DNA of 64,000 nt from contig OZ020591.1 in NCBI GenBank assembly GCA_963971535.1, forward strand, positions 18,894,877-18,958,876. Reading direction: 5' to 3'. The notes beneath the pieces were generated by a model that was not told where the DNA came from, searched no databases, and was given only the letters and a program-made list of their open reading frames with translations. Source of the stretch: Notolepis coatsorum (taxonomy: Eukaryota; Chordata; Actinopteri; Aulopiformes; Paralepididae). The first letter of the stretch is position 1. Every line of letters starts with the position of its first letter. A program made the position numbers and the translations under genes. This document shows, piece after piece, positions 1 through 64,000 of this stretch.

Positions 1-870
1 AGGGCCAGTTTCGAATTGCAGTCTCCCGTAGGTGTTTTTTGAGAGTGTTTTTGAAAGTGGGTAGTGATTCACATTCCTTTACAGCTTTGGGTAGTGCGTT
101 CCACATTGATGTGGCATAATTGCGAAACGTGTTTAGTCCCTTGTTTGAGCCGAATCCTGGTTTAACATGATTTGTGGAGCTCCCTCTGGTGTTGTGATCG
201 TGGTATTCACTGACCTTTGGGAAGTATTTTGACATGTACATGGGTACCTTGGTCGTGTAGTGTATCTTGTAGACCAGGCCCATTGCAAGTTGCTGTACTC
301 TGTCATCTACTCTAAGCCATCCTAGGTTGTCAAAGTGGGCAGGGGTGAGGTGGGTTCTAGGAGTAAGGTCAAGCAGTAGTCTGACTAGTTTGTTTTGAGA
401 TGTTTGTAATTTTGTTTTTAGCGCCTTTGAGGTGCTTTGGTACCATGAGGTGCAAGCATAGTCGTAGTACCCTTGAATGAGTGCTCCTGCCAGAGTCTTC
501 AGGGTATTCTTGTTTACCAGTGAGGAGATCCGGTACAAGAATCGAGTTCGTTGGTTGACTTTTTTTATTACATTGGATGCCATTTTGTCACAGGAAAGAT
601 TTGCCTCTAGGATTGAACCCAAGTAGGTAATATCTTCTTTCCTTGTGACAATATTGTCACCCACTGTAACTGAGAAGCCGTCGGTCTTGCTGAGTTTGTT
701 ATTTGAACCGAAGAGAATGGACTCTGTTTTGCCCATGTGTAATGATAGTTTGTTATCAGCGAGCCATATGCAGATTTTGCCTAGTTCCGAGCTGAGGTTG
801 GTGGTGGTATTTGTGAAATGTGGAAGATTGGGTAACTGGACAGAGAGGGAAGAGGGAGGAGGAGTTTGTT
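1..870 (-). mobile_element. LINE family A, reverse-transcriptase C-terminal fragment, runs off the left edge
   Basis: Reading the minus strand from about 870 down to base 1 gives one open frame with the C-terminal half of a CR1/L2-group LINE ORF2: a LADNKLSLHMGKTE segment that follows the palm domain, then a YLGS block, then a thumb/tail ending LPKAVKECESLPTF. The frame is still open at base 1, so the 3' end of this copy lies outside the window. The last ~390 bases are closely similar to 2522-2911, which shows both belong to one family. The piece is 5'-truncated, as is usual for LINEs, and lacks endonuclease and the catalytic FADD/YADD region. It is a dead insertion. The clade assignment within CR1/L2 is by protein style only. 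Confidence 0.8.
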
Positions 871-1110
871 TCAAATTTCAAGTTTGTTTATTATTTGTCA
901 CATATAAAATAGTTTCAAGTTTCAAGTTTGATTGATTGATTGAATATACAATACACAATATACAGTAGGAGGGGTGACATTGTGCTTACTGGATGAGATA
1001 AAGAAGTAGCCCTGGCACTCTTAATTAGATAGTTAAATTCAGATATCAACTCTTTGAGATAGAGAAGATGCACTTGGAGGTTGGAAGGTTTCCATTGCCT
1101 CTCTGTTTTG
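871..1110. repeat. repeat tail-like sequence with short ATTG repeats
   Basis: Two overlapping tail-like pieces (tttcaagtttg repeated, then gattgattgattga) resemble 3' tails of truncated LINEs in minus orientation. No coding sequence is visible. Boundaries are approximate, and the family cannot be named. Confidence 0.35.
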
Positions 1111-1196
1111 CGACACACACAAAACCAAGGGGAGGGGTTTACGGGGCGAACGGAGTGAGTTACGGCATCTAAGATGGCCGCGCGTCGCTGTTAAAA

Positions 1197-1652
1197 CCAT
1201 AGATATCTATAGAACACTAGATAGCTTAAGGAGTCACCAGCGTCACTGAACCGCCGCCATCTTGCCCCAGTCAGCCTTGAGTGAGAGTGAGTGAGCTGCA
1301 CAGACAAAAATACCCATAACTCGCTGAAATATTGACGGATTTACAAACGGGTTGGTTTGCTATAAACATCAAAGATGTAGTTATGATACTGCATACTTAT
1401 AAAAAAAAATATTTTTTAAAGATGTTTTTTTTTACAAACCGCTTGAATCATAGCCGCGTTAATAATGCTTGTAATAAACCAAACCGTTTGTAAATCCGTC
1501 AATATTTCAGCGAGTTATGAGTATTTTTGTCTGTGCAGCTCACTCACTCTCACTCAAGGCTGACTGGGGTAAGATGGCGGCGGTTCAGTGACGTCGCTCT
1601 CCATTGGCCGGCAGCGCGGGTAAGCTATCTAGTGTTCTATATATATCTATGG
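1197..1652. mobile_element. foldback (long inverted repeat) element, 456 bp
   Basis: The two halves are inverted copies of each other: 1197-~1345 pairs with ~1495-1652, each about 150 bases. The outer ends read ccatagatatctatag and its near complement. The element is flanked on both sides by TTAAAA (1191-1196 and 1653-1658), which looks like a 6-bp target duplication, or TTAA plus two bases. The central loop (~1346-1494) is A/T-rich. There is no ORF. It is a non-autonomous DNA element; the superfamily is uncertain. Confidence 0.75.
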
Positions 1653-1797
1653 TTAAAACTAGCAGCTAACGTTTCTACAGCCACACTGTTTACATTGAGG
1701 AGCTTTTAACTCGCTTCTCTGGTTCAAACCCGTTATCAAAGGACAAGTTAAACACAAAACATTTGTGATCGGCCACAGTCAACTCCTCCGTGCAAAC

Positions 1798-2011
1798 ATG
1801 ACTGACTTTGAACCCGATTGTGAACAAGATCAAGTGTGTTGTTGTCTTTGTTGTGAGTCGGACCAGAGACATCCACGTTGGAGACAATGAAACACTGAGT
1901 CTCTTGCTAACGTCTCTGTGGAGAACAGAACTGTACTGGAGCAAGACTTCACATCTGGATCAAAACGTTCTTCTTCTGGAAACAGATCAGACTGTGGACA
2001 CCACAACATCT
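1798..2011 (+). pseudogene. possible decayed first coding exon of a host gene
   Basis: An ATG at 1798 in a good context (A at -3) starts MTDFEPDCEQDQVCCCLCC, a cysteine-rich start. It meets TGA at 1888, then the same frame continues as plausible protein (SVENRTVLEQDFTSGSKRS) to a strong splice donor, GTAAGT, at 2012-2017. In the next frame (open 1808-2104) the donor falls in phase 0, which would fit the phase-0 acceptor of the zinc-finger exon at 63170; in the ATG frame it falls in phase 1 and would not. I do not recognise the protein. It may be a pseudo-exon, a real first exon with a frame problem, or chance. The link to the zinc-finger gene is inference only. Confidence 0.25.
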
Positions 2012-2095
2012 GTAAGTACAATTATGTTCACATTGTTTTCCTCGTATTGCTCCTTCCTTGCAGCAGCGGCTCGAACGGAATGTTGCGGTTACATG

Positions 2096-2911
2096 AATGA
2101 ATGAATGAATGAAAACTTTATTTAACAGATTGCAGAATGGGTACAATACAGTACGGCTCAATACATACAATTGTTAAGGGGATGCAGACCTGAGAAAGAC
2201 GTTTGTCTTGTTTCCATCAGGGTCCCCCAGGCCCCAGTTTCAATTCATATAGACATTTATGACATACACAACATACATGACATTTATGGCATAGGGACAT
2301 ATAGGTATTTAGTACTGATACATTTGTGACACAAACGGTATTCAAATATACAGTACTGTTACCCCTAGATCCTGACAGAGTATATACATATGATGGGGAG
2401 GGGACTGTACACTAGGAGGGGGTGGGTGGGTGGGAGAGAAATATACATACGGCGGGGAGGGAATATATACATGCGGTGGGGAGGAGACTGTCTATTAGGA
2501 GGTGGTGGGGGTTTTGGGCATTTACGGTGGCCAGTTTCGAATTGCAGCCTCCCGTAGGTGCTCTTTAAGAGCGGTTTTGAATGTGGGTAGTGATTCACAT
2601 TCCTTTACAGCTTTGGGTAGGGCGTTCCACATTGTTGTGGCATAATTGCGGAACGTGTTTAGTCCCTTGTTTGAGCCGAATCTGGGTTTTACATGATTTG
2701 TTGAGCTTCCTCTGGTGTAGTGGTTGTGGTATTCACTGACCTTTGGGAAGTATTTTGACATGTACATGGGTACCCCGGTCGTATAGTGTATCTTGTAGAC
2801 CAGGCCCATTACAAGTTGCTGTACTCTGTCGTCTACTCTAAGCCATCCTAGGCTGTCAAAGTTGGCAGGGGTGAGGTGGGTTCTGGGGTTCAGGTCAAGT
2901 AGTAGTCTGAT
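2096..2911 (-). mobile_element. LINE family A, 3' end with coding tail and 3' UTR
   Basis: On the minus strand 2911-2522 encodes the C-terminal ~130 residues of the family A ORF2 (RTHLTPANFDSLGWLRVDDR ... LPTFKTALKEHL), close to the copy at 1-395. Then comes ~410 bases of 3' UTR with imperfect G-rich repeats, and a tail of TTCATTCATTCATT repeats at 2096-2112. The conserved 3' end (ctgcaatctgttaaataaag read on the minus strand) recurs at 2915-3033, 26690-26829 and 34587-34720. The copy is 5'-truncated and not active. Confidence 0.85.
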
Positions 2912-3033
2912 TGATTGATTGATTGAAAATTGTATTAACAGATTGCAGATGGGTACAATACAGTACAGCTCAATAAACACAGTTGTTAAGGGGATGCAGA
3001 CCAGAGAAAGATTTTCGTCTTGTTTACATCAAG
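2912..3033 (-). mobile_element. LINE family A, short 3' tail copy
   Basis: Begins with gattgattgattga and continues with the conserved family A 3' end (cagattgcagatgggtacaa ... ccttaacaact in complement). It abuts or interrupts the previous copy at exactly the point where that copy's coding homology stops, so it is a second, very short 5'-truncated insertion in the same orientation. Confidence 0.75.
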
Positions 3034-3089
3034 CAATCAATTCCAGCTTCAAAATTGATAAATGGACAGACATCATAATACGTAAATTA

Positions 3090-3578
3090 ACACTTGTGTC
3101 TGTGATCAGTACATAGAACTATCCTACATGTCTGTGATCAGTACATCTACATATAACTATCCTACATGTCTGTGATCAATACTAGAACTATCCTACATGT
3201 CTGATCAGTACATATAACTATACTACATGTCTGTGATCAATACTAGAACTATCCTACATGTCTGATCAGTACATATAACTATACTACATGTCTGTGATCA
3301 ATACTAGAACTATCCTACATGATCAGTACATATAACTATCCTACATGTCTGATCAGTACATATAACTATCCTACATGTCTGGGATCAGTACATATAACTA
3401 TCCTACATGTCTGATCAGTACATATAACTATCCTACATGTCTGGGATCAGTACATAAAACTATCCTACATGTCTGGGATCAGTACATAGAACTATCCTAC
3501 ATGTCTGGGATCAGTACATAGAACTATCCTACATGTCTGGGATCAGTACATAGAACTATCCTACATGTCTGGGATCAG
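3090..3578. repeat. minisatellite, ~30-45 bp variable unit
   Basis: Tandem units of the type tgtctgggatcagtacatag plus aactatcctaca, at least a dozen, with length variants (gatcaatacta and gatcagtacata forms). Units near the right end are nearly identical, while the left end is more diverged, so expansion probably took place on the right side. It has no coding role. Confidence 0.9.
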
Positions 3579-4505
3579 TACACTTTTTCACACCTTAACG
3601 ACGCAAAGTTATCTGCTCTTGGTAAGTCATATTGTAACATGTCACATATCCAATGTGTGGTTTGCTAAACCTTGACTAAACCTTCTCAGTTTGTGATTGT
3701 TCTGTTCTGTTAGAACAATCATATTTTATGTTGCATGGTTTGGAGAGCTAGGAGGCTTCCTTAGAAGAGACTCGGAGTTCAGTGTAAAAGTGAGAGTAAG
3801 ACAGACTAAAGTAAACACGCTCTAGCCTAAAGCTAACATTTCCTTTTTCCCGTCGCAAACCGTTATTTCAACTTGTTAGGAAGTTAGATTAGCTGTCATT
3901 ATACAGCACAAGTACACTACAACAAAAAGAAGTTTGGCAGATCTAGGCTATTTTCGGTACATAATGAACCATGACGGTATCTTTTTCTCTTAACCTGCTG
4001 TAATTTAGCCTTCAGTTTTTTGGCAAATAATCCACTGCGTCCACCATGATGGATTTGTGATCTTTGTGTCAACGTCTAGAGAAACCCCTAATGGATTGTC
4101 CAGACGTCCACACGCTTCCCATCACCCGTGGCAACAAGGATGGTCTGCTGGATATGGACAAGCTTGCCAGAGGTGATCATTTTACCACTTCATTTACATT
4201 CTTTAAAGTAATTTTGTTCTTAATTTCTATCATTCCTAAACACCTCATGGATGTCAATCAATCTACATTTTATTACAGACTCAGGGTCCATATAAAAGAC
4301 AGGACAATACATAGAACAAATTTAATAAAGTTTAAAATAAAATACAGATTAATGTCTTGCATAAAGACAACTGTCTGTGTTTCCACTACTGGGATTGAAG
4401 GACAAAGCCAAGATGAGCTCATTTACAGAGTAATTTACCTGACAAACGCATATAAGATTTCTTAAGACAGCTTGGGGAGGAAGTCCTGCAGCCACAAACA
4501 TCTTA
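3579..4505. other. no recognised gene or element
   Basis: About 0.9 kb without a clear repeat match elsewhere in the window; possibly unique intronic or intergenic DNA. It contains one short coding-looking stretch (~4077-4172: KPLMDCPDVHTLPITRGNKD, then GLLDMDKLAR and a weak gtgatc donor), which vaguely recalls a degenerate EF-hand loop. That is not enough to call an exon. Confidence 0.4.
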
Positions 4506-4765
4506 CTTGCACTTAGGGATGGCTCCGAAACTCAGTATCGGTATCGGTCCGATACTGGCCAAATTCACAGGATCGCATACCGGAAAAACACTTAAGTATA
4601 ACCCGATCCGATACATGCTGTAAAGCGTGCCTTCACGTGAACAGTAGTAGCGCGACAACAACGTTATCGTTAGCTAAATTTTACATTCTTAGCAAATGAC
4701 CTCAATACCTTCTATGCGAGGTTTGATGCTGGTAATAACAACACCAGCCCACAAGCCACGGCAAT

Positions 4766-4792
4766 GGGGGGGGGGGGGGGGGGGGGGGGGGG
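4766..4792 (+). repeat. G-run of 27 bases in LINE B
   Basis: A pure run of 27 G inside the LINE B coding region. The intact relative has a GGG-rich linker (GGGQPRGGGG) at the same protein position, so the run probably expanded from a glycine-coding stretch. It can form G-quadruplexes and its length may be unreliable in the assembly. Confidence 0.9.
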
Positions 4793-5481
4793 TCTGCTGC
4801 TGATGGAGACTCAGTGTTCAGGGTAACAGAGCATGAGGTGAGGCGGACCTTTAAAAAAGTGAATATCAGGAAGGCAGCAGGACCGGACGGCATCCCCGGC
4901 CGCGTCCTAAAAGTCTGTGCCGACCAACTGGCCCCGGTATTCACTGACATATTTAACCTGTCCTTAGAACAGGCTGTCATCCCCACCTGCCTGAAGAAGT
5001 CCACTATTATCCCTGTACCCAAAAAAATCCAAGCCTGCTTGCCTCAACGACTACCGCCCTGTAGCTCTCACCTCCATAGCCATGAAGTGCTTTGAGAAGC
5101 TAGTAAAGGGCTACATCTGCTCCTCCCTCCCCATCAACATGGACCCCCTGCAATTTGCATACCGCCCCAACAGGTCCATGGAGGACGCCATAGCCCATGT
5201 TCTGTACACAGCAGCATCACACCTGGACAAGAGGAAGGGGAACTATGTGAGAATGCTATTCATCGACTACAGCTCGGCATTCAATACCATAGTCTCCTCC
5301 AAACTCATAGCCAAGCTCAGGGACCTGGGCTTGAACTATGACCTCTGCCAGTGGGTCTTGGACTTCCTGACGGGCAGACCCCAGGTGGTGAGAGCAGGCA
5401 ACTGCACCTCCTCATCCATCACCCTCAACATAGGGGCCCCCCAGGGCTGTGTTCTGAGTCCCCTCCTCTACTCCCTGTACA

Positions 5482-6541
5482 CAGGGAGCGAAATTAACTT
5501 TTTGACTCAACGGCCAGTGGCGGGTAGATGGGAAGAGTCTACCCGCCAAGCATATTTCTTACCTGCCAAATTTTTTTTGATTAAAAAAAATATATATATA
5601 TATATTTTATATACATTTTTTTTTAAATAAAATATATATTATATAATCATACTTGTAGTTGTATTATCTGCGAGACATCGCCACCACGCAATAAGTCAAA
5701 ATGCTTGCTATCTGCAAACAGCTCCACTGTCTGTGTGTATACTTGAGTAGCCTCCAGCTCCAGCAAGGATTCTCCGGCCCTGCAGCTAGACCCTATATTC
5801 AGCTAGACCCTACATTCAGCATGCAAGGATTCTCCGGCGATGCAGCTGGACCCTATTTAACGTTACGGTTCTTTTGTCAAATCACATTCAACATGCCCTC
5901 AGCTAGAATACGCATTCAATCAATGTTATAATACATTGATATCAGGAGCTATCTGTAGCTACTGCTAGCCCGGTAGATAACGTTAAGACAATTTAGTTTA
6001 CTGGGACAGATGGATCTAACGAGAGCTAGCTAAGCTAGCTAACGAGGGAACGGAGGTATTATGCACTCGAGTAGACTATTGCTGGAGCATTTGTTGATAT
6101 CAGCAGCTATCAGTAGCTAGCCAGCTAGATACCGTTAGACAATGCCTCGTCATGTATTAAACTAAAAGTGAATAGTTGACTGGGTCATTGTTTAAACAGT
6201 AACGTTAGCTCATGGAGGTCTGATATAGACTAGAGCAGACGGAAGTAAACAAGCCAAATGATAGCTTCCGATTGGTCATTTGCTTTTTTTTCTCATGAAA
6301 CCAGTCACGTCACTCTACTGTGATTGGACCGTTGACTTGAGTGCGATGTGGGACTTGTAGTTTTTTAACGATCTCGCAGCGGAGAAAAAAAAGACGAGCG
6401 GCTATAATCTGTACTCGCACAAGAGTATCGTTATGAACTACACGTCTACACGCCACACGGCGGGCAGCCCTCTAAGTGTCATGCGCCAAAGGTAAAAACA
6501 GACCGCCCCTGGCGGGCGGCGGGCTTTAGTTTCGGTCCCTG
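5482..6541. mobile_element. non-autonomous hAT element, 1060 bp
   Basis: Ends CAGGGAGCGAAA and TTTCGGTCCCTG form inverted repeats; the 8-bp duplication CCTGTACA flanks it (5474-5481, 6542-6549). Interior sequence (the gcgggtagatgggaa block, A/T-rich run, catacttgtagttgtattat and agctccactgtctgtgtgta) is shared with 22667-24455 and 27230-27560, defining a family. No transposase is seen. It splits the LINE B reverse transcriptase. Confidence 0.93.
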
Positions 6542-6945
6542 CCTGTACACACACGACTGTGTGGCTCAGCGGAGTAGCAACACAATCATCAAATTTGCTG
6601 ACGACACAGTGGTGGTGGGCCTGATCTCTGCCAACGACGAGAGGGCCTACCTGGAAGAGGTCAAGGTCCTGGCGGGATGGTGCCAGGAAAACAGCCTCTC
6701 CCTGAACGTCAGCAAAACAAAGGAGATGATTGTGGACTTCAGGAGGTCGGGGGTCAAGGACTACAGCCCCCTCAGCATCGACGGGGCACCGGTTGAGAGA
6801 GTCAACAGCTTTAAATACCTCGGAGCCTACATATCCGAGGACTTGACATGGACCACACACATTGACAGTGTTGTGAAGAAGGCACGACAACGCCTCTACT
6901 TCCTCAGGCGCCTAAGGAAGTTCCAAGTCAGTCAGAAGATCCTTA

Positions 6946-8102
6946 ACATTTACATTTACATTTAGTCATTTAGCTGACGCTTTTATCCAAAGCGACTTAC
7001 AAGTTCTGTACGACAAGCCATCAGGAAGAGCACAACTCTATCAGCTGAGTAACAATGTTCATCAAAGTGTTGAGTGCTACAGTGTAGGTTAGTTTATTAG
7101 GACAAGTGCATGACAGTATGGTTAGTTAGGGTTAGATTTTTTTTTTTTTTTTTTTAATTCAGATAATGGTTGAAGAAGTGAGTCTTTAGTCGACGGCGAA
7201 AGATTGGACGTGTTTCGGCTGTCCTAACTGGGGTGGGTAGTTCATTCCACCATTGTGGGGCAAGGACTGAGAATAGGCGACTTCTCTTTGATGACCCTCC
7301 CGGAGCTTGGATAGGAGTAGGTCTGAGGCGGCCAGAAGATGCAGAGCGTAGGGGTCTTGAGGGTGTGTAGTTAGAGACCATTGACCGGAGGTAGGCGGGA
7401 GCAGTTCCCTTTGCCGCACGGTATGCTAGGTCAAGGGCCTTGAAGCGGATTCGTGCAGCAATGGGGAGCCAGTGCAGGTCCCTAAGAAGTGGGGTGACAT
7501 GGGCCGACTTCGGTAGGTTTGAGATCAGGCGGGCCGCTGCGTTCTGAATGAGTTGAAGAGGCTTAGTGGCAGTGGCCGGGAGGCCAGCGAGCAGTGCGTT
7601 GCAGTAGTCGAGGCGGGAGATGACTGTTGATTGGACGAGGAGTTGGGTGGCTTCTTTTGTCAGGAAGGGGCGTATCCTTCTGACGTTGCTCAGGAGGAAT
7701 CGGCAGGTTCTGGTTGTCGCTGCGATGTGAGCAGAGAAGTTCAACTGGTCGTCGAGGACAACACCAAGGTTCTTGGCGGTCGGGGACGCGGTCACAGCTG
7801 CATTCTCGACTGTGATGGAAAGGTCGGTCAGGGGGGAGGATTTGGCCGGCAGGTGGAGCAATTCTGTTTTGCTTAGGTTCAGTTTGAGGTGGTTGGTCGT
7901 CATCCAGGCGGAGATGTCGGACAGACAGGCCGAGATCCGCTCAGAGACGTGGATATCTGAGGGAGGGAAGGAGAGGAAGAGTTGAGTATCATCGGCATAA
8001 CAGTGGTAGGAGAAGCCATGAGACGTGATAATGTTACCCAGTGATTTAGTGTAGAGGGAGAAGAGAAGGGGTCCTAAAACCGAGCCCTGGGGGACACCCC
8101 AG
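6946..8102 (-). mobile_element. L2-like LINE (family C), 3' half, minus strand
   Basis: On the minus strand an open frame from ~8122 to 7154 encodes the C-terminal ~320 residues of an L2/CR1-type reverse transcriptase: [19 protein letters not shown], then [12 protein letters not shown] with catalytic [38 protein letters not shown] and a tail ending [11 protein letters not shown]. The 3' end reads into the very common fish LINE tail (tcatttagctgacgctttta, 6960-6985) with acattt repeats at 6948-6963. It is 5'-truncated, inserted in LINE B and opposite to it. The remaining frame has no stop, so the copy is fairly young. Confidence 0.88.
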
Positions 8103-8965
8103 GAACTTCTACTCATGTACAATAGAGAGCATCCTGACTGGCAACATCACCTCCTGGTTTGGGAATAGCACTGCACAAGACCGAAGCAGACTACAAAGAG
8201 TGACACGTTCAGCCGAACGCACAATCGGAGGGGGGCTCCCCACCCTCCAGAACATTTACAACAAGCGGTGCAGGGGCAAGGCTAAGAGAATCATTAAAGA
8301 CTCCAGTCACCCGAACAACTGCCTCTTTGAACTGCTGCGGTCAGGCAAGCGATACCGGAGTCTCAAGGCGAGCACAGAAAGACTCAGAAGAAGCTTCTAT
8401 CCCCAGGCCATCAGGCTGCTCAACGAACAATGAACACTACACAACAACAACCATCAAATGCACATAGCACACACATCCACACGCACACACTCACTTTAAA
8501 CAAACACACTGTAGCACCCACTCCCCACACTTTATAGCACACACTCACTTTAAACAAACACACTGTAGCACCCACTCCCCACACTTTATATTTAGGATTG
8601 CACTACAACTCGTACACCTTACTGTAAATTGTACCTAAATTGTACCTCATCCCATTTCTGCTTTGCACTATATAGTATTGTACATTAGTACACTGCATAG
8701 TATTGTATATTATATGGTAACTCAGTTATGTCTATTCTGCATCGAACATTGTACATATGTCTATACTGAACACTGTGACCTCATTTTCTACTTCTAATTT
8801 ACATGCTATACTATGTTATTTGATACTATCTTGTCTAGCACAGTCTCTGGAGCGTAACAGTAAGAAGCATTTTGTATGAAAGTATTCTGTACTTCTGTAT
8901 GACAACTATTAAAGAAACTTGAAACTTGAACTAAACGTGAGTCTTGTTAGCAGTGTGCCGCGATC

Positions 8966-9022
8966 ATGTCAGCTGTGTGGAGTTATTTTAAGCTCAAAGA
9001 AGAAAAGGGCAAAACAGCCTGT
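8966..9022 (+). pseudogene. hAT-1 transposase N-terminus (BED-finger start), remnant
   Basis: ATG at 8966 opens MSAVWSYFKLKEEKGKTAC, the typical start of ZBED/Ac-type hAT transposases just before the BED zinc finger. Homology then stops: the expected Cys-x2-Cys is replaced by unrelated sequence and the piggyBac-like insertion at 9109. It is a decayed piece of the host transposon's own gene. Confidence 0.65.
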
Positions 9023-9108
9023 GGTGTTATATATCTATGGTGTGCACACTAATATGACACAGAGAGAGTACTGGCCACTGTACTGGGGTCACAGACGGGT
9101 AACGTTAA

Positions 9109-9396
9109 AGGAAAACTCCAAAAAATTTGGAAATTTGCTTATTTGACATCTACCCTGGAGATAGACAAGAAGATACATACCCTTTTTCTTCTCTTTGCAT
9201 GCAGTAGGAGTAGGAAGACACGCACCGTTAGCCTAGCTTAGCGTCAGTCACTGGAAGTAGGTTCCTCCATTAGCCTAGTTCCAAACGTCTTCCTACTCCT
9301 ACTGCATGCACAGAGAAGAAAAAAGTATGCATCTTCTTGTCTAACTCCAGGGTAGATGGCAAATAAGCTAATTTCCCAAAATGTTGGAGTTTTCCT
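9109..9396. mobile_element. piggyBac-like MITE, 288 bp, nearly palindromic
   Basis: TTAA at 9105-9108 and 9397-9400 flank inverted ends aggaaaactcca and ttggagttttcct. The two arms (for instance catctaccctggag against ctccagggtagatg) pair over most of the length. There is no ORF. It lies inside the hAT-1 transposase gene. Confidence 0.8.
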
Positions 9397-9462
9397 TTAA
9401 CTACTAGAAGCGGATTAGCTACGGAGCTAACTCGCAAACAAATACAGAGGACTCGCGTGTAT

Positions 9463-9757
9463 ACTTGTCGAATTGTACCATCTGCAAAGCAACGGTGGCA
9501 GCAAGAGTTCACGAATGCAGAGAGGAAATGTTTTGCAGCAGCAGTTAACGTTAACGTCGCTGGAAACCCTTCAGAAGTGCGAGAAACTCCTTGCAGACGG
9601 TAACAAAGCAGAGCTTATAACCGAGAAAATAACCAAATGTATTGTGCTGGATGAACAGCCCCTTTCTGTTGTTGAAAATGTAACGTTAGGTATCCTCGCT
9701 TCATGTTGCCAAACCGGCATTTGATCTCCGACACTGCTATTCCAAATAAGTACAATG
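9463..9757 (+). pseudogene. hAT-1 transposase, hinge region after the BED finger, remnant
   Basis: The plus strand reads TICKATVA (BED finger Cys-x2-Cys) in one frame and KCEKLLADGNKAELITEKIT, then KCIVLDEQPLSVVENV in the next; after a further frame change near 9685 it continues PRFMLPNRHLISDTAIP. This order and wording match the stretch between BED finger and catalytic domain of ZBED4/Ac-type hAT transposases. At least two frame changes are present and the DDE catalytic core is not found downstream, so it is inactive. Confidence 0.75.
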
Positions 9758-9769
9758 TTGTGTTTCTTT

Positions 9770-9935
9770 TTCGAATGTAGCCATAGCCAAGAGTATAACC
9801 ATAATCCTATTATAAAAAAAAGCAGTCAAATTGTATATTTTCAGCACTACGTTTGTTTACCAATGATTTTAAAATCTCCGTGCATTGCACCGGACCGGAA
9901 AACGCGAGGACAGGAAGCCGTCATGAGTCTTATGT
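9770..9935. repeat. dispersed repeat shared with 24835-25030
   Basis: The string cagcactacgtttgtttacc and its surroundings (aaagcagtcaaattgtatat, gtgcattgcac) recur at 24880-24990 with moderate divergence. It may be internal hAT-family sequence. No coding signal is seen. Confidence 0.55.
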
Positions 9936-10031
9936 AGTCTTATTAAGAGGGGGTGTTTGATTTCATTTGATTGAAGTTTATTTCAAATATGCAACACGAC
10001 AAACAAACATCAAGTACAGATATAGCCTTAA

Positions 10032-10984
10032 CACTTTGACTGCCATGAAACGTGTTTTGACGTCATTGCTGGCCATGCTCAAGTTGCCGGGGGACGCTGT
10101 ACAGCGTCCTTATATCAATATTTCAAAAATCTGCGATCGGATTCATATGTCCCCTCCGCTGGCCTGAGATCCACCAGCAGGACCCACTGAGCTCTCTGGC
10201 GGTTCAGGAGCGCCATCTGGTGGCCGATCGGCGCAATCGCTTTAACAGGAAGTGGCATAGAGGTTGTGCTACGTCCGTAGTACTTCCGGGTGCTCGCTAT
10301 AGGTCCCGCGACTCTGGCTCGTCACGCTACACAGTGATCGATTGCCAATAACTCGATAAACAACATGATTTGGACGTGTATATACCATTATACAAGCTGG
10401 AGATGGACCGGGTAAATTTACATCCCATAATGATAAGATTTCAACTCTACGATGATCGCCCAACGGCGCGCGGAGACTGGGGTGAGTTTCAGCGTGTAAC
10501 GTTACCGTCTTCGATACTAACTGCTATTATCAACATTTTACCCACATTAGATGATTGGTATAACGCTGCCCACGGAATTATAAACGGCCCCTAGCCCATC
10601 CGGTCAACATCAGATGACGTGTAGTAACTTCTAGAAGTACGTCTAGTTGTAATTTTTTATATCGCGCTGATTGCCATAAAACTGTATTGCATCATCAATA
10701 TAATGTATTTGGGGCTATAGATCACGTTCTGGAGAAAGCTGCAGAAAGAGATGAAAACATACTTATACATTAGACCATACTTTACTATGAATATGTGAAT
10801 GAAAAAGTTTAACGTTGCTACACAATGAACAATACATATAGGACTTTGAATGGGCCCTAATAATGGCAATGTAGCAATAGAATTTAAAAAGTTATAGCCC
10901 TGCAAAGAAGGGGACTTTCTCCATAGACAAATAGCGCTGGCAATCTATGGTATATCATGAATTTAACCTTAGGCAACCAAAGTA
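10032..10984. mobile_element. piggyBac-like element, 953 bp
   Basis: TTAA flanks at 10028-10031 and 10985-10988, with inverted ends CACTTTGACTGCCATG and GGCAACCAAAGTA. The sequence is an inverted relative of 34034-36343 (shared blocks: gagcgccatctggtggccga; gaccatactttactatgaat; agaagtac/gtacttctag). A 74-codon frame starting MDRVNLHPIMIRFQLYDDRP at 10403 may be the eroded start of a transposase, but this is uncertain. It is inserted in hAT-1 near its right end. Confidence 0.82.
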
Positions 10985-11187
10985 TTAAGCCGTTCAAATA
11001 ATAAATGTATATAAAACATAAAGCTTTTTTTTTAATAAAAAAAAGTATACTTTTTTTTTTGTGCAGGTAGGATCGGTATCGGCCGATACTCAAGGCTGTG
11101 ATATCGGTATCGGACATGAAAAAGTGGTATCGTGCCATCCCTACTTGCACTACACCATCTGACCCTTGAGTAATATTACCATGACAT

Positions 11188-11557
11188 CAGGTGCAGCTCA
11201 ATAAATTAGAATATTGTGGAAAAGTCTATATATTTAGCTGTATTGATGCAGTCATTTGTGCAAAAGTAGCCCCAACCAAGTACTGAGTGAACATACATGA
11301 AGTTGAACATACTTTTCAGAAGGCTGACATTTCTATATAAAAAATAAAAATACATCAATTTATTTTATTTTATTGGTGATACAGAATTTTGGCCTTTCAT
11401 GAGCTGTAAGACATAATCATCAAATTCTAAACAAATAAAGGCTTGAAATCTTTCACTTTGTGTAATGAATCTATAATCTAAGAGAGTTTCGCTTTTTGAA
11501 TTGAATTACTGAAATAAAATAACTTCCACGATGTTCTCATTTATCGAGCTGCACCTG
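11188..11557. mobile_element. MITE with 12-bp+ inverted ends, copy 1
   Basis: The ends CAGGTGCAGCTCAATAAAT and the complement of tttatcgagctgcacctg form imperfect inverted repeats of ~34 bases. The interior is A/T-rich with no ORF. No clear target duplication is visible. The terminal style resembles Tc1/mariner-derived MITEs, but the superfamily is not proved. Confidence 0.65.
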
Positions 11558-11639
11558 TAAGCTACTTGTTTATCTAAGCTTGTTTTTTTGTAGTTTGAGT
11601 GCAGTATAGAGTGGTGTACAATATGCTCTGAACAAATAC

Positions 11640-11869
11640 ATCTTCACTACATCTGTACACTTAGTAAACTAACTGAGAGAACAGAGACATCTTCACTACA
11701 TCTGTACACATAGTAAACTAACTGAGAGAACAGAGACAGCTTCACTACATCTGTACACATGGTAAACTAACTGAGAGAACAGAGACATCTTCACTACATC
11801 TGTACACATAGTAAACTAACTGAGAGAACAGAGACATCTTCACTACATCTGTACACATAGTAAACTAAC
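11640..11869. repeat. minisatellite, 49-bp unit, left part (5 units)
   Basis: Unit: taaactaactgagagaacag, then agacatcttcactacatctg, then tacacatag. The array is interrupted by the DIRS element and resumes at 21087-21420 in the same phase. Confidence 0.93.
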
Positions 11870-12220
11870 GATAGGTTATGTATATAACCTAGTTATATTA
11901 GTATTGGCTGAGCGTCCCGCTCTGAGCCTTATGAGATACCCCTTATCTCCTATGATACCTATTGTATCCCAACGAACAACTAAATGCACCCACACCTGAA
12001 GGGGCCCCCGCCCCTATGGAGGCGTAGCCTATATAACCATGACTCTGGTCACCAAACACTCTTCCTCGCCAAATCTCGTTCCAGGAAAAGATCCCTCAAG
12101 AGGGAACTCAGGGCCGCGCAGAGCAGGACGCTCAGCCAATACTAATATAACTAGGTTATATACATAACCTATCGTTATATATCGTATTTGCTTATCGCGT
12201 CCCGCTCTGAGCCTTATGAG
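11870..12220 (-). repeat. DIRS 3' terminal repeat and internal complementary region, copy 1
   Basis: 11870-11920 (gataggttatgtatataacc ... gctgagcgtcc) is the inverted copy of ~12117-12173. 12173-12220 is complementary to the outermost 5' terminal repeat (21040-21086), and 11930-12068 is complementary to 20909-21040. This is the split arrangement by which DIRS elements hold complements of both termini near the 3' end, thought to template circle formation. The second copy is at 15538-15888. Confidence 0.82.
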
Positions 12221-12449
12221 ATATGGGTTAGAGCGGACGCGAGACCCGACAGATGTACCCCCTGAGGACCCGTAAGCCCACATCAAGGGGTGCGGGGAGC
12301 CCTGTCACCCCATCCTTCCTAATGAAGGGGGGGGCGCAGTCAACTCCACCTGAATGCGAACAAGAGGGAACTAGAACCCCTTGAACACACCGCACAGGCG
12401 GAACCACGTGTGACTCAACACACTGTGGCCCATACCCATACACTCCTGC

Positions 12450-13400
12450 TACCCTTCCAAAGGACGGGAAGCAGGAAGGCCACAGACCCCAGAACCGCCT
12501 GGGAGACAGAACCCCCGGTCATGTCCATGAGGTAAAACCTTACAAAGGGGCCCGGGGAGGACCATGAAGCTGCAGCACAGATGTCCTCCACCGAGGCCCC
12601 ACCCAGGAGAGCGGCAGAGGCAGCCACCCCACGATTGGAGTGCGCCCTGACGCCCCCAGGGGGATCCTGCCCAGCCAACGTGTAGCAGAGGGCAATGCCC
12701 TCGCACAACCAATGGGACAGGCGCTGTTCGATAGTGCCTTACCGGCATGAGAACCACCGTGACAGACAAAAAGCTGAACGGTGACCCCGAGGTCCTGAGT
12801 ACGGCTGAGGCAATTCCCAAAGCACGGACCGGACATGACGGGTGAAGGCCCGCATCTAACTCACCACCTTGAGGAGGCGGATGAAACGCCTGAACCACAA
12901 TATCCCTGGAGCGGAAGAACTCCGGATATTTACAGGCACGAAGGCAGGATTAGGCCGCAGAGTGGCACCGCAATCGGAACGAAAGACAGGCACTCTGGGC
13001 GTACCGAGAGAGCACAAAGCACACCCACGCGTCAGCGGAGGTGACGGCCAGCAAGAACGCGGTCTTGAACGACAGCTGTTCCAACGGCGCCTGCTCGAGC
13101 GGCTCAAACAGGGCCAAGGACAACCGACCGAGGACCAGTTGAAGATCCCAAGTCGGAGCCCAGGAGCGTTGCACCGGCTTAACGCGTCGAGCGCCAAGCA
13201 GGAACGCTTCACAAGAGGGTGGCTGAACAAGACATCCCCTCAAACCCCTCATGATAGGAGGATATAGCTGCTGCATATACCCTCACCGTCGAAGCCGACA
13301 GTCTATCAAGGAGAGACTGGAGGTAACTAAGGACAGCATCCAGGGGGCAGGAGACTGAGTCCCGGCCCCCCGCCTTACACCACACTTGGAACATACGTCA
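12450..13400 (-). pseudogene. DIRS tyrosine-recombinase region, copy 1
   Basis: Minus-strand text such as LLDRLSASTVRVYAAAISSY (core-binding domain start) and, further on, a catalytic-domain style segment with SNRGVAASAALLGGASVEDI is typical of DIRS recombinases, which replace the integrase of other retroelements. Broken fossil. Confidence 0.8.
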
Positions 13401-13559
13401 TCTGCCCGCGTAAGCGTGACAGTGGAGGGAGCATGCGCATTCCGGATGGTAACACCATCAGGATCAAGAACCTGTGCCCCTCAACGTACCCGTCCCAACA
13501 ACTGACCTAACAGATGTATGGGGAAGAATCCCTGGCGGCACGGCATCGGTCCCAGACCT

Positions 13560-14586
13560 GCCTGGCTATGTCCAGACGTAATCCTCACCCGTCAGGATGA
13601 GGACCGCCCGCGACAGTACACCTGCACCCACATTCTCCCTGCCGGGGATGTGGGGAGCCCTCAGGCTGCGCAGATGGAGGACGCCCATAGCCAGCCGCCC
13701 GCCGCCTGGTGCAGACAGGGGGAGCGTACTCCTCCCTGTCTGTCGATACACGACACTGACGTCGTATCGTCCGTCCTGATCAACACCATTTGTGGACCAG
13801 AAGGACCGCTTTCAACACCAACACATTGAACGTAGCGCAGACCGGGCAGCATGGTTTGCCAGCTGCCCCCTACTGCGTTGGCCCGACGCGTCACCAGCGA
13901 GGGAGGCGTCGGTGAAAACGCGACATGAGACAGCGCCGTAACCGTCCTAGGACGGAACCTCCCGAGCGTGTTGACAACACGCTCTGAGAGGGATGCCCAT
14001 AGCCCACCAACTGTTGACTGGGAAGAGGAGTACTCTACATCCAGTCTACAGCAACCCCAGGCTGGTAGAGACCTGCCTGGTACGAGACCTGACGATCCAC
14101 CTTGACTGCGAAGGACCAGAACGTCATCAGGGCAGAACACTCCGTAACCCCTGACGACGCAGAGGCCCCAGTGCGGCCTCCGCGCACTTGGTGAAGATGC
14201 GGGGAGCCAGAGAAAACCGAACGGCAGCCTCTGGTACTCATACGCTAACCCTGCAAAGGAAGCGTAGGTAAGCCCTAGGATGGAAGATCGGAGATGCACA
14301 TACGCATCCTACAGGTCTATGGAGGAGAACCAGACCCCCACCTGACAGTGTTCAACAGGTAGGAGACGATCCAAAAAATGCTGAACCTTCCCATGGGACA
14401 GGTCCAGCCTGGGTCTTACACCCCTCCCTCCCGACTTCTCAGGCAGAGAACACCGGGAGGAGAACGCCACGACGATGGCTTGCTTCGTCCACAGAGATTG
14501 GATCTCGTTAACCAGAGCTGTCACTGCTGGAGACCCTGACAATAGGGTCTGTACCAAACCTGAAAACGGGTGGGGTTGTGTAAACA
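13560..14586 (-). pseudogene. DIRS reverse transcriptase/RNase H region, copy 1
   Basis: Minus-strand text includes a fingers-domain segment (LVNEIQSLWTKQAIVV), an AYEYQRLPFGF motif, and towards the 3' side HIPGRENVGAGVLSR, the signature of RNase H in DIRS elements. Broken fossil, cut by the tandem-duplication junction at 14586. Confidence 0.85.
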
Positions 14587-14595
14587 GAATTAAAC
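14587..14595. other. duplication junction with 9-base filler
   Basis: Between unit 1 (ending ..gtgtaaaca) and unit 2 (starting agaatttaaaaag) lie nine bases, gaattaaac, which repeat bases just around the join (acagaatt / acagaattt). Such templated filler is typical of end-joining or replication-slippage repair. Confidence 0.8.
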
Positions 14596-14904
14596 AGAAT
14601 TTAAAAAGTTATAGCCCTGCAAAGAAGGGGACTTTCTCCATAGACAAATAGCGCTGGCAATCTATGGTATATCATGAATTTAACCTTAGGCAACCAAAGT
14701 GTTAAGCCGTTCAAATAATAAATGTATATAAAACATAAAGCTTTTTTTTTAATAAAAAAAAGTATACTTTTTTTTTGGTGCGGGTAGGATCGGTATCGGC
14801 CGATACTCAAGGCTGTGATATCGGTATCGGACATGAAAAAGTGGTATCGTGCCATCCCTACTTGCACTACACCATCTGACCCTTGAGTAATATTACCATG
14901 ACAT

Positions 14905-15274
14905 CAGGTGCAGCTCAATAAATTAGAATATTGTGGAAAAGTCTATATATTTAGCTGTATTGATGCAGTCATTTGTGCAAAAGTAGCCCCAACCAAGTAC
15001 TGAGTGAACATACATGAAGTTGAACATACTTTTCAGAAGGCTGACATTTCTATATAAAAAATAAAAATACATCAATTTATTTTATTTTATTGGTGATACA
15101 GAATTTTGGCCTTTCATGAGCTGTAAGACATAATCATCAAATTCTAAACAAATAAAGGCTTGAAATCTTTCACTTTGTGTAATGAATCTATAATCTAAGA
15201 GAGTTTCGCTTTTTGAATTGAATTACTGAAATAAAATAACTTCCACGATGTTCTCATTTATCGAGCTGCACCTG
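14905..15274. mobile_element. MITE, copy 2 (duplicate of 11188-11557)
   Basis: Same sequence as 11188-11557, carried by the tandem duplication and not by a separate insertion. Confidence 0.75.
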
Positions 15275-15356
15275 TAAGCTACTTGTTTATCTAAGCTTGT
15301 TTTTTTGTAGTTTGAGTGCAGTATAGAGTGGTGTACAATATGCTCTGAACAAATAC

Positions 15357-15537
15357 ATCTTCACTACATCTGTACACTTAGTAAACTAACTGAGAGAACA
15401 GAGACAGCTTCACTACATCTGTACACATGGTAAACTAACTGAGAGAACAGAGACATCTTCACTACATCTGTACACATAGTAAACTAACTGAGAGAACAGA
15501 GACATCTTCACTACATCTGTACACATAGTAAACTAAC
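15357..15537. repeat. minisatellite, 49-bp unit, duplicated part (4 units)
   Basis: Same unit as 11640-11869, one unit shorter. This explains the 49-base change in offset between the two duplication copies. Confidence 0.93.
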
Positions 15538-18300
15538 GATAGGTTATGTATATAACCTAGTTATATTAGTATTGGCTGAGCGTCCCGCTCTGAGCCTTAT
15601 GAGATACCCCTTATCTCCTATGATACCTATTGTATCCCAACGAACAACTAAATGCACCCACACCTGAAGGGGCCCCCGCCCCTATGGAGGCGTAGCCTAT
15701 ATAACCATGACTCTGGTCACCAAACACTCTTCCTCGCCAAATCTCGTTCCAGGAAAAGATCCCTCAAGAGGGAACTCAGGGCCGCGCAGAGCAGGACGCT
15801 CAGCCAATACTAATATAACTAGGTTATATACATAACCTATCGTTATATATCGTATTTGCTTATCGCGTCCCGCTCTGAGCCTTATGAGATATGGGTTAGA
15901 GCGGACGCGAGACCCGACAGATGTACCCCCTGAGGACCCGTAAGCCCACATCAAGGGGTGCGGGGAGCCCTGTCACCCCATCCTTCCTAATGAAGGGGGG
16001 GGCGCAGTCAACTCCACCTGAATGCGAACAAGAGGGAACTAGAACCCCTTGAACACACCGCACAGGCGGAACCACGTGTGACTCAACACACTGTGGCCCA
16101 TACCCATACACTCCTGCTACCCTTCCAAAGGACGGGAAGCAGGAAGGCCACAGACCCCAGAACCGCCTGGGAGACAGAACCCCCGGTCATGTCCATGAGG
16201 TAAAACCTTACAAAGGGGCCCGGGGAGGACCATGAAGCTGCAGCACAGATGTCCTCCACCGAGGCCCCACCCAGGAGAGCGGCAGAGGCAGCCACCCCAC
16301 GATTGGAGTGCGCCCTGACGCCCCCAGGGGGATCCTGCCCAGCCAACGTGTAGCAGAGGGCAATGCCCTCGCACAACCAATGGGACAGGCGCTGTTCGAT
16401 AGTGCCTTACCGGCATGAGAACCACCGTGACAGACAAAAAGCTGAACGGTGACCCCGAGGTCCTGAGTACGGCTGAGGCAATTCCCAAAGCACGGACCGG
16501 ACATGACGGGTGAAGGCCCGCATCTAACTCACCACCTTGAGGAGGCGGATGAAACGCCTGAACCACAATATCCCTGGAGCGGAAGAACTCCGGATATTTA
16601 CAGGCACGAAGGCAGGATTAGGCCGCAGAGTGGCACCGCAATCGGAACGAAAGACAGGCACTCTGGGCGTACCGAGAGAGCACAAAGCACACCCACGCGT
16701 CAGCGGAGGTGACGGCCAGCAAGAACGCGGTCTTGAACGACAGCTGTTCCAACGGCGCCTGCTCGAGCGGCTCAAACAGGGCCAAGGACAACCGACCGAG
16801 GACCAGTTGAAGATCCCAAGTCGGACCCCAGGAGCGTTGCACCGGCTTAACGCGCCGAGCGCCAAGCAGGAACGCTTCACAAGAGGGTGGCTGAACAAGA
16901 CATCCCCTCAAACCCCTCATGATAGGAGGATATAGCTGCTGCATATACCCTCACCGTCGAAGCCGACAGTCTATCAAGGAGAGACTGGAGGTAACTAAGG
17001 ACAGCATCCAGGGGGCAGGAGACTGAGTCCCGGCCCCCCGCCTTACACCACACTTGGAACATACGTCATCTGCCCGCGTAAGCGTGACAGTGGAGGGAGC
17101 ATGCGCATTCCGGATGGTAACACCATCAGGATCAAGAACCTGTGCCCCTCAACGTACCCGTCCCAACAACTGACCTAACAGATGTATGGGGAAGAATCCC
17201 TGGCGGCACGGCATCGGTCCCAGACCTGCCTGGCTATGTCCAGACGTAATCCTCACCCGTCAGGATGAGGACCGCCCCGCGACAGTACACCTGCACCCAC
17301 ATTCTCCCTGCCGGGGATGTGGGGAGCCCTCAGGCCGCGCAGATGGAGGACGCCCATAGCCAGCCGCCCGCCGCCTGGTGCAGACAGGGGGAGCGTACTC
17401 CTCCCTGTCTGTCGATACACGACACTGACGTCGTATCGTCCGTCCTGATCAACACCATTTGTGGACCAGAAGGACCGCTTTCAACACCAACACATTGAAC
17501 GTAGCGCAGACCGGGCAGCATGGTTTGCCAGCTGCCCCCTACTGCGTTGGCCCGACGCGTCACCAGCGAGGGAGGCGTCGGTGAAAACGCGACATGAGAC
17601 AGCGCCGTAACCGTCCTAGGACGGAACCTCCCGAGCGTGTTGACAACACGCTCTGAGAGGGATGCCCATAGCCCACCAACTGTTGACTGGGAAGAGGAGT
17701 ACTCTACATCCAGTCTACAGCAACCCCAGGCTGGTAGAGACCTGCCTGGTACGAGACCTGACGATCCACCTTGACTGCGAAGGACCAGAACGTCATCAGG
17801 GCAGAACACTCCGTAACCCCTGACGACGCAGAGGCCCCAGTGCGGCCTCCACGCACTTGGTGAAGATGCGGGGAGCCAGAGAAAACCGAACGGCAGCCTC
17901 TGGTACTCATACGCTAACCCTGCAAAGGAAGCGTAGGTAAGCCCTAGGATGGAAGATCGGAGATGCACATACGCATCCTACAGGTCTATGGAGGAGAACC
18001 AGACCCCCACCTGACAGTGTTCAACAGGTAGGAGACGATCCAAAAAATGCTGAACCTTCCCATGGGACAGGTCCAGCCTGGGTCTTACACCCCTCCCTCC
18101 CGACTTCTCAGGCAGAGAACACCGGGAGGAGAACGCCACGACGATGGCTTGCTTCGTCCACAGAGATTGGATCTCGTTAACCAGAGCTGTCACTGCTGGA
18201 GACCCTGACAATAGGGTCTGTACCAAACCTGAAAACGGGTGGGGTTGTGTAAACACAAGTCCCCGCCTCAGCGTTCTCTCCATCCACCTCGACATATGGT
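15538..18300 (-). mobile_element. DIRS 3' half, copy 2, continuing into the single-copy part
   Basis: Repeats the terminal/complementary region (15538-15888), the recombinase region (16118-17070) and the reverse-transcriptase region (17230-18255), then continues past the duplicated part. Broken fossil. Confidence 0.88.
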
Positions 18301-20908
18301 ACTGCCGTAGTCATATGTGATGACACTCCCAACGCACCCGCCGTCATGTGGCGCAGGTCCGCCAGGAACTGTAGATAGTTGGCCCGGTCCCCCCACTGTG
18401 CGTAGCCAACCCTGGAACCGTGCGAGCAGCGCGTTCCGTGTCGGGACATCTGACCCTGACACCACCCACGAGGCAATCGCACCCAAGGGGGGACCCCGAC
18501 AGAAAGGGCCGGTTTGATACGGGGGGCTTCCGATGAAAAAAGCCCCCCCACTGAACACCCCTCCAGAACATGCTGAGGAGTTGTTCTGCAGCCGGACATG
18601 CAAGGTGTAAGGGTTCCTACACACCGTAGCCCTGCAGTGATATTACTACCACCCCAAATCACGCGTGCCTGCGACCACTGCCAATATTTCAGGAGTGGGA
18701 GGCACCATCATGATACCTGGCCTGGCGAAGGCGAGGCCGGGGAAGCCCGCACTGTGTGCCTCAAAAGGTTTCGAGCCCCCCTGCTGACAACACTTAAGTT
18801 GACAGACGTAACACCAGGCTCAACCAACACAGCTTATGGTGTGGGAGCCGCTTGACAGCACAACATTCTCACGGACAGACCCAGGCTCAGCCATCAACTG
18901 GGTGTCAGCCCCTGTCCCCATGAGAAGCGAAAGGGGGGGCCGCCCGCGCTTCAACGAAGGCACGCGGCCCGCAGCCAAAGGAAACAATCAGAGCCCACTT
19001 TTTCCGCTGGTGTTGGGGAAGGGAGTGATCGGAGAGCGGGCTGCTCGCGGCAGGACGGTGGCGGCTTGTTTGTTCAAGCCGAACCCATCCTACATGGCCG
19101 ATCCCTCGGCCGCCAAGGCTGTCGGCCTTGTGGACACCTGTCGAATCAACGCCCAGGATACCTCCGGCGGGGGAAAACATGGCCGCCTGTCGAGGGCCTC
19201 GTCATCGCCGCTGACGAGGCCGTGCTCTCTCTTCTTCTGGCTGCGCGGTGTGAGGCGGTGTAGGGCCTAAGACAATACCGCCCGCGCTCCAGCAGAAGAC
19301 CAAAATCCCCTGCGGAGAGGGGAACCCTGAGCGGTTATAGCTTGCGGCTGGGTCAAAGCTAATAACGTCAACAACCTCGCACGATGTGTCGACGTCGGCT
19401 GGCCCTCAAGGTCCCGCCACCAGACACAATTTTTTTTTAATAGAAAAAAACAGCAATTCGAACACCGTTCTAATCGCTGCCAATTCCATACCGTGGCGGT
19501 ACAGGCTTTAACAGCCCACCAGCCACTCGCCAGGCCGACCCACCCATGGCGTCGGCCGGGCGGGGCACTGTTTCAATATGTCAACAACAAAGGACTGATG
19601 TTAACACGGAGCACCAGTGGTGGTTGCAAACAGCAACCTCCACTGTGGTGTGCACCATGAAAGGGTTAAATGAATAAAAGAACTAAACCACAAAATACTG
19701 TAGAATGAGCAAACCCATATACACAACGTTAAGGGGAGGCGGACCAGAGCGAACTAGTCCCGCCTTCATTCAAAATATTCACAACAGCACACCAGCCCTA
19801 GCTTAGCCCATTTACCAAAAAAGGTAAACAAAGCCCCCCCGCACTACTCCCCCAGTATACCGATTGACCGTCAGTATGAATGGTTGAGAGGAGAGAAAGC
19901 TGTAGCAAAGACGGACCTTCTCATAGCAGAGTGACAGAACGAAACAATAGCCCACTACACAGGGCCGCCTCAGGGGGTGGGGGGCCTCGCGTTTAAATCT
20001 CGCACAGGGCCTCACAGTTCTCCCAGACGGCCCTGCCCCTATACTACTACAGCCTAGCGTGAGGCGATGTGGGACCCAGATCAATAACCGCCTGCGCACA
20101 GACACGCAACATGTTTACCATGTCGGCTGGACCCATAGCCCCACTACCCGACGCCAATGTGGATAGGAACTAGCCAGCTGAGCCATAACCCGCCGTTAAG
20201 TCCCATCCTGCAGTAATATAGCTCTACTGCTACACCGCCGAGCTCACGCATCGGCCCCAGATGGGGACACCGTTCCATAGACCCCACCGGAACACAAGGT
20301 AACATACCTGGCTAGGGTACCTAGCCACGGCCTACCCTGTTGTCAACCCATTTACCCGAAAAAAAGGTAAATAGGACTCAGCAAAAAAACCCACAACAGC
20401 TACCGACTGACCTTCATTGATGAACCGGGCATCTCACCGCGGAGACATTAGAACAGCGCAGCAGTTAGTATGTAGCAGTAGTGGTAGCATGTGGCATTAG
20501 CGATAGCATGTAGCATAGCATTAGATGTTTAGCAGCACGCCCAAGACAGTTTGGAAACCGTTCACTGCAGTGAACGTTCACCAAACCATCCTGCCCCCGG
20601 CGCCAACACACAATATGGTTGTGTAACAAAACAAACCAGCATTACTAACACTAATACCCATGCCTGAAGACACAGGGCCTACCTGGGTACAAGCTGGCCC
20701 GACAGCCAATCTTGTACAGCTGAACCTTGGTCTGCTGTCATCAGACGAGGAACATCAACATAGGCCCGTCGTGTCGCTGAAAACATGCTTCGAAGATGCC
20801 AGGGGCCAGCAACCTCCGATAAGCTTTCAACATTATGAATCTTCTCTGATCTTTTCATCCTGCTAGTTACGTATGGTGCACGCAGCCGATACGATGGAAC
20901 GAAAATAG
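18301..20908 (-). mobile_element. DIRS 5' (gag-side) region, eroded
   Basis: G/C-rich sequence continuous with the DIRS reverse-transcriptase region and ending in the 5' terminal repeat. No convincing gag protein is seen; only short open frames in conflicting phases. Called part of the DIRS element by position. Confidence 0.6.
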
Positions 20909-21086
20909 AGGAAGAGTGTTTGGTGACCAGAGTCATGGTTATATAGGCTACGCCTCCATAGGGGCGGGGGCCCCTTCAGGTGTGGGTGCATTTAGTTGTT
21001 CGTTGGGATACAATAGGTATCATAGGAGATAAGGGGTATCTCATAAGGCTCAGAGCAGGACGCGATAAGCAAATACGATATATAAC
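20909..21086 (-). repeat. DIRS 5' terminal inverted repeat
   Basis: Complement of 11930-12068 (ggtgaccagagtcatggtta, cgcctccataggggcggggg) and, at the outer edge, of 12173-12220 (gataagcaaatacgatatat). It ends at the boundary with the minisatellite. Confidence 0.85.
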
Positions 21087-21420
21087 TGAGAGAACAGAGA
21101 CATCTTCACTACATCTGTACACATAATAAACTAACTGAGAGAACAGAGACATCTTCACTACATCTGTACACATAGTGAACTAAATGAGAGAACAGAGACA
21201 TCTTCACTACATCTGTACACATAGTAAACTAACTGAGAGAACAGAGACATCTTCACTACATCTGTACACATAGTAAACTAACTGAGAGAACAGAGACATC
21301 TTCACTACATCTGTACACATAGTAAACTAACTGAGAGAACAGAGACATCTTCACTACATCTGTACACATAATAAAGTAACTGAGAGAACAGAGACATCTT
21401 CACTACATCTGTACACATAC
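21087..21420. repeat. minisatellite, 49-bp unit, right part (~7 units)
   Basis: Continuation of the array at 11640-11869 after the DIRS insertion; nearly identical units. Confidence 0.93.
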
Positions 21421-21717
21421 TGTCAAGTCTACGCTTGTCTGACTCTCTACCGGAATAACTCAGCTATAATGTCTTAAAGTCTCTCTCTCGCGCGACACTC
21501 CAACTCTCGTCATCGTTAGTATATCTCGTTACTATGGAAACGTCCCTCTCTCTCTCGTTACTAAGCGACGACGGCCGCTTGTCACCTCTGACCCAAAATG
21601 AACACTCTACACCTCTTGGAGTGACCTTGGCTTCCAAGCCCGGCTACTATCAACCACTCTGGCTCCCTGCCCAGACTCTTCTCTCGCTTGTCTGTCTCTT
21701 AACTCGTCTGATACACA
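21421..21717. other. no recognised gene or element
   Basis: About 0.3 kb with CT-rich patches and no coding signal; possibly unique host DNA between the minisatellite and hAT-2. Confidence 0.4.
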
Positions 21718-21967
21718 CTATAACATAGGGCTGGGCGATAAAACGATAACGATAATTATCACGATAAATTATTTCCTCGAAATAAACATGAAACCTGGTC
21801 GCACATTTTCGATATATCTATTTTCCATGCTTGGATATCATGCACACGCACTAACAACCAATCAGGAATAGAGCTACGTTACGTGATGACGCGCTCATGC
21901 ACCACAGCAGTCCATGTGCTACTGTTTTGTTTCGTTATCATTCTGAGGAGATTAGCTTAGTTAGGAA

Positions 21968-22420
21968 AATGAACGAAAATTCGAGCGACAGCGAAGGAGA
22001 CGACAACCCTACGGCCACCGCAAGCCTTAGCTCAAATGTAGAAGAAATTGTAAATAAGAAAGGTGTTTCAACGTCGGCAGTATGTATGGACACATTTTGG
22101 GTTTCTAAAGTCGGACAAGAATCGGAGCAGCGTTCGTTGCAAAATGTGTCGAAGACCGGTGCTAACCAAAACGGGTAACATGACAAACATGTTCCATCAC
22201 CTGAAACAGTATCACCCGCTAGAGTACACTGAATGCAAGCGAATTCAATCGGAAAGGAGTGGTGGCGTTAGCCGACAGCCAAGAACCAGTGAAGCTCGTG
22301 CTGCAACTGCAAGTACCTCCGTAGCACTGCGGTCAAGCCAGCCGTCTTTCACTTTTGCGTGGTCAAACCAGTCTTTTACAATCTTTTACGACAAAGAAAC
22401 ATTCAGACAGTGTTGGATCT
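21968..22420 (+). pseudogene. hAT-2 transposase N-terminus with BED zinc finger
   Basis: ATG at 21969 opens an acidic leader (MNENSSDSEGDDNPTATA). After one frame change near 22085 the next frame gives a BED finger: WTHFGFLKSDK, then VRCKMCRRPVLTKTGNMTNM and FHHLKQYHPLEY, with Cys-x2-Cys and the two His ligands in place. BED fingers bind transposon ends. The protein stops soon after (SSQPSFTFAW). It resembles ZBED1-like transposases and is a truncated transposon gene, not a host ZBED gene, since it lies between hAT ends. Confidence 0.8.
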
Positions 22421-23036
22421 AACAAAATGGATTTATATTATGGACACATTCATGGAGAATTCAAGCCGGGACCACAAAGTTTCTCAATGGGTTGGCTCGA
22501 CGGCTCTCCAACTTGTAGTGACGTTGAGTTCTACTTCGTTCTACCGCAGCAAAAAAGTTAAGTCTATTAATAGCCCGCCGGGCATAATAAGTTAATTAAT
22601 ATATAATTAATTATCGATATCGAGTGATATGAAAATAAATCGTGATAACTTTTTTGGCCATATCGCCAGGGCACAAAATTAGAGCCTGCCACCCGCCATT
22701 GGCGGGCAGATTTTAGGTTTGGCAAGTGAGACTGAGAGGTCTGTCCGCCATGTGGCGGGCAACGAAATAGTCATGTGAAAACCGATCGAAAAACATGATC
22801 CAATTCTTAGCGGAGTTCTCACTCGCTGACTTCTGAAGCACACAGACCTGCAGCGCACTGCTCCTCCTCCTCCTCCTGCCCCTTCCAAACCCGTGTAAAC
22901 ACAGAGGCTATTGCCTCGGGCAGTCTGCTGACTGCTCTAGTCTAGTGAGACCTCCGTGAGCTAACGTTAGCTACCGTTACAAAATGACCCAGTCAACTAT
23001 TCACTTTTAGTTTAATACATGAGGCATTGTCTAACG

Positions 23037-23936
23037 CAGACCTGGGCATTGTACGGCCAGAATATGATTCTGACCGGCCCGCGAAAGATTACATGATAAT
23101 AATAAAAAAAAATATATATATATATTTTTTTTTAATATTTTTTATTTTTTTTAACTTTTTTCTTTTCATGTCAATGTTCACACGCACAATATACGCTTAG
23201 GAGACATGCTCAGAAGATGTTGGTTCTCTTTGGATCCACCTATATATGTGAACAGACATTCTCAGTCATGATGTTTACCAAGTCCAGGTACAGATTCTCT
23301 CTCACTGATGAACATCTGGCAGCTGTGCTTCGCATCTCCACCTCAGACATGCAACCTGACTTTAATGGACTTGTTAAAGCTCAACAGAGACTGGATTTTT
23401 TACACTGAATGAAAAAAAAAAGAACTGAAGAACACTAAAATGTGGAAATATAACAAGTGAAATGGGACACTTGATGGGACACTTTTTGCACAGTTCTGAA
23501 AACATTAAATGTTTAATATAGGCATGTAAAGTAAAAAAGGCTACAAAACTGGGACACTTTTCTTTACACAGTTCAGTGACATGTCTTGTTTATTTTTGCT
23601 ATAAGATGATGTGATGTCTTTAGAAAGCTAAGAAAATCCTTGTTTCAATAGTATATGAAACTCAAAATGCCCTTTGTTATTATTAATGTTTCACATTTTG
23701 TTTATCATTTTGGAAATAAATTCTATTTGAATAAATGATATTTTTGAAAGCTAACCTCACCCTTTAATTGCCAAATAATAACATACACTCTTACCAGGGG
23801 TCAATGCCATTTACTGCTTTTTATATAGAAATCAAATGTATATTATGCATAATTGAGTTTGGAATTTTGGCCCGGCCCCCCAACATATTTTCAGTTGCTC
23901 ATTCGGCCCCCTGGGGAAAATAATTGCCCACCCCTG
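23037..23936. mobile_element. hAT (Charlie-like) internal-deletion element, innermost of the triple nest
   Basis: Ends CAGACCTGGGCA and TGCCCACCCCTG with 8-bp duplication GTCTAACG (23029-23036, 23937-23944). It keeps only the last part of a transposase gene (23217-23408), as is usual for internally deleted copies. Confidence 0.93.
23217..23408 (+). pseudogene. hAT transposase C-terminal dimerisation domain, remnant
   Basis: A 63-codon frame, FGSTYICEQTFSVMMFTKSR, then LTDEHLAAVLRIST, is the hAT C-terminal dimerisation (hATC) motif of Charlie/GTF2IRD2-like transposases. The reading is clean, ends with a stop at 23406-23408, and has no upstream catalytic domain. It is retained as part of the internally deleted element. 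Confidence 0.85.
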
Positions 23937-24557
23937 GTCTAACGTTATCTAGCCGGCTAGCTACTGATAGCTCATGATATCAACAAATGCTCCAGCAATA
24001 GTCTAGTAGTGCATGATACCTCCGTTGGATAGTTAGCTCACGTTAGCTCACTACGAAATGTCCCAGTAAACTAAATAGTTCACTGAGGCGTTGTCTTAAC
24101 GTTATCTAGCCGGCTAGCAGTAGCTACAGATAGCTCCTGATATCAATGTCTTATAACATTGATTCGATGTGTATTCGAGCCCCTGGCTTCCATCGCATGA
24201 GTATAGGGTCCAGCTGCAGCGCCGGAGAATCCTTGCTGGAGCTGGAGGCTACTCGAGTATACACACAGACAGTGGAGCTGTTTGCAGATAGCGAGCATTT
24301 TGACTTGTTGCGTGGTGGCGATGTCTCGCAGATAATACAACTACAAGTATGATTATATAATATATATATTTTATTAAAAAAAAAATCTTGGCGGGTAGAT
24401 TTTTCCCATCTACCCGCCACTGGCCGGTGAGTCAAAAAGTTAATTTCGTGCCCTGCATATCGCCCAGCCCTACTATAACATGTTTAAAGCAATATCTAGA
24501 TAGATATGTATTTTACCTCCATGTTATTATCAAAATGAAAACCATTGGTTTCCTTCA

Positions 24558-24750
24558 CTAGTTTCATTCTTGGCTGGGTCTTGCTTAACTAGGATTGCCT
24601 AGTCTCATTCATGGCTGGGTCTTGCTTAACTAGGCTTGCCTAGTCTCATTCTTGGCTGGGTCTTGCTTAACTAGGCTTGCCTAGTCTCATTCTTGGCTGG
24701 GTCTTGCTTAACTAGGCTTGCCTAGTCTCATTCTTGGCTGGGTCTTGCAT
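24558..24750. repeat. minisatellite, 41-bp unit, left part
   Basis: Unit: tagtctcattcttggctggg, then tcttgcttaactaggcttgcc; about 4.7 copies. One further unit appears after an insertion, at about 25707-25745. Confidence 0.92.
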
Positions 24751-25706
24751 CCGACGGGCCCTGTACCGGGCCGAGATAAATTTCACGTCATAAATAGATC
24801 AATACAGTCCATATTAATAATGTTGTGGTTTTTTTCTCAAATGTAGCCAAGATTAAATACCCTAACCCTATCAAAACAGCAGTCAAAGTGTATATTTTTC
24901 AGCACTACGTTTGTTTACCAATAATTGTAAGTGTTATTAGCGAAATATGAATTTACAAACATCTCGGTGCATTGTATCAGAAACCGGCAGGAACTTGAGG
25001 AAATTGCGCCGTCATTCATGTTTGCAGTCCTAAGAGAGAGGATACCCAGGGCTTTCGATGGGCTTTTGAATTTCATAAAACTACACTACCCAGCTCACGC
25101 CAGCCCCTGTCAAACATGGAGCCGTCTGGCGTGAAATTACCTTTGAACATTATTTTCGTGATTATGTCTCACGGGCACAAACCTGAACGTTATTGCCATA
25201 AAATAGAAATGTTTTTACCTTTCTGTGAACGTCTAGAGAAAAAAAACGCGTCTCAATCTGATGACAAATGGCGGGGCATGATATTCTATATTCATATTTC
25301 AAATTGCATGTGTCCGGATGGCACAATTCAGTACTGTATCTACAAAAACCCATGTAAATCATCTGCCCTTTATTCATTTGCTTAGATTTTTTCTACACTT
25401 GATCTCAAGAATGTGCTGAATGAGCTTCACATCTGGTCAATGTTAGCATGGTGTTATTCACCGTCAAAGATAAAAAAGAAAAAATTATAATAATAATTGA
25501 TATTCCTTTTGGTTCATTACAATTTACTCAAGCCTAGTAACAGACACAATATGGCTGACATGGGGAATACATTCCCTGAGTTCCATAGACGACCCTAGAT
25601 ACCAATAACATGCAAATGGCCTTGTAGAAGTGGCGCAATCTTCCATTTACTTGGGCATGTACTTTTAGGCACATTTTCTGAAGATATGGCTAGGGCTTAA
25701 GAGGTT
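24751..25706. mobile_element. unclassified insertion splitting the minisatellite
   Basis: The minisatellite stops after ..ggtcttgc and resumes with TTAACTAGG at 25707, so ~955 bases were inserted. The right side ends cttaagagg next to TTAA, which hints at a piggyBac-like element, but the left end lacks a matching TTAA. It contains the repeat shared with 9770-9935 and an 89-codon frame at 25116-25385 (MEPSGVKLPLNIIFVIMSHG ...) that I do not recognise. Confidence 0.45.
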
Positions 25707-25745
25707 AACTAGGCTTGCCTAGTCTTGTTCTTGGCTGGGTTGGGC

Positions 25746-26105
25746 TTGATTTGGTGTCTACTGTAGCCTATTGTCTCTTAGTGGAAGAGAGGCGTGGAGA
25801 GAGACACTCTAACCAAACACACTCAGTTTAGTTTGCACAGCAGATTAAAGTAGATACTTTGATAGTGGGATGTACAATGTACCCCTGTTTGGTGTTGGAT
25901 TATGATTTACAGATTTACAGTCATGACCTGATATTATGAATGAATGATCATTGCATTTATATAGTGCTTTATATTATTTAATATTTAATATTTAAAATGA
26001 GCCATGACAGTGAACTGTAGAAATTGAAATCCAGTCAGGTTGTTGTAAAAATATAGAACATAGTTTATAAGTGATCAGTTTATAGATCAGAGACAATCAT
26101 GTGTA
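25746..26105. other. no recognised gene; possible repeat start near 25935
   Basis: A/T-rich sequence. At 25935-25975 gcatttatatagtgcttta resembles the start of the repeat that continues at about 27700 (caaagcactttacagtg), so later insertions may have divided one older repeat. Confidence 0.35.
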
Positions 26106-26113
26106 CACACAAT

Positions 26114-26424
26114 TAGGGATGGGTACCGTTCACATTTGAACCGATACGGTACCGGTACCTGTGAATCGATACCGGTACTAAACTTCAAATAACCACACTT
26201 TCGACCGTTTTCGGCTTGCCATTGCCCCGACTGCTTTGTTGTTGAATCAAGTCAAAGGTAAGCGTATATTGTGCATGTGAACGTTGACGTGAAAAAAAAA
26301 GTAAAAAACAAATAAAAAATACTGAAATCTGGCACCGACGGATCTCACGTGAATCGGTACTCGGTAGTACCGACGTGATTCGGTAGGTACCTTTTAAAAG
26401 TACCTAATTCGGTACCCATCCCTA
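26114..26424. mobile_element. hAT MITE, 311 bp
   Basis: Ends TAGGGATGGGTACCG and CGGTACCCATCCCTA with 8-bp duplication CACACAAT (26106-26113, 26425-26432). Inverted subterminal ggtaccggtacc-type repeats. No ORF. Confidence 0.95.
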
Positions 26425-26689
26425 CACACAATGCTTCTGACCAGAAAGTGACCAAGAGCTCCGGTCAGAACACATTAAATACATAATTGAAATGACGTAC
26501 ACTAGACATCCAGATATGACAGAAAGGTCAACAAAATATGCCCTAGCAGGGCTGTACACTGCGACGAGATCGTCGCAAATTGCCCCTTTAATTGGCCTTT
26601 GCGATTGGTAAATAATATTTGGGGGCGGGCTTGCGAGTAGTGATTTCAAGCCTTGCATTCGCATTTCACTCCTAAATGATCCAAGGCCA

Positions 26690-26829
26690 AGGGGGACCCT
26701 GATGGAAACAAGACAAACGTCTTTCTCAGGTCTGCATCCCCTTAACAATTGTGTGTATTGAGCCGTACTGTATTGTACCCATTCTGCAATCTGTTAAATA
26801 AAGTTTTCATTCATTCATTCATTCATTCA
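26690..26829 (+). mobile_element. LINE family A, 3' tail
   Basis: Plus-strand copy of the conserved family A 3' end (accctgatggaaacaagaca ... ctgcaatctgttaaataaag) with a terminal ttcattcattcattcat tail. It is severely 5'-truncated. Confidence 0.85.
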
Positions 26830-27229
26830 TGACGCTGAGCACTGTATGATCAGCGGGGAAAATCAACTGAGCACTCACTCTGATAGACTGGCTGATTTAG
26901 CTATGAAGAAAAGTAAAGTTAGTAGTAAGGATGGGAATCGATGGTTCCTAACTGGGTTTTGGTCATATGCTCCCGAAATTCTCCCGCTGTTTGGCTGCTT
27001 CTATGTGCAGTGAAAACTACTCTAAATGCTTTAGAACCTAGTCATTGATTTAGTTCAGGGTTAGCCGCGGAGCTAACGCTAGCTAACGCTAGCTAACGTG
27101 AGCTAATCAAGCTCATAGAGAGAGATAAACAGCTGACAGCAGGTAGTACATGTACAAATACAATAAAACAAGGGGTGGGGGCTGTTGTGTAAACCTTGTA
27201 CTCTTTAGTTCACATATAATAAGAGACGG
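26830..27229. other. no recognised gene
   Basis: Sequence with several gctaacgctagctaacg strings. No coding signal; probably interior of an old hAT-type repeat. Confidence 0.35.
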
Positions 27230-27560
27230 AGGGTTGACTGTTTACTAGTAGGGACCGGTGCGTATTCGAGCTGAGGGCACGCTGAATATAGTCAATAGGG
27301 TCCAGCTGCAGCGGCGGAGAATCCTGGCCGTAGCTGGAGGCTACAGTATAGGGTCCAGCTGCAGCTCCGGAGAATCCTGGCCGTAGCTGGAGGCTACTCG
27401 AGTACACACAGACAGTGGAGCTGGTTGCATATAGCGAGCATTTTGACTTGTTGCGTGGTGGCGATGTCTCGCAGATAATACAACTACAAGTATGATTATA
27501 TAATATATATATTTTATTAAAAAAAATTATATAATTTTTTTTTTTTTTAAATCAAAAACA
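27230..27560. repeat. fragment of the 5482-6541 hAT family
   Basis: Contains tagggtccagctgcagc (twice), the block gtagctggaggctactcgag and catacttgtagttgtattat in complement, as in 5640-5840 and 24180-24370. No termini are seen. Confidence 0.7.
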
Positions 27561-27699
27561 ATCGATATAAATAATGGTCGCCTAGTGTCTCTGCTGTAGT
27601 CAGACCAGTTTACTAGTTGGTCATATTAAACTAGTCAAGGCTATTGGAGATAGAATATGTATTTCAACACAGATCTATAATGACATGATAATATTTCCC

Positions 27700-27949
27700 T
27701 CACACACTCAAAGCACTTTACAGTGTAGGATGTAAATGGCCTCCTTCACCACTGGGTAGCACCCAACCTTGGGCTACAGGCTCAATGGCTGTGAGACACT
27801 GGCACCAGGCACACATCACACTACACAGTGGCTGAAAGGCTCAGGAAACGGGGGTTGATACCAGCCAATTCAGGGGAAGGGATGATAAGGTGGCCTTGAT
27901 GTCAGAGACCTGATTGGGAATTTGTCCAGGAACGTCGGGGAACCAGACA
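27700..27949. repeat. dispersed fish repeat (LINE 3'-UTR style), part 1
   Basis: From caaagcactttacagtg to ggggaaccagacaccctggg; the style matches a widespread fish repeat that continues with tttttaattaccaaattcag, found here after two insertions at 30132-30215. Those two insertions (27959-29024 and 29033-30123) landed at the same spot. Confidence 0.6.
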
Positions 27950-27958
27950 CCCTGGGTC

Positions 27959-29024
27959 GCGTGTATCACTTCCGCAACGGATTTAGTCGGATTTCGGTTT
28001 CCGGGTTCGCCTGATTGGCCGCGACGGCCACGTGACACGCTGTGGCACGCCCCCGCGGCAGCGTTGCCGCTGCGCGCTACTGCTAGAGTTCACTTCCCCT
28101 TTCACATCGCTGCTGTTTAATAAAATAGTATAGCATGTAAAATAGTAGTAAAAATAGAGGTCACGCGCGTGTTCAGTATAGACATATGTACAATGTTCGA
28201 TGCAGAATAGAAGTAACTGAGTTACCATACAATATACAATATACTATGCAATGTACTAATATACAATACGCTATAGTGCAAAGCAGCAATGGGATGAGGT
28301 ACAATTTACAGTAAGGTGTACGAGTTGCAGTGCAAATGCTTCTTACTGTTGCGCTCCAGAGACTGTTACTGATAGCGTATTGTATATTAGTACATTGCAT
28401 AGTATATTGTATATTGTATGGTACAGTAACAGTCTCTGGACCGCAACAGTAAGAAGCATTTGCACTGCAACTCGTACACCTTACTGTAAATTGTACCTCA
28501 TCTTGTCTAGCACAGTCTCTAACAGTAACAGTAAGAAGCATTTTGGATAAAAGTATTCTGTACTTCTGTATGACAACAATGTATGTCTTTCAAATGTTAA
28601 ATGATAAATGATTAAATGATACACACTGAAATCTACGCTCTCTCATCCTGCTTTCACCCACGCGACAATATTATTAAACAGCAGCGATGTGAAAGGGGAA
28701 GTCTCTAACAGTAACAGTAAGAAGCATTTTGGATAAAAGTATTCTGTACTTCTGTATGACAACAATGTATGCCTTTCAAATGTTAAATGATAAATGATTA
28801 AATGATACACACTGAAATCTACGCTCTCTCATCCTGCTTTTGCCAACACGACAATATTAAACAGCAGCGATGTGAAAGGGGAAGTGAACTCCAGTAGCAG
28901 CGCGCAGTGGCGCCGCTGCCGCTGCCACGGGGGCGTGCCACGGCGTGTCACGAGGCCGTCGCGGCCAATCAGGCGAACCCAGAAACCGAAATCCGACTAA
29001 ATCCGTTGCGGAAGTGATACACGC
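27959..29024. mobile_element. long-TIR element with 9-bp target duplication (Mutator/MULE-like)
   Basis: Inverted terminal repeats of about 170 bases: the left arm gcgtgtatcacttccgcaac ... is complementary to the right arm ending gttgcggaagtgatacacgc. It is flanked by the 9-bp duplication CCCTGGGTC (27950-27958, 29025-29033); 9 bp with long TIRs suggests MULE. The interior is not transposase: it holds LINE B-type 3'-UTR fragments (acattgtacatatgtctata in complement) and a 180-base segment present twice (28505-28690, 28703-28880). Confidence 0.8.
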
Positions 29025-29032
29025 CCCTGGGT

Positions 29033-30123
29033 CAGGGAACAAAATAACCACCCGCCAAACGCCAATAGCGTGTAGATTTCCTCCTTGGCTGGTAAATTAC
29101 AGAGGCTACTAAGCCACTCTGGCGTTTAAAGAAATTGGGAGGCATATGAGCATATTAGAGTATTCTATCAAGGCTATAATACATTATGAGCTTTCACTCG
29201 CATTTGCCACAAAAAAAATAGATTTGTGCGAACTGGAAAAATCATTTAGGAGCACAGTGTGCAAGTAATCGTCTTGCGTAGTGGGCGTGTCAACGCGCAA
29301 TTGTCATTTCATAATAGTCACGGAGCAGCGCGGACCAGCTCTGTAACAACTCATCTCGAGTCTGCTTCTATGTGCAACGAAAACTCTGCGAGCAGCGGTT
29401 CCAATTGTCTAACATGCTTTGCATCCTCACCAGTCCTGTATAACCACGCTGCGCTAAAAACATTAACTACCGTAATGTTATCTGCTAACTGAGTACTCCA
29501 ACTAAGCTACCTGCTAACGCTAACTACTGCTAACGCTAATCACTGGGAAGTGGGAACACTTAAAGGCATAGTGAGGGAAGGAGGGGCTGAGAATCTCTTT
29601 CTCTGTGTGTGTGTGTGTCTCTCCCTCTCTCTACATCTCCTGAACCTATTTCATTCAAAAGGAAGATATTGATGGACAGTAGCTATAGTAACTATTATTC
29701 AATAGCGTTTAAATTATAATGCATTAAATAATTGTATAAAGAATTTTCCAAAGCAGCTTGACAACCAATATCCTTTGCGTCTAGTAGGCATGGGCCAATG
29801 TGTGATTTTGGTGGTATGTGCTATTTGCACAGATGTTTGTCCCTTAGTATGCACAGTATAATATGCATGTAATAAATAGTTTGTTTATAAACTCTGTTAC
29901 TTGAAAGTAGTACCCCTAATATTTTTTGTAATTTAGGAGCACATGTGCTCCCTGGGAAAAGGGTTAGCGTAGAGCCCTGTATAATAGTAATAATAATTAC
30001 ACATGACGATATACTAAAAAGCTATTTCTAATTTCTGGCTGGTAAAAAATCTGCCTGGCTGGTAGTTTTTTTAATCTACCAGCCACCTTGGCTGGTAAGC
30101 CAAAAAGTTAATTTTGTTCCCTG
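29033..30123. mobile_element. non-autonomous hAT element, 1091 bp
   Basis: Ends CAGGGAACAAAATAACC and TTAATTTTGTTCCCTG, with 8-bp duplication CCCTGGGT; the right copy is 30124-30131 and the left copy is 29025-29032. The left duplication is shared with the neighbouring 9-bp duplication, which adds the first base of this hAT. No transposase. Confidence 0.92.
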
Positions 30124-30131
30124 CCCTGGGT

Positions 30132-30215
30132 TTTTTAATTACCAAATTCAGTCGGGACCCCGGTTTAACGTCTCATCTGAAGAATGGCACTCTCAGCTGT
30201 ATGGTGTCCCTATCA
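30132..30215. repeat. dispersed fish repeat, part 2
   Basis: Continuation (tttttaattaccaaattcag, cggtttaacgtctcatctga) of the repeat at 27700-27949 after the two insertions. Confidence 0.6.
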
Positions 30216-30264
30216 CCATGTCTTTGGGTTGATTTATCAGCGTGCAGGTGAGTTTTGAGAGAAA

Positions 30265-30600
30265 CTTTGTGGTCTTGGTTGAGCAGGTGGAGAGAGTTAG
30301 TCTGTTTGACACTGTGGTCTTGGTTGACCAGGTGGAGAGAGTTAGAGAGTCTGTTTGACACTGAGGTCTTGGTTGACCAGATGGAGAGAGTTAGAGAGTC
30401 TGTTTGACACTGAGGTCTTGGTTGACCAGATGGAGAGAGTTAGATAGTCTGTTTGACACTGAGGTCTTGGTTGACCAGGTGGAGAGAGTTAGAGAGTCTG
30501 TTTGACACTGGTCTTGGTTGACCAGGTGGAGGGAGTTAGAGAGTCTGTTTGACACTGGTCTTGGTTGACCAGGTGGAGAGAGTTAGTCTGTTTGACACTG
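30265..30600. repeat. minisatellite, ~45-bp unit, about 8 copies
   Basis: Unit: ggtcttggttgaccaggtgg, then agagagttagagagtctgtt, then tgacactg, with small length variants. No coding role. Confidence 0.92.
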
Positions 30601-30781
30601 TTGGCATGTTTCTTGACACAATAAGCAGGTCATGGTGCTTCTGGCAGGAAGGTGGTCTAAGCGTATATACTGGGCTACTTCATAATTTTTTATAAAAACA
30701 AATATGTACTGATTGAAAAAGGCACAAATCATCTACTGTATGGAACCAGCTGTTAGAGGCCAGAATAGAATGATTGGAACT

Positions 30782-31159
30782 CCTCTTCTTCTTTTAGCTT
30801 TTCCCGTCAGGGGTCGCCACAGCAGATCATCCGTTTCCATCTGTTTCTGTCATCTGCGTCGTCCTCCGTCACTCCCGCTGCCTGCATGTCCTCCTTCACT
30901 GTGTCCATAAACCTCCTCTTGGGCCTTCCCCTCCTCCTCTCTCCTGGCAGCTCCATCTCCAGCATCCTCCTCCCGATGTACCCCACCTCCCTCCTCCGCA
31001 CATGTCCAAACCATCTCAGTCTTGCTTCTCTCACTTTCTGCCCGAACTGCTCAACATGGGCCGTTCCTCTGATGTAGACATTTTCTATTTTGTCCAACCT
31101 TGTTACTCCCAGAGAGAACCTTAACATCTTCATCTCTGCCACCTCCAGCTCCGCCACCT
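30782..31159 (-). mobile_element. RTE-type LINE, 3' end
   Basis: The minus strand encodes the last ~116 residues of an RTE-group reverse transcriptase: VREARLRWFGHVRRREVGYI, RRRGRPKRRFMDTVKEDMQ, and a tail ending MICCGDP just before the short 3' UTR. Flanked by a ~19-base target duplication GAATAGAATGAYTGGAACT (30763-30781; 31160-31178, one mismatch), typical of LINE integration. The remaining frame is open, so this is a fairly young 5'-truncated copy. Confidence 0.88.
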
Positions 31160-31178
31160 GAATAGAATGACTGGAACT

Positions 31179-31432
31179 ATAGCATCACAATTAGTGTAGA
31201 CAAATCGCCAGTTTCCTGTAATGTCTGGCTTCAGCATTAGAATTAAAAATCAAGATCTAGTTTATTCTTGTGTACTTATTATTTAAAAAACTAAATACCG
31301 TTCCTCTCAGCCCAGAGCAGTGCAACAAGAAAGGATAAAATAGAAACTAAAATGTATCTGCATATGAAATATTCAATCTAAAAAGATAATTAAGAAGCGA
31401 TACAAAAAACATATAATACACCCAATCAATGA
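31179..31432. other. no recognised gene
   Basis: A/T-rich sequence. The end near 31390-31430 may belong to the 3' UTR of the following LINE. Confidence 0.35.
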
Positions 31433-33135
31433 TTAAATAAAAACATATAAGTCAACATAGGAGGAGCAGAGAGGACGGTCAATGCGCTCTGTTGATGAGT
31501 CTGATGGCTTGGGGGGAAAACTTCTGCCGATTGGCTCTGGCTGTGTGGCTGCGGTAGCACTTTCCAGACCACAGCTGGAACAGTCCATGGTTGGGGTGAT
31601 TGAAGTCCTTGATGATTTTCCCGGCTTTTTTGGATGCACCGGCTCTCGTAGATAACCTGTATTTAGGGAAGCTCACATCCAAAGATTTTTTCGGCTGTCC
31701 TCACGACTCTGCTCAGCGCTCTTAGGTTGAGGTCGGTGCAGCTCCCCCTCCAGGCGGTGATTTACCCCGTCAGGACGCTCTCTGTTGTTCCTCTGTCCCG
31801 CCTCAAAATGGTCCAGCACTCTGCAGCTAGGTTCCTTACCGGTACCAGAAAGAGAGAGCACATCACACCAGTCCTAGCCTCCCTACACTGGCTCCCAGTC
31901 CCATTTAGAATAGACTTTAAAATCCTCCTCCTCACCTTTAAAGCACTATCGGGTGCAGCACCCTTATACATCACCGAGCTCATCACCCCCTACGCAGCAC
32001 CCAGGTCACTAAGATCCTCCAACCAGGCTCGGCTGGTCCCCCCCCCCGCACCAGACTCAAAAAGAGAGGCGATCGCTCCTTCAAGGCCCTGATTCTCCCA
32101 CACCCTAACTCACACACTCCCATGTAATTTTATCCTGCCCCCCCCCTCCTGTATATCTTCTTATGCTCCTCTGTCCCCTGTGTGCTACTGTACTTTGTGT
32201 TCCCCTATTCGTGTGTTGTCCTACTCTCTGAATGGACTGTCTTGTCCTGCTGTGCCTTTTTGTATTTGTGTATTTTATATTAGGACATTGATTTTAAGCT
32301 TTGATTGTATAGCACTTTGGTTGGCTCTTGTGCTTTTAAACGTGCTATATAAATAAATTACTTACTTGACTTGACTTAACACTTTCAGGATCTTGGGTGT
32401 CATGCCGACGTTCTTCAGCCTCCTGAGGTGGTAGAGGCGTTGTTGGGCCTTTTTTACCACATGATTTGTGTAAACGTCCCAGGTTAGTTTGTCGGTGCTG
32501 TGAACACGAGGAACTTAGAACTGCTGACTCTCTCCACTGCAGCCCTGTCGATGGTAATGGTTTCCAGCTTCTCTCCCCTTCTCCTGTAGTCTATGACCAG
32601 CTCTTTGGTCTTGTCCACGTTGAGAGAGACGTTGTTCTCCTGGCACCACTTTGCCAGGTTGTCAACCTCCCTGTTTTGTCTGTAGGCATATTGGTGTTAT
32701 CCAGTCTGAGCGGTAGGTTGCTGTTGAGCAGTGTCTTGATGTGCGTCTCAAAGCATTTGCTCAGTATGGCGGTGAGAGCAACTGGGCGCCAGTCGTTGAG
32801 GCTTGTTACCTTGCTCTAATTTGGTACTGGCACAATGTGGGCTGATTTGAAGCAGGATGGGTCTATACTCAAGGAGAGGGACAGGTTGAATATGTCCGTG
32901 AACACCCCAGTCAGCTCCGCCATACATGCTCTGATCACCCGGCCTGGGATGTGATCTGGCCCGGCTGCTTTCCTGGTGTTGTTGCGCTTAAACTGAGCAA
33001 GAACATCAACCTCTGTGACAGATTTCTTTCCTCGGCACAACGTCCTCAATGCATTTCTGTAGGAAACCAGTGATTCCTCCGTGTTTTCCTCAATGTTATT
33101 GTCCGATGAATCACTGAACATTTCCCACTTTGCAT
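31433..33135 (-). mobile_element. LINE family B relative, decayed, minus strand
   Basis: Minus-strand pieces: 33121-32816 (RNNTRKAAGPDHIPGRVIRA, fingers region of the reverse transcriptase), ~32690-32373 (C-terminal part after the palm, complement of LSLNVDKTKELVIDYR-type text) and 31730-31479 (KAGKIIKDFNHPNHGLFQLW ... FSPQAIRLINRAH). The catalytic palm is missing between 32816 and ~32690. A second LINE is inserted at 31775-32372. Inactive. Confidence 0.8.
31775..32372 (+). mobile_element. L2-like LINE (family D), 3' end
   Basis: The plus strand encodes KMVQHSAARFLTGTRKREHI, TPVLASLHWLPVPFRIDFKI and APLYITELITPYAAPRSLRS, the C-terminal region of an L2/CR1-type ORF2, then a 3' UTR ending gtgctatataaataaattac with a ttgacttgact tail. 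Inserted opposite to LINE B. Confidence 0.82.
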
Positions 33136-33196
33136 GATCAAAATCGATTGGTCAGACCAGATCTGTACTTCCTTAATGGTCGGCGGTGCTTGTTTA

Positions 33197-33315
33197 AGCA
33201 TTACATCACGCGCAGGAGTGGGTTGTGAAAATTAGACCATGCCTAGGGGTGGTCGTTAGACCCCCCTAGGCATGGTCTAATTTTCACAATCCACGACTAC
33301 AAGTGGTGTAATGCT
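33197..33315. repeat. hairpin-forming palindrome
   Basis: 33219-33255 pairs with 33260-33294 almost perfectly (gaaaattagaccatgcctag against ctaggcatggtctaattttc), with an imperfect extension to agcattacatcac / gtggtgtaatgct. Probably a small MITE. Confidence 0.75.
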
Positions 33316-33565
33316 TTTATACAACTGGCACATTCATCCAACCTTATTGCTATACAATAAACACACATTAATTGAAGATTTATTGAGAAAACCATCCGCC
33401 AGAAAAAGTAGTTCCCAAAAAAAAGGAGAAGTTGCCTCCATGTGGAAGCAGCTCGGAAGTGCATCCAACTGTTCTCAGTAGGACATCCAACAAACTAACA
33501 CATCCAACTGTCTCTCAACTAGGCATCCAACAAACTAACACATCCAACTTTTCTTTGGTTTTTAA

Positions 33566-33613
33566 CCTACTTTCTATAGAACTTCATTCTTAGATGCTTC
33601 TATAGAAAGTAGG
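33566..33613. repeat. short palindrome, cctactttctatagaa / ttctatagaaagtagg
   Basis: A 48-base inverted repeat with the same end sequence (ctttctatagaa) as the larger palindrome at 33685-34006; possibly a minimal relative. Confidence 0.7.
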
Positions 33614-33684
33614 TAAAACAAATTAAAAAAAGTTTTCTTTGCCCTATAGGGAAAAAAAATATTATAATTTCTTTTGTAAACCTA

Positions 33685-34006
33685 CTTTCTATAGAAGCAG
33701 CTGCAGGGAGGTGCACTGTTTTAACTGAGCGTGGGTTATTGAATTGATTGATTGATTGCTAATTTTATTACTGTCCGCCTTGTTTCCAACTGGTTAAGTT
33801 TAGGCCCTTAGGAATTGGTTAAGGTTAGAGTTTGGAATCAGGGCTGGTGGTCTATCGCCCTGCTCTAAAGACAAACTCTAACCTTAACCAACTTCGAAAG
33901 AGGGCCTAAACTTAACCAGTTGGAAACAAGGTTAGCAATCAATCAATCAATTCAATAGTCCACGCTCACTTAAAACAGCGCACCTCCCAGCTGCTTCTAT
34001 AGAAAG
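33685..34006. mobile_element. palindromic foldback element, 322 bp
   Basis: The left end ctttctatagaagcagctg is mirrored by cagctgcttctatagaaag at the right end, and both arms (~140 bases each, with ttgattgattgattgctaa and gtttccaactggttaagttt) pair around a centre near 33848. No ORF. Part of the arms (taaccttaacca) also appears at 48815-49077. Confidence 0.82.
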
Positions 34007-34586
34007 ATTTTTTTTTATTTTTTTTGCAATTAACACTTTGATCGCCATGGTTAAATTCATAATTTACCATCCCTAGCCAGCTCTATTTGTCTATGGAGAA
34101 GTTCCCCTTCTTTGCAGGGCTATAACTTTTTAAATTCTATTCAGGGGAGGAAACTAACTTTTTGGCTTACCAGCCAACTGGCGAGTATCTGATTTTTTTT
34201 ACCAGACAAGCTGATTTTTTACCAGCCAAAAAAAATCGCTAATTGTGATAATTACTTCTTTGTATGTCTTCGTCTAAATTGATTTTCAATCATAGTAATA
34301 ATCACACCGTGTCTCTACTCTTTAAAATATTTATTAGCATAAAACATTAATAACAGTCTCTACTCTTCACAATATTAGCATAACACATATTAACATGAAA
34401 GAGGGATCTATTCTGGACTGGGTTGGGCTGAACTGGGCAGTGAAAGATGCTGGGTTGGACTGGGTTGGGCAGTGAAAGAAAAAAACCGAAGTATGTGAAG
34501 TGTATAGATAGATAGATGTGAAATGTATAGATGTAGCAGTACTGTCTATCTGTATGTCGTGTATGTCATATGTTATGATGAATTGA

Positions 34587-34720
34587 AAATGGGGGACCCT
34601 GATGTAAACAAGACGAAAGTCTTTCTCTGGTCTGCATCCCCTTAACAATTGTGTGTATTGAGCCGTACTGTATTGTACCCATTCTGCAATCTGTTAATAA
34701 AGTTTTCAATCAGTCAATCA
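34587..34720 (+). mobile_element. LINE family A, 3' tail
   Basis: Plus-strand copy of the conserved family A 3' end with a caatcagtcaatca tail. Inserted in the hAT at 34142-35492. Confidence 0.82.
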
Positions 34721-35165
34721 AGTTAACTTTGAACCTCGGTTGTCAAGCCACGTCAATGTTGTGTATGCATCCGAGTGTTCACTGTGCCTTTAAGACGGCA
34801 CGGTGCCCTTACGACAGTGCTGTGAAGTACCGTCGAGTGTTGTGGTAACGTCAGTTGGGTTGGTCTGCTGTTGTGCACTGGTTGAGCTAGCCCCTTTCGT
34901 GACTGCGATGTGCAAGCCAGGGGCTTTTGAGCATGAAATAAAATGTCTAACCTTACGTCGTAGTCCGGTGCGCAATAGACTAACATACACCTCTGTAATT
35001 TAAATGTGTCCTTGCCTTGGACTCGAGAGTTGTACTAGGGTTGGATGCAGTTCCCCGTTGCTCAGTCTGTCTGTTTTCCATCTTCTGTGTTTAACGTTAT
35101 CTGTTTGCGAGTGCTTCCTTGACTGATGGCCAGTACCACGGGACTTTTATTCAACATTCTATATT

Positions 35166-35368
35166 TCCGCGGGTTGGCCAGTACTGCAGGAACTGTTATT
35201 AAACATTATATATGTCCGCGGGTTGGCCAGTACTGCGGGAACTTTTATTAAAAATTATATATGTCCGCGGGTTGGCCAGTACTGCGGGAACTTTTATTAA
35301 ACATTATATATGTCCGCGGGTTGGCCAGTACTGCGGGAACTTTTATTAAACATTATATATGTCCGCGG
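35166..35368. repeat. minisatellite, 49-bp unit, about 4 copies
   Basis: Unit: gcgggttggccagtactgcg, then ggaacttttattaaacatta, then tatatgtcc. It lies inside the hAT at 34142-35492, so the array arose or was carried within a transposon. Confidence 0.9.
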
Positions 35369-36347
35369 GTCTTGTGCAGTGCTCTCGTGGCACTGTCAAC
35401 TCGCCAGACTGGCGAGTGGTCTTCATGAATCACTCGCCAAACGTAAAAAATACTCGCATTTGGCGAGTAAAGTGGCCTAATTTCCTCCCCTGATTCTATT
35501 GCTAAATTGACATTATTATGGCCCATTCAATGTCCTATATGTATTGTTCAGGGTGTATCAACGATATACTTTTTCATTCACATATTCATACTAAAATATG
35601 GTCTAAAGTATAAGTATGTTTTTATCGTTTTCTGCAGCTTTCTTCAGAACTTGATTTATAGCCCCAAATGCATTATATTGATGATCAAATACAGTTTGGT
35701 AGCGATCTGTGCCAGATGAAAAATTTCAACTGGAGGTACTTCTAGAAGTTACTACGTATCATCTGATATTGACCGGATGGGCGAGGGGGCGTTTATAATT
35801 CCGTGGGCAACGTTATACCATTCATCTAGTGTGGGTCATATGATCATCAGATCAGTTAGTATAGAATACGTTAGAAAATAACGTTGAAACTCACCGTATC
35901 TTCCTCGCGCCGTTGGACGATCAGCGTGGAGTAGACAGTTTTCGATTATGGGATGTTGATCCTGATGAACCATTTCCAGGTTGTATAATACTATATACGT
36001 CCAAATAACGTTGTTTATTGAGTTAGGGCGAGCGATTGATTATCCAGTGTGTTGAGATAGAGTCCTGCTAATGATCGCGAGTGCCCGGACGATTTATGGA
36101 TGAGCACTTCCTGTTTGACGAGTCACTTCCTGTTGGCGATCTGCCGATCGGCCACCAGATGGCGCTCTTGAACCGCTAGAGAGTTGAGTGGAGATCAGCA
36201 GTATATCTCAGGACCCCGGAGGAGAAATATGATTTCGATCACAGATTTTTTTAAATATTGACATCAAAGACGAGTTACGGCGTCTTTGGCAGAATGAGCA
36301 TGGCTAGGAATGACGTCTAAACACGTCATCTGCGATTAAAGTGTTAA

Positions 36348-36644
36348 TCAATCAATCAATCAATTTGCGCGATTTTTATTTTGTTCCACAATGACTCATG
36401 ACCCATCAATTACATCATCCAACATTGTTTAAGCAACTAAGACATTCGCCGTGACAGAATCGTTTTCCATTTAGTCGTTATGACGCTATCAACATATCCA
36501 TTCGTAAAGATTATTGTCCGCCATCTTGTTTTTTTCTAAAGAGTCGCACGGCGGAGTGATAGTAATTCGGTTGTGGGCGGTTCCTGGGACCAAGAGCGTG
36601 GGATTATGAAAAATAACTATGTGTAAATTGACTGTTTCAGCCAA
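36348..36644. other. no recognised gene or element
   Basis: About 0.3 kb beginning with caat repeats. No coding signal. Confidence 0.35.
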
Positions 36645-36972
36645 TCAGAATAGAGAAATTTGCATGCCGTTGTATAATTCTGTAGGCAGCCAGAAGCAGG
36701 ATGGAAGAATGGTCTGATTTGCAGAATGGCTGGCAGAGGAGGGGTTTGTTACGTATGACTTCCTGAATGGGCTGTAACAATGATCCAGGATGTTATTTCC
36801 CTGTGTTTTCACATCGATGTGCTGAAAGTATTTACTATTTAGGTAATACTTCACACAGAGATGCTTGATTGAAATCTCCAACCACGATTAAAGCAGTCTC
36901 TGGGTGTTTACCTTCTTTGTTGCTGGAGTCTCCTCGCCCAGCCATGTCTCCGTCAAACATATGATGTTGCAG
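36645..36972 (-). mobile_element. LINE endonuclease fragment (family B group), part 2
   Basis: The minus strand reads LTETWLGEETPA and FQHIDVKTQGNNILDHCYSP, endonuclease-domain text of a CR1/L2/Rex1-group ORF2. Its upstream part is at 43811-43892 (ANVLSLDNKLCELRARISFQ); the L1 at 36973-43794 separates the two. Confidence 0.82.
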
Positions 36973-37145
36973 AAGGGGCGTGGCTAGGCGAGCAATGGAG
37001 TAACACGCTGTTTGTTCTAGCTCCCGTCGAGCCTCTACTTATTTTTATTTTATCTTAATTTAATAAGCTTACGGATTTACAAAACTTAGTGAATCTTACT
37101 CGGGGTACATTTGTTCAAACCAATGGTCATTGTTTACACTGACAG

Positions 37146-38062
37146 ATGGCATCAAACCTACGCAAATACAGTTGCGTCTCGAATCCAAGTAGGCCTGTAA
37201 AAGCCTCGACTTCCATTTCTGGGCCACCACCGTCCACACCGTCAAAGATGTCTGGCGTGGATACCACAGCCTTAAAGGCGGAGATTCTCCTTGCGCTGAA
37301 ATCGGAACTCGCAGAGATAATACAATCGGAATTGAAAGGTGCACTTTCCAAAGAGTTCGACCTTATCAGAAATTATTTGAAAGTGATGAGGAAATGCGAA
37401 GCTGTGTAGCGACACTGCGTGTGGACATGAACAAAATGGAGGCTACAGTTAAAGACGTGGAGGGTGGTCTCTCGAGGTGGTCGGACGAGGTGGTAACGCT
37501 ACAAACCACAGTCGAAGACTTAAAATCAGAGATGGCGGGTCTCAGAGGGAAGTGTGAGGACATGGAAGGAAGAATGAGGAGGTGCAACGTGAGGATAATT
37601 GGGGTGGCTGAGACGGAAGGCTCGAGCTCCACTGCGTCGGTCTCAAAACTACTGAGAGACGTGCTACGAACGGATAATGAAGTGCTGGTAGACCACTCGC
37701 ACAGAACACTGGGGCCGAAGAGGACGGACGGGAAGCCTCGTGCTATCGTGGCTAAACTCCACTACTACCAGGACTGTGTCAAGGTTTTGAGCCAGGCGCG
37801 CGCTCAGGCCCCAATACAGTTCAACGGAATGCCTATTGCGATCTTCCCCGACTATGCCACGAGTGTCGTGAAGGCCAGGGCTGCGTTTACGGAGGTGAGG
37901 AAGCTACTACGCGGTCGTGAGGGCACCTGGTACGGCATTCTTTTTCCAGCCCGACTTCGCATCACGCACGGGGGAGAAGATAAAGAGTTCATCGATGCAG
38001 GTGAAGCAATGAGCTACGTCAGAAAGAACATTGTACACGCTGCAGCGGGTGAGACCACATAG
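37146..38062 (+). pseudogene. L1 ORF1 (RNA-binding chaperone protein)
   Basis: ATG at 37146 begins MASNLRKYSCVSNPSRPVKA, a basic Ser/Pro-rich leader. A coiled-coil-like stretch follows (LKSELAEIIQSELKGALSKE, then MNKMEATVKDVEGGLSRWSD). Next come an RRM-like segment (RRCNVRIIGVAET) and the C-terminal domain with LRITHGGEDKEFIDAGEAMS, stopping at 38060-38062. One frame change near 37385 separates the leader from the rest. The order matches vertebrate L1 ORF1 (Transposase_22), which binds L1 RNA in the cytoplasmic particle. Confidence 0.85.
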
Positions 38063-38194
38063 AAAGAGAGATGTATCGGTGTGTACGTGCTGCTTATGAT
38101 ATGCAGGTGATGTGAACAATGTATCATATTAACTTCAACAGGACAATATATGTATAGAGGCTACTGTAATGTCTACTGTGTGATCATCTATGTG

Positions 38195-38579
38195 TATCTA
38201 TTTTTTTTTTTTTTAAACCAGGAAGTCCCATTGAGATACAAGATCTCCTTTGCAAGGTAGACCTGGCCAAGATGACAGCAATAACATTTGCAATACATCA
38301 CACAGCAATAAAATGTGCGATACATCACACAAGAACATAATAAATGTGCATGTACAATACATCACATGTAAACACAAAGCAGAATAGTCTACATGATAGT
38401 AAAAGTGTATAATACAGGGTAATACAGTAATTTTGCAGTTGGGACCCGACTACAGAAAGCAGCAACATTCTTCTTGTAAAAAAAATTAAAAATATGTTAT
38501 AATCGCATCGCAAATCGCAATCGCAATATCTGTCCAAATAATCGCAGTTAGATTATTTCCCAAAATCGTGCAGCCCTAC
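38195..38579. repeat. repeat material between L1 ORF1 and ORF2
   Basis: The stretch accaggaagtcccattgaga is a very common fish repeat segment, and the right side (gcatcgcaaatcgcaatcgc ... aaatcgtgcagcccta) looks like a hAT terminus. I could not find the matching left terminus. Confidence 0.5.
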
Positions 38580-38678
38580 ATTCAACATGCTTAACTGATC
38601 AGACGTCTGCTTTGCTTTTCACCTGCAGTTGTGCTGAGCTCTCTCTAGGTTCCAGATGCATGGCCTCTCTCATCTACT

Positions 38679-41600
38679 ATGATCGACACGGGTGATACCA
38701 TGGGGCTGGAAGGGTGCTCTGTCAATTTTGTGAGTTGGAATGTTAAATCACTCAACCACCCAGTAAAGCGTAAGAAGATACTTACACATTTAAAACAACT
38801 CAATGTAGACATAGCGTTTTTACAGGAGACACACTTAAAAACTGCGGACCATGCTCGACTGAGGGGGGGGTGGGTGGGATAGATGTATCACTCCAACTTC
38901 CACACGAAGGCCAGAGGAGCAGCCATTTTGATAGATAAAAACACGCCATTTACTATGTCAAGTGTAGAGGCCGACCCTGCAGGGCGCTATATTATAGTGG
39001 TGGGGAAACTGCATTCATTTCCGGTCATTCTGGCTAATATCTACGCACCAAACTGGGACAACCCTTCGTTCTTCACCAGCCTTTTTTCTCTCTTACCGGA
39101 TATGACCTCGCACCATCTCATCCTTGGCGGCGACATGAATTGTGCACTCTCCCCGGTGCTGGACCGTAGCTCGCCCAGAAAGGCCCCCCAGTCCAGCTCG
39201 GCCCGTGCAATCCGGCGCTTTCTTAAATCATATGGGGTAGCTGACGTGTGGCGGTTTCGTAATCCTACATCCAGAGGATACTCCTTTTTTTCCCCGGTCC
39301 ATAATACCTTCTCGCACATAGACAGCTTTCTCCTGGATAAGAGACTCCTTCCCCTCGTAACCAAATGCGAATACGGAGCGATAGTTATCTCAGTCCCTTA
39401 GTTATGAAAATGAGTATCCTGAATACACGGCTCGGCCACTGCCAGTGGAGACTCAACCCGTTGCTCCTGTCGGAGGAAGCCTTCACAAGCTTCATCACCT
39501 CGGAAATTACATTATTTCTCGACATTAATAAGACTCCGGGAATGTCTTCTTTAACCATTTGGGAATCACTGAAGGCGTACTTAAGGGGACAGGTGATTTC
39601 ATATTGCGCCAACCAAAAGAAGATAAACACGGCACGCCTTAAGCAACTGACGGACGAGATTTTGGAGCTAGATAGACTACATAGCCACTCGCCATCAACC
39701 GACACGTTGAAAAAACGTATATCGCTGCGAACTGAGTTTGACCTCCTGTCAACGCGACAGGCTGAGTACCTCATTACTAAAACGCGACAGGGGTACTATG
39801 AACATGGGGACAAGGCCGGACGGATACTTGCCCATCAGCTGCGACAAAGAACTGCCAACCAGTCCATCCCCACTATCAACGACGAGCGAGGCTCAAAAGC
39901 CACTGACTACCTTAAAATTAATAAAAGCTTTAAAACTTTCTACCAATCGTTATACACCTCGGACTCGCAAGTGGGGCCCTCCACGCTAGACGATTTCTAT
40001 AGGACCCTCCGCGTCCTGACAGTCGACCCAGAGAGGGCCGCAGATCTGGAGGAGGAACTGACGGTTGCGGAGATTACGTCAGCGATTAGATCTATGCAGA
40101 GTGGCAAGTCCCCGGGGCCAGACGGCTACCCTACAGACTTCTACAAAAAATTCTCAACCCAGCTGTCCCCGCTGCTGCTAGCCGTATTTGATGAATCATT
40201 CTCAACAAATTCTCTTCCTCCGACCATGCGCCAAGCGGTTATCTCCTTTATCCTTAAGAAAGACAAGAACCCACTGGAATGCGGCTCGTTCCGTCCAATT
40301 TCCCTCCTTAACGCCGATGTCAAGGTTCTCGCTAAAGTTCTGACCTGTCGTCTGGAGGGGGTTCTCCCCTCAATTATCTCGCCGGACCAAACAGGCTTCA
40401 TCAAGAATCGGTACTCTTTCTTTAATATCAGACGCCTCCTAAATATCCTGTATAGCCCCTCTCCACCCGGAACACCTGAGGTGGTCCTCTCCCTTGATGC
40501 GGTTAAATCGTTTGATCGGGTGGAGTGGGACTATCTTTTTCACGCTCTGGAGAGGTTTGGGTTTGGCCCTAAACTCATAGCTTGGATTAAAATTCTATAT
40601 ACGTCTCCGATGGCTGCTGTTCGCACCAACAACAATCTATCCACCTACTTTGAACTCCATAGGGGTACGAGACAGGGATGTCCTTTATCTCCACTCCTTT
40701 TCGCGATCGCAATGGAGCCCCTTGCGCTGGCTCTGAGGCAGAACACCGATATCAAGGGGATCATGCATGCGGGCTCGGAGCATAAATCTCGCTCTACGCG
40801 GACGACATGTTGTTGTATATATCACAACCCCAAACGAGTCTTCCTCGGTTGATGACCCTACTTGCGGACTTCGGCAAAATATCCGGATACAAAATCAACA
40901 TTCAAAAAAGCGAACTGATGCCCGTCGGCACCTCTGCGGATCGGATACCTCTGAGCACATTCCCGTTTACAATTAGCCCTAAAAAGTTCAAGTACCTCGG
41001 GATATGGATCACGCATGAACATAAGGACCTATATATGGCTAACTATCAACCTTTACTGTCTAACCTGGCGAGAGATATTGAACGTTGGGACCCCCTGTCG
41101 CTATCCCTGGGTGGGAGAATCAACACAATAAAGATGAATGTATTGCAGACATTTCTATATGTATTTCAGAGTCTTCCAGTCTTTCTGACCAAGACATTCT
41201 TCTCCAAGATAAACAACCAGATATCTTCCTTTTATCTGGAACAAAAAAACGCCCCGGATCAAAAGATCTATGCTGCAGAGACCCCGCGTAATGGGTGGGA
41301 TGACGCTTTCAAACTTTATTTACTACTACTGGGCAGCAAACATAAGATCGTTATTATACTGGGTAAAGGGGGAGGACACAGCCCCCTGGTGGACAGTACT
41401 GGAGAGAGCGTCGGTTAAATCCACCTCCCTATCTGCCTTGTTATGTGCTAGGCTCCCGTTCACACAGCCCATATCTAGCTTTACCTCGAACCCAGTTGTC
41501 ATCCACTCGATAAAAGTGTGGAACCAATTTAGGAGAACCTTCTCCCTCAGGGAACTATCACTGGCTGCTCCGATCACAAGAAATCACATGTTTGTCCCAT

Positions 41601-43516
41601 CAACGATGGATAAGGCCTTTGACAGTTGGGTTGGGAGTGGAGTGATTACGCTGTCTGACCTCTATATGGACGGCAACTTTGCCTCCTTTGAACAGCTAGT
41701 ACAGAAATACAAGATCCTTACAAGATACAGAAATACAAGATCCTAGGTCACACTTCTATAGATACTTGCAACTCCGGAGCTTCGTAACTTCGAACTCGGA
41801 CTGCTACCCAGTGTGTCCTCCTGCCTCCCTTTTAGACTCGATCTTGAACTGTAAACTGATCCAGAAACAGGCTATAAGCAGAATTTATGAACTACTTAAT
41901 AGAAGCAACTCGACACCTTTAGACCTCCTCAGGGGCAGATGGGAGACTGACTTAGGTGAACCAATCACAGAGGTCACATGGGACAAGATAATACAGGGGA
42001 TTTTCTCCTCTTCCATTTGCCTTAAACATGCGGTTATCCAATTTAAAATTGTACACGACTGCTAGGCCTGCCACGATAACACATTTTGCTGGGCGATTAA
42101 TTGCCCCCGAAAATATCGCGATAAGCGATATTATTGCGACCGGTTAGAGAATTTTTTTTTTTTGGAGAAATTTATTTCCCAAAACTTTTATTTTGAAGCC
42201 CACCGCTCCGTCTTTTCCGGTGTTTTAGACTTTTATTTTGAAGCCCACCGACCGGACCGGAAGTATTGTTGCGATTATCAGGTACTTTGGGTACCAGAAA
42301 AGTCACGTGAAACACTGCAGACCACTGATTGGTCAGAATAGAGACGCGTCTCTAGGATTTCATAAGCATTATGTTTGCAGCAGGCACAAGTGCAATAAAC
42401 AAAGGATACAGTCACTGTGTATTCTGCCTCATTTATTGATTAAACAAAACCGACATCAACACAATTTGCCACCGAGCGGAGAGTTTAGTCTCGCAAAAAG
42501 ATCGCTGACTTGTTAAGGCTTGTTGTTAGGTTAGGTGCTAATGTTGTGCTAGCGTTTTAGCATGGCTATCGTACATAGCGTGATCAATATAACTCGCTAT
42601 TGATTGTTTGTATGAGTAACGTTAATGCTAGTAGAATAGACACAACGTGAGGTAATCACCATCCATTTTAAACCGGTTATTACCTAATGCTAACGTTAGC
42701 AAATAGACGCGACTGGTAACGTTAACGCTTGTAGAATAGACACAATGAGAGGTAACGTTAGCGTTAGCAGAATAGACACAACGAGGGTCTCGTTAATGTT
42801 GTTATTGATTGATTGATTGAAAACTGTGTTTACTCTGTTTGTATGAGTAACGTTAATGCTAGTAGAATAGAAAGCCAGCGGCCCGCCTCCCAACACGGAC
42901 AGTGACTGACAAGGGGCACTGGGTCCGCCTCATTAAAACAAACGCGCAAATAGCAATTAATCGCGCCCGTCAAAATCATTGCATTCATTTTAATTATCGC
43001 GGCAATTAATCGATTTATTGCTTATCGCGGCAGGCCTACCGACTGCATTGGTCTAAAGACAGGCTCTCTAAGATATATCCCGACATAGACCCTCTATGCG
43101 ACCGTTGCAGACAGGCTCCAGCCACTCTGCTCCACATGTTCTGGACGTGCCCAAAGTTGCACACCTACTGGCAGACCATCTTTGACACCTTCTCTAAGAT
43201 ATTTGGAAAGGAAGTGGAGCCATCACCATATATTGCATTATTCGGAGTGGCCCCAATGGACATCCACTTTAGATGGTGGGAATCTAGAATGCTGGCCTTC
43301 TGTTTACTTCTGGCCAGAAGGCTGATACTGTTCAAATGGAAGGACCCAGGTTCACCTGTCTACGGCCACTGGATGAGAGAGGTCATGTATCATATTAAAC
43401 TGGAGAAGATCAGGTATACTATCAGAGGTTGTACCGAAAAATTCCACAATATTTGGGATCCTTTCCTAACTTTCTTTGAGGGTATGGAAGCGGATAATGT
43501 GACAGAGGCGATCTGA
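38679..43516 (+). pseudogene. L1 ORF2 (endonuclease and reverse transcriptase), broken
   Basis: Endonuclease: VNFVSWNVKSLNHPVKRKKI, FLQETHLK, GDMNCALSPVLDRSS and SHIDSFLLDK. Reverse transcriptase: GKSPGPDGYPTDFYKKF, FRPISLLNADVKVLAKVLTC, DQTGFIKNR, RGTRQGCPLSPLLFAIAMEP and catalytic LYADDMLLY (40791-40817). Cys-rich tail region: DPLCDRCRQAPATLLHMFWT. Breaks seen: a stop at 38880-38882, frame changes near 39390, 40790, 41280 and 41750, and a hAT insertion at 42063. Once encoded the nicking and copying enzyme for target-primed reverse transcription. Confidence 0.88.
42063..43038. mobile_element. non-autonomous hAT element, 976 bp, in L1 ORF2
   Basis: Ends TAGGCCTGCCACGATAA and TTATCGCGGCAGGCCTA, with 8-bp duplication ACGACTGC / CCGACTGC (42055-42062, 43039-43046; one mismatch). 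The L1 protein resumes directly after it (HWSKDRLSKIYPDIDPLCDR). No transposase. Confidence 0.92.
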
Positions 43517-43810
43517 CTGGCCTTCCTGATCTCTCAGCTCTTTTCTTCTATTATGTTCTTACTTTTCTTCTTCTCTATCTGCAGAATGCAAGAGATATGT
43601 GACTGCTGTCGGGTGATTTAAAAGCTAAAAGGAAAAACAATGATTAATAAATGATCTAAGATATTGTAGAATGATTTTGTCTGGTATAGGGTTGGGGGGA
43701 GGGAGGGAGGGCCTTATTTTATTTTTATTTTGGCCCATGTGGGACCGCCTGTTAAAACAAAACTTTCAAATACAAAAAACCTTGTTAAAAAAAAACATAT
43801 GATGTAGCAG

Positions 43811-43892
43811 TCCCTCGTTTCTTGTTGGAAAGATATCCTTGCTCTTAGCTCGCACAGTTTATTATCCAGAGAGTACATTGGCAAGCAGAATA
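43811..43892 (-). mobile_element. LINE endonuclease fragment, part 1
   Basis: The minus strand reads ILLANVLSLDNKLCELRARI, the start of a LINE endonuclease domain that continues at 36972-36645 across the L1. Confidence 0.82.
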
Positions 43893-46800
43893 GTCAAGTC
43901 AAGTCAAGAGTTTTAATTGTCACGGCATACAGGTATACAATGAAATGCGGCTGGTCTTGCCCGCGACGATGTGCAATACAGTGGTACAACATATAATAGA
44001 ATCCAATAAAATACAGTGGTACAACATATTAATAGAATCCAATAAAACAGTGCAATAAACAGGTACATGGTGTGCCATCTCGGTATCTGTACATTAGTAT
44101 TTACAGAGCATATAGGACATGCTAGGTAGCTTTAGTAGTGCAATACACTGTTCCTGATGCTATACTACTTTAAGTGGCCTTTCCTCTGGCCATAAGTGTG
44201 CGTGTGTGCGGCATGAGTGTTAAAGTGGCTGCTAGTGTGTGAGCGTGCTCAGCGTGCGTGTCGTGTATGTGCTTGTGTGTGGATAGTTCAGTTTCTGTGT
44301 CTCTCCATGTTCATTGTTCAAGGCTCTGATGGCCTGGGGGAAGAAGCTTAGCCTAAGCCTCTCCGTCCTAGTAGCTGGAGTTCGCAGGCGTCTGCCTGAC
44401 CTCAGCAGCTGGAACAGGCTGTTATTGGGGTGGTGGGGGTCTTTCATTATCCTGCAGGCTCTGGATTTGCACCTCTTGTTGTATAGAGCCTGCAGGGGAG
44501 GTAGCGCAATACCCGTGGTACGCTCGGCTGAGCGCACCACACTCTGTAGGGCCTTCTTGTCCCGTGCCGTGCTGTTCCCATACCAGGCAGTGATGTTTCC
44601 GGTCAAGATGCTCTCTACAGCTCCTGAGTAGAAGGACTGGAGTATCTTCCCCGATACTCTGAACTTCCTTAACTGTCTCAGGTGGTAGAGGCGCTGCTTC
44701 GCTTTCTTTACTACTGTGTTTATGTGTGTTGACCATGTCAGGTCCTCTGAGATGTGGACCCCCAGGTACTTGAAGCTGCTCACCCTGTCCACGGTAGCCC
44801 CGTTAATCGTCAGTGGTGTGTGTGTCTCCTGCTGTCCTCTCCTATAATCCACGATCAGCTCCTTGGTTTTACCAATGTTCAGGAGCAGGCTGTTGTCCTG
44901 GCACCAACGTTCCAGTACCTCAACCTCCTCTCGGTAGGCCTTCTCGTCGTTGTCCGAGATCAGCCCCACCACCACCGTGTCGTCGGCGAACTTCACAATG
45001 GAGTTGGAGCTGAACTTGGCCGCACAGTCGTGTGTGTAGAGTGAGTACAGCAGGGGGCTTAGAACACAGCCCTGGGGGGACCCGATGCTCAGGGTGATGG
45101 TGTTGGAGGTCTGACCCCCCACCCTGACCGCCTGGGGTCTTTCACTCAGAAAGTCCAGTACCCAGGCGCTCAGGGCGGAGCTCAGGCCTAGCTCGATCAG
45201 CTTGTCCACCAGTCTGGTGGGGACTATGGTGTTGAACGCTGAGCTGTAGTCAATGAACAACAGTCTCACATAGCCCCCCTTCTGACGGTCAAGGTGGGAG
45301 AGAGTGCTGTGCAGTACCTGGGAGACCGCGTCATCAGTGGACCTGTTTGTCCTGTATGCAAATTGCATAGGGTCCATATCACTGGGGAGAGAGGCACAAA
45401 TGTGGTCCTTGACCAGCCTCTCGAAACATTTCATGACCACAGAGGTGAGTGCCACCGGTCTGTAATCATTTGGACATGTTGGGGAGGGTTTCTTCGGTAC
45501 AGGGATGATGGTAGACATCTTGAAGCAGGCAGGGACTACTGACTCCGCCAGGGATTGATTAAATATGGCGGTGAACACCGGGGCAAGCTGGTTTGCACAG
45601 GACTTAAGTATGCGTCCTGTTATACCATCTGGGCCTGCAGCCTTCCTGGTGTTCACCTGCATAAATGCTCTTCTCACACTGTGTTCCGACAACGAGAGAG
45701 CGCCCCCGCCCCCCCGCGGTTGCCCCCCCCCCTCCACAACAGCCGGTGCGCCAGTGACGTCACTAGCCAGAGGGCTAGCGGCGACACTGTCTACACCGAA
45801 CCGAGCGTAGAAGGAGTTGAGTTTGTCCGCTAGAGAGGCGTCGTCGCTCCCCATTGAGGGGGCGCTGACTTTGTAGTCAGTTATTGTCTTCAGTCCCCTC
45901 CACAAGCCTCTTGTGTCGTTTTGTGCCATTTGTGTCTCCAGTTTCTCAGCATATGTCCTCTTAGCAAGTTTAACAGCCTTGCGCAGAGTGTAGACTGAAG
46001 CCTTGTACTCTTCCATATTTCCTGACTCTCTGCCCAGGTTATAAGCCGTGGTGCGTGAGTTTAGGGCTGTTCTTATAGTGCTGTCCACCCAAGGTTTCTG
46101 GTTTGGGAAAACCCGCGCCTTCTTTGTGAGGACAATGCCGTCTACCACTGTTGCTATGTAACAAACAACGGTATCAGCGTACTCGCTGACGTCACTGGCG
46201 CTTCCTTTAAACATGTCCCAGTCTGTATCCGCGAACGCGTCACAGAGATCGGTCTCTGATTCGTCAGACCACTTTTTTGTCTCACGTGACACGACAACGT
46301 CACGCGATCTTTGTTTGTATGCTGGAATAAAAAAAATGGAGTCGTGATCGCTCGCGCTTGTAGAGCCCATCAGTGGCGGAGCCGTTACAGCCTTGTAGGC
46401 AGCTCTGAACGGGGTGTAGCAGTGGTCGAGTGTGTTCCCCCCTCTTGTGGAGCAGGCGATGTGCTGAAAAAAGGTCGGCATCACTTTTTTCAGGTTTGCC
46501 TGATTGAAGTCACCAGTCACTATCGTCGCGGCTTCTGGGTGCTTGATCTGCTGTTTGTTGATGTAGTCGTGTAATTCCCCCAGCGCTTTGCCAGTATTTG
46601 CCTGTGGGTGAATATACACGACGGATAAAATGACCGCGGTAAACTCACGGGGTAGGTGATACGGGCGACACAGGATCTGGAGATGTTCCATATCTGGGGA
46701 GCATGAACTTGAGAGGACATGTACTTCCTTGGGATTAACCCAGAGATTGTTCGTGAGGATGCAGACCCCACCTCCGATGCTCTTCCCAGAGGCTGCCGTG

Positions 46801-47410
46801 CGATCTGCTCTCAGGACGGTGAAATTGTCCGATGGAGAGACGCTGTTGTCCGGCGTCGCTGGCTTGAGCCATGTCTCAGTGAAACACATGCCGTTAACGT
46901 CTCTCATCTCCCGTTGGAATCGGACCCTCGCTCTCAAGTCGTCCATCCTTCCCTCCAACGAACGTGCATTCGCCAGAAAGATGGATGGAATTGCTGGACG
47001 GTAAGCAGATCTTTTTAATCTAAGTCTGATACCGCCTCGTCTACCTCTATGCTTCTTTCTGCAGTTTCCTTTGTTGTCGTTCTCCCGCTTGATTTCTGTT
47101 AGCCATTCTGGGCATAAAGTGTCTACCAACTCCTCTTTGAGTCCGGAGTTTAGGTCCATAAGTGTCTGGCGGTCGTATGACATACCCGCCAGTGATGCTG
47201 GGAGGCGGGGGGCTATTGGCTCGCTTTCTCAGTCTCACCAGGAGGCCGGCTCTGTGGCTCTCTTTCTGCGTCTCTTTGACCTCGGCAGCACTGCGTTGAG
47301 CGGGTCTGCTGCAGTTCGTATGAACAAAGGATCTTTGTGTAAAAAAACTCCAGTTTTGGAGTGATCGTCAAATCTTGTATGTCCAGTAGTGCCTCTCTGT
47401 CATATCTGTC
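43893..47410 (-). mobile_element. LINE family B relative, near full length
   Basis: Minus-strand element: ~230 bases of 5' sequence (47184-~47410, where another frame reads DRYDREALLDIQDL, probably the true N-terminal region), ORF2 (44232-47183), and a 3' UTR ending in a ttgacttgacttga tail at 43893-43908. It inserted directly beside or within the older endonuclease fragment. It is the youngest-looking LINE in the window. Confidence 0.88.
44232..47183 (-). CDS. LINE ORF2, endonuclease-reverse transcriptase, 983 codons, uninterrupted
   Basis: APE-type endonuclease at about residues 65-290: PSIFLANARSLEGRMDDLRA, CFTETWL, TGDFNQANL, NTLDHCYTPF and the catalytic SDHDS. A linker of ~200 residues follows. 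The reverse transcriptase starts at about residue 500: [55 protein letters not shown] and catalytic KFADDTVVVG. The C-terminal domain has AWYGNSTARDKKALQSVVRS and LSFFPQAIRALNNEH. All expected catalytic motifs are present with no stop or frame change. The annotated ATG may not be the true start, since LINE-like text appears upstream in another frame. The protein would nick DNA and copy its own RNA. Clade: CR1/L2/Rex1 group; the exact family needs a database. Confidence 0.9.
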   Translation of the reverse strand: MSYDRQTLMDLNSGLKEELVDTLCPEWLTEIKRENDNKGNCRKKHRGRRGGIRLRLKRSAYRPAIPSIFLANARSLEGRMDDLRARVRFQREMRDVNGMCFTETWLKPATPDNSVSPSDNFTVLRADRTAASGKSIGGGVCILTNNLWVNPKEVHVLSSSCSPDMEHLQILCRPYHLPREFTAVILSVVYIHPQANTGKALGELHDYINKQQIKHPEAATIVTGDFNQANLKKVMPTFFQHIACSTRGGNTLDHCYTPFRAAYKAVTAPPLMGSTSASDHDSIFFIPAYKQRSRDVVVSRETKKWSDESETDLCDAFADTDWDMFKGSASDVSEYADTVVCYIATVVDGIVLTKKARVFPNQKPWVDSTIRTALNSRTTAYNLGRESGNMEEYKASVYTLRKAVKLAKRTYAEKLETQMAQNDTRGLWRGLKTITDYKVSAPSMGSDDASLADKLNSFYARFGVDSVAASPLASDVTGAPAVVEGGGQPRGGGGALSLSEHSVRRAFMQVNTRKAAGPDGITGRILKSCANQLAPVFTAIFNQSLAESVVPACFKMSTIIPVPKKPSPTCPNDYRPVALTSVVMKCFERLVKDHICASLPSDMDPMQFAYRTNRSTDDAVSQVLHSTLSHLDRQKGGYVRLLFIDYSSAFNTIVPTRLVDKLIELGLSSALSAWVLDFLSERPQAVRVGGQTSNTITLSIGSPQGCVLSPLLYSLYTHDCAAKFSSNSIVKFADDTVVVGLISDNDEKAYREEVEVLERWCQDNSLLLNIGKTKELIVDYRRGQQETHTPLTINGATVDRVSSFKYLGVHISEDLTWSTHINTVVKKAKQRLYHLRQLRKFRVSGKILQSFYSGAVESILTGNITAWYGNSTARDKKALQSVVRSAERTTGIALPPLQALYNKRCKSRACRIMKDPHHPNNSLFQLLRSGRRLRTPATRTERLRLSFFPQAIRALNNEHGETQKLNYPHTSTYTTRTLSTLTH

Positions 47411-47647
47411 ACCTTTTGTGTAAAAAGTAGGGATTTTTACACAATCCCACAACCGATACCGATATATGCAGGGTTTCCCCCCCAAAAAAACGGAATCATT
47501 TCAGGTAATTAACATTACATATCTCTTGTCGTATTAACACAACATTATGCATACTTTTGACAATAAATATAATAAGAATTTGTTCTTACTTGCTTGCCTG
47601 GGTAAATAAAGGTTAAAGGTCTCATGCATTATAAATGGCCTTTTCCA
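47411..47647. other. no recognised gene; repeat-tail text
   Basis: Includes cttgcctgggtaaataaagg, a frequent fish repeat 3' end, at 47594-47615. No coding signal. Confidence 0.35.
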
Positions 47648-48494
47648 GTGTTTAGTAGGGGTGGAACGGTTCACAAAATGGACGGTTCGGTTCGTATCAC
47701 GGTTTTGGGGTCACGGTTTTTGGTTCGGTTCGATATACGTTGTCCAATTATCTAGCAGTCTCAGTCAATGAGTCAACTAGATGTCCCCCTTGGAAGGGTG
47801 TGGGCGAAATGACTTATATTCAAACCAGTGAAACAATTCGGACTTTATAAGAATGTTCGTTTATTTGGACTTTAATGTCCGGCATCCAATTCCTCCTCGT
47901 TGTAATAATCACCAGGTGGTCAATTAAACAAGTGGTTAGCTTGTAGCTGATAGTTAGTAGCAGCTTACATCCAAGCATTAGTGGATAATGTTAGTAGAGG
48001 TCGATATGGTATTTGGTAATGTTCAACCAAGTCGACGTTGATAATAGTTCGTTGATAGTTAGGTTGCAATTTAGCAACCGCCGGTACTTGATAGTGTAGC
48101 CAGACGTTTAGCCAGCAGTAGCCAGGTAACAGTTAGCCAGACGTTAGTCAGTAGTGTACATTCAGTCAGCGTTTAGTCAGCAGCGTATAATCGGACGTTA
48201 ATCAGTCAGTCAGATTATTTACCTATACAAAGGAAAGGAAATAAACAGCATTAATTAGTAACTAGATATATGAATTAAAGGGGACATGTACTGCTATTCC
48301 TAGCACTATTTGGGCAACTTTACACAATTCCTGTTAGTCTATTGAAGACATCTGTAAGGTTTTTTTCAAAAAAATGCATTGTTTTATATTTCTAATCAAG
48401 TACTCAAAACCATAATTTTTCAGCTTCAAGATTTCAGGCTGTTATGGCCTGGCTCCGCCCATAAGCACTTTGAGTGACAGTCAGTCCACACAGT

Positions 48495-48700
48495 CTGCGA
48501 CTGGTAGACAGAGAGAGATAGAGAGAGAGAGAGAGGGGGGGGGGGTGCGAGAGAGAGAGAGAGAAAAAAAAGACAGGCCGTCTCTTCCATTCGTTTTATC
48601 TCTCCCTGCGGCAGAGAGAGAGAGAGAGGGAGACAGAGAGAGAGGGAGGGAGGGAGCACTTGGGGGGGGGGGGGGGGGGGGCCTCCCTTTCTCCCCTCTC
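48495..48700 (+). repeat. GA-rich simple repeat with a 20-base G-run
   Basis: gagagaga tracts at 48508-48572 and 48613-48655, then G at 48662-48681. A CT-rich counterpart lies at 50765-50850 in the same element, so the two can pair. Length is likely unstable. Confidence 0.9.
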
Positions 48701-48814
48701 CCGTGTGCGTGTTGCTTATTAACAGCGGAGGAGTGCAAGAATGTGACAATGTGACCATGTGACCGCGGCAGCGCGAGAGAGCGGCAGTGCAGAAATAGGC
48801 TGTCTATTGCCATT

Positions 48815-49077
48815 CTCTAAGACAAACGCTAACCTTAACCAGCTCCTTAACAGTGCCTAAACTTAACCCTTCTAACCTTAACCAACTCCGAAACAATGCC
48901 TAACCTTAACCTTAACCTTAACCATGCCTAACCTTAACCTTAACCATAGAAAGAATATTGCCATTCTCTAAGACAAACTCTAACCTTAACCAGCTCCTTA
49001 ACAGCACCTAAACTTAACCCTTCTAACCTTAACCAACTCCGAAACAATGCCTAACCTTAACCTTAACCATGCCTAAC
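48815..49077. repeat. taacctta-rich repeat
   Basis: Two ~150-base units with cctaaccttaaccttaacc strings. It resembles interstitial telomere-like text but is not (TTAGGG)n. Similar text is in the arms of the palindrome at 33685-34006. Confidence 0.7.
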
Positions 49078-50471
49078 TGTAACTGAGGGGTACAATTCCC
49101 TGACTGTATTGATAAGTATGGTATTATTAAACCACTACCGCTTGTACTTTAACTTCTGGCCATCCAGTACATGATATAGATATGATGAACACTTTCCCAC
49201 CTGATGAAACGAAGTCCACACAAATGTATAAATCGAATATTTTATATAGCAAAGGGTATATACAACGTTCACTTAATGACATTTATGATTTGAAATGCAC
49301 TTGTAAGGCAAATGAGTATTCGTAGGTAAATCAACATTGAATGTCCAATCTCTGGTTACGCAGGGAGCAAATATACAACCTGGTTCTTTAGGGAACTATA
49401 GCGATGGTACTTAAATGATTATAGCTGGATACACTAAAGGGGGGTCCCGCTGGTTGTAAGACAGTAGGGGGGGGGGTTAGAAGAGCCGCTGGCGGTATCC
49501 CATCTGGCCGACGATTTCTTGGGAGAATTCAGAGTGCTGAACACGGTGCCCACAGAACCTCGGTCCGCAGATGAATACAGCTGGGCCCTCTGGTGGACGG
49601 TAGCTGCCGGTCCACAACGAAGAGACGTGAGGCGACCTCACTTGGGGTAGAGCGCCGTCTCACCTGGACTCCTCTCCGGGGGGTAGTTCCAACACTCAGC
49701 AGTGTTGGCCGTTATCCATGGCATAATCAAAGCACCCAAAGCATGTAGATAATCCAAGCCGTGGAAGGCTCGCCGTCGTCCGGGTAAAGTAATCCAATGT
49801 ACAGGTCCACTCGTCCTGGCCCGGAGCTCCTCGGATGCAAGCACCACACGTGGTCTGCCCAGCCTGGTTAAGACTCCAGATAACGTCAGGAACGATGGGG
49901 GTACTGCTCACTTTATAACTCTAACCGAACGATGCACCATACATAATAGACTATTATTAACTTAATAGAAATACGTCCAACTCGACGGTATAGTGCCAAA
50001 CTATGACAATTCAACTATTAATCCACACGATGTCTCAATGCTTATTCTGAGGCCAAGTAGGCCATACTGCACCACACGTGCGTCGTGGGTGAGGCTTCGC
50101 GTCTGTTACTAGGTTGGAGGGTAAAGGACTAATGGACTAAAAGAAAGTTCTACTTTACTTGCGCCATATATATATGCGCTGTGAACAAATAGTACCATTC
50201 GTATTTCGCCAGACTTATTCCTACGCGGAACCGGGCTTGTAACGACATGTTGGTCGGCACGATTGAACTTGAACCAAGGGGCTTGGCTGCTGGCGCCAGG
50301 TTCTTGTCCAATGGTAGAATGAAACTATTATGGGCTGTTAGTAGACTAAAGGGATATTCAGTGCATATTGTACAAGGAATATACAGGGGATATCAAACGA
50401 TATACAAATACTATTAAATATATATCCATAAATAAATATATATATTCGGTTTAATCTGATCCTTCACAACA
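49078..50471. mobile_element. solo LTR, 1394 bp
   Basis: Starts TGTAACTGAGG and ends CCTTCACAACA (TG...CA) with a 5-bp target duplication CTAAC (49073-49077, 50472-50476). No internal coding sequence, so a full element recombined to leave one LTR. Family unknown and orientation undetermined. It is the innermost and youngest layer of the four-level nest, though its own age cannot be read. Confidence 0.8.
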
Positions 50472-50510
50472 CTAACCTTAACCGGCGAAAGAATACACGT
50501 TAAAAAAAAG

Positions 50511-50585
50511 AAAAAAATTGATGGGATTCGAACTTGTCACCAACGGACCGCAGGACCGCAGCGCTGCCAGGTGAGCTAAGCTTCG
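50511..50585 (-). other. tRNA-like segment (SINE head or tRNA pseudogene)
   Basis: The minus strand reads TTAGCTCACCTGG (box A style) and, about 35 bases later, AGTTCGAATCCC (box B style), at roughly tRNA spacing. The anticodon arm is not clean. It is probably a tRNA-derived piece captured by the piggyBac-like element. Confidence 0.5.
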
Positions 50586-51663
50586 AATGAAAATCATTGC
50601 GGATTACGGCTACATAATGCCGCAAGCTCTGCCGCAAGCTCTGCCGCTCCGCTCTGCGGCTGCCGCGCCTGCTGCGGGGCGACACGCCCATCAGGGAAAA
50701 CGCGGAAGCACTCGGCTGTTAATAAGCAATAAGCCTCCCGTGTGGCGCGGCAGTTCCCCCCCCCCCAAGTGCTCCCTCCCTCTCTGTCTCCCTCTCTCTC
50801 TGTCTCTCCCTCTCTCTCCCTCTCTATCTCTCTCTCTCTCTCTCCCTCCAGAGTGTATGCAGAGGTGTCGGGTTTCACTCTGCCTCGCAGTATGAGGAAG
50901 TGGTTTTCCACTCGCTGTCTAGTCTAGGTAGATTGTGGGCGGGCATTAGCTAAAACCACAGAGCCAATCACATCACTGTCTTCTACCCAGAGCCTGAGTA
51001 ACGTCATTCAGGCCTTCAAATCAGGATGGACTAATTTACTGGAGCAGGAAATTATCTGAGCTGAATCAGAGCAATCCGCCAATATGGTATTTAGACACTA
51101 AAACACATTGATACTAACTCCTATTACTATAATACAATGCTAGAGACTGAAAAATTACATTTATAGTACATGTCCCCTTTAAAGATAAATGCGGATATTA
51201 ACGGCGCATACAATGCAACGTACCGTTGGCCAGTCAAGAGTTCGCCCACAGGGCTTTTCACCTTACAGTCTAGGCTAAGAGTGTCACTTAAATAGCGCTA
51301 CGCGCCGGCGCAGAGACAGCTTACCTGCTCAGAGTCGCAATACGTGCTCCAAAGTGCGTCCACTAGGCGGCACCAGATAATAACTAACTCATGCAATAAA
51401 TGTATACAATAAATGTTACTCATGATAATAATGAAGGATAATAATGATAAATATTGGGAAAAACGTCGGATAATTCTCCACCTCCCACTTAGTTTTCTGA
51501 ACGTCAGGCTCATAAAACTATCCAAACTATACAAAGTGATCCCGGTCTATATTATTATTATTTCTTTACAGGGGCACGAAGAATTAAACTATGCCGCATT
51601 TACGGTGGTAGCACAAGCGGCTCCCGCGAAAACTACTCAGGTTATGTCGGCAACGGATGATTC

Positions 51664-51915
51664 TTGACGTCCTCAATCCTGCCAGAAACAAGCGACTTTT
51701 GACGTCCTTCTTTGTGCCAGAAACAGTCGACTTTCGACGTCCTTTGTGCCAGAAACAGGCGACTTTCGACGTCCTTCTCTGTGCCAGAAATAGGTGACTT
51801 TCGACGTCCTTTGTGCCAGAAATAGGTGACTTTCGACGTCCTTTGTGCCAGAAATAGGCGACTTTCGACGTCCTTCTCTGTGCCAGAAACAGGCGACTTT
51901 CTACGTCCTTTTCTG
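51664..51915. repeat. BEL/Pao 3' tandem repeat, ~30-35 bp unit, about 8 copies
   Basis: Unit: gccagaaacaggcgactttc, then gacgtccttctctgt. It lies between the integrase region and the purine tract. Confidence 0.9.
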
Positions 51916-51916
51916 G

Positions 51917-54900
51917 TCATTGTTCCTCGAAAGGTAGAAGTACCACCAACCTCCTAACGTCCCTGTGGAGGACGGTGGTAGGGCACACCCCGACGTGACG
52001 ATCACGCTTGGGATGACCGGCGGTAACGGGAAGGCTATGGCAAGTCCTTACTTCCACTTCTCTGATGATACCCTTCGGGTCAGGGTGAGTCTTTATCACT
52101 CGGCCCAGTCGAAACTGGCCTCTGAGTGCGTTCTGGTCCGCAAGCCAGACCAGGTCTCCTTTAGCAACATTCCTAGCGGGAATGTGCCACTTCTTCCGGA
52201 CGAAGAGTTCTGGTCCCGCCAGTTGGCTCCATTTTCTCCAGAACCTGTCCACTTCAATCTGGATTGCTCTCAGACGGACGAAGGGGTAGCTAGCGGACTC
52301 GAAACCTCTGGGGTCTCCACGAGGCCTTGCACGTCCCAGTAGGAGAGTGTTGGGGGTGATGACCTCAATGGTGCCATCCCGAAGCTGGGCGTTGGCACCA
52401 ATAGGCCTCTCATTTGATAGATTGGCAGCTAGGTATAGGAGGGTTTGGAACTCCAGGGCCGTAAAGGCTCCCTTCTTTGCCTAAGCTGCTTAGTGCTCTT
52501 TTCAATACTCTCACAGCTGCTTCAGCCGCACCATTCCTATGAGGAGAGTCAGCGGCGTGGAACACCCAAGTCCAATCTGTTCCAGACTCTGCGGCTTACT
52601 TCTGTACCTTGTTATTGTCGATATTCGCTAGGAACTTATAAAGTTCTTCCAGCGCTGGCTTTGCTCCCACGAAATTAGTCCCTTTATCGTACCAGAGCTT
52701 CCTAGGATGGCCTCTCAATGCAGTGAAGCGTTTGGAACGTTTTTAGGAAACCTTCGGTCGAGAGGTCTTCCACTATGTCGGCATGTATCGCTCTGGACGC
52801 CATGCAGCAGAAAACTACGCCCCAGGCTTTCTTACTTGTCCTCTTTTTCACTGAGTCTTTGATCGTGTAGGGACCAAAGAGGTCCAACGTGGTATACTCG
52901 AATGGTGCGGCCGGCTCTGTGCGCTCCGGGGGGAGTTTGCTCATGATTTGACGGCACATTTTTGCCTTGTTCTTTCGGCAGTCTATACACGAGTCAATTG
53001 TACTTCGGGCTACTCTTGGCCCCTGCACAACCCAGGCTTTGTCTCTCATGCGCAAGAGGGTTCCTGCAATGCCCTCATGGTTTGCCCTGTGGGCTTCCTC
53101 TGCCAGGAGGATGCTGACCCATTCCCTGTAGGGAAGTAAGGGCACCCCATGCCATTCTTTGGCCATGGCTTGAACTCTGCCGTGGTACAGCAAGAGTTTG
53201 GAGTCCTCCTCTTTGTGGACCACAAGTCTGTCCAGTGTGGTCACGGGGAATTATGCGCCTTCCTGTGCGGCCAGGCATAGTTCTTTGAATGCGCTTTGCA
53301 GTTCGTTTACAGTTAATGCCTCCCAGTTTAGCAATGTGCGGGTTGGCAAACGTGCTTTCGTCGTCTGGGCCTTCCGGGTTTTTACTGTTGCCCAGAACTT
53401 TAGTGCACTTCGGATGAAGCCGACGATGCTGCAGAGTGTCTTGAGAGAACTGTATCTCCTTGGGTTTATCTGGCCTACGAGAGCCCCACCCCAAAGTTTG
53501 TCGGGGGTTCTGTTTGGCGAGATAATGATATCTGATTCTTCTTTTATGGCTGTTATCTTTCCTTCCCCTGAGCTGGCAGGGGAAGGCATTGTCTTTGCTT
53601 GCGCTCTTGTGATAGCAACTGTGAAGGCCTTTCTTTGAAGCCTACTTACTGCGTCTCTCGCAGCGGTAGCTACCTCTGAGGCTGATTTCTTTGGCCATTC
53701 CTCTTCGGGATAGGCGAGGAAATCAGGGCCGCATTGCCAAGCAGAGTCCTCTCCGAGTAGCTCTGGGGAGCAGCGGCCTCTTGTGACCAGGTCAGCAATG
53801 TTGCGTTCTCCTGGTACCCACCACCAATCAGTGACGGGACCAGCCTTCTGGATCTCTCCGACCCGATTCGCGAAGAATGTCTGGAATCCATAGCTTTCTC
53901 TTTGGATGGCACCCAGCACCGTCCGACTGTCGACGAAGTGGAACCATCTCTCGATTTTGATTCTTCCATGTTTAAGCACATACTTTTTTAGACGGGATGG
54001 GAACACCGCCCCACAGATTTCCGCCTTTACTGGATCACCTCTAAGGTCAAGAGGGGCCAGTTTCGATTTTGACTCCACTAGCCGGGCGACTGCTCCCCCA
54101 GACGTCTCCTACCGTGGATACAGTACTGCGCCATAGGAATCACAGCTCCCGTCTGAGAACGTGATCCCCCATGGCTTGCCCAACCAGCCGGCGAACGTGA
54201 TACTTCTTGGGAATGTGACGCGGCTCAGGCGAGCGTATTCCTTGAACAACTCCACTGCTTTCTATCGGAGCTCCTCTGATAGTGGCTGGTCCCAAGTGTC
54301 CTTGGTAATTTTCCCAGCCTCCTGGAATGCTCTTCTCACTAGGATCACTCCCTTCTGCTTGAGTGGAGTTGCGAGACCAATCGGGTCATACAGTCCTGCG
54401 ACTTGGCTGAGTAGGACTCGGCGTGTCAGAGGGTTAGGCGTCCTCTCTATGATATTTTCTTCGGCTAGATCTGCTTCCATCCTCATCTTTTGCCTTCTCC
54501 GGGAAAAGTTGATGGATGCCATTACGAAGAGCTTGTCTTCCTGAACAAGGTAGCCGACTCAAAGCCTTGTTATCTTCATCCTTGAGTTGGTTCGGTAGAA
54601 CTAGTGTCTCTGGCTTGGTCTCCGGGGCGTCATGCCTCCCACTGTGACCAGATCGGTTTGAGGTGGAAGCCGCCTGGATCTCTTCCAGTCTGTGTGAGTC
54701 ATTGTGTGATACGAGGAGATCGTCCACGTAGCTGTTGTCCACGATGACAGATCTTTCATCAGTTAGATGGGAGAACCGAGGGAGGTATGCGGTCTCTCGC
54801 ATAGCGACTTGGGCAATACATCCGGCCGGCTTGTCTCCCATATTCACCCTGATGACGGCATAACCTTCTATCTCGTCTTGCGGTGAGTCTCTCCATAGAA

Positions 54901-56119
54901 AGCGGTGTACATGAACTTCCTCCTCTTCCAGCCACACTGAGTTGTACATCTTTTTGATGTCACCGATGGCTGCATGTTCTCCTTCCCGGAATCTGAGGAG
55001 TACCGCACGGATTTGCTTCAGCACATCAGGACCTTTCAGTAGGATATTGTTCATGCTTACACCTCTGTATTCTTGGCTGCTGTCCCAGACGATGCGTACT
55101 GGAGTGGTGACGGAGTGTGGGTTCGGTGCGGTCAAGTGACTCACGTACCATACTGCTCCTTTCCATTGGTCCATCATAGACCTAGTTAGTTTCACGGCAG
55201 CTCCTCTCTCCACCATTTCGTGGATTTGCCTGGTATAGGCGACTTTCCATGAAGGATCTTTCTCAAGGCACTTCTCTGTCCTGAGGAAGGTTGATTCCAC
55301 AGCTCGGCGATTGTTAGGGAGAGATGCTGGTTGTTCCTTCCAGGGGTACTTTGCATCCCAGTGGGAGTCCCCACAGTGCGAGTCTTTCTCCTTGAAGGTC
55401 AAGCCAGCCTTGATGGTCTCTAGCTCCCGCTCGTCAGCCAGTGTCATCTCCTTTCCTCCAGGAGGCCAGTTACCGCAGCGACACCCCCCACAGACGGGGT
55501 CACAGGCTGCTCCGATGCTGTCCCATTTCAGCCAGTCGAAGACTTCCTTGTTGCTTGCGGCAGTTACTGCTTCTTTTATGCTTTTCCTCCTGGTTAAGTC
55601 TACCGTGAGGTGTTTGCATTCTCTCACGACAGTTGTTCCCATGGAGCGTGCGAAGTGGGTCAATGAATGAAGCGTGGTCATTTTTACTTCTTCAAAGAGG
55701 TCCGGATGCGCACCGCTCACAGTTTTGCCCAGTGGGCCGTCCCATAGCACCAGATCACCGGCTCTCTCCATTCTTTGTGGGGCCAGGCAACCTTCCCGGG
55801 TGCTAATGAGCAGATCAATGGTATCAGGCCGGGTCAATTCTCCTGGCTTGACACATGGGAAAAACTTTTCTAGTCTCTTGGAGTTCACCACTCTGTCTAC
55901 TTTGGCGATGTCCTCAAGGCCGTAGCAGAGCATTTCGTGGGCCCTCAAGGTCCCCTTCGGGGTCCATACTTTTATTGCTACCACATACCTCTTGGTATCG
56001 ACTTTGACTGCCATCTTCCCAACACCGTACACGACCAGTGTGATAGGCTCGCCGGCCAGCCCGAGCCTCTTGGCGGCTCTGTGTGTGATATAGTTGGTGT
56101 CGGAGGCAAGGTCCATCAA
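51917..56119 (-). pseudogene. BEL/Pao pol region: protease, reverse transcriptase, RNase H, integrase
   Basis: Minus-strand order: aspartic-protease-like start (MMDLASDTNYITHRAAKRLG) near 56.1 kb; reverse transcriptase with VRIVWDSSQEYRGVSMNNIL and catalytic YVDD near 54.72 kb; RNase H region around 53.3-54.1 kb; integrase with a His/Cys zinc region (AHRANHEG ... CIDCRKNK) and TTLDLFGPYTIKD around 52.7-53.2 kb; and the BEL-type C-terminal domain (NALRGQFRLGRVIKTHPDPK) near 52.0 kb. Protease before RT with integrase last is the BEL/Pao order. Broken fossil. Confidence 0.9.
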
Positions 56120-56137
56120 CGCTCCAACACAGTCTCC

Positions 56138-58380
56138 TCATCTCGTCGTGACGTCCATGAGCATCATGAGGACTGGGTATTCTTTTATGCCACTTTTGTC
56201 CAACAGGCTCTTGCTGGCGTACACTTGGGAGGTCGCTTTGTTCGTGAAGGCTTTTCTGAATGCTTCCATTTGGAGCGTTGACAACTTTAACTCTGTGACC
56301 ACCTTCTCCTGCTCAGCCGTAAGGCCTCGGAGCCCTTTACGAGCGCCGGGCTCATTGGTTGTTTTGTTCCTGCTCTGTGTCTTGGAGCAGAGGAGAAAAT
56401 GATGGTTGACAGGGCCGCCCCCCTTCACACACTCATCCTTCTTACAGAGGAACCTTTTCTCGCATAGGCCGTTGGCCCCGTGATAAGCGAGGCATTTGAT
56501 GCATGCTCCAGCTTTCTTCACCTGGGCTCGTTTCTCAAGTAGTTTAGCCTTCTTGAAGGCCGAGCAGAAGTAAAGTCTTTTCCCATGTGCTTCCTCTCCA
56601 CACATGGTGCACGAGTCCCTCTGGGGCTCCCTTCTTACTTCGCTCGATGTCGTTCTTGTAAATGACCGTCTATCACCTCCCCTGTCGCTCAGCCTTTCAT
56701 GCTGGGTTGGACTTTCGCCAGCGTGGGTGGCTCCGATCTCCAACTGTGCTAGCCTCTCGAGGATCCTTTCCTGTCCTTTCAGAAATGAGAAGAGTCTATC
56801 GAAGTAACTTGCGGGCGTGACGCCATTTGCGGGGTCACGCTCATAGGAGATCCACTTCTCTCTCATGCCTATAGGCAGTTTTCTCTCTATGGCGGCAACA
56901 GTTAGGTGGTTTTTGATCACGTCCTCCATCCCAAGGTCTTTTAAGTCGTACAGTGCGGTTTCCACTGCCTGGACCAGGTCGATCATTGGCCTAGGCTGGT
57001 TACTCCGTACTGGAGGCACTTCTTCCAGACCTTTGAGGATCAGACTTGCGGTTGTGCTCCTGTCTCCAAAGCGGTTGTCCAGGAGCCTGAAAACATCGTC
57101 CGCTGTTCTGCAGCGATCCAGCCTGAGTTTCTTTCTCAGTGGCTCTTCTACGCTGTCAAGAAGGTGATATAATTTGCATACAGGCAATCCTGATGGTTCG
57201 GCTAAAGCCTGGGGGTCCTCCCAGTTATCCCGCCAGCGCCAATAGGTCCTTCTGTCGCCACAGAATTTGGGCAGATTGATGGCGGCGAGCTTTATCTTTG
57301 GTCGGGCCCCCTGGTGGTCTCTGTGGTGAGCGAGACCTTCCCGCGTTGCGCCCTCATCACCTGGTGGCGTGGCGTGGTCACCTCGTGACTGAGGCATGAT
57401 AGTGAGGTCAGCGCTCTGGTTAAAATAGGGTTCGCTGCCGGGTTGTCTTACCCGTGGGAGCGAACTCCTGTCGGTATACTCGTGAGGCCCACTTCTTGTG
57501 GTCTTTGCTCCAAGCTGGAGATGGGTTGCTTTAGGGGCCCCCTCGTGGCTCCCGGAAGGTAAGGGAGAGTCTTTGTAAGTGCCCTCTGTTTGACTACTGT
57601 CAAGCTGAGGAGATGACGAGTGAAGTGAAGAACCACACTTTTGCCGTTGGTGGACGGGGAAGGTTTAGCTTCCGCGGCACGTTGCAGAACATCGTTTGCA
57701 ATATCAAGTGGGCTGGTTACGTCACCACCCCTTTCAATGTTGTGTGTCCTTATATCCTCTTCATCCTCATAAGCACTTCCAATGTCACCCTTTCCACCAG
57801 GCTCTAGGAGGGTCGACCACCTGTCCATCAGTGCTGCTCTTTCCTCGTCCAAGTGCCTGTACCGCTTCTCTAATTCAGATATGTTGGGAGTTGGGAGAAG
57901 GTATCTCCACTCTCTCACCATTTGTTCGAAGGCGTTGAGTCTTCTCTCCAATTTGTTTCCCTCCAACGCTCTCTTGTCTTGGGGTGCCCATTGGGTGCTG
58001 AGTCTCTTTGTCTCTTCCAAGGCCTCCTTGAACTCCACTTCAAGGGGGCCTAACTTTGGTTGAACGAAGCGGGACCATACCTCCGAGAGGATCTTCTTCT
58101 CCAGTGCCACTTTCCTCTGCTTGCTTCCGTCTTTCTTTGCTGTGGCGTCGGCTATCACGGTAGCATGCGCAGTTCCGTCGGCCTCCTCCAATGCTCCAAC
58201 ATAGTCCCCCGTCGTGTCAACGAGCTTCGCAAACTCTATTTGAAGAGCTTTCCTGTCGTTGACGAGCTCCGCTGGCGATGCGGTGTCAACATTGTCAGCT
58301 ACCTGGTTGGCTCTCCTTGTCAAAGCTGTTTGCGCCGCAGTACGCCTCTTCTTTAGCTCTTCCACATCTACACCCTCCAT
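56138..58380 (-). pseudogene. BEL/Pao gag region
   Basis: Minus strand from 58.38 kb: an N-terminal charged helical part (VEELKKRRTAAQTALTRRAN), a capsid-like middle (PKFCGDRRTYWRWRDNWEDP; LLDNRFGDRSTTASLILKGL) and a Cys/His-rich end (CTMCGEEAHGKRLYFCSAFK ... CIKCLAYHGA), as in other Pao gag proteins. Broken fossil. Confidence 0.88.
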
Positions 58381-58517
58381 TTTGTCCCAGTCAGCCGTTG
58401 CCGGCAGTAGTAAACAATGGGGTTAACAGTCAGAAGCACAGTTGTACAGTTGGCGTGTAGCAGTGTGATTACAATGACACTGCTCTCAGCAGGGGATATT
58501 GACGGGACCGTATAGTG

Positions 58518-58780
58518 GGTCAACGTAGTTTCGCTTCACTCACTTGAAACCTGGTCATGGCCACAATGTGAGTGAACAAGTAGGATAGAGTTGGTGAGCA
58601 CCGTTACAGCTTCTTCACTCACTTGAACCTGGTAATGGCCACAATGAGAGTGAACAAGTAGGATAGAGTTGGTGAGCACCGTTACAGCTTCTTCACTCAC
58701 TTGAACCTGGTAATGGCCACAATGAGAGTAAACAAGTAGGATAGAGTTGATGAGCACCGTTACAGCTTTTGGTTAATTCA
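58518..58780. repeat. BEL/Pao leader repeat A, ~77-bp unit, 3 copies
   Basis: Unit contains cttcactcacttgaacctgg, then taatggccacaatgagagtg, then aacaagtaggatagagttgg. Lies upstream of gag. Confidence 0.92.
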
Positions 58781-58792
58781 TTTATAGTACAG

Positions 58793-59305
58793 TTCACGAC
58801 GTGAAGTGCAACAATATAATTGCAAAGTTCAACACAGCCAAGGCATAGATGTGTCAATGATAATGTTCACAACGTTTGGAGCAACAAAGTAGTTGCTTGG
58901 TTTGACACAGCCAAGGCATAGGTGTCAATGATAATGTTCACAGCGTTTGGAGCAACAACGTAGTTGCTTGGTTTGACACAGCCAAGGCATAGGCATGTCA
59001 ACGATAATGTTCACAGCGTTTGGAGCAACAACGTAGTTGCTTGGTTCGACACAGCCAAGGCATAGGCGTGTCAATGATAATGTTCACAGCGTTTGGAGCA
59101 ACAACGTAGTTGCTTGGTTCGACACAGTCAAGGCATAGGCGTGTCAATGATAATGTTCACAGCGTTTGGAGCAACAATATAATTGCAAAGTTCAACACAG
59201 CCAAGGCATAGGTGTCAATGATAATGTTCACAGCGTTTGGAGCAACAACGTAGTTGCTAGGTTCAACACAGCCAAGGCGTCGGTGTCAATGATAATGTTC
59301 TTTAG
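58793..59305. repeat. BEL/Pao leader repeat B, ~73-bp unit, about 7 copies
   Basis: Unit contains cacagccaaggcataggcgt, gtcaatgataatgttcacag and cgtttggagcaacaacgtag. Copies are highly alike. Confidence 0.92.
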
Positions 59306-59875
59306 CTAGCATTGGCGGTCAGCAGTGTTGTGTTAGCATTCTTTGGCTAACAGCGTTAGCATTGGCATTGGTTGGCTAGCGGTGTTAGCATTGGTTGGCT
59401 AATGGCTAGCGTTTAGCATTGGCGGCTAGCAGTGTTAGCATTCTTTGGCTAACAGCGTTATCATTGGTGGCTAGCAGTGTTAGCATTGGTTGGCTAACAG
59501 TGTTAACATTGGTTGGCTAATGGCTAGCGTTTAGCATTGGCGGCTAGCAGTGTTAGCATTCTTTGGCTAACAGCGTTAGCATTGTCATTGGTTGGCTAGC
59601 GGTGTTAGCATTGGTTGGCTAACAGCGTTTAGCATTTAGCATTGGCGGCTAGCAGTGTTAGCAGTCTTTGGCTAACAGCGTTAGCATTGGTGGCTAGCAG
59701 TGTTAGCATTGGTTGGCTAACAGTGTTAACATTGGTTGGCTAATGGCTAGCGTTTAGCATTGGCGGCTAGCAGTGTTAGCATTCTTTGGATAACAGCATT
59801 AGCATTGGTGGCTAGCAGTTTTAGCATTCTTTGGCTAACAGCGTTAGCATTGGTGGCTAGCAATATTAGCCCACC
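59306..59875. repeat. BEL/Pao leader repeat C, gttagcattgg/ggctaac compound repeat
   Basis: Short units (ggctagcagtgttagcattc, tttggctaacagcgttagca) arranged in higher-order blocks of about 48 and 130 bases. Confidence 0.9.
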
Positions 59876-60101
59876 ACTTCAAGCAGCCAACATGTGGGCG
59901 GAATATGGCGATTCCAACCCAGTAAGCAGTCAACATCAACGTTTCACTTCCCTTGAGCTGACTGCGTCCTCTCCAATGTGCCCCGTCGTGTGTATCCACT
60001 CCGTCCTGGTTCCACCTTGACGTTGAGGGGGTATCTCATGCGGCACTTCCTTCTGCGTTCCGTCCGTCCCGTCTTGTAGCGGGGCGCGTGCGGTAAATAA
60101 T

Positions 60102-60787
60102 TGTCCAATTATCTAGCAGTCTCAGTCAATGAGTCAACTAGATGTCCCCCTTGGAAGGGTGTGGGCGAAATGACTTATATTCAAACCAGTGAAACAATTC
60201 GGACTTTATAAGAATGTTCGTTTATTTGGACTTTAATGTCCGGCATCCAATTCCTACTCGTTGTAATAATCACCACGTGGTCAATTAAACAAGTGGTTAG
60301 CTTGTAGCTGATAGTTAGTAGCAGCTTACATCCAAGCATTAGTGGATAATGTTAGTAGAGGTCGATATGGTATTTGGTAATGTTCAACCAAGTCGACGTT
60401 GATAATAGTTCGTTGATAGTTAGGTTGCAATTTAGCAACCGCCGGTACTTGATAGTGTAGCCAGACGTTTAGCCAGCAGTAGCCAGGTAACAGTTAGCCA
60501 GACGTTAGTCAGTAGTGTACATTCAGTCAGCGTTTAGTCAGCAGCGTACAATCAGACGTTAATCAGTCAGTCAGATTATTTACCTATACAAAGGAAAGGA
60601 AATAAACGGCATTAATTAGTAACTAAATATATGAATTAAAGATAAATGCGGATATTAACGGCGTCCACTAGGCGGCACCAGATAATAACTAACTCATGCA
60701 ATAAATGTATACAATAAATGTTACTCATGATAATAATGAAGGATAATAATGATAAACATATTGGGAAAAACGTCGGATAATTCTCCA
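60102..60787 (-). repeat. BEL/Pao 5' LTR
   Basis: Matches the 3' LTR with ~1% substitution. It lacks the piggyBac-like insertion and so shows that element's empty target. I did not recognise a tRNA primer-binding site next to it. Confidence 0.93.
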
Positions 60788-62214
60788 TACGTTGTTTTTT
60801 ATTTTAAAAAGAATTTAACACTCAAAAATCTAAACATGCTTCTCATTTATTAAAAAATTTTAAAAAAAAAGTTTACAGTGTTACAGTGTTTACAGCCTTA
60901 AATAATGTTTGGCACACAATGACCGAACTGACTGAAAAATATAGGCTACATTTGTCAAAGTATTAACTTAGTGCAAACAAACAATATGCTCAGCCAGCAC
61001 TAGACTTTCCTTTCTTTAATATAAACACAAAAAACAATGTCAACAATGTTTAAATTCCCTGATTGTCAGTTCTTAATGGAAAGATTCGTTTTCTGCTTGA
61101 AATTAAAGTGCAGTATTTGAAATACAATGAAAGGAATATGGCTGGATTTCTTATCAAAGGGAAAAGTGTCACTGTTATTTAAAATAAATAAATAAACAAA
61201 TTAGAAGGTCATCAATATAAATTGCAGCATACATCAAACTAACACACACACACTGTCCTGTTTCAAAACAACACTGCTCTGTTCATTCTATTTAAAAAAT
61301 ACATCCATTATCTGTCTACATTTATTTAGACTAACATTATTTAAATATTGAGTGCAAATGTGGTTGATTGCGTAATTCGGTGAGTTGGAACTAACTATGG
61401 GTTGGCGGGTCCCCACGGACATTTTAGTGTCACGGACCTTCAGCTCAGGCAACGTTATCAGCTTCGGTAATGTTAGGAGGAGTTCATAACATCAACATGC
61501 AGTGGAAAAGCGGCAATAGTTCCGGTTGGAGTTAGTAAAACACAGTTGTATGTTAGTCTTCTTGGATGTTGAATAAACGCCTATCATTTAAACACTCCGC
61601 CTCTCAGACTCCCATTTCCTCCTCTGCTAGCTAGTAGCCACGATAACATTGCATTGACTGTATTAGCTGGCGGGCTACCATAGTTCAACATGCGTTGTGT
61701 TGTACAAACTGCTAACGCTATGGCAAGATGTGTGTAGGCCTATGTAATGTTAATGGCTATGTTTTTAAAGTCGTAATGAAGATTGATTTATATTGTGCTT
61801 GCCATTTTTACACAAACTGACTAGCACCTCCAGTGCTGCTGCTGCTGCAGCCAGCGCTCACCTCTCCCGGCTCCGGCAAATGACGTTTTTAATTTTTTTA
61901 TTTGCGCATCATCTGAACCGTACGATACACAGACGCCCCCGAACCGTGGGGGTCGTACCGTACGGTACACGGTTCGAATGCGTATCGTTCCACCCCTAGT
62001 GTTTAGCATTGTTTCCTAGCAATGGGGGATTATATCAATGTGGTCTGTGTCTCTAATTATCATATTGACTCATCAGTCTAGTCTCGAGTTCACGAGATCG
62101 TCCCTCACTCAACTAAGCCGTTCTGATTTGACTGTTTTGCTGAATAAGGCACTGGTTGACAACAGAGCGAGTGGATTACTTCCTCAAACAGCTTGCAGAG
62201 TCCGACAGACAGCA

Positions 62215-62697
62215 GAGAAGGAGAGAGAGAGAGAGGGAGGGAGAGGAAGAGGGAGAGAGAGCGACCGCATGCAGGAGTGTGTGTAAAAATGTGTGTGCGC
62301 CGTCTCTTGTCGGAGCATTTACACACAAACTTGACTGCGTGTGTGTGTTTTCGGGGATGCATCTCTCCTCCCTCTCTCCCTCTCTCTGTCTCTGTCTCTC
62401 TCTCCCTCTCTGTCTGTCTCTGTCTCTCTCTCACTCTCTCGTTTGCTCGTTCTCTCTCTCGCTCTCTCTCGTATGTATCACGCTGTGTGGGTGACTGTCA
62501 CTCAAAGCGCTTATGGGCGGAGCCCAGCCAAATCAGCTTGAACTCTTGAACTAGAAAAATGCTGTTTTTGAGTACTTGATTAGAAATATAAAACAATCGA
62601 ATCTTTTTGAAATAAAACGTACAGATGTGTTCCATAGACTCACAGGAATTGTGTAAAGTTGCTTAAATAGTGAAAGGAATAGCAATGCATGTCCCGT
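62215..62697. mobile_element. partial copy of the 48279-51178 piggyBac-like family
   Basis: 62480-62697 is the complement of 48279-48490 (tgacagtcactcaaag-type text, taagcgcttatgggcggagc, tacttgattagaaatataaa) and ends catgtcccgt next to TTAA (62698-62701). GA and CT simple repeats fill 62215-62470. The other end is not found. Confidence 0.75.
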
Positions 62698-62882
62698 TTA
62701 AATAAATGTAAAAAAATAAACGATACAGATAATTTCCGATATTACATTTGAATGCCGATAATATCGGACATCCCTAGTAAAGACATTACTAAAAAACAAC
62801 ATCATAACTAAAAGAGTTGCTAGGTCGATAAGGAGCACACAACACATCTTACTTACTTATGTGGCGCCATCTTACTTACTGT

Positions 62883-63045
62883 CAAATGGAGAATGAACAG
62901 TCACCTCATGCTATGTGTCCAGTGGAGAATGAACAGTCACCTCATGCTATGTGTCCAGTGGAGAATGAACAGTCACCTCATGCTATAATGTCCAGTGGAG
63001 AATGAACAGTCACCTCATGCTATCTGTCCAGTGGAGAATGAACCT
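62883..63045. repeat. minisatellite, 36-bp unit, about 4.5 copies
   Basis: Unit: agtggagaatgaacagtcac, then ctcatgctatgtgtcc. Lies in the intron or flank just upstream of the zinc-finger exon. Confidence 0.9.
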
Positions 63046-63144
63046 CTGTAATTTCACTGTAAGGCACGATTCCTCAGGTCTTAAAGCATAAATCTATACA
63101 TGGCCTTAGACTGCCAGTTTATAAACCTATCTCTTTATTTGAAT

Positions 63145-63169
63145 GTTTCTTTCTCTCTCTGTTCCCCAG
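63145..63169 (+). promoter_or_regulatory. splice acceptor of the zinc-finger exon
   Basis: A pyrimidine tract tttctttctctctctgttcc followed by CCAG ending at 63169. The exon frame is open from the first base (ATC, phase 0). Confidence 0.75.
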
Positions 63170-64000
63170 ATCCACCCCCTGTCCTGCTGCCCGGCAACCA
63201 ATAGAGACATGGAGGAATTAAGACGTCATTCCTGTGACCAGTGTGGGGAGAGCTTCAAGAGAAAGACACATCTTAAACAACACCACATGGTACACACAGG
63301 AGAGAAACCTTACTGCTGTGACCAGTGTGACATGAGCTTCAAGAGAAAGTCAGCGCTTAAAATACACCACATGGTACACACAGGAGAGAAACCTTACTGC
63401 TGTGACCAGTGTGGGAAGACCTTCAAGACAAAGGGAAAACTTAAGATGCACCATATGATACACACAGGAGAGAAACCTTACTGCTGTGACCAGTGTGGGG
63501 AGAGCTTCAAGACAAAGTTTGAGCTTAAAAGTCACCACATGATACACACAGGAGAGAAACCTTACTGCTGTGACCAGTGTGGGAAGACCTTCAAGAGAAA
63601 GACGCATCTTAAACAACACCACATGGTACACACAGAAGAGAAACCTTACTGCTGTGACCAGTGTGACATGAGCTTCAAGACAAAGACACATCTTAAACGT
63701 CACAACATGGAACACACAGGAGAGAAACCTTACTGCTGTGGCCAGTGTGGGGAGAGCTTCAAGAGGATGACAGGACTTAAACAACACCACATGGAACACA
63801 CAGGAGAGAAACCTTACTGCTGTGCCCAGTGTGGGAAGAGCTTCAAGACAAAGGTAGAGCTTAAAGTTCACCACATGATACACACAGGAGAGAAACCTTA
63901 CTGCTGTGACCAGTGTGGGGAGAGTTTCAAGACAAAGGCAGAACTTAAACGTCACCACAGGGTACACACAGTAGAGAAACCTTACTGCTGTGACCAGTGT
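63170..64000 (+). CDS. C2H2 zinc-finger protein, terminal-type exon, incomplete at the window edge
   Basis: The exon opens IHPLSCCPATNRDMEELRRH and then carries nine complete C2H2 fingers, plus the first half of a tenth, at exact 84-base spacing. Each is C-x2-C-x12-H-x3-H, typically CDQCGESFKTKAELKRHHMV, joined by TGEKPY linkers (TEEKPY after finger 5 and TVEKPY after finger 9). All Cys and His ligands are present. The protein would bind DNA in the nucleus through the finger array; no KRAB or other effector domain lies in the window. The frame is still open at 64000. Upstream exons are not certain: an internal ATG at 63209 could also serve as a start, and 1798-2011 is a weak candidate. The fingers are very alike, suggesting recent internal duplication, as in large fish zinc-finger families. 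Confidence 0.92.
   Translation, partial: MHPLSCCPATNRDMEELRRHSCDQCGESFKRKTHLKQHHMVHTGEKPYCCDQCDMSFKRKSALKIHHMVHTGEKPYCCDQCGKTFKTKGKLKMHHMIHTGEKPYCCDQCGESFKTKFELKSHHMIHTGEKPYCCDQCGKTFKRKTHLKQHHMVHTEEKPYCCDQCDMSFKTKTHLKRHNMEHTGEKPYCCGQCGESFKRMTGLKQHHMEHTGEKPYCCAQCGKSFKTKVELKVHHMIHTGEKPYCCDQCGESFKTKAELKRHHRVHTVEKPYCCDQC

Follow-up and report, generated by a model that had tools for sequence, protein, structure and literature searches.

A nest of transposons in the window (the whole stretch of 64,000 nucleotides that was analysed) very probably comprises at least five elements, each inserted independently into the one before, in a fixed order. From the outside inwards these are a T2/Kolobok-like element (layer 1), a hAT-like element (layer 2), a BEL/Pao retrotransposon (layer 3), a second T2/Kolobok-like element related to the first (layer 4) and a putative solo LTR (layer 5). 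Boundaries and target duplications are given in Table 1. The locus is an ordinary transposon history, unusually legible, and holds no new mechanism or new kind of system. A sequence-only reading had described a nest of four levels, in which a hAT element holds a BEL/Pao element, this a piggyBac-like element and this in turn a solo LTR. All four target duplications are present where that reading placed them, and the order of insertion of the four named layers is indeed fixed by the sequence; the hAT element is not the outermost layer, and there are at least five.

Table 1. Coordinates of the nested elements and of their target duplications.
Feature	Coordinates	Strand	Basis
Candidate layer 0, hAT-like host of layer 1	47428..62776		TAGGGAT ends 7/7, 6/8 duplication
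Layer 1, T2/Kolobok-like non-autonomous element, hAT-interrupted	47617..62697	-	TTAA flanks, identity to layer 4, join test
hAT target duplication GTGTTTAG, left copy	47648..47655		direct sequence
Layer 2, hAT-like non-autonomous element	47656..61998		termini 13/13, 8-bp duplication
BEL/Pao target duplication TACGT, left copy	47735..47739		direct sequence
Layer 3, BEL/Pao LTR retrotransposon, decayed	47740..60787	-	LTRs, Pfam domains in BEL/Pao order
3' LTR of BEL/Pao, layer 4 inside	47740..51480	-	LTR comparison
Inner TTAA target duplication, left copy	48275..48278		direct sequence
Layer 4, inner T2/Kolobok-like element	48279..51178	+	TTAA flanks, termini, empty site
CTAAC target duplication, left copy	49073..49077		direct sequence
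Layer 5, innermost, solo-LTR-like insert, 1394 bp, TG...CA	49078..50471		ends, 5-bp duplication
CTAAC target duplication, right copy	50472..50476		direct sequence
Inner TTAA target duplication, right copy	51179..51182		direct sequence
Broken gag-pol	51917..58422	-	Pfam domains, frames
5' LTR of BEL/Pao, 687 bp, without 152 bp present in the other LTR	60101..60787	-	LTR comparison
BEL/Pao target duplication TACGT, right copy	60788..60792		direct sequence
hAT target duplication GTGTTTAG, right copy	61999..62006		direct sequence

The hAT and BEL/Pao layers

hAT transposons are recognized by an 8-bp target duplication and a short TIR, and layer 2 has both. Its two arms (47656-47739 and 60793-61998) amount to 1290 bp, and the terminal 13 bases, TAGGGGTGGAACG, are identical at both ends (13/13). 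Perfect copies of this 13-mer occur in the window only at these two ends; when up to two mismatches are allowed, four matches are obtained, the mean in shuffled sequence being 1.23. Neither a transposase nor a hAT domain was found in the six right-arm ORFs searched out of the 17 listed. As a missing transposase is expected for a non-autonomous copy, this does not argue against a hAT assignment.

LTRs of BEL/Pao elements have TG...CA ends and are flanked by a duplication of 4-6 bp, and layer 3 shows TG...CA ends together with the TACGT duplication. Six Pfam families were recognized in its coding region, in BEL/Pao order: DUF1759, DUF1758, RVT_1, Peptidase_A17, Integrase_H2C2 and DUF5641. The last three are clear, above the Pfam cut-offs, and the first three weak, below them; the integrase core (rve) gave no Pfam match in this region. 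The gag-pol is interrupted by at least three frame changes and two in-frame stops. Inspection by eye beside the 5' LTR revealed no clear tRNA primer binding site. When one open piece of the element was compared with viral contigs, one stretch was matched by pattern and none was confirmed.

Alignment of the two LTRs gave six mismatches over 689 aligned bases, plus indels of 152 bp and 2 bp. All six mismatches lie in a 539-base piece and none in a 150-base piece. A minus-strand TATA-like motif lies within the 152 bp that the 5' LTR lacks.

The inner TTAA element

Layer 4, about 1501 bp long when layer 5 is left out, starts with AGGGGACATG, and its empty site is visible in the other (right) BEL LTR. 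The TTAA target duplication found at both copies of this family (layers 1 and 4) fits Kolobok/T2 and piggyBac as well, being common to the two superfamilies (PMC9587614). The termini differ between them: T2/Kolobok ends are described as TTAA followed by AGGRR or RR (PMC6004289, PMC9587614), while those of piggyBac are reported to start with CCC-type motifs (PMC10813416). Both ends of layer 4 read AGGGG, of the former type and not of the latter, so that piggyBac identity, as had been proposed for this layer, is rejected on account of the termini. Judged by its ends and target site, the element would fit T2/Kolobok. In the two ORFs examined, out of five of at least 80 aa, no Pfam match was obtained; non-autonomous copies lack a transposase anyway.

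A second copy of the TTAA family encloses the hAT element

A second, older copy of the same family hosts the hAT element. This copy (layer 1), about 730 bp long without the hAT element, lies in reversed orientation with respect to layer 4 and has TTAA on either side (47613-47616 and 62698-62701). At one end it is identical to layer 4 at 236 of 291 positions, part of which fall within a GA-rich tract. The left end comprises 39 diverged bp which, taken alone, match layer 4 at an E value of 0.077 only and score 31, equal to the resampling maximum. With four mismatches to the inner 16-mer, it was missed by a scan for terminal patterns at up to three mismatches. When the hAT flanks are joined with a single 8-bp duplication, a continuous match to layer 4 is obtained which spans the hAT site (77/104, E 4e-13). 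Its score is 75, the highest value in 5000 Markov-resampled (shuffled) sequences being 31, and of 25 offsets compared the exact join with one duplication performs best. As the joined flanks match layer 4 continuously, the nest has five layers. The termini of layer 1 are decayed: one reads AGGTC and the other ACGGG, which is not RR in the strict sense. Ten of their 14 bases match, while the first 14 bases at the two termini of layer 4 are identical (14/14), in line with the order of insertion.

Number of layers and nature of the innermost insert

A nest of only four layers, with the hAT element outermost and a piggyBac-like third layer, has in its favour that the boundaries of its four named layers are exact and that, as noted in PMC9587614, the TTAA duplication suits piggyBac as well as Kolobok. 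The AGGGG termini, to be set against the CCC-type start given for piggyBac in PMC10813416, contradict its third layer. Moreover, once joined, the sequences on either side of the hAT element form another copy of the TTAA element, a result on which the hAT element is rejected as outermost layer. We therefore consider four layers highly improbable. There is little less than an even chance of a sixth layer, an older hAT-like element which would host layer 1. Its candidate termini, TAGGGAT, agree at 7/7 bases, and its right end is an exact TAGGGATGTCCGATA; the flanking duplication is GTAAAAAG / GTAAAGAC (6/8). Terminus and duplication together score 13/15. When the left flank was resampled 20000 times by a Markov model, this value was reached 4 times; the site ranks first in the window, ahead of one that scores 11. 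Against this, the test was chosen after the sequence had been seen, the duplication is imperfect and the agreement of the termini is limited to seven bases. Moreover, the left end is absent from the four matches of the 15-base terminus obtained in the window at up to three mismatches, four or more being reached by 4 of 100 shuffles, and the window holds no second copy of the candidate.

At least five layers remain the preferred reading, the innermost being layer 5. Its TG...CA ends and 5-bp duplication, CTAAC, are those of a solo LTR, and joining its flanks restores 22 bases of a tandem array exactly as in an uninterrupted unit. As the array is rich in CTAACC, the duplication carries less weight than its five bases would imply, and neither a full-length nor a second copy of the insert is found within the window. 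Both facts would also suit an element of another kind or an expansion internal to the array; the ends, the duplication and the exact restoration make this unlikely. The structure thus points to a putative solo LTR, as had been read earlier, albeit with no full-length relative in the window.

Searches around the nest

No tRNA genes were found within the window. Rfam searches of positions 43500-64000 at E values up to 1 gave 14 matches, all below the gathering scores and 12 of them in a GA/CT-rich tract (62204-62451); they are taken as chance. Viral contigs contained no match to the terminal patterns of the T2 element, the hAT element or the candidate outer hAT element, and none of five terminal strings had a hit in the library of papers searched.

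Discussion

The history of the nest very probably began with the arrival of a T2/Kolobok-like TTAA element, into which a non-autonomous hAT element then inserted. A BEL/Pao retrotransposon integrated into the latter, and the 3' LTR of the retrotransposon was then entered by another member of the family of layer 1, in opposite orientation. Finally, an LTR element integrated into layer 4 and was presumably reduced to one LTR by LTR-LTR recombination. The sequence shows the limits and target duplications of the elements, the order of their insertion and the relatedness of layers 1 and 4; we infer which transposases mobilized the non-autonomous layers, and likewise that layer 5 really is a solo LTR.

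The LTR divergence of about 1% had been put forward as an upper limit on age; we regard it as a rough age estimate for the BEL layer. It is not accepted as a strict upper limit because gene conversion between LTRs is common and yields ages that are too young, a bias described in PMC7251063. The same source surveyed fifteen plant species and found LTRs more diverged than those of the host in about one fourth of the nested elements. With the rate taken from the LTRs, 6506 bases should have accumulated 28.5 substitutions, 1.2 nonsense changes and, for indel/substitution ratios assumed to lie between 0.1 and 0.33, from 3.5 to 8.7 disabling changes. As at least five were counted, the decay of the coding region is consistent with the LTR age.

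Nesting provides an absolute order of insertion for which no clock is needed. Here the insertions of one family precede and follow those of two others, so that two or more periods of mobility are directly evident for this T2/Kolobok-like family. The locus also illustrates that a decayed host can hide the true outermost layer and that a TTAA duplication is by itself insufficient to identify piggyBac. A fuller reading, which we hold tentatively and as somewhat less probable than its opposite, would have six layers (hAT-like, T2/Kolobok, hAT, BEL/Pao, same-family T2/Kolobok and solo LTR, from outside to inside). If true, the TTAA family would have stayed mobile in this lineage, both ahead of the hAT element and following the arrival of BEL, the order being read from the sequence and the non-autonomous copies being moved by a long-lived Kolobok-type transposase. 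T2-MITE families of Xenopus are described as long-lived in PMC6004289.

The layers can be compared with known kinds of transposon. Layer 2 is like hAT transposons in its 8-bp duplication and its short TIR starting TAGGGGTG, and differs in being non-autonomous, a transposase domain being absent from the ORFs searched. Layer 3 agrees with BEL/Pao in domain order, TG...CA LTRs and 5-bp duplication, and differs in its broken coding region and in the 152 bp missing from its 5' LTR. The TTAA element shares with the T2-MITE/Kolobok elements of Xenopus and other animals the TTAA duplication, an AGGRR start and internal simple-repeat arrays, which PMC6004289 describes inside Xenopus T2-MITEs; the start given there for the A5 Kolobok subfamily (Table 5) is AGGGGAACTA. 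It differs from Kolobok in that a transposase was not found in the two ORFs examined, and it shares with piggyBac the target duplication and not the ends. Insertion order has been deduced from nesting also in plant LTR nests (PMC7251063) and, in medaka, for the Rex1-in-Izanagi insertion (PMC5789577). Unlike in those cases, four superfamily types alternate here, and one family occurs twice, flanking two others in time.

The Nested Insertions and Their Junctions

The four nested insertions proposed in the sequence-only reading were recovered at their coordinates, with ends and target duplications found for each of them. An unoccupied copy within the window served as a check on two junctions. The TTAA site of layer 4 is unoccupied in the right LTR of the BEL/Pao element, which reads through without interruption, and joining the flanks of the innermost insert restores 22 bases of a tandem array, as in an uninterrupted unit.

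Coordinates and junctions of the four inner layers
Feature	Position	Ends and target duplication
hAT (layer 2)	47656-61998	13-base ends identical; 8-bp duplication exact
BEL/Pao element (layer 3)	47740-60787	TACGT duplication exact
Inner TTAA element (layer 4)	48279-51178	TTAA both sides; 14/14 first bases agree between ends
Innermost insert (layer 5)	49078-50471	CTAAC both sides; TG...CA ends

A tRNA-like stretch with a T-run is found at 50490-50600 (minus strand), within the inner TTAA element. It carries A- and B-box-like motifs; ARAGORN called no tRNA gene in it, and an Rfam search up to E 1 matched no tRNA.

An Older TTAA Element Around the hAT

The hAT, outermost in the sequence-only reading, lies inside a further layer. 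When the window was compared with itself, the region right of the hAT aligned in reverse with one end of layer 4 at 236 of 291 positions, ending at TTAA; part of this match falls in a GA-rich tract. The other end matched the hAT flanks weakly (E 0.077 left, 2e-5 right). With the flanks joined by a single GTGTTTAG, the match runs unbroken from TTAA over the join (77/104 positions, E 4e-13). In a separate test the join scored 75, whereas 5000 Markov resamplings averaged 17 and never exceeded 31. Of the 25 offsets tried, the join with exactly one duplication scored best. Counting against this layer are its left piece, which is just 39 bp long and scores 31 alone, and its left terminus, with four mismatches to that of the inner element. 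We conclude that the hAT inserted into layer 1 (47617-62697), an older copy of this TTAA family lying in the opposite orientation. The ends of layer 1 agree at 10 of 14 bases and are thus decayed, versus 14 of 14 in layer 4, as expected from the order of insertion.

Just outside layer 1, the right flank ends in TAGGGATGTCCGATA, reading inward; nucleotides 47420-47434 on the left are GTAAAAAG TAGGGAT, and the right counterpart is GTAAAGAC. This site scored 13/15, the top value in the window, which was reached by 4 of 20000 left-flank resamplings. As the test was designed post hoc, on sequence already inspected, and the termini agree over seven bases only, a sixth, outermost layer is kept as a candidate.

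The BEL/Pao Element and Its Age

The open pieces of the BEL/Pao element hold, in minus-strand order, DUF1759, DUF1758, RVT_1, Peptidase_A17, Integrase_H2C2 and DUF5641, the first three below and the last three above Pfam's cut-offs; the integrase core was not matched by Pfam in these pieces. At least three frame changes, together with two stops, disrupt the frame. At 58534-59870, between the 5′ LTR and gag, tandem arrays of three kinds (units of 78, 73 and 23 bp) fill about 1.3 kb, and a further array with a 32-bp unit is located near the 3′ LTR, at 51680-51911.

Over 689 aligned bases the LTRs show 6 mismatches, and they also differ by two indels, one of 152 bp and one of 2 bp. The 152-bp block is missing from the right (5′) LTR (60101-60787) and kept in the 3′ LTR at 51204-51355; GCG is common to both edges of the missing block, which includes, on the minus strand, the TATA-like motif TATTTAA. 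We infer that the 5′ LTR lost its promoter region after insertion.

Dating the aligned LTRs, as the sequence-only reading had proposed, gave K = 0.0088, that is, 2.2 million generations at the herring pedigree rate of 2.0e-9 per base per generation (PMC5524536, excerpt) and 0.7 million at an assumed 6e-9; with the counting error of six differences, the range is 0.27-4.8 million. The divergence of about 1% had been read as an upper age limit for the two inner layers. It is not a strict one, because gene conversion between LTRs makes the apparent age too young (PMC7251063, in the section consulted). All six differences fall in the first 539 of the 689 aligned bases; the chance probability of this is 0.23, so that nothing points to a converted tract. 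By logic, layers 4 and 5 are younger than the BEL insertion.

Surroundings of the Nest

A LINE adjoining the nest (44232-47228, minus strand) has an uninterrupted open frame of 998 aa, in which ALKBH8_N and a reverse transcriptase domain (RVT_1, E 8.3e-29) were matched. A related LINE is represented at 4859-8486 by diverged pieces (69-73% DNA identity). Some 500 bases to the right of the nest, and preceded by a splice-acceptor-like tract, an open C2H2 zinc-finger array with nine zf-C2H2 stretches (63209-64000, plus strand) continues past the window edge. A 3.7-kb segment is duplicated in direct tandem, at 10876-14589 and 14593-18258, and its two copies are 98.4% identical.

Movement and Identity of the Layers

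Transposon nests are already well known (PMC7251063 and PMC5789577, as excerpted); what is noteworthy here is that one TTAA family is present twice, with two other superfamilies inserted in the interval. We propose that every layer used the known route of its class: layers 1 and 4 would have moved by cut and paste directed to TTAA, layer 2 by cut and paste of the hAT type, and layers 3 and 5 by integrase-mediated insertion. As none of the DNA transposon layers here has a matched transposase of its own, they were presumably mobilised in trans. Layers 1 to 4 are probably immobile as units today, since all except the innermost element are split by nested inserts.

Both ends of the inner TTAA element start AGGGGACATG. 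Called piggyBac-like in the sequence-only reading, it is filed here as T2/Kolobok-like, a label taken from its ends only, since no transposase domain was matched in the two of its five ORFs searched. In the excerpts cited, the TTAA duplication is common to Kolobok and piggyBac, Kolobok elements start 5′-RR (PMC9587614) and T2 MITEs start AGGRR (PMC6004289). The element is thus like Kolobok/T2 in both its duplication and its starting bases, whereas it is like piggyBac in the duplication and unlike it in the starting bases, which in most piggyBac elements are CCC-type motifs (PMC10813416, excerpt).
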